This document shows positions 1 to 38,142 of a stretch of DNA of 38,142 nt, piece after piece. Within the stretch, counting starts at the first letter, position 1, and every line of letters begins with the position of its first letter. The translations under genes and the position numbers were made by a program. Under the pieces are notes generated by a model. That model was not told the origin of the DNA. It did no database searches and saw nothing but the letters and a program-made list of their open reading frames with translations. Origin of the DNA: Clostridiales bacterium (GTDB taxonomy: Bacteria > Bacillota > Clostridia > Oscillospirales > JAAYOS01); NCBI GenBank assembly GCA_012520195.1, contig JAAYOS010000065.1, positions 1 through 38,142 on the forward strand. Direction: 5' to 3'.

Positions 1-2
1 CT

Positions 3-875
3 ATGGGCTTTGTATGTGCAAGTATTGGCGGTGTAATTTACCTAAATATCCTTAGAAAACGCGGAAAGTTTAGTGGGGATATCGGCAACTTTATTAAGGA
101 CGATGACCTCAGTGCACAGACAATTACAGGTGATAATGAGATACCTCTGTCAGAATCTATGGATAAGTTCACAGTACAGGTAGCTCTTGTCTTTATTGCA
201 TATTTTCTCGCGTTTCTTTTTATGAAAGGTATTAATCTTATCCTAGACACAGGAGTATTAGGGGATTTTGGTTTTAATACCATTCAGCCGCTAATCTGGG
301 GATTTAACTTCATTTTTGGTACGATTTTTGCAATGCTTCTAAAATCAGTGATGACTGCACTGCAGTCAAAGGGAATAATTCGTAGAGAGTACACTAACAA
401 CTTTATGCAGAACCGAATATCTGGCTTTATGTTCGATTTGATGGTTGTCGCCTCAATAGCAGCCATCGACCTCTCGGCTTTTCTGCATAGCGAGTTTGTC
501 ATACAGCTGACACTTATGTCTGTTCTTGGTGCTACACTGACATTTATTTATCTCAAATTTCTGTGTAAGCGTGTTTTTATCGGATACGAAGAGGAGTCGT
601 TCTTGGCGCTTTATGGTATGCTCACCGGAACAGCAAGCACTGGAATCATACTGTTGAGGGAAAAGGATCCGAAGTTCTCCACGCAGGCTGCTGACAACCT
701 AGTATTGTCTCAACCCTGGGCGATACTCTTTGGAGCACCAATGCTGCTGATGTTGAGTTTTGCACCCCAAAGTGTGAGCAATTCACTGATTACGGCAGGC
801 ATGCTGTCTGCCCTGTTTGTTATTATGAACCTTATCTGTTTCAGACGTTCAATAATCAAAAAGTCGAAAAAATAA
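3..875 (+). CDS. ESS-family sodium/glutamate symporter-like permease, C-terminal part (5' end outside window)
   Basis: This is a hydrophobic membrane protein whose reading frame is open to the first base of the window, so the ATG at position 3 is probably internal and the N-terminus is missing. The 290 visible residues contain about seven hydrophobic segments. The loop at about residues 205-222 (YGMLTGTASTG followed by ILLREKDP) matches the glycine/threonine/serine-rich segment of the ESS (GltS-like) sodium-dependent glutamate carrier family. The C-terminus ends in a basic tail (RRSIIKKSKK), expected on the cytoplasmic face. Glutamate as substrate is an inference from the family; some ESS members carry other anions. 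A YigZ-family gene follows 34 bases later on the same strand with no terminator between them, so the two may be co-transcribed. Confidence 0.72.
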   Translation: MGFVCASIGGVIYLNILRKRGKFSGDIGNFIKDDDLSAQTITGDNEIPLSESMDKFTVQVALVFIAYFLAFLFMKGINLILDTGVLGDFGFNTIQPLIWGFNFIFGTIFAMLLKSVMTALQSKGIIRREYTNNFMQNRISGFMFDLMVVASIAAIDLSAFLHSEFVIQLTLMSVLGATLTFIYLKFLCKRVFIGYEEESFLALYGMLTGTASTGIILLREKDPKFSTQAADNLVLSQPWAILFGAPMLLMLSFAPQSVSNSLITAGMLSALFVIMNLICFRRSIIKKSKK

Positions 876-909
876 TTTCTTTCGACTTATACATGGAAGG
901 GAGATCTGT

Positions 910-1533
910 TTGCTTTTAGTACCTTATAAATATGGCGAAGCATTTTTTATTGAAAAGCGATCAAAGTTTACCGGAAGGGTGTGGCGGTGCGATACTGAAG
1001 AAGAGGCACTGCAGCACATTGCAGATATGCGCACTGAGTTTTGGAATGCTACGCACAATGTATATGCGTATATTGTTGCTGACGGTCAGGTTAGCCGCTT
1101 TTCAGATGACGGAGAACCGCAGGGGACAGCGGGAGTGCCTGTCCTTGAGGTGTTCAAGCGTGAAAATATCAGCAATGTCTGCTGTGTTGTAACTCGATAT
1201 TTTGGGGGTATATTACTTGGTGCTGGCGGACTTGTTAGAGCTTATTCCCATGCTGCCAAACTCGCGCTTGATGCTGCCGGAATTGCACAGATGCAACCGG
1301 TTAGTGTTCTAGAAATCACTTGCCCGTACAGCCTCTTTGATAGAATCAAGAGTGAAATTGACCTTTTCAAAGGTCAAATTAGTAATACAGATTATACTGC
1401 AGAAGTAAAGGTGGAAGTTAGCATTCCTGAAGAGAATTGCCCCAGTTTTATCGAAACAATTAAGGAGCTCTCTTCAGGTACTGTTATTCCTACTTGTATT
1501 AGGATGGAACATATGATGGTAAGGCTCCACTAA
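910..1533 (+). CDS. yigZ: YigZ/IMPACT family protein (UPF0029)
   Basis: This 207-residue protein is close to the usual YigZ length. The N-terminal IMPACT-type domain carries the family signatures: KRSKF near residue 16, a DDGEPQGTAG motif near residue 73, and VVTRYFGGILLGAGGLVRAY near residues 93-112. The C-terminal half is the small alpha/beta domain (DUF1949-like) found in bacterial members. The biochemical role is not settled; eukaryotic IMPACT regulates the translation-linked kinase GCN2, while bacterial members are only broadly linked to nucleic-acid binding. The start is a TTG at 910, chosen because a strong GGAAGGGAG ribosome-binding site lies at 895-903 and the alignment to the family begins there. 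It follows the symporter closely and precedes dnaG by 218 bases. Confidence 0.9.
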   Translation: MLLVPYKYGEAFFIEKRSKFTGRVWRCDTEEEALQHIADMRTEFWNATHNVYAYIVADGQVSRFSDDGEPQGTAGVPVLEVFKRENISNVCCVVTRYFGGILLGAGGLVRAYSHAAKLALDAAGIAQMQPVSVLEITCPYSLFDRIKSEIDLFKGQISNTDYTAEVKVEVSIPEENCPSFIETIKELSSGTVIPTCIRMEHMMVRLH

Positions 1534-1751
1534 ATTACGCCATTATAAACACCTTTTTCATATGCACTATGACAGTTTTGTAAAAGTAAAAAGGAAAACA
1601 GGGGTCTGGCGTAGTATATAGTATATAGAGAGGTAAATTTCTGACGAATTGCGACAGTACATGACCTTATATGTAACTGGTAATAACGATTTATATGTAC
1701 ACAATATGCAAATAGGCAGAGTTTTTCTGTTTCAGAAGGGGGGCGCTGCAT

Positions 1752-3494
1752 TTGTTCTTTACTGCCGAATTTCTTGAAGAGTTGTCGGAACGGGCGGACA
1801 TAGTTGATATTGTGTCTGAATATGTGGAACTAAAGCCTAAAGGATCTAGTCTATTTGGCCTCTGCCCGTTTCACTCCGAGAAAACACCTTCTTTTTCAGT
1901 GTCACAAGATAAACAGTTTTTTCACTGCTTTGGGTGTGGTGCCGGAGGCGATGTGATCTCCTTCATTATGCGTTCAGAAAATCTTGATTTTCAGGACGGT
2001 GTACGTCTACTCGCTGAGAAAGTCGGTATGCCTGTACCTGATGAAGGCGGAAAAGGTGATGCTGAACGTAGGGCTCGAATATTAGAAATAAATAAGTTTG
2101 CTGCTAAATATTACCACAGCTGTCTAATGGGCGAACAAGGTCAGGAGGCAAGGAATTATCTTAGGTCTCGGGGCATCACAGATCGAACGATCCGCCGATT
2201 TGGTTTGGGCTTTGCTCCCAACAGCTGGAATGGTTTAATTAATGCAGCTAAACAATACGAGAAGGCTGAGCTCCTGCAGGCAAGGTTGGTCTCAAGTAAA
2301 GATGGCAGAGTCTACGATATGTTTAGAAACAGGATTATATTTCCGATTATTGATTTACGCGGAAATGTGATCGCTTTCGGTGGCAGATTGCTAGGCGACG
2401 GACAGCCCAAGTACCTAAACTCCCCTGAAAACCTTGTCTATAATAAGAGTCGACACCTTTTTGCCCTCAATATTGCCAAAAACTCAAAAAGCAGGATATA
2501 TATCCTCGCAGAAGGATATATGGATGTAATCGCACTGCATCAGGCAGGCTTTGACACTTCAGTTGCCTCTCTGGGCACATCTTTGACCGAACAACAGGCA
2601 AGGCTGCTGGCCAAGTACGCCGATGAAGTTGTTATTGCTTATGATACCGATCAGGCAGGCAGGAAAGCAAGTGACCGCGCAATCCAACTCTTTGAGAAAA
2701 CTAATGTTAAGGTTAAGCTCGTAAACATGCAGAGCGCTAAAGACCCTGATGAGTATATCAAGAAATATGGTGCAGACGCATTTCGGTTACAGATCGACAG
2801 GTCGGAAAACCATATCGAGTATAAACTTTCTGCTATTAGAGGTAAGTATGACTTAGAGAATGATGATGAGCGTATTGCTTACCTAAAGGATGCGGCTAAA
2901 ATCCTCAGCACAATAGAAAATCCAGTTGAGTTGGCTGTCTATATAACAAGAGTAGCCGAAACTGGTAAGGTAGATCCTTCGGTATTGGAGGAGGAATCTA
3001 ATCAGGTTAAGAAAGAAAAACGCAAAAATGATCGCAGAAAGCTCAGACAGCAGACTCTCAGACCTTCGCTTTCTGTACAACCAAAAGCAAGAGAGCTCCG
3101 CTATGACAATGTGCGATCTGCAGTTGCAGAGGAGAAATTATTGACACTGTTGATCGGAGACATCTCGTTCATGGCAACAGCACAGCAGTATTTGTTGCCG
3201 GAGCACTTCTCTTCCGAAACACTAGGAAAGACGTATCAGGTGTTATTATCGCTTTACAAGTCGAACAGACCTTTTTCCATGGCTCTGCTGTCACAATCCT
3301 TAACTGTTTATGAGATGGATCATATAGGCAGTATTTTGGTTAAAGCAGTACCTGAAGGTGATAAAATGCAGGCATTAATGGATTACATAGAGGTCATACT
3401 GGGAGAGAGCGAGAAAAAAGATCTCGATAGAAAAGAGCTGCTACTGTATGAATGGAAAAAAATGAAAGAGAAAAAAGGGTTGGAGGATAATTAA
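1752..3494 (+). CDS. dnaG: DNA primase DnaG
   Basis: This primase makes the RNA primers for replication, acting with the replicative helicase at the fork. The 580 residues fit the family. The CHC2 zinc-ribbon at the N-terminus has ligands C38, H41, C59 and C62 (CPFH, then [10 protein letters not shown]). The TOPRIM catalytic core follows, with the invariant glutamate in [15 protein letters not shown] (near residue 255) and the DTDQAG acidic motif near residue 298. The C-terminal part is the helicase-interacting domain. The start is a TTG at 1752 with an AGAAGGGGGG ribosome-binding site at 1734-1743. The stop overlaps the rpoD start by one base, so the two genes are translationally coupled, as in many Firmicutes macromolecular-synthesis operons. 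Confidence 0.98.
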
Positions 3495-4609
3495 TGAGTA
3501 TGACTGAAGATAAGAAAAATATGTTGAAAGAACTGATAGATCAGGGAAAGAAAGCCGGAAAGCTCAATGCAAAAGCTATTTTGAACATAGTAGAAGAACT
3601 CTCGCTTGACTCAGATCAGATAGATAAGCTTTATGACACCTTGGAGGCGCTTTCTATCGAGATTGCTGTTGATGTTGAGTATATAGAAGAAACTGATGAA
3701 GACGGGCCGGCTGATGATGAAGAAGTCGAAGAGATACCGGTTGATGAGTTGGCGGAAGCTGACAACATAGCTGATAGTGTTAGCATTGACGACCCTGTGC
3801 GTATGTATCTGAAAGAGATCGGCAAGGTCGACCTTCTGACGCCCGAAAGGGAGGTTGAACTGGCAAAGAGGATGGAGGCAGGGGACGAAGAGGCTAAACG
3901 TGAACTCACTGAGGCTAACTTGCGCCTCGTTGTCAGCATTGCCAAGAGATATGTCGGTAGGGGAATGCTCTTTCTTGATCTGATACAAGAAGGTAATTTG
4001 GGTCTTATAAAAGCAGTGGAGAAGTTTGACTATACCAAGGGCTTTAAATTCTCAACATATGCGACTTGGTGGATTAGACAGGCCATCACACGTGCGATTG
4101 CTGACCAGGCACGTACAATTCGTATACCCGTCCACATGGTTGAGACCATAAACAAGGTAATCCGCGTATCCCGTCAACTGCTCCAGGAGCTTGGTCATGA
4201 TCCTCAACCTGAGGAGATCGCCGCAGAGATGAACATGCCGGTTGATAAGGTCCGTGAGATTATGAAGATTGCTCAGGAACCAGTATCTTTAGAGACACCG
4301 ATCGGTGAAGAGGAGGACAGCCATCTGGGCGACTTTATCCCCGATGAGGACGCTTCCGAGCCGGCAGAGGCTGCTTCTTACACACTGCTCAAGGAACAGC
4401 TCGTAGATGTTCTCGGTACCTTAACTCCCCGTGAGGAAAAAGTACTAAAGCTCCGATTTGGTCTTGAAGATGGCCGTACAAGAACCCTTGAGGAAGTAGG
4501 GAAGGAATTTAAGGTCACACGTGAGCGCATCCGCCAAATAGAAGCGAAGGCGCTGCGTAAGCTGCGCCATCCGAGCCGCTCAAAGAAGCTTAAGGACTTC
4601 CTGAGTTAA
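3494..4609 (+). CDS. rpoD: RNA polymerase primary sigma factor (sigma-70/SigA)
   Basis: This 371-residue protein is the housekeeping sigma factor, of the shorter Firmicutes SigA type. An N-terminal region 1.1 (about 1-90) is strongly acidic towards its end. Region 1.2 follows ([14 protein letters not shown]), then region 2 with [14 protein letters not shown] and the -10-recognition helix [17 protein letters not shown]. Region 3 contains [12 protein letters not shown]. Region 4 has [15 protein letters not shown] and the -35-recognition helix [18 protein letters not shown]. The ATG at 3494 overlaps the dnaG stop, with GGAGG at 3482-3486. The gene ends convergently against the deacetylase gene, the two stop codons sharing bases 4606-4609. 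The near-consensus TTGACA/TATAAT promoters elsewhere in this window are the kind this factor would recognise. Confidence 0.98.
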
Positions 4610-5400
4610 TTATCTGCTGTATTATCTATCGGGAATTGTCTACCTTCATGGTCCAAGCGATAATCACCTGTGTAGATAAGCTCTGATATAGGAACCAGGC
4701 TATATCCATCTGCTTGAAGGCTTTCTATTATTCCCGGCAGTGCTTCCGGTGTATGAAGCGCTGCATTATGAAAGAGAACTATTGAGCCGGGTTTTACACG
4801 TTCTAGTACCCGCTTTTGGATTTCTGCGGCTGATAGGTCTTTCCAATCCAGACTGTCTACATCCCACTGTATCGTGTACATACCTATACTCTGCACTGCA
4901 GAAATCAGTTTGTTATCATAATCACCATATGGGGGTCTGAACAGAGTGGGGCGGACCCCCGTTATTTTTTCAATATTTTCATTACATGCCTTAATGTCTG
5001 AAACAATGTCATCACGGCTCAGTTGCGGCATGTGCTTATGTTTGTTTGAGTGGTTCATAATTTCATGGCCTGCATCCGAAAGTTCCTTTACCGATTCCGG
5101 ATACTTTGTGACCCAGTCACCGACAACAAAAAACGTCGCCTTTACTTCATATCTGCCAAGAATGTCAATAAGAAGGCTCGTGTCCTCATTTCCCCATGCG
5201 GCATCAAAGCTCAGAGAGGCTACCTTCTCCTCCTTAGATACACAGTAAATCGGGAGTAGTCTTTTGGTGCCCGACGCACCCACTATCACAGGACTTCTTA
5301 GCAACGTAATGATTAGAATAGATGCGATCACAATGCAAAGTGCCAGTACTGTGCTTTTTTTGAAAAATATGACCTTCACTATTATCACCACTAACCCCAA
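4606..5400 (-). CDS. Polysaccharide deacetylase, PdaB-like (NodB domain), membrane-anchored
   Basis: This is a predicted peptidoglycan or chitooligosaccharide N-deacetylase acting outside the membrane. A hydrophobic segment at about residues 17-35 should serve as signal anchor. The NodB domain follows with all five motifs: [10 protein letters not shown] (D66), the metal-binding HSNKH pair (H117, H121), [15 protein letters not shown], and [14 protein letters not shown] near the end. The SFDAAWG form of motif 1 resembles sporulation PdaB proteins, so a spore-wall role is plausible but inferred. The start is uncertain: the open frame begins at a TTG (5398-5400) without a clear ribosome-binding site, and in-frame GTG codons a few residues later are alternatives. 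Its stop overlaps the convergent rpoD stop with no terminator between them. Confidence 0.85.
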
Positions 5401-5460
5401 AAAACTAAAGTAGTTTTGCTCGTCATTGAAATACTATGAAAATTTTGTTGTTGATAGACC

Positions 5461-5495
5461 AAAAAGCTGCAACCCTGATTGGGGTCGCAGCTTTT
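5461..5495 (-). terminator. Intrinsic terminator of the corrinoid methyltransferase unit
   Basis: A stem of nine perfect pairs (AAAAGCTGC with GCAGCTTTT) is extended by further pairs after one mismatch. On the minus strand it is followed by a run of T residues. It lies 43 bases beyond the stop of the corrinoid protein gene and closes the minus-strand C1 cluster. It also isolates the downstream deacetylase gene, which is on the same strand. Confidence 0.88.
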
Positions 5496-5537
5496 AGAAT
5501 ATGTACTATTCAAACTCAAAATTACTAGACTAAAAAA

Positions 5538-6173
5538 TTAAATAGCAAGACTCTTTGCAAGATCAGCAGCTGAAGCGGCATCAGGTGCATAGCCATCTGC
5601 TCCAATAGAATCTGCATGTTCTTGAGAAACAGGTGCTCCGCCAACCATTATTTTGATACCTTCACGGAGTCCTGCTTTTTCAATAGCATCTATCGTCTCC
5701 TTAAGAGCCGGCATTGTTGTAGTTAGGAGGGAGGATAGTGCGACGATTTTTACATCCGGGTTATCTTTAATTGCTTCAACAAACTTCTCCGGTGGAACAT
5801 CTACACCGAGATCGGTCACTTCAAAACCTGCACCCTCAATCATCATTGCGACAAGGTTTTTACCAATGTCATGGAGATCGCCCACAACAGTTCCGATGAT
5901 AACCTTACCAAGCGGTTCTACTCCGGATGCGCTTAAGTGTGGTTGGAGAACCTCCACACCTTTTTTCATGGCGCGCGCGGCAATAAGCATTTCGGGAACG
6001 AAAATCTCGTTGTTCTTAAACTTTTCGCCAACTACGCCCATGGCTTTTATCATGCCGTTGTTGAGAATCTCTCCAGCACTAATACCCTCCGAGAGTGCCT
6101 CTTCAACCAGTCCGGCGATGATCTTTGATTTGCCCTCCTCAACTGCAAGGGCTATAGCTTCAATTTTTGACAT
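5538..6173 (-). CDS. Corrinoid (B12-binding) methyl-carrier protein, MtaC/MtvC type
   Basis: This 211-residue protein is the methyl shuttle of a three-component methyltransferase. An N-terminal helical cap domain (about 1-88, with NNEIFVPEMLIAARAM) precedes the Rossmann-like B12-binding domain. The signature GDLHDIGKN is present, with H101 as the expected lower axial cobalt ligand and G104 and the later SSLLTTTM and VGGAPVS stretches lining the nucleotide tail. In this family the cobalt cycles between Co(I) and methyl-Co(III). It sits last in the unit after methyltransferases I and II, 30 bases downstream of methyltransferase II, with a strong AAGGAGGAG ribosome-binding site. The reductive activator encoded at 24669-26477 is its likely repair partner. 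The methyl donor cannot be read from this subunit. Confidence 0.93.
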   Translation of the reverse strand: MSKIEAIALAVEEGKSKIIAGLVEEALSEGISAGEILNNGMIKAMGVVGEKFKNNEIFVPEMLIAARAMKKGVEVLQPHLSASGVEPLGKVIIGTVVGDLHDIGKNLVAMMIEGAGFEVTDLGVDVPPEKFVEAIKDNPDVKIVALSSLLTTTMPALKETIDAIEKAGLREGIKIMVGGAPVSQEHADSIGADGYAPDAASAADLAKSLAI

Positions 6174-6203
6174 GTGTCGCTCCTCCTTTAATTATTGATG
6201 TAG

Positions 6204-7013
6204 TCATTTCTTAGTAGGTTTCCCGATTATTCCCTGCCTATAAGCCTTTATGAAGCCTAGGCAATACTCGTCACATTCGGTAAGTGCTTCGGTAGCATAA
6301 ATCAGACCAAGCAAATCCCGATTAAGGGGATCTACAATAGCACTGTCCATACCAGCATGCATCGCAAGAACCATAAATGCAGAATTTATAACCTTACGTG
6401 CCGGTAAACCAAAGGATATGTTGCTCAGGCCACTAGTTATATGTGCTTCCGGATACACCTCCCTAAGCTGTCTAGTGCATGCTGCAAACTTTGTCATTGA
6501 CTGTTCATCTGTCGCAAGCGCAATAACAAGCGGGTCTATGTAGACATTTGATTCCGGAATTCCGTACTCATTAACTTTGGAGAATATTCTCTCTGCAATA
6601 TTTAACCGTTTTTCGACCGTACTTGGAATGCCATGATTATCGCAAAGTAGTGCGACTACTTGCCACCCTGTGTTGGCTATGGCCGGGAACACAGTTTCAA
6701 TTTTATCTCCTTCTAGAGACACTGAATTGATGATGCCTTCTTTATTACAATAGGGTATGCAAGCAACACAGGTATGCGGATTGGGGCTGTCAATGCAGAT
6801 TGGAGTGTCTACAGTATCCTGAACTATGTCTATTAGCCACTTCATGGTCTCTATTTCTATATCACCATCGACGGAAGCGCAGATGTCAATATAGTGGGCT
6901 CCAGCTTCGGCCTGGCGTCTTGCTAGTCTTCGTATATGGGCTTCGTCTCTTGATTCGATTGCTCTTGCCACTGATGGTATTGAGCCATTTATTTTTTCTC
7001 CAATTATGATCAT
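6204..7013 (-). CDS. Methyltetrahydrofolate:corrinoid methyltransferase (pterin-binding, methyltransferase II)
   Basis: This 269-residue TIM-barrel belongs to the pterin-binding (DHPS-like) family that includes AcsE/MeTr and the MtvA-type methyltransferase II. It begins with IIIGEKINGS and contains the pterin-site elements HYIDICAS, DSPNP, GLSNISFGLP and the C-terminal DPLNRD. In three-component O- or N-demethylases this subunit transfers the methyl group between methyl-corrinoid protein and tetrahydrofolate. An alternative is the acetogenic MeTr acting on the corrinoid iron-sulfur protein, but no CO dehydrogenase/acetyl-CoA synthase gene is present here. Its immediate partners are a URO-D methyltransferase and a small corrinoid protein, which favours the methyltransferase II role. 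The start ATG has a GAGGGG site; the upstream gene ends 15 bases before. Confidence 0.9.
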   Translation of the reverse strand: MIIIGEKINGSIPSVARAIESRDEAHIRRLARRQAEAGAHYIDICASVDGDIEIETMKWLIDIVQDTVDTPICIDSPNPHTCVACIPYCNKEGIINSVSLEGDKIETVFPAIANTGWQVVALLCDNHGIPSTVEKRLNIAERIFSKVNEYGIPESNVYIDPLVIALATDEQSMTKFAACTRQLREVYPEAHITSGLSNISFGLPARKVINSAFMVLAMHAGMDSAIVDPLNRDLLGLIYATEALTECDEYCLGFIKAYRQGIIGKPTKK

Positions 7014-7028
7014 TTGAATTCCCCTCAG

Positions 7029-8105
7029 TTATACATTATAAGCCTGGCGAGTAAGCGAGTACAGGGTGTCGCGAATTACAGTCTGGTTGCCTCCGAATGC
7101 GAATGCACCACCGATAACATTACCATAACCGCCGTACTCTTTAACAAAGGATTCAACGATGTCTACAACCTCATCCTCAGTAGCCTCCATGGGTATAACC
7201 ATACGGACACCAATATTCAGCTTATCGCCGTACTTCTCAATAATCATGTGTCTGTCATTCATTTCCTGTGGCGTCCACGCATCTACCCCCGCTTCTATCA
7301 TAGCAGGAACGAGTATCTCATTCTTTCCGCAGCAATGGAAATCAAGATACATGCCTCTCTTATGGCAGGACTCGACCAGGCGTGACAGATAGGGGACAAG
7401 CATCTCACGACAAGTGCTTAAGGAGAAGAAGGGAGCTCTCTGTGAACCCCAGTCATCGTGGAATAGGATTATGTCTGCATCGTAGTAGGTCATATACTTC
7501 TCAAAAAGCTTATCATAGAAGTCGCAAAGCGCGTCAAAAAGACGGTGAACACTATCTTTTTCGTCATCATCTACGATTGCAAGTGCAGCATTTTCAAAAT
7601 CCATGAAGGAAATCAGACGCTCAAACAGACCATTCATGACCCAAAGTATTGTCATCCGGTCAGGGCTCAGAAACTCACGGTGTCTAGCTGCACTGCCTTC
7701 CCAGTCATATTGGTCGAGGTCAGGAAACTCTATGTATTCCTCCCATCGGGTTATATCAGGTACTTTGGGATTACCGGGCTGTACCATAGAACCGCCGACC
7801 TTCTCAACATAGACCCACTCAATACCGAAGAAATCTTTTCCTCCGGCATCTTTCAAGTCTAGCGGATCAGCATCAATAACAAAACCACGAGCTATATTAT
7901 CGGGAATGATTCGCGGTATGAGAGTGATACTGTCGAAGGCCGAAGGCATCCACAAAGGGCGCTTCCCCTCAAACAGAAGTTTGTAGTTTTCCTTCGGTGT
8001 TATTGGGGTATTGAGCTTTGGGAGCCCGGGAGCACGGGGTAGCATGGATTTAAACTCGCCGATTATCTGCATTTCTTTGTCGATGTCAAACGGAATTCTT
8101 TCCAA
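7029..8105 (-). CDS. URO-D superfamily corrinoid-dependent methyltransferase I (substrate unknown)
   Basis: This 358-residue protein belongs to the uroporphyrinogen decarboxylase-like methyltransferases (MtaA/MtbA/MtvB relatives). Such enzymes move a methyl group between a methylated substrate and a corrinoid protein using a zinc ion. Visible features are the HDDWGSQRAPF stretch (residues 216-226), the FHCCGKN motif with H257, C258 and C259 as likely zinc ligands, and a C-terminal GGAFAFGGNQTV. True haem-pathway URO-D is unlikely because the neighbours are a methyltransferase II and a corrinoid protein. Methoxylated aromatics, known substrates of such acetogen systems, are a reasonable but unproven guess. 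The start is a TTG with an AAGGGAGGG site, and a consensus promoter lies just upstream at 8152-8180. Confidence 0.88.
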   Translation of the reverse strand: MERIPFDIDKEMQIIGEFKSMLPRAPGLPKLNTPITPKENYKLLFEGKRPLWMPSAFDSITLIPRIIPDNIARGFVIDADPLDLKDAGGKDFFGIEWVYVEKVGGSMVQPGNPKVPDITRWEEYIEFPDLDQYDWEGSAARHREFLSPDRMTILWVMNGLFERLISFMDFENAALAIVDDDEKDSVHRLFDALCDFYDKLFEKYMTYYDADIILFHDDWGSQRAPFFSLSTCREMLVPYLSRLVESCHKRGMYLDFHCCGKNEILVPAMIEAGVDAWTPQEMNDRHMIIEKYGDKLNIGVRMVIPMEATEDEVVDIVESFVKEYGGYGNVIGGAFAFGGNQTVIRDTLYSLTRQAYNV

Positions 8106-8151
8106 AAAGATACCCTCCCTTTGTTATTTTGCTTAAATATTCATAAAGCTA

Positions 8152-8180
8152 ATTATAGACTGTTTGTAAAATAGTGTCAA
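8152..8180 (-). promoter_or_regulatory. Consensus sigma-70 promoter of the methyltransferase unit
   Basis: Reading the minus strand, a perfect TTGACA at 8180-8175 is separated by exactly 17 bases from a perfect TATAAT at 8157-8152. It lies 47 bases upstream of the methyltransferase I start codon, in the 126-base gap after folD. With the terminator at 5461-5495 it defines the three-gene methyltransferase module as a unit that can be expressed separately from the upstream folate/Hdr genes. Confidence 0.85.
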
Positions 8181-8231
8181 TGATTGGATGGGATTTTATG
8201 TTGTAGAACTAATACATCTACATCGGTGATT

Positions 8232-9086
8232 CTAAAACCCCGACTGACGCTTTGCTGCAAGTACAACATGCTTGACAAGAACACTTGTGGTTACAGTACC
8301 TACTCCTCCGGGTACGGGTGTAACTGCCTCGACTATTGCATCAGCAGCTTCATAATCTACATCACCGCATAGCTTGCCTTCATCGTTTACATTGATCCCC
8401 ACATCGATGACAATTTGACCTTCACGCAGGTAGTCCTTTCCGACGATGCCAGCTCTACCGGCAGAAACAATTAGCAAATCGGCTGCTTTTGAGATGGAAG
8501 GAGTATCAACAGTTCGTGTATGGCAGACAGTAACCGTTGCATTGCGTTTTATAAGCATCAACGCAGCAGGTTTTCCTACGACAAGGCTTCTCCCGATTAC
8601 AACAGCATTCATTCCCGTAACATCGATTCCGTAATAATCCAGTATCTCCATACAGGCTTGAGGAGTACAAGGTGGGAATCCAATGTCTTCACCAGTGTAA
8701 ACACCGACCATAGAGCCATCTGTAATACCGTCCACGTCCTTTTCAGGGCGGATTGCATTTCTGATCAGGCTGTCATCAATATGTCGGGGGAGCGGTCTGA
8801 GAATAAGTATGCCGTGTACAGTTTCATCCTTATTTAGATCTTCTATCTCAGATAACAGTCTATCCTGAGGCACCTCATCGGGGAGTAGGATCTTTTTAAC
8901 TTCTACGCCTACCTTGGCACACCGATTTGACGCTCCACGTTCGTAGGATATGTCATCACCGCGCTCGCCGACTCGCACAATTGCAAGCTTTGGGACTATG
9001 CCTCTATCAGAGAGAAATGATACCTCACCCTTAATGCTTTTGTTAATAGAGGATACGACTTCTTTACCACTTAATGCTTTTGCCAT
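8232..9086 (-). CDS. folD: Methylene-tetrahydrofolate dehydrogenase FolD, cyclohydrolase residues altered
   Basis: This 284-residue FolD-family protein interconverts methylene- and methenyl-THF using a pyridine nucleotide. Family features are HGILILRPLP, DVDGITDGSMVG, the nucleotide-binding VVIGRSLVVGKPAALML, and the terminal PGGVGTVTTSVLVKH. Aligned by its flanking tyrosine and VGV/VGF segment, the cyclohydrolase lysine (K56 of E. coli) corresponds to A52 (Y48-E-R-G-A52). The usual glutamine of the VQLPLP segment is L96. D119 is retained. Two of the three recognised cyclohydrolase residues are therefore missing, which suggests a dehydrogenase-only enzyme. The adjacent fchA gene, 13 bases upstream, would supply cyclohydrolase activity. 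It is the last gene before the promoter of the methyltransferase module. Confidence 0.95.
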   Translation of the reverse strand: MAKALSGKEVVSSINKSIKGEVSFLSDRGIVPKLAIVRVGERGDDISYERGASNRCAKVGVEVKKILLPDEVPQDRLLSEIEDLNKDETVHGILILRPLPRHIDDSLIRNAIRPEKDVDGITDGSMVGVYTGEDIGFPPCTPQACMEILDYYGIDVTGMNAVVIGRSLVVGKPAALMLIKRNATVTVCHTRTVDTPSISKAADLLIVSAGRAGIVGKDYLREGQIVIDVGINVNDEGKLCGDVDYEAADAIVEAVTPVPGGVGTVTTSVLVKHVVLAAKRQSGF

Positions 9087-9099
9087 ACTATCTCCTTTC

Positions 9100-9729
9100 T
9101 CAGCCCAGCTTATCGAAGACGTATTTAGTCACTTCATCTGCAAGCGGCACGTATTTCTCAAGTAAGTCGTTTGCTCTCTTGTTAGCATTGCTTGCATATT
9201 CTGTGTCGGTCATGGATTTTGTGTTTATAAACACATTAAAACTTGCACCTACAAGTGCTGCCCGGCATAATGCCGCACCAACTCCGGCATCGCTTAATAC
9301 AAGGCTGCTACCTTTTTCCGCAAACTCCTTTTGGAGCTCTATTGCTTTACAGCAAAGCTCCATAATCTCAAGCGGAACAGAGCAGGCGTCTTTTAGGGCT
9401 GCCTCCATAATCAGTGCCCTCTCGGCCTTATCCTCATCGGTCTTCTTAGGTAATCCGTATGCTTTTGATAGTGGTTCAAAGACTTCAGCGTCGCGGTCCA
9501 CCATACGGAGTAGTTCGTTTTGAACTTCGGTCATCCTGTCCATAAGAGAAATAATATCTTGCTCAACATCTGCATACTTCTTTTTCCCGACAGTCAGTGA
9601 ACCTACCATGTTACCAAGTGCAGATCCAATTGCTCCTACATACGCAGAAGCTCCGCCCCCACCGGGTACAGGGGATTTACTAGATAGGGCGGATACAAAC
9701 TCTCTGCAACTCAGTTCCGTAAAACTCAT
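9100..9729 (-). CDS. fchA: Methenyl-tetrahydrofolate cyclohydrolase FchA (cyclodeaminase fold)
   Basis: This protein of about 209 residues belongs to the formiminotransferase-cyclodeaminase/cyclohydrolase family. It begins with the typical SCREFVSALSSKSPVPGGG glycine-rich segment and continues as a helical bundle. In acetogens and purine fermenters FchA hydrolyses methenyl-THF to 10-formyl-THF. I chose the ATG at 9729 because a GAGGTGG site lies six bases upstream and the family normally begins there; an in-frame ATG at 9744 lacks a good site. The gene lies between fhs and folD, which completes the formate-to-methylene-THF segment, and it compensates for the altered cyclohydrolase site of the neighbouring FolD. 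Confidence 0.94.
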   Translation of the reverse strand: MSFTELSCREFVSALSSKSPVPGGGGASAYVGAIGSALGNMVGSLTVGKKKYADVEQDIISLMDRMTEVQNELLRMVDRDAEVFEPLSKAYGLPKKTDEDKAERALIMEAALKDACSVPLEIMELCCKAIELQKEFAEKGSSLVLSDAGVGAALCRAALVGASFNVFINTKSMTDTEYASNANKRANDLLEKYVPLADEVTKYVFDKLG

Positions 9730-9784
9730 ATCATTCCACCTCATTTTCCCATAATCTATCTCATGTCCTGAAACTATCTAAACA

Positions 9785-11461
9785 TCAGAACAAGCCGGAT
9801 ATTCTTCCAGTCTTGTCCACATCTATTGACTCGGCAGCGGGTACCTTCGGGAGTCCCGGCATTGTCATTATTTCACCCGTGAGTGCAACAATGAAGCCCG
9901 CTCCCGCAGATAGTTTAATATCTCTAACTGTTACTTTAAAGTTCCTCGGTGATCCAAGTAGCTTTGCATCATCCGAAAAGCTGTACTGGGTTTTTGCCAT
10001 GCAAACAGGTAGATTTCCAAAGCCCAGCTTCTCCAACCTTCTTATCTGTCTACGGGCAGAGGAAAGAATTTCCACGCCTTCTGCTCTGTATACTTTGCGG
10101 CATATGTCTTTGATCTTATCTGCGATTGAACTTTCGGTATCGTAACAAAAAGTGAAATTATTCTCGGCTTCACAGAGCCGGATGACTTCCTCAGCAAGCT
10201 CTATTCCGCCTTCGCCGCCCTTTCCCCAGACCTCGGAAAGCGCTACATTTACGCCGAGTTTCCTACAGCTGTCCTCAACCAGTTTAAGTTCTGCCTCAGT
10301 ATCGGCAGGGAAGCGGTTTATTGCAACAACTGCAGGCAGGCCAAAGACATCAGTGATGTTCTCGACATGCTGCAGAAGGTTTGGTAGACCTTTCTCGAGA
10401 GCTTGAAGGTTTTCGACGTCTAGTTCCTTCTTGTCTGCACCCCCGTGCAACTTCAAGGCACGAACAGTAGCCACAACAACAACTGCGTCGGGTACTAGTC
10501 CAGCAAATCTGCACTTGATATCGAAGAATTTTTCAGCACCGAGATCCGCACCAAATCCAGCCTCGGTGATAACATAGTCGGAAAGTTTTAGAGCCATACG
10601 TGTGGCTACGACCGAATTGCATCCATGTGCTATATTTGCAAAGGGTCCGCCGTGAATAAATGCAGGGGTGTGCTCCAATGTCTGGACAAGGTTAGGTTTT
10701 AGGGCATCCTTTAGAAGCGCAGCCATGGCTCCGGCTGCGTTGAGATCTCCTGCAGTCACAGGATCATTGTCATAGGAGTATCCAATGACGATCCTACTGA
10801 GCTTTTCTTTTAGATCCTCAAGGTCCATTGCCAGACAAAGAATAGCCATTATCTCACTTGCAACAGTGATATCGTAGCTATCTTCACGCGGAACTCCGTT
10901 GGTTCTTCCATTTAGTCCGTTTACTATATATCGGAGCTGTCTGTCATTCATATCGACACAGCGGTGCCAAGTGATTTGAGTAGGATTTATTCCAAGCTTG
11001 TTACCTTGGTAGATGTGGTTGTCTATCATAGCGGCCAACAAGTTGTTTGCAGCACCAACTGCATGCATATCGCCAGTGAAGTGGAGGTTTATATCCTCCA
11101 TTGGCACTACTTGAGCGTAGCCGCCACCAGCGGCACCTCCCTTAACACCAAAAACCGGTCCAAGAGAGGGCTCCCTCAGAGCCACCATCGTCTTTTTGCC
11201 AATTCTTCGCATCCCATCAGCCAAACCAACTGTGGTTGTAGTTTTGCCTTCCCCTGCGGAAGTCGGGGTGATGGCAGTGACGAGAACAAGTTTCCCGTCA
11301 GGGGTATCCTTCAGTTCATCCAGCAGGTTCAGATCGATCTTTGCCTTGTAGTTTCCGTATAGTTCAACACTTGACTCAGGGATTCCCGCAGTACGGGAGA
11401 CTTCAATGATATTTTGCATACTTGTGCTCTGTGCTATTTCGATGTCACTTTTGAAACTCAT
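9785..11461 (-). CDS. fhs: Formate-tetrahydrofolate ligase (formyl-THF synthetase)
   Basis: This 558-residue enzyme makes 10-formyl-THF from formate, THF and ATP, or the reverse with ATP gain. The nucleotide-binding loop [16 protein letters not shown] is at residues 65-80. Other family stretches include [45 protein letters not shown] and the C-terminal [14 protein letters not shown]. Length and sequence match bacterial Fhs throughout. It lies downstream of the Flx genes with a 119-base gap, and 55 bases separate it from fchA. Fhs alone does not prove acetogenesis because purine and amino-acid fermenters also have it. Its presence beside fchA, folD, metF and metV gives the whole methyl branch in one locus. 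Confidence 0.98.
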
Positions 11462-11580
11462 ATCCTGTCTATTCCTTTCCTATATTTTTATAAACACAGA
11501 AAAACCCATTAACAGCTCTTCTATGATATATTCTGCAAACTGCAAATAGCTAGCTGAAAAACTTACGGTTTGTGTATCCA

Positions 11581-12489
11581 TTAGTACTCGCCGGGCATGT
11601 TGTCGAGCTCCTCCATCGAAAAGACCGGACCGTCTACACACACGTATTTGTGACCGATATTACACTTTCCACATTTACCGATTCCGCATGTCATACGCAT
11701 CTCAAGCGTTGTATAAATTCGGTTCTTTGGTATACCCATCTTCACAAAAGCATCTGACAAGGCCTTTATCATTACAGGGGGGCCGCATAGTACAGCGTAA
11801 GTGTTCTGAATATCAAAAGAGATATCATGAACAAGATTATTGGGGAAACCTACGAGTCCGTCCCATTCTGGCTCCGGATTATCTATAGTAAGCAAAAGAT
11901 CGGTGTCAGGGTAATTTGACCATCTTTCGTAATCGTACTTGAAAAGGAAATCCTTTGTGGAACGGGCTGCGAGCAGCATTTTGATGTTGCCGTATTTCTG
12001 TCTGTTTTCCGGCAGGAAAATCAGTTCAATCATTGGACGCAGCGGTGCGAGACCCAGCCCGCCAGCAACATAGAATATGTCGTGACCCTCCATCTCCTTT
12101 ATGGGGAAGCTGTTTCCGTACGGTCCCCGCAGGTAAACAATATCGCCTGGGCGTAATCTGTGAAGATTGTCAGTGACATAGCCAGTTCTTTTTATGCAAA
12201 GCTGAATAGTGTCTTCAACGATGGGGGAGGAAGCAAAACCAAAGGGGGCTTCACCGACACCCGAAACCGTTAGCTCTACAAACTGTCCGGGCTCAAATGA
12301 AATAGGTTTCGCTGGAGATAGTATAAATGTTTTTACATCCTGAGAGTCGGAAGTGGTCTCCTGGATTATATCTAGGATCTTTGTCTTTATTGGAATATAG
12401 GGATTTAAGCATGCACATCCTAGATCCTTGGTTTCGGTAGTGACACTGCTAGCATTGTAGTTATTAGGGTTTCTTTCTGCTTCGAACAT
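11581..12489 (-). CDS. flxA: FlxA-like FAD/NAD(P)-binding electron-transfer subunit (hydrogenase gamma/AsrB/PyrK family)
   Basis: This 302-residue ferredoxin-reductase-type flavoprotein would exchange electrons between NAD(P)H and Fe-S partners. The FAD domain contains EPGQFVELTVSGVG and RPGDIVYLRGPYGNSFP. The NAD(P) domain contains YVAGGLGLAPLRPMI and CGPPVMIKAL. A C-terminal [2Fe-2S] motif has C268, C273, C276 and C284. The family includes sulfhydrogenase gamma, sulfite reductase AsrB and PyrK. FlxA is preferred because the neighbours are two Fe-S proteins, an MvhD-like protein and HdrA, the order seen in Flx-Hdr clusters. The N-terminal 35 residues before the FAD domain contain two cysteines of unknown role. 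Its ATG directly follows the flxB stop. Confidence 0.85.
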   Translation of the reverse strand: MFEAERNPNNYNASSVTTETKDLGCACLNPYIPIKTKILDIIQETTSDSQDVKTFILSPAKPISFEPGQFVELTVSGVGEAPFGFASSPIVEDTIQLCIKRTGYVTDNLHRLRPGDIVYLRGPYGNSFPIKEMEGHDIFYVAGGLGLAPLRPMIELIFLPENRQKYGNIKMLLAARSTKDFLFKYDYERWSNYPDTDLLLTIDNPEPEWDGLVGFPNNLVHDISFDIQNTYAVLCGPPVMIKALSDAFVKMGIPKNRIYTTLEMRMTCGIGKCGKCNIGHKYVCVDGPVFSMEELDNMPGEY

Positions 12490-13533
12490 CTATACACACT
12501 CCTCCGCCTTTGATACCTTTGAAAATATGGTCCGGTCAAGAATGTCCTGGACAGCTCTTAGTATATTTAGGCCGCCCGGACAGGCGCGAATGCAACGTCC
12601 GCAACCGGTACAAGCTATTACAGAACAGTTCTTTGGAACGTACATATATTTGTGCAAAACACGTTGTCTAAAGCGTTCACGTTGTGTTGCACGTGGATTG
12701 TGTCCAGAGGCGTGCAGTGTGAAACTTGGGTACATGCAGCTATCCCAACACCTGTTACGACAGGTTACTCCACAATCCTCTACATCGCGGAATTCAAAGC
12801 AGTGGCATGTTGGACATATGTAGGTGCAGATTCCACACTCTAGACAGCTTTCAGAGTATAACTCCCATGGTATTTCTTCAAATAATTCTTTCTCGTCTGC
12901 ATCAATTCTAAGATTCTTTGTGGTACTCTCATTGACACGACTGTTGATTTCGGAAACTTCTGGACTACCGCTCTCTAACACTTGTGCGTCAAATATTGAA
13001 AACAGACTCTCATACTTTTCGTCTAGAATATAGAGAAAAACGATATTATTGTCATTGTCTATGGATATAAACGCATCACTATAGTCTGAAAAGGTCATAT
13101 CGATACCCAACTCATCACAGAAACAGCCAGGCTTCTTGTGTACACAGCCCATGCCTATTACAATGAGGGATTCCCGGCGTCTGAAATAGTATGGGTCAGA
13201 AAACTTATTGTTTTCCTTGGAAAAGACTTTATCCATCACATTTATTGCTGTAATGTCACAGGGCTTTACACCGATCAGTATCGTAGGCTTCGGAGTATCG
13301 GGGACATCTATCCCGTCATCGGATATGCGTAATATAGTCTCAACACGCGGGAAGAGTATCTCCTTCGGTGATTTGTAGGGTAACTCATCGCTCAGGTCTA
13401 TCTGGGCGGGATCAACTATGTCTGTATAATCGAGAGTCCCGTTGATCCTTGAGGGTGCAACTACCCTGTAATCTCCAAACAGTTTGCCTATGCCGTCATG
13501 AAATGCGCTACGACTCATCTTGAGGATTATCAT
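12490..13533 (-). CDS. flxB: FlxB-like Fe-S electron-transfer subunit (hydrogenase beta/AsrA family)
   Basis: This 347-residue protein belongs to the 4Fe-4S dicluster family that includes sulfhydrogenase beta and AsrA. The N-terminal two-thirds has the family features GVKPCDITAINVMD and GMGCVHKKPGCFCDE. The C-terminal part carries two cluster motifs, CLECGICTYICPTCHC from residue 230 and CTGCGRCIRACP from residue 308, with additional cysteines between them. It would relay electrons between FlxA and the other subunits. No hydrogenase catalytic subunit or sulfite reductase is present in the window, so a Flx-type role is inferred from context. It overlaps flxC by four bases and abuts flxA with no gap, indicating translational coupling and a shared complex. 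Confidence 0.83.
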   Translation of the reverse strand: MIILKMSRSAFHDGIGKLFGDYRVVAPSRINGTLDYTDIVDPAQIDLSDELPYKSPKEILFPRVETILRISDDGIDVPDTPKPTILIGVKPCDITAINVMDKVFSKENNKFSDPYYFRRRESLIVIGMGCVHKKPGCFCDELGIDMTFSDYSDAFISIDNDNNIVFLYILDEKYESLFSIFDAQVLESGSPEVSEINSRVNESTTKNLRIDADEKELFEEIPWELYSESCLECGICTYICPTCHCFEFRDVEDCGVTCRNRCWDSCMYPSFTLHASGHNPRATQRERFRQRVLHKYMYVPKNCSVIACTGCGRCIRACPGGLNILRAVQDILDRTIFSKVSKAEECV

Positions 13534-14453
13534 ATCCCTTCACCTCCGAGAAAGCCTGTATCTCTGTCGGTCTGATCGAAACTATTCATAGCAGATGGCA
13601 AATCCGCATTAATGCCTGCACGAAAGTCGTACTGGTCTTCGATAAATCTGTTAATTTCATCGTATATGTACTTAAGACTTACTCCGGAGGGGCAGACATT
13701 CTCACAAGCACCACAGGTAACACAGCGGCCAGCGAGATGCATTGCTCTTGTGAGGTGAAATGCAATTTTGTTACCTGTATCGACATCTCTCTGATGCCAG
13801 TTTGTCATCTTTCGGTCAACAAAACAGGATTCGCAGTAACAGCCCGGACATGCCTGACGGCAGGAGTAACATAGAATACACTTATCAATCTCTCTTAAGA
13901 ATCTGTTACGACGGTCTTCTCTACTGCTATCGGCATTGAAGTCGACAAAGGTGTCGGTAGATGGCGGGGAGGGTAGACCAATAAACTCTTTTCCTCCATC
14001 AGCCGCAACAGGATAGTCCCAAATTGCTGGCACTGTTGATGTACAACCCAGGCACCCATGTGCAAGTACCCCATCCCGATTTAGAACACCGCCACATTCG
14101 ATTCCGATTATCGTAATGTTTTCTCTTTCAAGTTGGTTTTCGGCAATTAGATTTACAATAGAGCGTGTATCGCAGGGCTTTGCGACAACTGCGACCTTTC
14201 CATCAAATCTCTTGAAGTAGGGTGCAAGGTTACGCCAGCAATTCTCATTCCATACAAGCTTTTCGGCCTGTTCGGGAGATCTTGCAAATAGCGGAATGGG
14301 GGAGCCTCCAATGTCATCCTCCTGAAACCCGATAACGACATCGACCGTGTCAGAAGAGAGGAGCTCCTTTGCTATCAGACGAATGCACCGTTCCTGTTCT
14401 TCGAAGTCCTGTACAACCCCAGGGGAGTCATTTTGCTTCAACTTATCGCCCAT
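13530..14453 (-). CDS. flxC: FlxC-like Fe-S electron-transfer subunit
   Basis: This 307-residue protein is related in layout to flxB. An N-terminal domain with VVAKPCDTRSIVNLI and GCLGCTSTVPAIWDYP precedes two cluster motifs: CILCYSCRQACPGCYC from residue 192 and CVTCGACENVCPSG from residue 244. Similarity in layout to FlxB suggests an old duplication, as in other Flx loci where both B and C are Fe-S proteins. It is expected to be a cytoplasmic electron relay in the Flx-Hdr assembly. It overlaps flxB by four bases and flxD by eleven. The C-terminal 45 residues, after the second cluster, have no recognised domain. Confidence 0.78.
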   Translation of the reverse strand: MGDKLKQNDSPGVVQDFEEQERCIRLIAKELLSSDTVDVVIGFQEDDIGGSPIPLFARSPEQAEKLVWNENCWRNLAPYFKRFDGKVAVVAKPCDTRSIVNLIAENQLERENITIIGIECGGVLNRDGVLAHGCLGCTSTVPAIWDYPVAADGGKEFIGLPSPPSTDTFVDFNADSSREDRRNRFLREIDKCILCYSCRQACPGCYCESCFVDRKMTNWHQRDVDTGNKIAFHLTRAMHLAGRCVTCGACENVCPSGVSLKYIYDEINRFIEDQYDFRAGINADLPSAMNSFDQTDRDTGFLGGEGI

Positions 14454-14910
14454 CTATGCTCACTCCCTTCACATCGACCGCAATATCTCTCGGGGGCAGG
14501 GCAGGGCCCAGCTTCCGTATTTTCTCTGTAACTTCCTCAACTACATCTGCAAATCTACCGCCCTCTGAAGCAGAGACCCAAGTAAAGTGTACTCTATCTT
14601 CTCCAAAACCGCAAACTGAAAGCAAATGCTTGAGTACAGAAAAGCGTCTTCTAGCATACATGTTTCCGGTAAGATAGTGACAGTCGCCCGGGTGACAACC
14701 TGACACCAAGACACCGTCAGCTCCGTCAACAAGAGCTTTTATTATGTATTGGGGGTTGATCCTCCCTGAGCAGGGAACACGGATTATCCTTATACTCGGT
14801 GGATACTGCAGCCTACTCGTTCCGGCCAAATCAGCACCTGCATAGCTGCACCAGTTGCAGAGGAAAGCAATAATTGTTGGGCACCAATTCTCTTGTAGTT
14901 TATCTGGCAT
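14443..14910 (-). CDS. mvhD: MvhD-family [2Fe-2S] protein (FlxD-like)
   Basis: This 155-residue protein belongs to the MvhD/FlpD family that docks electron-donating modules onto HdrA. It has the characteristic AFLCNWCSYAGADLAG near the N-terminus, then VPCSGR and SGCHPGDCHY. Cysteines at 18, 21, 47, 72 and 77 are those expected for [2Fe-2S] binding. In methanogens MvhD links the hydrogenase to HdrA; in Flx clusters the fourth gene plays that role. It starts six bases after the HdrA fusion stop and overlaps flxC by 11 bases, placing it physically between the Hdr and Flx groups, as its bridging role would predict. Confidence 0.92.
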   Translation of the reverse strand: MPDKLQENWCPTIIAFLCNWCSYAGADLAGTSRLQYPPSIRIIRVPCSGRINPQYIIKALVDGADGVLVSGCHPGDCHYLTGNMYARRRFSVLKHLLSVCGFGEDRVHFTWVSASEGGRFADVVEEVTEKIRKLGPALPPRDIAVDVKGVSIDGR

Positions 14911-14916
14911 AACTTA

Positions 14917-17900
14917 TCACCTGCTTTCCCTTCTGCGTAATAGGTAGTCAATCTCATTAATGATTTGACTGTCACTAAATCCGCCGATGTCGATTGCGCC
15001 GCACCTGCAGTTTGCTGCGCAAGTACCGCAACCCTTGCAGAGTACGTCATTGACGACTGCTTTCTTTACCTTTCTGCCTCTTATAGTCACATCTTCGACA
15101 GTTATTGCTCCATAGGCACAGACTGCTTCACAAGTTCCACATGCAGTACAATAGTTTGTATCTACGTGAGCTATAGTGCCCTCAGTTTCAAGGGATTCCT
15201 TAGAAATTACGGTTGCTGCTCTTCCAGCGGCTGCAAGACCCTGGATCAAACTCTCGCGTATATTTCGAGGAGAGTGTGCAAGGCCGCATACATAGACCCC
15301 TTCAGTGGCAAAGTCAACCGGTCTTAGCTTGACATGGGCCTCAAGGAAAAACCCATCCTGAGTTGTGGGAACCTTAAGAAGCTGGGCAATCTGCTTATTG
15401 GCATCTTCGTTGGCCTCGACGGCTCCGGCCAGTACAACCATGGACGCATCTATGGTGATATTTTCAGACAGCTCTTCGTCAAAGACAGTAACCGTAAGAG
15501 TACCGTCTTGGCTAGCACTGACCATTGGCTTTCTGTTTTCCTCGTATCTAATGAATTGGACTCCCATAATACGTGCTTTGCGATACTGCTCCTCGTACAT
15601 ACCATAGGACCTCATATCGCGACAGAGTATGGTAATATCCGCATCGGGATTCAGTCTCTTTAGTGCAACTGCATTTCGTAATGCTTGATTGCAGCACACA
15701 CGACTACAGTACATGCGTGGTTCTTCACGTGATCCGACACACTGTATCATAACTACACGGTCTGCCTGCAAAAGCGAAGGATCGGATTCAAGGAGGGCCT
15801 TATCAAGTTCGAGTTGAGTTATAACACGATTATCCTCACCATATAGGTACTCATTGGGCTTTCTTTCATGTGCACCGGTAGCAACAACCGTTACTCCGTG
15901 TCTGATAGGTGTTGAGACATTGCCCGAACGGAGAGTCGTAGCGAAGTTTCCGACATAGCCCTCAATCTTCTCGACTTCTGTATTCAGGTGTACCTTTATT
16001 AGTCTATTTGCGTTTACATCTTTGACTAATCTTCTTAGATAGTTTTGTATTGGACGCCCCTCGAAGGTGGCATTGAGATGTAATGCATTTCCGCCCAATT
16101 GAGAGCTTTTCTCAACAATAACAGTCTCAAATCCCATGTCCGCAAATGCAAGCGCCGCACTCATACCTGCAACACCGCCACCTATTATCAGTGCCGAGGG
16201 CTCAACAGGAATCCGTTTTGTGTAAAGCTCATTGGAAAGCGATACTTTTCCTACGGCCATACGTACAAGGTCCTTTGCTTTCTCGGTAGCCGACCTCTTG
16301 TCATTCATATGTACCCATGAGCACTGATCTCGGATGTTTGACATATTAAACAGGTAAGGATTTAGTCCGGTCTTTCTCAAGACATCCTGAAACAGCGGTT
16401 CGTGTGTTCTAGGTGTGCAGGATGCTACAACCACTCGGTTAAGGTTATGTTCCTGGATACGCTCTGTAATTTGCTTTTGGGCATCGACAGAACAGGTATA
16501 GAGATTCTCTTCAACATGGACGACAAACGGTAACGATTCGGTATAGCGGCATACTTCGGGTACATCAACATACCCACCAATGTTGATACCACAGTGGCAA
16601 ACAAAGACTCCTATACGTACAGGCTCTCTTGAAACATCTCTCTGGGGTACGGTTTCAACCGGTTTAAAGTATTCACTATACTTGGCGTTATCCTCGGTAA
16701 GCCCGCTTACCATACCCGCTGCAACTGCGGCAGCAGCGCTTGCCTCAATTACAGTTTCGGGTATATCCTTTGGCCCTGCGGCAGCGCCGCACGCTAATAT
16801 ACCTGGAAAGGATGTATTAGGTGCCTCAAAATCATCACAGTGAATGAAACCGTATCTGTCGGTCTTAACACCTATTTTTTTCATCAACTCAGCCGTTTCG
16901 TCGTTGGCCTTGAACCCCGTTGATAGCACAACCAGATCGTAATCTGAATAGCGTACCGAGCCGTCTGGTCCAACACTGCTCAGTTTAAGTGAGCCATCAT
17001 CGTTCTCATTGATTTCACCGACACGGCTTCTGATAAAGTTTACTCCATACTTATCGCGCGCGGACAGTACATACCTATCAAAGTCCTTACCGAATGCCCT
17101 CATATCCATATAGTAAATATCTATCTGCTCCACAGAGGGGAGGTGCTCTTTAGTGATCTGTGCTTCTTTTACGGCATACATGCAGCAAACAGAGGAGCAG
17201 TAATCTACATCACACTGGTGATCTCTCGAACCTACACACTGAATAAAAGCGATACGTTTAGGCGCACGCCCGTCACTCATGCGTTGAACGTGTCCCGAAA
17301 AGGGACCGGAAGCAGACAGTATGCGCTCATACTCCATAGCGGTGACGACATCTTTGTATCTGCCATAGCCTAATTCATATGGGATCTTGTCAGTCATATC
17401 GCATCCTGGAGTGAGTATTACAGAGCCGACATCTAATTCAATGACTCTGTCCTTGGCTTCATGGCAGATCGCACCGCTTTGACATGCCTCTTCACACGCA
17501 CGGCATTCACAACAAATGGAACAGTCGACACATCTCAAAGCTTCTGTCTTAGCCTGTTCATCGGTCAGTCCAAGCTCAACCTCATCGAAAGTACTCTTCC
17601 TACGGTCTAAATCAATCATGTTCATTGATGCACGATGGAAGTAGGGCACGTTCTTAAGGTCGACCCGACTAATATCTGTCTCAGGCAACAGGTGAGGGTC
17701 AACAGGTAAATCTTTGTTTTCTAGAAAGTTGATTATCGCTTTAGCGGCGCGGTTACCGGCAGCAATGGCCTCTATTACCGTTGCTGGTCCGGTCTCAGCA
17801 TCGCCACCCGCGAAAATATCGGAGACCCTGGTTTTACAATGCTCTGCTTCAATATTGCCGTACTTGTCGAAACAGTCAAACCCGGCTTCACGGATTGAGT

Positions 17901-19395
17901 TATCGACCTTCTGGCCAATGGCAACAATTATAGTATCCGCCTGGATCGTAAATTCTGATCCCTTAACAGGAACAGGCCTGCGTCTACCAGATGAATCGGG
18001 TGGTCCAAGCTCATTTTTCAGACAGCGAAGACCGATTATTCTATCTTCGGAGTTCTCATCAATAAGAACCTCGGTCTGTGTTGTCAAAAAGGAGAATTTC
18101 ACTCCCTCTTCCACTGCATGTGCAACTTCCCACTCATTTGCGGGCATTTCATTTTCTGTTCTGCGGTATACAACAGTAACGTCAGAACCAAGGCGAATTG
18201 CCGAGCGTGCAGCGTCCATAGCAACGTTTCCGCCACCAATGACAACCACTTTCTTGCCAATATTAGGTGTATTACCTAGATTTAACTCACAAAGAAAATC
18301 TATGCTAGAAAGTACGTTCTTATTATCTTCACCGGGGATACCCATCTTGGAATCGACGTGTGCGCCGATTGCCACAAAGAAAGCCTTATAGCCTTCCTTT
18401 CTGAGGTCGTCAAATTTCAGATCCTTACCTATTGGGGTGTTATAACGGATCTCAACCCCAAGTTCTTCAATCAAATCAATTTCATGCTGCAACACCGATT
18501 TGTCAAGTCTATAGTCGGGAATACCAATTTTAAGCATTCCTCCACCGACAGGAAGCTTCTCAAATACTGTGACCTTATAGCCCTCTTTAGCAAGCGTATA
18601 AGCACAGTTAAGACCAGCTGGACCTGCACCTATAACAGCGACCTTTGTATCCTTCGGCTTTATATCAAAGTCAAGTGAGTCGCCATCCTCCGATTCGCGC
18701 GCCTTATCTGCGATGAATCTCTTAATTGCAGCGATTGAGATGGGTTCTTCTACAAACCGACGAGAACAGTTTTCTTCACAAGGATGGAAGCATACACGAC
18801 CTAGTACTCCCGCAAAGGGCGTAACTCTTCTTACAACATCGAGTGCCTCCGAATAACGCCCCACACCGGTCAGAGAAACATACCCGTGTGCATCGATATG
18901 TGCAGGGCAGTTATATTTACAGGGTGAGGAGCCCTTTTTGTCTATTACAACTTTATTGGGTGCTGCTTGTGCGTAGGGCTTGTATACGGCATGTCTATTG
19001 CCAAGTCCCATATCAAACTCACTTTTCTGTTCAATGGGACAGACGAGAGTACAGTCGTCACAACCCTTGCATTTCTCCTCATCGATGTACCGCGCTTTTC
19101 TACGTATGGTAACTTTGAAGTTGGGAAACTCTCCCTTTATATCGATGACATCACTCCATGTCATGGTATTTACAAGGGGATGGTTAAATGTTTCGGTGAC
19201 TTTAGGTGCAAGGATACAGGCGGAACAGTCATTTGTAGGAAAGGTCTTATCCAACTGTGCCATTCTTCCACCAATGGAGGGTGACTTTTCGACCAAAAAT
19301 ACGGGGATGCCCATTTCGGCCAAATCGTGTGATGCCTGGATTCCGCCGATACCTCCGCCTACGACAAGAACAGGCTTCTTAATTTTCTGAGACAT
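14917..19395 (-). CDS. hdrA: Giant HdrA-GltD-HdrA fusion flavoprotein (1492 residues)
   Basis: This is one continuous frame with three parts. Residues 1-150 start an HdrA unit: FAD motif VGGGIGG, the HdrA signature CSACILAPKV (57-66) and a CKGCDDCTLVCP cluster (109-120). Residues about 155-560 are an inserted GltD/NfnB-like NAD(P) oxidoreductase: CKYNCPAHID, CFHPCEENC, GAGPAGLNCAY (256-266), GGGNVAMDAARSA (387-399), YRRTENEMPA and FAGGDAETGPATV. The first HdrA unit then resumes with CRACEEACQSGAIC and CVGSRD-YCSSVCC (720-738). A second complete HdrA starts at about 925 with FVCHCGINIGG, has GGGVAGMSAAL (1072-1082) and CVGSREEPRMYCSRVCC, and ends in two ferredoxin clusters (1416-1426, 1453-1463). 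HdrA is the flavin-bifurcating subunit of heterodisulfide-reductase-type complexes. The insertion implies direct NAD(P)H coupling. Confidence 0.93.
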   Translation of the reverse strand: MSQKIKKPVLVVGGGIGGIQASHDLAEMGIPVFLVEKSPSIGGRMAQLDKTFPTNDCSACILAPKVTETFNHPLVNTMTWSDVIDIKGEFPNFKVTIRRKARYIDEEKCKGCDDCTLVCPIEQKSEFDMGLGNRHAVYKPYAQAAPNKVVIDKKGSSPCKYNCPAHIDAHGYVSLTGVGRYSEALDVVRRVTPFAGVLGRVCFHPCEENCSRRFVEEPISIAAIKRFIADKARESEDGDSLDFDIKPKDTKVAVIGAGPAGLNCAYTLAKEGYKVTVFEKLPVGGGMLKIGIPDYRLDKSVLQHEIDLIEELGVEIRYNTPIGKDLKFDDLRKEGYKAFFVAIGAHVDSKMGIPGEDNKNVLSSIDFLCELNLGNTPNIGKKVVVIGGGNVAMDAARSAIRLGSDVTVVYRRTENEMPANEWEVAHAVEEGVKFSFLTTQTEVLIDENSEDRIIGLRCLKNELGPPDSSGRRRPVPVKGSEFTIQADTIIVAIGQKVDNSIREAGFDCFDKYGNIEAEHCKTRVSDIFAGGDAETGPATVIEAIAAGNRAAKAIINFLENKDLPVDPHLLPETDISRVDLKNVPYFHRASMNMIDLDRRKSTFDEVELGLTDEQAKTEALRCVDCSICCECRACEEACQSGAICHEAKDRVIELDVGSVILTPGCDMTDKIPYELGYGRYKDVVTAMEYERILSASGPFSGHVQRMSDGRAPKRIAFIQCVGSRDHQCDVDYCSSVCCMYAVKEAQITKEHLPSVEQIDIYYMDMRAFGKDFDRYVLSARDKYGVNFIRSRVGEINENDDGSLKLSSVGPDGSVRYSDYDLVVLSTGFKANDETAELMKKIGVKTDRYGFIHCDDFEAPNTSFPGILACGAAAGPKDIPETVIEASAAAAVAAGMVSGLTEDNAKYSEYFKPVETVPQRDVSREPVRIGVFVCHCGINIGGYVDVPEVCRYTESLPFVVHVEENLYTCSVDAQKQITERIQEHNLNRVVVASCTPRTHEPLFQDVLRKTGLNPYLFNMSNIRDQCSWVHMNDKRSATEKAKDLVRMAVGKVSLSNELYTKRIPVEPSALIIGGGVAGMSAALAFADMGFETVIVEKSSQLGGNALHLNATFEGRPIQNYLRRLVKDVNANRLIKVHLNTEVEKIEGYVGNFATTLRSGNVSTPIRHGVTVVATGAHERKPNEYLYGEDNRVITQLELDKALLESDPSLLQADRVVMIQCVGSREEPRMYCSRVCCNQALRNAVALKRLNPDADITILCRDMRSYGMYEEQYRKARIMGVQFIRYEENRKPMVSASQDGTLTVTVFDEELSENITIDASMVVLAGAVEANEDANKQIAQLLKVPTTQDGFFLEAHVKLRPVDFATEGVYVCGLAHSPRNIRESLIQGLAAAGRAATVISKESLETEGTIAHVDTNYCTACGTCEAVCAYGAITVEDVTIRGRKVKKAVVNDVLCKGCGTCAANCRCGAIDIGGFSDSQIINEIDYLLRRRESR

Positions 19396-19434
19396 CTGCG
19401 CTCCGTTTCTCAGCGGTCTAAACCAGAATTTTCG

Positions 19435-19468
19435 AAACCACTATCTTACCGCTGATAAATAGTGGTTT
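19435..19468. repeat. Perfect 10-bp inverted repeat between hdrC and hdrA
   Basis: AAACCACTAT at 19435-19444 pairs exactly with ATAGTGGTTT at 19459-19468, leaving a 14-base loop. It sits in the 113-base gap between hdrC and the HdrA fusion. On the transcribed (minus) strand the stem is not followed by a T run, so it is not a simple terminator. It could be a processing or stability element, or a weak attenuator setting the ratio of the upstream and downstream genes. On the plus strand a short TTTTT follows. Confidence 0.6.
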
Positions 19469-19508
19469 TTGTGGAATGCGAAACAATGAATAGGATTTAA
19501 TCAACATG

Positions 19509-19910
19509 CTAAATATCACTTATCACAGCATATATATCTTCTAGTCGCCGCCTCTTTGCCTCCTCTTCAATAGCTTCAAATCTTGCGGCAAGCTCGGGGG
19601 ATACATATCCCTCTCGGACGGCAAGACTTCGAAGAGCACGGATTACGTCTGCAGGGCGTGCGTCCTGGGGACAATGTGCCACACAAGTATGACAACCGCT
19701 GCATTTCCATAACTCGGCTGAGGATAGAAGCTCCTCGCGTGCCCCAATAAGAGCAAGGCGCATTATCGTCCGCGGACTATATTCCCCATCGATTTCGCTT
19801 ACCGGACATCCGGCAGTACATGTACCGCAGAGGTAGCATTGCATTAGCTTTTCACCGCCGGGTAATGTAGAGATTTCTTTCTTGAATAGAGGATTTACCT
19901 GTATTGCCAT
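19509..19910 (-). CDS. hdrC: HdrC-like ferredoxin subunit of a heterodisulfide-reductase-type complex
   Basis: This 133-residue soluble Fe-S protein has two classical [4Fe-4S] motifs: C25, C28, C31, C35 (CYLCGTCTAGCP) and C70, C73, C76, C80 (CSGCHTCVAHCP). Between them is the PRTIMRLALIG segment typical of HdrC. HdrC normally passes electrons between HdrA and the catalytic HdrB. No HdrB with CCG cysteine repeats is found anywhere in the window. HdrC here may therefore deliver electrons to MetV/MetF, which lie 49 bases upstream, or HdrB may be encoded elsewhere. A strong CCGGAGG ribosome-binding site precedes the ATG. Confidence 0.93.
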   Translation of the reverse strand: MAIQVNPLFKKEISTLPGGEKLMQCYLCGTCTAGCPVSEIDGEYSPRTIMRLALIGAREELLSSAELWKCSGCHTCVAHCPQDARPADVIRALRSLAVREGYVSPELAARFEAIEEEAKRRRLEDIYAVISDI

Positions 19911-19959
19911 ATGTACCTCCGGCTTTCTTATGTATTAAAAACAACATAGTTATTGATGA

Positions 19960-20901
19960 CTAATCGCTATGGTTGCTATCGAATGTAGGCATCAATCCAG
20001 CTCTTTCAATAATGGTCGGCACGATTTTTTCCCAGCCCACAGCCATTATATGTATTCCGCTGAGACCCTCAATCTTACGTAGCCGGTCTATGATCTCTAG
20101 AGCAATTGTTATGCCTTCTTCCTCCTGGTTCTCAGAGTTACGCATCCGCTCAATCAGCTCATCAGGTATACTCATGCCTGAAACCTTCTTGGTCATCTCC
20201 ATAGAGCGCAAAGACTTATTTACAAGGATACCTGCCTGAATATAGACTTCATTATGAAGACCTAGTGATCGTACTTCACTCATCCAGCTTTCAAAACTAT
20301 CGACATCGTATATCGCCTGTGTCTGGACGAACTGGGCTCCAGCTTCGATTTTTTTCTTTAGTCGGATGATCTGGAGCTCCCGGGGATCGGCAAAGGGGTT
20401 AGTAGTTGTTCCGATAAAGAACTTAGGCATATTCTTGCCCTTTTTGCCATTAATGAAGATACTGTGATTCTTCATATCTGCAACAGCCTTGATAAGCTGT
20501 ATTGAGTCCAAATCAAAAACATTTTTTGATTGAGGATGGTTTCCCAACGACTGGTGGTCTCCCGACAGACAGAGTAAATTTCTAAGTCCAAGCGCATATG
20601 CACCAAGCAGATCACTCTGAATAGCGATACGGTTTCGGTCACGGCAGGTCATCTGTAAAATGGTTTCAACGCCCCGTGTTAACCCAATGTATGACGCTGC
20701 AAGGGAGGACATGCGCACGATTGATGTTTGGTTGTCTGTTACATTTGCTGCGTGCACAACTCCACGCAGTACATCAGCACTCTTTTCGACATGTGAAGCA
20801 TTCGAGCTCATCGGTGGTCCTATCTCTGCGGTAACTACGAACTCTCCCGATTCATAAGCTCTCTGGAGGCCGCTGATATATTCATTTTCTAAGCTTGGCA
20901 T
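19960..20901 (-). CDS. metF: Methylene-tetrahydrofolate reductase, MetF type
   Basis: This 313-residue TIM-barrel flavoprotein interconverts methylene-THF and methyl-THF. The early segment VVTAEIGPP places the conserved catalytic glutamate at E26. LCLSGDH, FIGTTTNPF and FVQTQAIYD correspond to FMN/FAD and substrate elements of the family. It lacks a large C-terminal regulatory domain, as expected for prokaryotic MetF. Its ATG directly follows the metV stop with no intervening base, which indicates a MetV-MetF pair as in acetogens. In Moorella MetFV associates with HdrABC and MvhD rather than using NADH alone. Here the neighbours are HdrC, an HdrA fusion and Flx proteins, so coupled or bifurcating electron transfer is likely but unproven. 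Confidence 0.95.
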   Translation of the reverse strand: MPSLENEYISGLQRAYESGEFVVTAEIGPPMSSNASHVEKSADVLRGVVHAANVTDNQTSIVRMSSLAASYIGLTRGVETILQMTCRDRNRIAIQSDLLGAYALGLRNLLCLSGDHQSLGNHPQSKNVFDLDSIQLIKAVADMKNHSIFINGKKGKNMPKFFIGTTTNPFADPRELQIIRLKKKIEAGAQFVQTQAIYDVDSFESWMSEVRSLGLHNEVYIQAGILVNKSLRSMEMTKKVSGMSIPDELIERMRNSENQEEEGITIALEIIDRLRKIEGLSGIHIMAVGWEKIVPTIIERAGLMPTFDSNHSD

Positions 20902-21573
20902 CTAGTCCACCTCCAGGTACACTGAACTTTTTCTCAGGCTTCTCGGACCTCCATCACGACTACTGCTCCAGTCTCTTGGCGGGAGTGTCTCCAGCAGTAG
21001 GTCAAGCCTGTTTTGTGCCTTTAACCGGTCATATATGATTTGCCAGGCACATTCTATATCGGGGTTTATTTCACAGCGTCCGTCTGAGCTCCCTCCGCAC
21101 GGCCCGTTAAAGAGGCTCTTTGAACAGCGGGCGACAGGACAGACACCACCTGTCTTTTCAAGCAGACACTCGCCGCACCCCTGGCAAAACTCAGTCCAGT
21201 AGCCCACATCACGAGTCACTCCAAAGAATTTTGTGTTAAGAGCGGGTACTATATGTTTACCGGGGTAGAGTTCGGCAAAAAATTGTACACCGACACCGCA
21301 ACCCATAGAAAGGACGGCATCAGCCCACTCAATATCTTCTTCAAAATCGACAAAAAATTCTCGATCGCACTGACGCTCTATAGTCTTTACACGGATCTGA
21401 ATACCTTCTAGCTCGCTAACCAGTTCAAGAAGGGTACATAGCTCAATTGCTTCCTTCTCGCCACCTGTCATACAGACTGTGACGCAAGTGCCACATGCAG
21501 CGATGAGTAGCTTTTTGTATGGCTTAATTGACTGCACTATTTCTTCGATCGGCTTTTGTTCAGCTACAATCAT
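20902..21573 (-). CDS. metV: MetV, Fe-S/zinc partner subunit of methylene-THF reductase
   Basis: This 223-residue protein belongs to the MetV family (MTHFR C-terminal zinc-finger domain, Pfam MTHFR_C). An N-terminal Rossmann-like half contains ACGTCVTVC (C27, C30, C34) and SMGCGVGVQ. The C-terminal half holds the dense cysteine region C130, C133, C136, C145, C150, C159, C167 and C175, with CQGCGECLL and FNGPCGGSSDGRC. In acetogens MetV carries Fe-S clusters and is required for MetF to accept electrons from ferredoxin-level or Hdr-type donors. It directly precedes metF and follows the HdrA/MvhD-like gene by 20 bases. The ribosome-binding site is AGGAGG. Confidence 0.95.
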   Translation of the reverse strand: MIVAEQKPIEEIVQSIKPYKKLLIAACGTCVTVCMTGGEKEAIELCTLLELVSELEGIQIRVKTIERQCDREFFVDFEEDIEWADAVLSMGCGVGVQFFAELYPGKHIVPALNTKFFGVTRDVGYWTEFCQGCGECLLEKTGGVCPVARCSKSLFNGPCGGSSDGRCEINPDIECAWQIIYDRLKAQNRLDLLLETLPPRDWSSSRDGGPRSLRKSSVYLEVD

Positions 21574-21593
21574 AACAACTCTATCCTCCTAAG

Positions 21594-22907
21594 TTAATTC
21601 AATGCATCGCGTAGCGGGTAGGGCATTGAATGCGATAATTGAACAAACTTGATTCTATCCGGATCCTTATTAACGGCTAACAGTGCTTTCTTGATCCTCT
21701 CGACTTGCAGCCGTGCACGACTATTTCCGTCAAAGTGTTTACATGCGTTGTCTGGACAGACGGCAATAATTACCTGTTTGTAGTTATTCAAAGATTGAAA
21801 AACCTGTGCAACGTCAATGTTACCGCCACACGGTATTGATACGATCGAGGCATTTGTTTCACCTGCAAAGGTTCTTGCGGCAATAGCAGCTGAGTTTTCA
21901 CAGCAGAAAGCAACGGTTTGCAGTGCTTCAAGCGAATCAGGGACTTCTTCTGAGATCTCTGTAGAAGATCTAGAATGAGCAGTGTGTGAGGCACTTCCGA
22001 TTACAATAGCATTTGCTGGACAGACAGCTACACAAATTCCGCAACCGGAACAATTAGACTTGAGAACTCCCATTGCATGTGCATCGTGATTGGGTGCCAG
22101 TGCTCCGTGCGGGCATACTCGGTAGCACGTATAACAAAAAGCACATTTTTTTGCGTCAATCTCGACTGTGTTATCGGTGATTACTGCAGTGCTTCTGATT
22201 TCATTGGCGATGGAGTTTACAATCTCCTCTAGAGATAAAGATAACATAAGTCCTGTATCTATGTAGAAAACATTCCTTCTACTCGTATGGCCCTGCAAAA
22301 GGAACCAACGATTCGAATTTATTTTTCCATTATCATGTGTTCGGAGTCGCAGGGCATCAGCATAATCCAAAACACTCTCATCAGGGGAACAAGTACAATC
22401 GATGATCAGGGGAGAGGTTATATTGTAGGTATCTGTTCCGTCATCTATTGTTATTGTGCTCGTGTACCCCTCATCTGATAATGATACACTTCTATATTTT
22501 AAGAATGAAACTCCCAGGTCTCTCGCTTCATGATACAACGATTCAAGGCCAGGCATCCTGCTGCCTACTGACTTGCATAATACACAGACATGGCGTTTGC
22601 CTGAAGCAATCTCGATAGCCCGTTCTAATACAAGCTTCCATAGGTAAGGATTTGAATCGCTGTCTTTATTCAGTAACATAACAATAGTTTCTAAAGGGTT
22701 CACCTTTCGGATAAGACGCCATGCATATTGACTATCTGTGATAAAGGGGGAAACCTCAGACCGGCTTACTAGAACAACAGGGTGTTCATCCACAAGAGCC
22801 CTTGCCTCATATGGCGATGAAGCGAGTTTGATTTCAAAGCCCTCTTTTTCAAATAAATCAGCAACACCGGCGAGGTATGTGCTGTTTCCAGCTAATACAG
22901 TTTTCAT
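21594..22907 (-). CDS. Degenerate HdrA-like / 2x[4Fe-4S] ferredoxin / MvhD-like fusion protein
   Basis: This 437-residue protein appears to be a remodelled HdrA. The first 240 residues resemble the second half of an HdrA flavoprotein domain: the VCVLCKSVGSRMPGLESLYHEARDLGV stretch (written here in part) parallels CRDMRSYGMYEEQYRKARIMGV of the large fusion. The N-terminal beta-strand region (VLAGNSTYLAG) lacks the GxGxxG dinucleotide motif. A two-cluster ferredoxin follows (CAFCYTCYRVCP and CSGCGICVAVCP). The C-terminal 120 residues look MvhD-like, with AFCCENSA, SIPCGGN and VCPDNACKHF in place of CNWC, PCSG and CHPGDC. It overlaps the preceding gene by four bases. I infer that the two form one complex, possibly an adaptor between MetFV and an electron donor. 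The exact function is unknown. Confidence 0.75.
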   Translation of the reverse strand: MKTVLAGNSTYLAGVADLFEKEGFEIKLASSPYEARALVDEHPVVLVSRSEVSPFITDSQYAWRLIRKVNPLETIVMLLNKDSDSNPYLWKLVLERAIEIASGKRHVCVLCKSVGSRMPGLESLYHEARDLGVSFLKYRSVSLSDEGYTSTITIDDGTDTYNITSPLIIDCTCSPDESVLDYADALRLRTHDNGKINSNRWFLLQGHTSRRNVFYIDTGLMLSLSLEEIVNSIANEIRSTAVITDNTVEIDAKKCAFCYTCYRVCPHGALAPNHDAHAMGVLKSNCSGCGICVAVCPANAIVIGSASHTAHSRSSTEISEEVPDSLEALQTVAFCCENSAAIAARTFAGETNASIVSIPCGGNIDVAQVFQSLNNYKQVIIAVCPDNACKHFDGNSRARLQVERIKKALLAVNKDPDRIKFVQLSHSMPYPLRDALN

Positions 22908-23923
22908 TGTTGTACACCGCCCTGTCTGTTTAACTGAGCAATCCGAAGTCCAACCTCCCTCGACTGGGAGACAGTCTCATTGATAAATTTCGGTCCCGAG
23001 GCACAGCCTGCAATAAAGATATGCGTCATCTCGGGGGATTGGACGTACTCGAGGAATCCGTCTCTATTCACCCTGAGACCAGTAATGTCTGAAAGTGCTA
23101 CGTTAGACTCATTAGGGTGAATCCCGTCACAAAGAATCACGTACTCAAATGACTCCCTGGAAAGAGTTCCTTCAGTATTCTCGTAAAGTACCTCTGGTAG
23201 TTCGCCTTCAAGGACTATTCTTGCAGGGCGACAGCGGACCAGGCGAATATTGCTCTCTTCCAATTGACTGATAACGTCATGCTTATCTCCAACTGTCTGG
23301 ATGTCCATATAGAAGAAGGTAATATTGCATTCATTATAATAGTGCCTGATAACCTTTGCCATACGTGTCGCATAACTGCAGCAAACTTGTGAGCAATATT
23401 GAGACTTATCTTTAACACTACGCGAACCATGGCATAAAATAAAAGCAACGCTCGTTGGTGCTGAAGGAAGAAGAGTAGATGCAGTACGATACTTGAAAAT
23501 TCTCTCCATTTCCGTACCAGTGATCACTCTATCCGACCCGTAGATTTCAAGAGAGGCATTGATACCGGTATCGCTCTCTAAAAAACCGTTTGCCAGCACT
23601 ATTTCGGTTGCTTTTAACTCCGTAAACTTGTTGTTATGCTCTATGTAAGCCGTAAAGCCGTCTTCATCAGGCCATAAGTCAACCAGTTTTGAATTCAGTA
23701 GGATATTGATATTGCTATCTTTTTCGGTGGCTTCCCACAGGTTTCCTGTGATGCAAACACCGCATTGGTTGCATTCGGTGTCGGCTTTGCATCCATACTC
23801 CCGAACCTTACCTCCGATTTGAGGCGACAGCTCCAAAACTGTGGACTTTAATCCCTCATCTGATAAAGTTCGGGCCACAGTGCAGCCTGCAAGGCCACCT
23901 CCAATTATCAGTACATTATTCAC
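22904..23923 (-). CDS. HdrA-like FAD-binding protein (N-terminal half of a split HdrA)
   Basis: This 339-residue flavoprotein is shorter than HdrA. It has the N-terminal FAD motif LIIGGGLAGCTVA, the HdrA-like loop CNQCGVCITGNLWEA in place of the usual CSACILAPK, and the paired motif CHGSRS ... YCSQVCCSYA that corresponds to CVGSRD ... YCSSVCC of the big fusion. A late FIAGCASGPKFINE matches the second FAD contact. It lacks the ferredoxin clusters, which are instead encoded by the next gene. The start is a GTG with a GGGCGG/GGTGAT site just upstream. It is the first gene of the long minus-strand cluster, immediately downstream of the perfect consensus promoter at 23980-24008. Confidence 0.8.
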   Translation of the reverse strand: MNNVLIIGGGLAGCTVARTLSDEGLKSTVLELSPQIGGKVREYGCKADTECNQCGVCITGNLWEATEKDSNINILLNSKLVDLWPDEDGFTAYIEHNNKFTELKATEIVLANGFLESDTGINASLEIYGSDRVITGTEMERIFKYRTASTLLPSAPTSVAFILCHGSRSVKDKSQYCSQVCCSYATRMAKVIRHYYNECNITFFYMDIQTVGDKHDVISQLEESNIRLVRCRPARIVLEGELPEVLYENTEGTLSRESFEYVILCDGIHPNESNVALSDITGLRVNRDGFLEYVQSPEMTHIFIAGCASGPKFINETVSQSREVGLRIAQLNRQGGVQQ

Positions 23924-23979
23924 ACAATCACCGCCCGGTTACAACTTGATTTTTGGATTAATCGCACAGACTATGTTAA

Positions 23980-24008
23980 ATTATATATTGTGGGTTTACT
24001 GATGTCAA
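23980..24008 (-). promoter_or_regulatory. Consensus sigma-70 promoter of the long Hdr/Met/Flx/folate operon
   Basis: On the minus strand a perfect TTGACA (24008-24003), a 17-base spacer and a perfect TATAAT (23985-23980) lie 57 bases upstream of the GTG of the first HdrA-like gene. The thirteen genes down to folD follow on this strand with mostly tiny gaps or overlaps and no recognisable terminator, so this promoter may drive about 15 kb or more of transcript. Confidence 0.87.
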
Positions 24009-24046
24009 GAAAAGTAATTAAGTTGATTACTGCATTTCAGAAGAAC

Positions 24047-24075
24047 TTGTTAATAGTCTGGGTTTCCTTTATAAT
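24047..24075 (+). promoter_or_regulatory. Sigma-70 promoter of the divergent DUF2284/corrinoid-activator operon
   Basis: TTGTTA at 24047-24052, a 17-base spacer and a perfect TATAAT at 24070-24075 lie 33 bases upstream of the DUF2284 start codon. This promoter and the one at 23980-24008 point away from each other, with their -35 boxes only 38 bases apart. A regulator binding between them could control both arms together. Confidence 0.82.
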
Positions 24076-24108
24076 AAAAATGAAACAGACAGAAAATGGG
24101 GTATAAAT

Positions 24109-24645
24109 ATGAACACCGATGAGGTAATTCGCAGAGCTCTGGACCAAGGATTCTCTTTTTCAGTCCCCCTCGACCCGGCCACAATTAAATTAAGACCTGA
24201 GGTTCGGGATATGTGTGCATCAAATAGATGCCACAGCTATAACAAGAACTGGACATGTCCACCCGCAATTGGTACCCTTGACGAGTGTAGTGAACGGATA
24301 AGTCGTTACAGTCGCGGTATTTTAGTTCAGACCATGGGATACCTTGAGGATGAGTTTGACATTGAGGGAATGGAGGAAATCTCAATAAGTCACAGACATA
24401 ATTTCGCTTCATTCCACGATATTCTGATCAAAGACTTTCCCAATGCTCTATCACTCGGAGCGGGCGGCTGCACTAGGTGCGAAAAGTGTACATATCCCGA
24501 TTTGCCTTGCAGATTTCCTCACCTTGCACTATCTTCGATGGAAGGATACGGTATGATTGTGAGCGAAGTATGCAAGATGAATGGTCTTCCTTACAACTAC
24601 GGAGTAGGTACTCTGGTTTTTGTCGGCTGCTACCTACTGGACTAA
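24109..24645 (+). CDS. DUF2284 predicted metal-binding protein
   Basis: This 178-residue protein belongs to DUF2284, a cysteine-rich family of unknown biochemical role. Visible motifs are MCASNRCHSYNKNWTCPP (cysteines near residues 36, 41 and 50), GGCTRCEKCTYPDLPCRFP (four cysteines near 123-135), and a C-terminal YNYGVGTLVFVGCYLL. The cysteine spacing suggests an Fe-S cluster or other metal site. No signal peptide is seen, so it should be cytoplasmic. It is the first gene of the operon carrying the corrinoid activator, 23 bases upstream of it, which makes a role in corrinoid or methyl metabolism plausible. A longer reading frame overlaps its 3' end but belongs to the next gene, whose real start lies after this stop. 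Confidence 0.85.
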   Translation: MNTDEVIRRALDQGFSFSVPLDPATIKLRPEVRDMCASNRCHSYNKNWTCPPAIGTLDECSERISRYSRGILVQTMGYLEDEFDIEGMEEISISHRHNFASFHDILIKDFPNALSLGAGGCTRCEKCTYPDLPCRFPHLALSSMEGYGMIVSEVCKMNGLPYNYGVGTLVFVGCYLLD

Positions 24646-24668
24646 TAAATAACAAGGGGGGAGTAGAG

Positions 24669-26477
24669 TTGAACAACAAAACTTATCGTGTACTGTTTTT
24701 GCCCGAGCGCAAAGAGATATATCTGGATACCGGCACAAACATCATGGATGCATTCCATATTGCTAATGTAGCGATCGATGCGCCTTGCGGTGGTAACGGC
24801 ACATGCGGAAAGTGTCTGGTTAAAGTCATTACGGAAGATGGAACAGTGGACGAAGTGCTGGCGTGCAAAACATTTATCCGCGAGAACATGACGATCGATA
24901 TTTCTCATAAATCGTCAGACTACCATATACTCCAAGGCGGCAGTATGAATAAAACTGATCTAAAGCCGATGATCAAGCGGGTACAGGTTTTTGTTGAGAA
25001 AGCACAACTTGGCGATCACCGATCCGAGTGGGAGCGGTTGTGCGAAGCAATCAGTACTGTCTGTAATATCCCCACCCAAGAGCTCACTACCAGTACTCAC
25101 GTTCTATCTACCCTCTATAACGATTTTATCCGGTTCAACCGGAATGTCGATGTAATATTATTCGATAGGGAAGTGCTTTGCGTCTGTCCTGTTGGTTCCC
25201 CCTTATATGCAGTAGCATTTGACATAGGCACTACGACTATTGTGGGTTACCTGTTAAACCTGGACACCGGTGAGCAAGTAGCCGTATCTAGTGTACTAAA
25301 CCCGCAATCTGCATATGGTGCAGATGTAATAGTAAGATCGAAGTATTCTATTGAACATGGTGTTTCTCCACTTACAAATGCAGTAAGGGATTCTGTTAAT
25401 ACGATCATAGATACTCTGTCAACCAATGCTTCCATAAACATGCATGAAATTTTCCTGATCACAATAGCTGGCAACACGTGTATGCATCATCTTTTTCTCG
25501 GAATATCACCTGCTTCATTAGTATATGCACCATACAATCCGGCAATAAGAAGTGGGTTAGTTCTTAATGCATCTGCTCTTGGTATAAAATCAAACGCAAA
25601 CGCAAAGCTTATTGCTCTGCCAAACATCGCCAGCTTTCTGGGCGCAGACACTGTTTCTGCAGTTCTCGCTTCAGAAATGTATAGGACCGAGAAGTTAACT
25701 CTGTTAATAGACTTCGGTACAAACGGCGAGATCGTTCTGGGAAACCGCGACGGCATGATTGCCTGCTCAACTGCGGCCGGACCCGCTTTTGAAGGTGCTC
25801 TTATAGAATGTGGCATGCGTGGTGCGGAAGGTGCTATAGATCATGTGAGTCTAGCCGGAGGTAAAGTCGATTATTCTGTAATCGGACAGAGAAAGCCTGT
25901 TGGGATATGTGGGTCAGGACTGCTAGATATTATCGGAGAGCTCATACGTGTAGGTCTTATAGATGATACAGGAAAGTTGCATGACGAATGCAGTTCGGAA
26001 ACCTCTAAAGAACTGTGCCAAAGAGTTAGGGAGATAAACGGAAAAAAAGCGTTTGTTATCGCAGAAGCTACAGAATGCGCTAATGGCTCACCGGTCTATG
26101 TCACTCAAAAAGACATCAGGGAGGTTCAACTAGCGAAAGGGGCCATTGCAGCCGGTATTATGCTGTTAGTTGAAGAGACCGCAGTGACTGTAGATACCAT
26201 CGAACAAGTTCTGATTGCAGGAGCCTTCGGAAACTACATGTCACCTGAAAGCGCTTGTCAGCTCTCTATGATTCCTCCAACTCTACGGAATAGGATAATT
26301 CCAATCGGAAACGCGGCAGGTGAGGGTGCAAAGCGCGTGCTGCTCAATTCGGACGAGTACCAGTGGGCACAGCAGATTTCATCTTTATGCAAGTATTTGG
26401 AGCTTGCCGCACATCCGGACTTTCAGGATGTTTTCATCGATTGCCTTTCCTTTCCCGAGGCCATTTCGAATAATTAG
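24669..26477 (+). CDS. Reductive activator of corrinoid proteins (RACo-like, [2Fe-2S] + ASKHA ATPase)
   Basis: This 602-residue protein should use ATP to drive reduction of accidentally oxidised Co(II) corrinoid back to active Co(I). An N-terminal plant-type ferredoxin domain has C40, C46, C49 and C66 (CGGNGTCGKC, then LACK). A linker domain (about 95-178) precedes the actin/Hsp70-like ASKHA domain with FDIGTTTIVGYL at 184-195, GNTCMHHLFLG, LIDFGTNGEIVLGN and AAGPAFEGALIECGMRGAEGAI, ending with IAGAFGNYM. I chose TTG 24669 because an AAGGGGGGAG site lies just upstream and the ferredoxin domain begins there. An open frame extends back to 24477 but only through the DUF2284 gene. Likely clients are the corrinoid protein at 5538-6173 and perhaps the MetH-like enzyme. 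Confidence 0.93.
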   Translation: MNNKTYRVLFLPERKEIYLDTGTNIMDAFHIANVAIDAPCGGNGTCGKCLVKVITEDGTVDEVLACKTFIRENMTIDISHKSSDYHILQGGSMNKTDLKPMIKRVQVFVEKAQLGDHRSEWERLCEAISTVCNIPTQELTTSTHVLSTLYNDFIRFNRNVDVILFDREVLCVCPVGSPLYAVAFDIGTTTIVGYLLNLDTGEQVAVSSVLNPQSAYGADVIVRSKYSIEHGVSPLTNAVRDSVNTIIDTLSTNASINMHEIFLITIAGNTCMHHLFLGISPASLVYAPYNPAIRSGLVLNASALGIKSNANAKLIALPNIASFLGADTVSAVLASEMYRTEKLTLLIDFGTNGEIVLGNRDGMIACSTAAGPAFEGALIECGMRGAEGAIDHVSLAGGKVDYSVIGQRKPVGICGSGLLDIIGELIRVGLIDDTGKLHDECSSETSKELCQRVREINGKKAFVIAEATECANGSPVYVTQKDIREVQLAKGAIAAGIMLLVEETAVTVDTIEQVLIAGAFGNYMSPESACQLSMIPPTLRNRIIPIGNAAGEGAKRVLLNSDEYQWAQQISSLCKYLELAAHPDFQDVFIDCLSFPEAISNN

Positions 26478-26547
26478 CAATAGATGAGGTAAAATAGGAA
26501 AACGAATCGGTTGAACTGTTGATTGCTTTTACAAAGGGTAGGTTTAT

Positions 26548-26988
26548 ATGTGGAGAGTTGGAATTGCCGGCGGTTTCAGCGATTTATTTCTTGAGGTAGC
26601 TAGAGAGCAGTTGCGCGAGAGCAACGTTCTCCTCGAATGTGTCAACCTCAAGTCATCGGGTACAGAATATGATGCCCTTCTTGTTTCTCAGGGTGCAGAT
26701 ATTTCTGCCTACAAGATCTCAAGCCACATTCTTATAGTTCCCGATGATGTTACTATAAGAGATTCATCCGCTCAATGTGTTATTACTTATGGACTGTCAC
26801 CAAAAAACTCAGTCACTCTCTCCAGTACAGATAACAACAAATATACATTAGCAATTCAGCGTGATATAATTTCTCTCGGGGGCTCCATCGTCTTAAGACA
26901 GGAGTTTTCACTGGACAGTATTCTTTCGCAGTATGAGACTATGGCCTTAGCATCTCTACTTGCGATATCTGATTTGTTAGAACAGTAA
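26548..26988 (+). CDS. Conserved-looking hypothetical protein (146 residues)
   Basis: I do not recognise a function. The protein starts with MWRVGIAGGFSD, alternates predicted beta-strands and helices, and contains a distinctive middle segment VITYGLSPKNSVTLSS followed by YTLAIQRDIISLGGS and RQEFSL. The C-terminal 25 residues look helical. There is no signal peptide, transmembrane segment or cysteine-rich motif. The strand pattern is faintly reminiscent of a Mur-ligase-type domain, but no ATP-binding loop is visible, so I do not assign it. It is preceded by an AAAGGGTAGG site and sits between the corrinoid activator and the MetH-like gene with gaps of 70 and 49 bases, so co-transcription with C1 genes is likely. 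Confidence 0.7.
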   Translation: MWRVGIAGGFSDLFLEVAREQLRESNVLLECVNLKSSGTEYDALLVSQGADISAYKISSHILIVPDDVTIRDSSAQCVITYGLSPKNSVTLSSTDNNKYTLAIQRDIISLGGSIVLRQEFSLDSILSQYETMALASLLAISDLLEQ

Positions 26989-27037
26989 TTATACGCTAAT
27001 AATAGCATTTTTATATCTTTGTGATGGGGGTACGGTT

Positions 27038-29446
27038 TTGATAACTGACTTACTAAAAAGGGAATTCGTTATTCTTGATGGTGCAATTGGCACATTGCTT
27101 CAGAAGCACGGTTTAAAGACTGGCCAATCTTCTGAAAGCATGTGTTTTAGTAATGCACATATAGTCGAGAAAATTCATCGCAGCTACATTGAGAGCGGTA
27201 GCGATATAATCTATACAAATACCCTGTGCGCCAATGCAGAAAAGCTGAAGGGGAGTGGCATAAGCCCCGCACAGCTTATTGATAAGGCGGTTGGCATTGC
27301 TAGAAGTGCAGCGACCGGTACAGATACTCTTGTAGCCCTGGACGTAGGGGCGATAGGTCAGTTGATGGAGCCATATGGCCCACTTACCTTTGACTTGGCA
27401 TATAATATGTTCGCAGAGCAGGTTGTCGCCGGTGTAAAGGTCGGTGCCGACCTCGTGGTATTTGAGACATTCTCCGACCTCTACGAAGTGAAGGCAGCGG
27501 TTTTGGCAGCAAAGGAGAACTCAAACCTACCGATATTTGTAACAATGACCTTTGACGAGAATGGCAGGACTTTCACAGGGTGTGATGTGCGAGCTATGGC
27601 ATGTACTTTGCAGGGGATGGGAGTTGACGCTGTGGGAGTCAACTGCTCTCTTGGTCCAAAAGAGATTTACCCTATTGTTACAGAGCTTGCGCGTTATACA
27701 AGCTTACCTATTATTGTCAAGCCAAATGCGGGCCTTCCTGATCCAACAACAGGGGAGTTCAATGTGGGGAGCGATGAGTTTGCCGAAGAGATGGTCCGGT
27801 TCTCCGAACTGGGTGTTCAAATCGTCGGTGGATGCTGCGGAACCAACCCTTCTTACATAAGCGAGCTGAAGAAACGCTTTGAGAATATACGCCGCGGTTC
27901 ACAGAATAGTCAGCTGGTGACTAGTTTCTGTTCTTCGACAAATGTTGTCTCACTGGACAAGTTTTGCATTATCGGGGAGAGCATAAATCCAACAGGTAAA
28001 AAGCAGGTAGAGGAAGCTCTGAAAAGCGGAGATATGACGTATATCGAAGAGTTGGCAGTAGCTCAGACAGAGGCTGGTGCCGATATGCTTGACATCAACG
28101 TCGGTGTTCCCGGTATTGACGCTCCTTCGTCTATGGTCGCTGCTATAAAATCAGTTCAGAGTGTCACCCCGCTACCTTTAGTTATTGACTCTTCCGATCC
28201 CGCAGTTCTTGAAGCTGCATTGAGAGCATATAACGGCAAACCACTTGTTAACTCTGTTACAGGTGAAGCAAGAAGCCTAGATAGAATACTACCCCTTGTC
28301 AAGAAATACGGTGCCGCTGTCATTGGGCTGACACTTGATGAGCATGGTATCCCGGAGACTGCAGAACAACGAGTGTCCATCGCTAGGAAGATAATGAGTG
28401 CATGCATTGATTATGGCATACCAAAAGAGAATCTGATAATTGATACTCTTGTTCTTACAGCTTCTACAGAACAGAAGTCCGCAATTGAGACACTGCGGGC
28501 TGCTAAGCTTGTAAAAGAACAGCTTGGCCTCTCAACCTCACTTGGTATTTCAAACATCTCTTTCGGTCTTCCTAAACGCGAGCTTGTCAACAGCACATTT
28601 CTAACTGTTGCACTCAGCTATGGCATCGATATGGCTATTATGAATCCGGAAAACACCTCGATGATGGACGCAATTTATTCCTATAACCTTCTTTTTGGCA
28701 GTGAAAATGATACTCAGAGATACTTAGACTATATCTTACCAAGGTCAATAGTCTCCGATGCTGCTGAAGTTCCAGAATTCGATCCTAGCTTCATTGAGGA
28801 TACGAGTTTCCAGGAAATGTGCGGTGAGCTGAGAAAGGCCATAATAAGAGGACTCGCCGACCATGCATCGAAGATTGCAGAAAGACTACTAGAAAATATG
28901 ACCGAGACCGAGATAATCGATGAGTGCATTGTACCCTCACTTGACAACGTCAGTAAGCTCTATGATTCAGGGGAGATTTTTCTGCCGCAGATGTTAAAAT
29001 CATCAGACGCCGCCGGTGCGGCATTCGATATTCTGCGCAAATCCCTTAATAGAAAGAATACCTCCTCGACTTCCAAGGGCAGAATATTGCTTGCGACTGT
29101 TCAGGGAGATATTCACGACATCGGCAAAAATATTGTCAAAGCAATGCTTGAAAACTATGGGTATCAGGTAATTGACCTAGGCAAAGATGTTCCTGCTGAG
29201 GATATTGTTGATACGGCTATCGACCAAAATATCCACCTCATAGGCCTAAGTGCCCTAATGACGACCACAGCAGATAATATCGGAACTACTGTTGCTGCTC
29301 TGCGCGAGCGAGGACACAATTGCAAGGTAATGGTCGGCGGTGCAGTACTAACTGAGGATTATGCCCGGCAACTGGGTGCGGATTACTATGGTAAAGATGC
29401 ATCGGAAGCACTTAAAATTGCAAAACAGTTCTTTGAAACTAGGTAA
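27038..29446 (+). CDS. metH: MetH-like methionine synthase (homocysteine, pterin and B12 domains; no reactivation domain)
   Basis: This 802-residue cobalamin-dependent enzyme would transfer methyl from methyl-THF to homocysteine. Residues 1-285 form the homocysteine S-methyltransferase barrel with zinc ligands C203 (VNCSLGP) and C266/C267 (GGCCGT). Residues about 305-570 are the pterin-binding barrel (IIGESINPTG, DMLDINVGVPG, SLGISNISFGLP). A helical cap leads to the B12 domain with GDIHDIGKN and axial ligand H693. It ends there, without the AdoMet-binding reactivation domain of E. coli MetH. This short layout is common in Firmicutes and Thermotoga relatives. The neighbouring corrinoid activator could take over reactivation. 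The start is a TTG at 27038 with a GGGGG site. A bidirectional terminator follows directly. Confidence 0.93.
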   Translation: MITDLLKREFVILDGAIGTLLQKHGLKTGQSSESMCFSNAHIVEKIHRSYIESGSDIIYTNTLCANAEKLKGSGISPAQLIDKAVGIARSAATGTDTLVALDVGAIGQLMEPYGPLTFDLAYNMFAEQVVAGVKVGADLVVFETFSDLYEVKAAVLAAKENSNLPIFVTMTFDENGRTFTGCDVRAMACTLQGMGVDAVGVNCSLGPKEIYPIVTELARYTSLPIIVKPNAGLPDPTTGEFNVGSDEFAEEMVRFSELGVQIVGGCCGTNPSYISELKKRFENIRRGSQNSQLVTSFCSSTNVVSLDKFCIIGESINPTGKKQVEEALKSGDMTYIEELAVAQTEAGADMLDINVGVPGIDAPSSMVAAIKSVQSVTPLPLVIDSSDPAVLEAALRAYNGKPLVNSVTGEARSLDRILPLVKKYGAAVIGLTLDEHGIPETAEQRVSIARKIMSACIDYGIPKENLIIDTLVLTASTEQKSAIETLRAAKLVKEQLGLSTSLGISNISFGLPKRELVNSTFLTVALSYGIDMAIMNPENTSMMDAIYSYNLLFGSENDTQRYLDYILPRSIVSDAAEVPEFDPSFIEDTSFQEMCGELRKAIIRGLADHASKIAERLLENMTETEIIDECIVPSLDNVSKLYDSGEIFLPQMLKSSDAAGAAFDILRKSLNRKNTSSTSKGRILLATVQGDIHDIGKNIVKAMLENYGYQVIDLGKDVPAEDIVDTAIDQNIHLIGLSALMTTTADNIGTTVAALRERGHNCKVMVGGAVLTEDYARQLGADYYGKDASEALKIAKQFFETR

Positions 29447-29449
29447 AAA

Positions 29450-29494
29450 ACTCCCCCTGTCAAGGCAGGTGTACCTAAGCCTTAACAGGGGAGT
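29450..29494. terminator. Bidirectional intrinsic terminator between metH and sodC
   Basis: A long stem pairs ACTCCCC, TGT and AAGGC on the left with GCCTT, ACA and GGGGAGT on the right, around a short loop. On the minus strand a TTTTTT run follows directly. On the plus strand ATTTCT and, further on, TTTTTTC follow. It serves the convergent metH and superoxide dismutase genes and ends the plus-strand corrinoid operon. Confidence 0.87.
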
Positions 29495-29524
29495 ATTTCT
29501 GAGTTATTTTTTCTACCTGCGGAC

Positions 29525-30034
29525 CTATCTTCGGACTATCTCACCGCAGCCGATTCTATTACCCGAGTCACCGGAGGGCTGTGATTTGAAATCATCGGAT
29601 GAGTCGTGAACAATTACAGCTCTTCCGATAATCTCATCAACTGTAAAACGTTCGGTATAGAAAGCCATCCAGGCAAAACCGTTATTGCTAAAAAGCGGTG
29701 GTAAGTCGCCTGCGTGATAGGGATGCGGACAATTCTGAGGGTTATAGTGACCCCCGGTGTCACTAAAGGGACTTATTGGACTTCCACTGCATCTGCCCTG
29801 CTCATGTATATGAAACCCCAAAACGGGACTGTTACAGCTGTTTGTTCCGGCAGGTATGCCTCGTAATTCCGCCACCACAATTACGCCCTTGTCTGCAGCA
29901 TAAAAGGCAACAATACCATAAAGCTTCGGGTGGTCTCTATTGCCCCGAATCTCGGCAGTGGCAGCAGGCTTTTGCTGTGCCAAGATGTTTATTAACCGTT
30001 TAGACCGGTTACCAAAACTGAAAAGCGTAAGCAT
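29525..30034 (-). CDS. sodC: Cu/Zn superoxide dismutase family protein, no signal peptide
   Basis: This 169-residue protein has all metal ligands of Cu/Zn superoxide dismutase. Copper ligands are H75 and H77 (GFHIHEQG), bridging H96 (GGHYNP) and H143 (VIVHDSSDD). Zinc ligands are H96, two of H104/H107, and D110 (CPHPYHAGDLP). The active-site arginine is probably R160 (SGNRIGCG). The zinc loop is shorter than in E. coli SodC. No secretion signal is visible, unlike most bacterial SodC, which suggests a cytoplasmic protein. I chose ATG 30034 because the AGGAG site is too close to the GTG three bases upstream. It lies 52 bases downstream of the flavodiiron gene on the same strand, so the two probably form an oxygen/superoxide defence unit. 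Confidence 0.88.
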   Translation of the reverse strand: MLTLFSFGNRSKRLINILAQQKPAATAEIRGNRDHPKLYGIVAFYAADKGVIVVAELRGIPAGTNSCNSPVLGFHIHEQGRCSGSPISPFSDTGGHYNPQNCPHPYHAGDLPPLFSNNGFAWMAFYTERFTVDEIIGRAVIVHDSSDDFKSQPSGDSGNRIGCGEIVRR

Positions 30035-30086
30035 CACTCTCCTCTCGATATAGTCTATGCTATGACCGGGAGGGGGGACACCGTGA

Positions 30087-31271
30087 CTACGCTCCGGCTA
30101 TTTCTTTTCCGAACTCAATACAGACATCGGTTGCATCTTCATCTGGAACCCATTTTGTTCTTAATCCGTCATTAATGATCTCAAACTTACTCTCCTTGAG
30201 AGCAGCAGTAATAAGCTTTATAGATTCACCACTCCAACCGTAGCAACCAAATGCCGCAGCCTTTTTCCCTTTTAGTTTTAGCCCTCTAATCATTTCGAGG
30301 ATTCCTGCTATTGAGTACAGCAGGCCATTATTTATAGTAGGGGACCCAACAACGATTGTCTTCGACTTAAAGACTTCTGTGAGAATATCGTTTTTATCGG
30401 TTTTCGCTGCGTTATAGAGTTTTATCTTTACATTTGGATCTGCTAGCTCAATACCTTTAGCTATCGCTTCAGCCATTTTGCGTGTCCCATCCCACATTGT
30501 ATCATAGACGAGTGTAATCTGATTCTCAGAATAGTCGTCTGCCCATTCCAAGTACTTCTCAACTATTTGTGTGGGGTTATCACGCCAGACGACTCCATGG
30601 CTAGGACATATCATATCGATCGGAAGATTCATTCCAAGAATTTCATTGATTTTCTTTGTTACAAAACTGCTGAACGGTGTAAGAATATTAGCATAATATT
30701 TAATAGCTTCGTCGTAAAGCTCTGACTGGCAAACAGTATCGTTAAACAGGGATTCGGAAGCATAGTGCTGACCAAATCCGTCATTCGAAAAGAGTATATT
30801 CTCGCCTGTCAGGTAACAGAACATTGTGTCCGGCCAATGCAACATCGGTGCTTCAAGAAAAATAAGCTTGCTTTCGCCAAGGTCAATTGTGTCACCAGTT
30901 TTGACATTGACAAAATTCCAGTCTTGGTGAAACTGGCCCTTGATCGATTTTTCGCCATTCGCGGTACAATAAATGGGAGTGTCAGGTATTTCCCTCATAA
31001 GTGCAGCCAGCGCACCACTATGGTCGATCTCTCCGTGGTTAGCAATAATAAAGTCTATCTTGTCTAGATCAATTTCTTTTTTCAGGTTTGTGACAAACTC
31101 CTCATCAAAGGGTTCCCACACAGTATCGATCAGTGCAACTTTTTCATCCCGGATAAGGTATGAATTATATGATGAACCGCGGTTTATTGAATACTCATCA
31201 CCATGAAAACGTTGAAGTTCCCAATCGATCTTTCCGACCCAAGTGACCTTATCAGTTATTCTTTTCGTCAT
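30087..31271 (-). CDS. fprA: Flavodiiron protein (FprA-type oxygen/NO reductase)
   Basis: This 394-residue A-type flavoprotein is a soluble enzyme that reduces oxygen to water, or NO to N2O, with electrons from rubredoxin or F420-type donors. The metallo-beta-lactamase-like diiron domain has ligands H79, E81, D83 and H84 (NHGEIDHSG), H146 (MLHWPD), D165 (FSNDGFGQH) and H226 (PSHGVVWR). The C-terminal flavodoxin domain (about 255-394) has the FMN phosphate loop YDTMWDGTRKMAEAI and GSPTINNG. Length matches clostridial FprA. The gene has an AAGGAGG site and a candidate promoter at 31305-31334. With the downstream superoxide dismutase it fits protection of the oxygen-sensitive C1 machinery encoded next door. 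Confidence 0.96.
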   Translation of the reverse strand: MTKRITDKVTWVGKIDWELQRFHGDEYSINRGSSYNSYLIRDEKVALIDTVWEPFDEEFVTNLKKEIDLDKIDFIIANHGEIDHSGALAALMREIPDTPIYCTANGEKSIKGQFHQDWNFVNVKTGDTIDLGESKLIFLEAPMLHWPDTMFCYLTGENILFSNDGFGQHYASESLFNDTVCQSELYDEAIKYYANILTPFSSFVTKKINEILGMNLPIDMICPSHGVVWRDNPTQIVEKYLEWADDYSENQITLVYDTMWDGTRKMAEAIAKGIELADPNVKIKLYNAAKTDKNDILTEVFKSKTIVVGSPTINNGLLYSIAGILEMIRGLKLKGKKAAAFGCYGWSGESIKLITAALKESKFEIINDGLRTKWVPDEDATDVCIEFGKEIAGA

Positions 31272-31304
31272 TTGCTTGGCCTCCTTAAATAGAGTGGTAA
31301 TGTG

Positions 31305-31334
31305 ATTCTAACATATATCGACTATATATCGCAA
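31305..31334 (-). promoter_or_regulatory. Candidate promoter of the fprA-sodC unit
   Basis: On the minus strand TTGCGA (31334-31329) is followed after 18 bases by TAGAAT (31310-31305). The -10 box has five consensus bases and the -35 box four. It lies 33 bases upstream of the flavodiiron start codon. The surrounding sequence contains two ATATATCG-type repeats that could be regulator contacts. Confidence 0.5.
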
Positions 31335-31392
31335 TCAGATTAATTATTGTACGCTTTTACGTAAAAAAATCTACACTTTGATCAAATTACCC

Positions 31393-31421
31393 TTGAACTT
31401 TCTGGCATAAGCTGATAAAAT
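31393..31421 (+). promoter_or_regulatory. Candidate promoter of the diguanylate cyclase gene
   Basis: TTGAAC at 31393-31398, a 17-base spacer and TAAAAT at 31416-31421. The proposed start codon lies about 130 bases downstream, so a leader of about 120 bases is implied. The leader includes a small CCAC/GTGG hairpin at 31423-31434. No riboswitch fold was recognised in it. Confidence 0.5.
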
Positions 31422-31552
31422 TCCACTAATGTGGATTGTGCTATTCTATAAACAAAAATCCGAATGGTACATATTTTATTCTTTCACAAAAGTCTTTTTT
31501 CAAAACATGCTGGCTCTATCACTTCAATGCTAGGTATCCTTGGAGGAAAAGA

Positions 31553-32911
31553 ATGAACTGGGTTCTAAAGAGATTCAGGGTGGTTATCAGCATTGCGCTC
31601 GTTTTATCTACTATCATTACGTATCTAATTGTCTACATACCAAGGCGTAATGCACTTGAACACAATGCACTTAACAACTTCACCCTGGTAGCTTCCGCAA
31701 ACGAACATACATTCTACAAAAGTATAGAATATGCGATGACTATAACTGAGGAAATCTCAGATAATGATAGTCTAAAAAATCTAATACACTCATATAAACA
31801 AGGCTTAACAAGTTATGATACACTAAAGACCGAGACGCAAGAGTTCTTCTCTCAATTTGTACAGACCATTCCATTTATTGTAGGTTCGCTGAGGTTTGCG
31901 GACAATATGCTTATAAGCTCCCAAGGCACAGTAGACTATAGCAAGATCACAGCTCCTGAGGTTGTAGACGGGGTCCGGTATGAGGTTGAATGTGTAGATT
32001 GTGTAATTACCGTCTATTCACCAATATACTACGGAGATAATGCTATTGGTCTAGATATCACGGTTTTTGATTTGTCCGAGTCTATAAAAACACTCCATGA
32101 CGGTAACTTTGACTTCTCCCTCTTTGACCTTACTAAGGTTGAAAATGGCGGGCGGCGTCAGAAGACTCTGAATTTGGACGGTATTGAGTTAATTGATGAC
32201 GGGGAGTACATCTACTATAGGAGTCGAATCAACGATTCGAACTTTGCCTTTCAGGTAGCAGTAAAAAGAGATGTGTTGTTCTCTTCCACAAGAAAAATAA
32301 CAGTAAGCAGCTTAATATCAGCCGTTTTGGGTAATATGACACTGCTTCTACTGACAAATTTCATTGTGATCCAAATCGCTGGACATAGATTCAAGCATAT
32401 TGAACGCAGAAAAGACCTGTACAAAGAGTATGCGTACAAAGATGCACTTACTGGGGCACAATCGAGACTATATTTAGAACGGTGGATATATGCCCACTCA
32501 AACGATCCGGGACTTACTCAGAAAAATATATGTGTTGTCATGTTCGATATAAACAACTATAAGCTACTAAACGACACCATGGGCCACTATATAGGCGATA
32601 AAGTCCTCCAATACATCGTTCGCTATGTTAAGAACTCAATAAAAAAAGATGATTTTATTGTCCGTTACGGCGGCGATGAGTTTATTATCATCCTCTTAGA
32701 TACAGAGCTTCAAGAAGCAGAGAGTATTCTTGCCACTATTGAAGAGAAGCTCTCCTCAATAGTAGAGCTAAAACTTGGTGTAAGTATTGCCTACGGTATT
32801 GAACAGGTTTCATCCTACGACGATATTTTCGATGCCATCGAGAAGGCTGATCGAAAAATGTACATTTCAAAGGACAAATACAAACAGATGTTATTAAAAA
32901 GTTCAAATTAA
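31553..32911 (+). CDS. Membrane-bound diguanylate cyclase (GGDEF domain)
   Basis: This 452-residue sensor enzyme should make cyclic di-GMP from two GTP. A transmembrane helix at about residues 10-29 and a second at about 247-272 bracket an extracytoplasmic sensor region of about 215 residues, probably of the Cache type. The cytoplasmic GGDEF domain follows, with DALTGAQSRLYLERW at its start and the active-site motif RYGGDEF (GGDEF at 373-377). The inhibitory-site position five residues before GGDEF reads KKDD instead of RxxD, so product inhibition may be weak. I chose ATG 31553 because GGAGG lies at 31542-31546; the open frame begins earlier at 31436 without a good site. A terminator follows at 32937. 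No phosphodiesterase or effector gene is adjacent. Confidence 0.93.
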   Translation: MNWVLKRFRVVISIALVLSTIITYLIVYIPRRNALEHNALNNFTLVASANEHTFYKSIEYAMTITEEISDNDSLKNLIHSYKQGLTSYDTLKTETQEFFSQFVQTIPFIVGSLRFADNMLISSQGTVDYSKITAPEVVDGVRYEVECVDCVITVYSPIYYGDNAIGLDITVFDLSESIKTLHDGNFDFSLFDLTKVENGGRRQKTLNLDGIELIDDGEYIYYRSRINDSNFAFQVAVKRDVLFSSTRKITVSSLISAVLGNMTLLLLTNFIVIQIAGHRFKHIERRKDLYKEYAYKDALTGAQSRLYLERWIYAHSNDPGLTQKNICVVMFDINNYKLLNDTMGHYIGDKVLQYIVRYVKNSIKKDDFIVRYGGDEFIIILLDTELQEAESILATIEEKLSSIVELKLGVSIAYGIEQVSSYDDIFDAIEKADRKMYISKDKYKQMLLKSSN

Positions 32912-32936
32912 AGTCTGTCAATATTCTCTCTAAAGA

Positions 32937-32962
32937 AACTCGCGTTATTCGCGAGTCTTTTT
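32937..32962 (+). terminator. Intrinsic terminator of the diguanylate cyclase gene
   Basis: AACTCGCG and CGCGAGT form a seven-base-pair GC-rich stem with a five-base loop, followed by CTTTTT. It is 26 bases past the stop codon and separates this gene from the deoC unit on the same strand. Confidence 0.88.
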
Positions 32963-32968
32963 GATTTA

Positions 32969-32996
32969 TTGCATTATGGCGAAAACCGTGTATAAT
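32969..32996 (+). promoter_or_regulatory. Candidate promoter of the deoC-exoA-cysK unit
   Basis: A perfect TATAAT at 32991-32996 is preceded, 16 bases upstream, by a weak -35 box TTGCAT (32969-32974). It lies directly after the upstream terminator and about 70 bases before the deoC start. Confidence 0.55.
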
Positions 32997-33065
32997 CTAT
33001 TAGTATTAGGATACAAGCATCTTAGCAAGACCTTGGCATCACCGGAGAAAATCGGAGGAGTGACA

Positions 33066-33731
33066 GTGGATATTCAAAGAATAATACAATCAATAGACCA
33101 TACCTGCCTCAGCCAGGATGCCACTTGGCGGGACATTAAGGATTTGTGCGATAAAGCGGCGAAATTTGGAGTTGCTTCGGTCTGCATCCCTCCGACATAC
33201 GTAAAGGATGCGGCGGATTATCTTGCAGGAAGGGTTGCTTGCTGCACAACAGTTGGATTTCCTAACGGTAACAGTACAACAGATGTAAAGTGCTATGAAA
33301 CAGAAAACGCCGTTCAAAACGGTGCAGATGAGATCGACATGGTCATAAACATCGGGTGGCTGAAAGACCAGCGGTTTGACGACATATCAAAAGAAATTGA
33401 GTTGGTCAAGGAAGCGTGCAACGGCAGGATCCTTAAGGTAATTATCGAAACATGCCTACTAACAGAGGAAGAGAAAATCCAGATCTGTAGAATTATCTCC
33501 GATTCAAACGCCGATTTCATAAAGACTTCAACGGGGTTTTCTACCGGCGGTGCCACTTTTGATGACATCAAGCTCTTTAGAGAGCACGTATCATCAAATA
33601 TTGCAATAAAGGCCGCAGGCGGTATCCGTACGTTGGAAGACGCATGGGAATACATATTGCTTGGAGCGGCCCGGCTTGGTACAAGCTCACTTTTGGATAT
33701 TATTGAAAAAGGTATTATGGGGGAAAAATGA
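33066..33731 (+). CDS. deoC: Deoxyribose-phosphate aldolase DeoC
   Basis: This 221-residue TIM-barrel class I aldolase splits 2-deoxyribose 5-phosphate into acetaldehyde and glyceraldehyde 3-phosphate. The Schiff-base lysine is K153 in FIKTSTGF. The catalytic partners D91 (NGADEIDMV) and K182 (AIKAAGGIRT) are present, as is TVGFPNG. I chose GTG 33066 because GGAGGAG lies at 33054-33060 and the length then matches the family; the open frame reaches back to 32961 but through promoter-like sequence. It overlaps exoA by four bases, so the two are coupled. Acetaldehyde and triose phosphate could feed fermentation and glycolysis. Confidence 0.96.
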   Translation: MDIQRIIQSIDHTCLSQDATWRDIKDLCDKAAKFGVASVCIPPTYVKDAADYLAGRVACCTTVGFPNGNSTTDVKCYETENAVQNGADEIDMVINIGWLKDQRFDDISKEIELVKEACNGRILKVIIETCLLTEEEKIQICRIISDSNADFIKTSTGFSTGGATFDDIKLFREHVSSNIAIKAAGGIRTLEDAWEYILLGAARLGTSSLLDIIEKGIMGEK

Positions 33732-34480
33732 GACTTATAACATGGAATGTAAACGGACTTCGCGCATGCCTCAAAAAAGGATTTGAAGAGTTTTTTGATA
33801 ACATCGACGCAGATATTTTTTGCATTCAAGAGACAAAGCTTCAGCAGGATCAAGTGACATTCGAACCCGAAGGCTATTTTAGCTACTTTCACAGCGCTGA
33901 AAGAAAAGGTTATTCAGGCACCGCTGTTTTCACAAAGATTGAACCTCTCTCTATCGAAACAGGCATAAGAGGTAGCCACAACGATGAGGGACGAGTGATG
34001 ACTCTGGATTACGATAAGTTTTATCTAGTCAACTGCTACTCACCTAATTCGCAAAATGAGCTTGCGAGATTAGGATATCGAATGGAGTTTGAAGACGCTT
34101 TACGTGCTTATTTGCAGGATCTAGACCGTGAAAAGCCGGTAATTCTATGTGGAGACTTGAATGTTGCACATCAAGAGATCGACCTCAAGAATCCAAAATC
34201 AAATCGACGAAACGCCGGGTTTAGCGATGAGGAGCGAGCAAAATATTCCGAGCTGCTGGATGCTGGATTTACCGATAGTTTTAGATCTCTCTATCCAGAC
34301 CGTAAAGACGCTTATACCTGGTGGTCCTACATGTTCAAAGCGAGAGAACGAAACGCAGGGTGGCGGATAGACTATTTTGTAGTTTCGGACAGACTAATAA
34401 GCAATGTTGTAGATGTAGAGATTTTGTCTGAGATTTATGGAAGCGACCATTGTCCGGTGCTTCTCGAGCTCGATATCTAG
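33728..34480 (+). CDS. exoA: Exodeoxyribonuclease III / AP endonuclease (ExoA)
   Basis: This 250-residue enzyme of the exonuclease III family repairs abasic sites and trims 3' ends. All motifs are visible: TWNVNGLRA at the N-terminus, FCIQETKLQ with the metal-binding glutamate, [16 protein letters not shown], the [20 protein letters not shown] segment, and the terminal [11 protein letters not shown] with the catalytic histidine. The ATG overlaps the end of deoC (ATGA), with a GGGGG site. The cysK start is 38 bases downstream with its own GGAGG, so a three-gene transcript is likely, though the functions are unrelated. Confidence 0.97.
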
Positions 34481-34517
34481 CATTAACTCAATCATCAAAA
34501 ATCTTTGGAGGTACAGT

Positions 34518-35453
34518 ATGGCGAAAATTTATGATTCTCTTACGCAGCTGATAGGAAAGACCCCATTACTCGAGCTATCTAACTACAACACGTACCACAA
34601 TCTGAATGCCAGAGTCATTGCAAAACTTGAGTACCGTAACCCTGCAGGAAGCGTTAAGGATCGCATCGCTTTTTCAATGATTAGGGATGCTGAGGAGAGG
34701 GGAGTGCTCAAGGAGGGCTCGGTTATCATTGAGCCTACCAGCGGTAACACAGGCATAGGACTCGCATCTGTCGCAACAGCAAGGGGATACCGTGTCATTC
34801 TTACAATGCCCGAGACAATGAGTATCGAGCGGAGAAACCTTCTTGCAGCTTACGGAGCAGAACTCGTCTTAACAGAGGGGTCAAAGGGAATGAACGGAGC
34901 GATTGCAAAAGCAAAGGAACTTGCCTCTGAGATTCCAAACTCATTTATTCCCAGCCAGTTTGATAATCCATCAAACCCCAAAATACACAGAGAGACTACC
35001 GGACCGGAAATCTGGGAAGACACAGACGGAAGTGTAGACATCTTTGTTTCAGGTATAGGAACAGGTGGAACCATTACCGGCGCAGGAGGATACTTAAAGG
35101 AACAGAAACCCGGTATTCGTGTAGTGGCTGTTGAGCCAAAAGACTCCCCATTCTTATCAGAAGGCAGGGCAGGCTCACACAAGATACAGGGAATAGGTGC
35201 CGGATTTGCTCCAACGGTACTTGATACTTCTATATATGATGAGATTATTCAAGTATCAAACGAAGATGCATTCTCTGCTTGCCGCGATGTCGCAAAGACT
35301 GAGGGCCTACTCATCGGAATATCATCAGGGGCCGCACTATGTGCTGCTGTTCAGTTAGCAAAGCAACCTGAAAATGAAGGCAAGGTAATAGTTGCTCTGT
35401 TCCCGGATTCTGGTGAGAGGTATCTCTCTACCCAACTCTTTTCGAAATCGTAA
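34518..35453 (+). CDS. cysK: Cysteine synthase (O-acetylserine sulfhydrylase), CysK
   Basis: This 311-residue PLP enzyme makes cysteine from O-acetylserine and sulfide. The PLP lysine is K47 in NPAGSVKDR. The substrate loop [11 protein letters not shown], the phosphate-binding [10 protein letters not shown], and a C-terminal GISSGAA and [10 protein letters not shown] match the family. I chose ATG 34518 because GGAGG lies at 34507-34511 and it matches the family start; the open frame begins earlier at 34437 inside exoA. It ends just before a strong terminator. Cysteine supply is relevant to the many Fe-S proteins encoded nearby, but no direct link is shown. Confidence 0.97.
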
Positions 35454-35467
35454 TAAGTAAACATATA

Positions 35468-35513
35468 AACATGCCTGATTCAGTACTCAACTGTTAAATC
35501 AGGCATGTTTTTT
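35468..35513 (+). terminator. Intrinsic terminator of the deoC-exoA-cysK unit
   Basis: AACATGCCTGATT pairs with AATCAGGCATGTT around a loop of about 20 bases and is followed by a T run (GTTTTTT). It starts 15 bases after the cysK stop codon. Confidence 0.88.
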
Positions 35514-35628
35514 GCGTGTAAAGTATTATGCTATTACAAGCAAAATTTAGCGTAAAGCGATGCACCTTAACATGGTTTGGAATCCATATAAACTGTTTAG
35601 AATTACAGAATTAATGTATGATCTGCAA

Positions 35629-36045
35629 TCATTCACCAATGATTTTTATTAGAACGCGCTTATCTCTCTTCCCATCGAACTCACCGTAGAATATCTGCTC
35701 CCAGGGGCCGAAATCAAGCCTACCATTTGTTATTGCACAGACGCATTCGCGACCCATAATAGTCCTCTTAAGATGGGCATCTGCATTATCTTCGTAACCA
35801 TTATGATCGTATTGATCGTAGGGCTTCTCCGGAGCTAGTTTCTCAAGAAAGCGCTCAAAATCTCTGTGCAATCCACTCTCATCATCATTAATAAAGACAC
35901 TTGCAGTTATATGCATAGCATTAACAAGGACTAGCCCTTCTTGTATCTTACTCTCCCGCAACGCTGCTTCTACTTGAGGGGTGATATTAATAAACTCTCT
36001 TCGACTCTTTGTACGGATCGTCAGTTCTTTTCTGAATGACTTCAT
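35629..36045 (-). CDS. yjbQ: YjbQ family protein (UPF0047, secondary thiamine-phosphate synthase-like)
   Basis: This 138-residue protein matches the YjbQ/UPF0047 family in length and sequence. Family features are [16 protein letters not shown], the [12 protein letters not shown] segment with the conserved histidine, and [16 protein letters not shown] near the end. Some members show weak thiamine-phosphate synthase activity, but the physiological role is uncertain. It is a small beta-rich trimer in known structures. The start ATG has an AAGGACGG site eight bases upstream. It stands alone on the minus strand between the cysK terminator and a long non-coding stretch, so it is probably transcribed singly. 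Confidence 0.93.
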
Positions 36046-36438
36046 AATGTAAACCGTCCTTTCAAATCAGAATAACCTGACTATAATTAGTCATTTCACG
36101 TGCAATTATATCACCAATCGAGAGATGGTAAAAGGAGAATTCATATTTAGCCACTTTATAAAAACTGTCTATGTAATGTCAGGCCTTCCTACGGGGAAAA
36201 TGTCAATTCTGGAATTATCATGCAATATCATCTTAAATTTATAGAATATTGTGCACATAGCTTAAATAGCCGCCAATTGTTTGTGCAATATGCCGTATTA
36301 TTGAAATGGACAAATGGTTACAATTCTGTTACAATATGTAACGCTTTTAAATAAAGCTGGATATTTGTAACTTTTTTCGGGGTTAAGAGAACTATTTTTA
36401 GTTCTATTAATCAATCGCACAAGATTTGGAGGATATTA
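36046..36438. other. 393-base non-coding region between yjbQ and the cell-wall hydrolase
   Basis: This AT-rich divergent region holds no open frame I can support. It contains the start-proximal sequence of yjbQ on one side and the promoter and leader of the hydrolase on the other. Visible elements are a GTTACAAT direct repeat (within about 36316-36335), a candidate promoter at 36307-36335 and a small hairpin at 36388-36405. No tRNA, riboswitch or mobile element was recognised. Confidence 0.6.
36307..36335 (+). promoter_or_regulatory. Candidate promoter of the cell-wall hydrolase gene
   Basis: TGGACA at 36307-36312, a 17-base spacer and TACAAT at 36330-36335, each box with five of six consensus bases. 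The implied leader is about 97 bases and contains a seven-base-pair hairpin (AGAACTA/TAGTTCT) at 36388-36405. Confidence 0.6.
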
Positions 36439-37200
36439 ATGTCTAGAATAGCATTTATACTGACGTCTTGGCTATTGGCTGTGATATATGTGCCCAATGT
36501 CGTCAATGTAGCTGCTGAGTCAACAACCTATCAATACGAAGAAAATATTACTACTGAATATAATCAACACTTGAACGCGAACGGAGATGCATCCCACGAC
36601 AGTCTGTTGTCAGGTATACTAGTTTATGATTATGACCGAAACACAGATTACTGGGCTCTAATAAAAGAGGCACTGACAGACGGCAGCCCATATGCACTGA
36701 AAATGGCCGAGATATATGAAGCACAGAGAAACCTAAAGATTGAAACAGAGGGTTATGCAAATCCAAAAACAAATATCATACGTGCCGGTAAGTCGATCGA
36801 TCAGATGAAACTGGAAGTTATGATGTATGACGGTAAGTACCCATATGTCCTAACCGCTCAGGAGAGGGCTCTCGTAGAGAGATGCGTCATGGCTGAGGCA
36901 GGGAACGAGTCTTACAGAGGACAGATGGCAGTTGCTCAAGCAATCCTTGACGGTACTATACGTTCCGGTGTCGACGTCTCTACTTCAATAAAGAAGTACC
37001 GGATTGTGAGCAGAACCAATGTCCCCGTCTCAGACAGTGTCAAAAGAGCAGTTTCTGCTGTGTTTGATGACGGACAAAGAGTAACATCTGAAAAAATGGA
37101 TCTCTGGTATGCACCGAAACGTGTATACTCATCCTGGCATGAATCTCAAAACTATGTAGCCACAATAGGAAATCATAAGTTTTTTTGGATGAATGAGTAA
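36439..37200 (+). CDS. Secreted cell-wall hydrolase, SleB-type catalytic domain
   Basis: This 253-residue protein begins with a short hydrophobic signal sequence (about residues 4-26, ending near NVAAES), so it should be exported. The C-terminal domain from about residue 138 matches SleB/CwlJ hydrolases (Hydrolase_2): ERALVERCVMAEAGNESYRGQMAVAQAIL carries the likely catalytic glutamate E153 (motif quoted only to mark it), followed by LWYAPKRV and IGNHKFFW. The middle region (about 30-135) has no recognised domain and lacks the usual N-terminal peptidoglycan-binding repeats of SleB. It may act in spore germination or in vegetative wall turnover. The ribosome-binding site is GGAGG ahead of ATG 36439. 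Confidence 0.88.
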   Translation: MSRIAFILTSWLLAVIYVPNVVNVAAESTTYQYEENITTEYNQHLNANGDASHDSLLSGILVYDYDRNTDYWALIKEALTDGSPYALKMAEIYEAQRNLKIETEGYANPKTNIIRAGKSIDQMKLEVMMYDGKYPYVLTAQERALVERCVMAEAGNESYRGQMAVAQAILDGTIRSGVDVSTSIKKYRIVSRTNVPVSDSVKRAVSAVFDDGQRVTSEKMDLWYAPKRVYSSWHESQNYVATIGNHKFFWMNE

Positions 37201-37291
37201 TTAGGAGCGGTTGGCCTCTACACAGAGCATCGTCTCGTTGTGGCCAATTATTCGAACTAACAGAATTCAGCCCCAAAATAACAGTATCCAA

Positions 37292-37326
37292 AAAAGAGCG
37301 CTGCTGTGCGATTGCGGCGCTCTTTT
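37292..37326. terminator. Bidirectional terminator between the hydrolase and azlD
   Basis: AAAAGAGCGC pairs perfectly with GCGCTCTTTT, with three further inner pairs around a short loop. T runs flank it on both strands, so it can end both convergent transcripts. A separate inverted repeat (TTGGCC at 37211-37216 with GGCCAA at 37242-37247) lies between it and the hydrolase stop codon. Confidence 0.85.
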
Positions 37327-37333
37327 GAAATGC

Positions 37334-37666
37334 CTATATAAATACCACGTTGGCCAAAAAGATATAGAATAGAGTACCTCCACCAATACTGAGCAAAACA
37401 CTTCCTCTCTTATATTGGAGAAACGCAACTAAAGCCACAGACAATATTTCAGGTATTCCGTTTGGGGGCCTCACAAAACTAATGTCCTTTAGGCAATAGA
37501 CTACTAGCGTGGCAATAATTGCAGACGGAAGAATTTCGCCGAGATACTGTACCTTTGGGGGTATCTCTTTATTCCCTCTGAAGATGACGAAGGGAAGAAA
37601 CCTGACCGCAGCAGTACAGATAGAAGCTACACCAACAATAAGCAATGTACTTAGAGTATCAGTCAT
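37334..37666 (-). CDS. azlD: Branched-chain amino-acid exporter small subunit AzlD
   Basis: This 110-residue membrane protein has about four hydrophobic segments and matches the AzlD family. Features are an early VRFLPFVIFRG, IPPKVQYLGEILPSAIIATLVVYCLKD and a hydrophobic C-terminus. AzlD pairs with AzlC to export branched-chain amino acids or analogues such as azaleucine. Its ATG overlaps the azlC stop region by eight bases, so the two are translationally coupled. The shared terminator at 37292-37326 follows eight bases after its stop. Confidence 0.92.
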   Translation of the reverse strand: MTDTLSTLLIVGVASICTAAVRFLPFVIFRGNKEIPPKVQYLGEILPSAIIATLVVYCLKDISFVRPPNGIPEILSVALVAFLQYKRGSVLLSIGGGTLFYIFLANVVFI

Positions 37667-38141
37667 TGGCCTTCACCTTCTCTCTTTTGGCAATAAAGGG
37701 TTCAGCCAAAACTAGTATGATTGAAGTGACTACGAGCGACTGAAGGATGAAATTCTCACTTCCGAAAATGATTATTGATACAATACCCGAAGCAAGGCCA
37801 ATAATGGAAGGAATATGAGAATTAGAGTTCTTCCAATGCTCAACAAACAGGACAACAAAGAGAGCAGTCATTGAAAACTCTACACCTACCAGGCTAGCAG
37901 GTATTATGGGACCAATAATTGAACCAAGGAGCGAGCCGATTATCCAGTATGAATGATTGAATAGAGCTATGTAGAATGAAGACCACTTTGGATCTATACC
38001 CTCCGGGATCTTAACAGAAGAGAGGAGGGAATATGTTTCGTCTGTGAGAGAAAAGGCCATATACGGAAAACGCGCTCCCATATCCCTAAACTTATCCAAA
38101 AAAGACAATCCATAAAAGATATGCCTACTGTTGATTAAAAG
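37659..38141 (-). CDS. azlC: Branched-chain amino-acid exporter large subunit AzlC, C-terminal part (runs off the window)
   Basis: The frame is open to the last base of the window and has no credible start inside it. Reading back from the TTG at 38108, codons continue as NSRHIFYG, the conserved AzlC motif just before LSFLDKF, so the N-terminal third is outside. The visible part contains FSLTDETYSLL, a hallmark of AzlC, and several hydrophobic segments. AzlC-AzlD form an exporter for branched-chain amino acids. A TTG start at 38108 would remove essential membrane segments and is rejected. Confidence 0.9.
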   Translation of the reverse strand, partial: LLINSRHIFYGLSFLDKFRDMGARFPYMAFSLTDETYSLLSSVKIPEGIDPKWSSFYIALFNHSYWIIGSLLGSIIGPIIPASLVGVEFSMTALFVVLFVEHWKNSNSHIPSIIGLASGIVSIIIFGSENFILQSLVVTSIILVLAEPFIAKREKVKAND

Positions 38142-38142
38142 C

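Follow-up and report, generated by a model that had tools for sequence, protein, structure and literature searches.

The fused HdrA of Moorella has been published as an asymmetric, complementary architecture (PMC9430772, PMC9012536), and the enzyme oxidises NADH (PMC9430772). In the Type IV methylene-THF reductase of Moorella thermoacetica (HdrCBA-MvhD-MetVF), a GltD module breaks the first TrxR/Fd unit of HdrA. For the Type IV (Hdr-type) methylene-THF reductases, the identity of the third reactant has been a gap since 2014; Moorella did not use ferredoxin as second acceptor, and menaquinone is now guessed there (PMC13040438). The name HdrL was given in 2009 to an HdrA/glutamate synthase fusion (PMC2702500), represented by HdrL1-3 of Desulfobacterium autotrophicum HRM2. 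In the archaeal Type III HdrA, or HdrA9-11, of ANME-1 and Bathyarchaeota (PMC12054007, PMC9012536), GltD/NfnB lies inside the inserted ferredoxin domain, and in double HdrA proteins (ANME HdrA3/4, Sporomusa HdrA) two complementary HdrA units are fused.

The 38,142-nucleotide window from a Clostridiales bacterium encodes, at 14917..19395 on the minus strand, a protein (P0001) with the domain order of Moorella HdrA. Both proteins lack the inserted Fd in the second unit and have a complementary Cys197 and N-terminal domain, and MvhD and MetVF are neighbours in both loci. However, Moorella has HdrB and no Flx, whereas the present locus has Flx-like genes and no HdrB, and both E/K pairs are intact in Moorella HdrA but only that of half 1 here. 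Intact E/K in both flavin domains is a feature of Moorella HdrA and not of all HdrL members. HdrL1-3, likened here by description, also lie beside MvhD, but their partners are DsrABC and Fdh and some are selenoproteins. Type III HdrA shares an insertion in this ferredoxin domain and is described with one HdrA unit only, lacking a second half, while the double HdrA proteins lack the GltD insert. FlxABCD-HdrABC, in which FlxABC and MvhD feed HdrA as is proposed for this locus, is known in a form with HdrB and a DsrC-type partner, in contrast to the HdrL and MetVF found here with no HdrB.

Architecture of the fused protein

The reading frame is single and intact (1492 aa, 163.9 kDa); translation of the plus strand across 14917-19395 gave no open frame and many stops. 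Profile models of the GltD/StnC type covered residues 148-666 and those of the HdrA type the remainder, so that HdrA half 1 is split by a GltD/StnC-like insert and followed by HdrA half 2. Homologues are full length in more than 100 cases from at least 16 phyla (41-63% identity across phyla), one of the same genus being 78% identical across residues 1-1492, and a plasmid collection returned partial matches only. Intact frame, profiles and homologues together bear out the HdrA-GltD-HdrA fusion proposed in the initial annotation, and its minimum of three dinucleotide-binding sites is matched by four Rossmann motifs (FAD G13, FAD G256, NAD(P) G387, FAD G1072). AF2 models of residues 1-1200 (pLDDT 88.3, pTM 0.80) and 640-1492 (pTM 0.84) were obtained. 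By structure comparison, residues 5-900 matched HdrA 5odi (Z 48.3), and residues 924-1487 matched the whole 5odc chain (Z 32.0 over 556 residues).

All parts of the protein lie on the minus strand. The first part of half 1 (18952..19395, aa 1-148) contains the FAD Rossmann motif GGGIGG, the Cys197 equivalent C60 and the first inserted-ferredoxin cluster (C109/112/115/119). Its second part (16636..17532, aa 622-920) contains the second inserted-ferredoxin cluster (C628/631/634/638), the TrxR cluster (C720/733/737/738) and the bifurcation pair E690/K743; C622 and C625, in the same stretch, were assigned to the distal cluster of the insert. Half 2 (14920..16623, aa 925-1492) carries the N-terminal domain cysteines C933/935/968/993/1025, the FAD site G1072, the TrxR cluster C1219/1230/1234/1235 and the C-terminal ferredoxins C1416-1426 and C1453-1463. 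Half 2 is not the second full HdrA that had been annotated: in alignment to HdrA, it lacks the inserted ferredoxin and a Cys197 equivalent, and D1198/R1240 occupy the positions of E356/K409. Half 1 has neither the N-terminal domain nor the C-terminal ferredoxins.

This division of features recurs among relatives. C60 was conserved in 73/73 filled alignment rows with no Cys at that position in half 2, the N-terminal-domain cysteines (78/78) and the C-terminal ferredoxins were confined to half 2, the inserted ferredoxin was confined to half 1, and the ligands of the inserted ferredoxin and of the composite cluster were fully conserved. The E/K pair was present in half 1 of 114/118 relatives and was kept in half 2 by 98/118, but not by the present protein. 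As judged from these residues, the two halves add up to a single HdrA set with one further flavin domain. We therefore regard the asymmetric covalent dimer, in which just one half carries the insertion, as a good reading, as the initial annotation had suggested. In keeping with it, in-frame TGA codons, taken here to encode selenocysteine, occur in relatives at the Cys197 position and at the Cys13 position. Two candidate split-gene proofs of a heterodimer were dropped: the apparent split in locus L053 was an in-frame TGA, read as selenocysteine, and that in L065 a single in-frame TAG.

Duplication and fusion of distinct lineages had both been considered as origins. In the tree of HdrA domains, all HdrL half-1 and all half-2 domains formed two separate clades, into which the halves of the double-HdrA neighbours in HdrL loci (~1010-1060 aa) also fell; half 1 and half 2 are 28% identical to each other, compared with 42-47% to archaeal HdrA. 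Recent tandem duplication of one HdrA is rejected by these results.

The insert (17533..18951, aa about 149-621) separates the two [4Fe-4S] motifs in the inserted ferredoxin of HdrA, its place corresponding to M. wolfeii position 291/292. Its earlier limits of 155-560 were corrected because the extension bearing C622/C625 belongs to the StnC/PRK12771-type module. The closest solved relatives, including this C-terminal cluster extension, are StnC of StnABC (8oh5) and NfnABC (9bov, 9n5u), which are fused to NuoG/FdhF-like domains and not to HdrA; residues 153-638 matched 8oh5 with Z 48.7 and 9bov with Z 50.2. Alignment placed Fe-S ligands at C159, C163, C202, C206, C210 and K225. The last, invariant in 118/118 sequences, aligns with StnC K170 and would be the fourth ligand of the FAD-proximal cluster, as is typical of StnC; the Glu found there in bifurcating NfnB is absent, which disfavours a bifurcating Nfn-type insert.

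In addition to the FAD site at G256, the insert has an NAD(P) site (GGGNVA 387) with a YRR 2'-phosphate motif, the same as in NADPH-bound StnC. Locus L161, which agrees with Moorella HdrA in length, in published mass and at four residue positions (about 43% identity to the present protein), has the acidic motif CLES instead; each motif call was calibrated on one protein. By its motif the insert is probably an NADP(H) port, and Moorella HdrA, with the acidic motif, oxidises NADH. YRR was found in 26/27 Flx-adjacent rows compared with 24/53 others (Fisher p 4.6e-6 by rows), but because these represent only 4-5 independent contrasts, the association is not independent evidence of coupling.

Gene neighbourhood and genome context

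Downstream on the same strand lie MvhD/FlxD of the FlpD family (14443..14910, profile match E 1.3e-55), a FlxC-like Fe-S protein (13530..14453), a FlxB-like protein of the AsrA/HydB family (12490..13533) and a FlxA-like FAD/NAD(P)H oxidoreductase with a [2Fe-2S] motif (HydG/AsrB/PyrK family, 11581..12489). The three Flx-like assignments were made from profile matches and synteny in relatives; order is conserved and the superfamilies are right, the matches being at superfamily level. Flx-like genes do lie beside the fusion, and the two nucleotide entry points proposed initially would fit the NADPH-type motif of the insert. Formate-THF ligase (9785..11461, minus) follows the FlxA-like gene, with FolD and FchA, the methylene-/methenyl-THF enzymes, at 8232..9744 (minus). 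Genes for a corrinoid protein, MeTr and a URO-D-like protein were seen at 5538-8105.

On the other side, also on the minus strand, are HdrC with a short C-terminal tail and no HdrB partner (19509..19910), MetF (19960..20901, PF02219) and a MetV-type protein (MTHFR C-terminal; 20902..21573, PF12225) that is the sole copy in the genome. Beyond them, a protein that resembles a reduced HdrA half 2 and carries a fused MvhD domain ('F4MvhD', 21594..22907, minus) and an HdrA half-1-like FAD protein ('QmoA-like', 22904..23923, minus) form a second, split HdrA pair. The co-directional grouping of MetV, MetF, MvhD, HdrA and HdrC is a feature of Type IV methylene-THF reductases, and synteny of the HdrL gene set was seen in Bacillota, Spirochaetota, Calditrichota, Synergistota and others.

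HdrB has two CCG domains; the genome gave 0 matches to the CCG profile PF02754, with 12/14 controls positive, and HdrC tails were 51-74 aa where a separate HdrB was absent versus 80-113 aa where one was present. By gene content the locus is a variant of the Type IV enzyme and not a canonical member, HdrB being missing. Neither menB and MqnA/D nor an ACS beta subunit was found in the genome; ACS is present in the same-genus genome (L009) and in most class members, so its absence here may be a gap.

Electron routes and competing explanations

On balance, the most likely role of the protein is that of the subunit at the centre of electron transfer in a variant Type IV methylene-THF reductase, which would use NADH via Flx and NADP(H) via the insert, these nucleotide roles being read from motifs. 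Seen in the sequence itself are the two complementary HdrA halves and the StnC-like NAD(P)H module in one chain, and the co-directional set with MetVF, HdrC, MvhD and FlxABC. The halves would pair as an HdrA heterodimer within the chain, and the N-terminal [4Fe-4S] cluster in half 2 would be completed by C60 from half 1. NADH would enter through FlxABC-MvhD and the C-terminal ferredoxins, and the half-1 FAD (E690/K743) would bifurcate. One stream would cross the TrxR cluster to HdrC and from there, with no HdrB, run straight to MetV/MetF; the other would reach the insert through the composite cluster and the inserted ferredoxin, and the FAD of the insert would not bifurcate but serve as a port that is probably specific for NADP(H). 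The weakest points are the net direction of flow and NADP(H), rather than ferredoxin, as the third partner. We put forward only tentatively the fuller scheme, in which HdrL couples NADH (via Flx) to methylene-THF and NADP+ and neither HdrB nor ferredoxin nor quinone takes part; the complex would then combine a methylene-THF reductase with an energy-coupled transhydrogenase, and its third partner in this branch would be the second pyridine nucleotide, at the GltD insert.

The same genes might instead be used as in Moorella, the insert being the NADH entry and Flx a second donor module. Ferredoxin would still be the partner at low potential, reached by way of MvhD/Flx or of the inserted ferredoxin, and YRR would confer no NADPH preference. 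NADH oxidation by the Moorella HdrA of the same architecture (PMC9430772) agrees with such use, and YRR also occurs in some HdrB-type loci without Flx and is therefore, alone, no marker of a second nucleotide. However, the Moorella-matching L161 has CLES and not YRR, the YRR-bearing StnC binds NADPH, and the second acceptor in Moorella was not ferredoxin (PMC13040438); we consider this reading possible but rather doubtful.

Running mainly in reverse, which is compatible with the favoured explanation, is unlikely: methyl-THF from the neighbouring corrinoid methyltransferases would be oxidised together with a low-potential co-reductant (confurcation) to yield NAD(P)H. It would account for the corrinoid protein, MeTr and URO-D-like genes and for the missing ACS beta subunit, but ACS occurs in the same-genus genome and in most class members, and direction is not readable from sequence. 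Somewhat less probable again is a dual-specificity reductase in which Flx (NADH) and the insert (NADPH) are alternative donors to one Fe-S wire leading to MetVF. Electron transfer from NADH to methylene-THF (about -200 mV) needs no bifurcation to run downhill, half 2 has lost E/K and bifurcation was not observed in S. ovata; against this, half 1 retains the E690/K743 signature, and the inserted-ferredoxin and composite-cluster ligands are fully conserved. An assembly join or pseudogene fusion, in favour of which nothing was found, has a negligible probability because the same-genus homologue and the many others across phyla are full length.

Place among HdrA systems

The fusion, whose rarity the initial annotation implied, is common, and its architecture is already published as Moorella HdrA and HdrL. 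It is the setting for which no description was found: MetVF beside HdrC, MvhD and FlxABC, no HdrB in the genome, an HdrC that is truncated, menaquinone genes that were not detected and, in the insert, a motif of the NADPH type. This branch lacks HdrB, and in the present genome detectable menaquinone genes are missing too, while a dedicated NADH module and an NADPH-type motif are added; it is therefore a quinone-free system in which the candidate partners are few. HdrA in its single, double, split and GltD-inserted forms makes a clear natural series for studying the path from the symmetric homodimer to a covalent asymmetric one. The gene set suggests an answer to how Type IV methylene-THF reductases, which are carbon-fixing enzymes, receive their electrons.

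Architecture of the HdrA-GltD-HdrA fusion

The minus strand of window 14917–19395 translates into 1492 residues with zero stops (predicted mass 163.9 kDa), while the plus strand of the same interval is closed, with no open frame. HdrA2 models matched both ends and GltD/PRK12771-type models covered residues 148–666 (Pfam, NCBIfam); the nearest solved chains by sequence were HdrA of M. wolfeii/thermolithotrophicus (5odc) and, for the insert, NfnABC/StnC. A same-genus MAG encodes a homologue with 78% identity across all 1492 residues, and the best 80 loci of the species collection, 41–78% identical over most of the length, span at least 16 named phyla. An artefactual frame is thereby ruled out, and the one-frame triple fusion proposed in the initial annotation is borne out. 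Strong matches occurred in 53 of 398 genomes drawn from one neighbouring phylum, many being full-length fusions and others shorter double HdrAs. One genome (G344, loci L159/L160) holds two HdrC-HdrB-HdrL-MvhD-MetV-MetF clusters with equal fusion length and motif. The architecture, here called HdrL, is already known: it was named in 2009 (PMC2702500), the Moorella HdrA was detailed in 2022 (PMC9430772), and the self-heterodimer idea was published in 2022 with Moorella as example (PMC9012536).

Alignment to M. wolfeii HdrA revealed complementary halves. Half 1 (aa 1–148 and 622–920) contains the FAD domain, C60 (Cys197 in M. wolfeii), both inserted-ferredoxin clusters and E690/K743 (E356/K409), and lacks the N-terminal domain and C-terminal ferredoxins. 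Half 2 (aa 925–1492) has a TrxR cluster of its own and contains both the C-terminal ferredoxins and the N-terminal domain (C933, C935, C968, C993, C1025). It was earlier described as a second full HdrA, which does not hold: Cys197 and the entire inserted ferredoxin are missing, with D1198/R1240 at the E/K sites. HdrL therefore has the accessory domains of a single HdrA and two flavin domains. The cluster cysteines of both halves are essentially invariant in a 78-row alignment, no row of which has Cys at the half-2 Cys197 site. Motif counting gave nine [4Fe-4S] clusters, three FAD sites and one NAD(P) site, in line with the at least three dinucleotide-binding sites and many Fe-S sites first proposed; Kremp et al. 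counted eight clusters in Moorella HdrA (PMC9430772). Four loci (L072, L081, L086, L088) have Glu in place of the half-1 Lys (K409 equivalent) and keep the half-2 Lys, the reverse of the window protein.

AlphaFold2 models of residues 1–1200 (pLDDT 88.3, pTM 0.80) and 640–1492 (pLDDT 86.2, pTM 0.84) were compared with the PDB. Residues 5–900 matched HdrA 5odi (Z 48.3, 420 residues, 1.9 Å) with the insert looped out, and 556 residues of 924–1487 aligned, spanning the whole HdrA chain (2–651). Cys197 is the partner ligand of the HdrA N-terminal cluster (PMC9012536), and by homology we infer a dimer contact from C60 to the half-2 cluster. In some relatives the codon for Cys197, or for Cys13 in the N-terminal domain, is replaced by an in-frame TGA that probably encodes selenocysteine (L053:5238, L055:16257, L058:4964, L053:10991). 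MvhD of L085 and L044 also has in-frame TGA, probably selenocysteine.

Origin of the halves and nature of the insert

The initial annotation had proposed a phylogeny of each half. In a flavin-domain tree of HdrL halves, double-HdrA halves and single HdrAs, all HdrL half-1 and double-HdrA first halves formed one clade (SH-aLRT 99) and nearly all second halves another (SH-aLRT 95–97), the exception being the divergent split pair of L084; single HdrAs fell outside both. Recent self-duplication of one HdrA is excluded by these separate clades. Insert-free double HdrAs group among HdrLs, so half pairing predates or accompanies both gain and loss of the insert. Double HdrAs without GltD (~1010–1060 aa) adjoin HdrL genes at L063:15123, L070:15474, L044:19156, L032:2280 and L046:2265, with the same complementary halves.

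As first noticed, only one half carries the insertion, which separates the two cluster motifs in the inserted ferredoxin of half 1. It is more than a bare GltD: with its C-terminal extension, residues 153–638 match StnC and NfnABC subunits (VIA Z 48.7, 50.2). Judging from the StnC-like coverage, C159/C163 and the invariant or nearly invariant C622/C625 probably ligate its distal cluster together. By alignment the FAD-proximal cluster ligands are C202, C206, C210 and K225. K225, invariant in 118 sequences, equals StnC K170, both replacing the Glu of bifurcating NfnB. Since the StnC flavin is reported to be non-bifurcating (PMC10482914), we take the insert to be an electron port rather than a second bifurcation site.

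Gene neighbourhood and absence of HdrB

The minus-strand order is QmoA-like, F4-MvhD, MetV, MetF, HdrC, HdrL, MvhD, FlxC, FlxB, FlxA, FTHFS, FchA, FolD, with mostly small gaps. The QmoA-like and F4-MvhD genes (21594–23923, minus strand) look like a second HdrA pair, in reduced form and divided between two genes: the QmoA-like protein has no inserted ferredoxin, and its partner, fused to MvhD, has no N-terminal domain. This gene pair also precedes MetV/HdrC in most Flx-class relatives (loci with FlxABC genes).

Relatives showed two gene orders, a Moorella-type HdrC-HdrB-HdrL-MvhD-MetV-MetF versus the window's class with Flx and without HdrB. HdrB was not nearby in 18 of 27 Flx-linked loci, and 13 of these 18 also carry MetV/MetF. 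HdrB (PF02754) had no match in the whole window genome (96% completeness; 12 of 14 control genomes positive), nor was it found in the genomes of L009 (same genus), L011 and L012. HdrC has 51–74 residues after its second cluster in the window's class (n = 8), versus 80–113 with a separate HdrB (n = 46) and about 320 in fused HdrC-HdrB; this shortening argues for a true loss of the HdrB interface. Our literature search, with thin coverage of subscription journals, turned up no description of a Flx-linked form without HdrB.

Divergent from the MTHFR genes, 24109–29446 (plus strand) encodes DUF2284, a RACo-like corrinoid activase and MetH without its own activation domain, likely a RACo-dependent methionine synthase. 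Adjoining the THF genes, 5538–8105 (minus strand) encodes a URO-D-like methyltransferase, a methyl-THF:corrinoid methyltransferase and a corrinoid protein, a probable methyl-group entry system.

Proposed nucleotide ports and electron partners

Moorella HdrA (162.8 kDa, with E696, K750, E1204 and K1246; Kremp et al., PMC9430772) oxidises NADH (PMC9430772). The L161 protein (1487 aa, 162.8 kDa) matches it in mass and all four residues and was therefore taken as Moorella HdrA; its nucleotide motif is the acidic CLES. The window insert has YRR, the motif of NADPH-bound StnC. YRR occurs in 26 of 27 Flx-linked loci versus 24 of 53 without Flx, which, with only 4–5 independent contrasts in the tree, is no more than suggestive of an association.

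For Moorella, menaquinone is currently put forward as the partner (PMC13040438). Neither menB nor MqnA/D had a match in the window genome, which speaks against menaquinone in this organism. RnfC was found there (C167). ACS (beta subunit) was not found in this assembly; the same-genus genome has ACS.

Electrons from NADH would enter at FlxA and pass through FlxB/C and MvhD, reaching the C-terminal ferredoxin and the FAD of half 1. There they would split, one stream running through HdrC and MetV to MetF, the other reaching the insert, and with it NADP+, by way of the composite cluster and the inserted ferredoxin. By general potentials, NADP+ is a feasible low-potential partner if driven by methylene-THF reduction, and by textbook values the NADH/methylene-THF/NADP+ system should be reversible.
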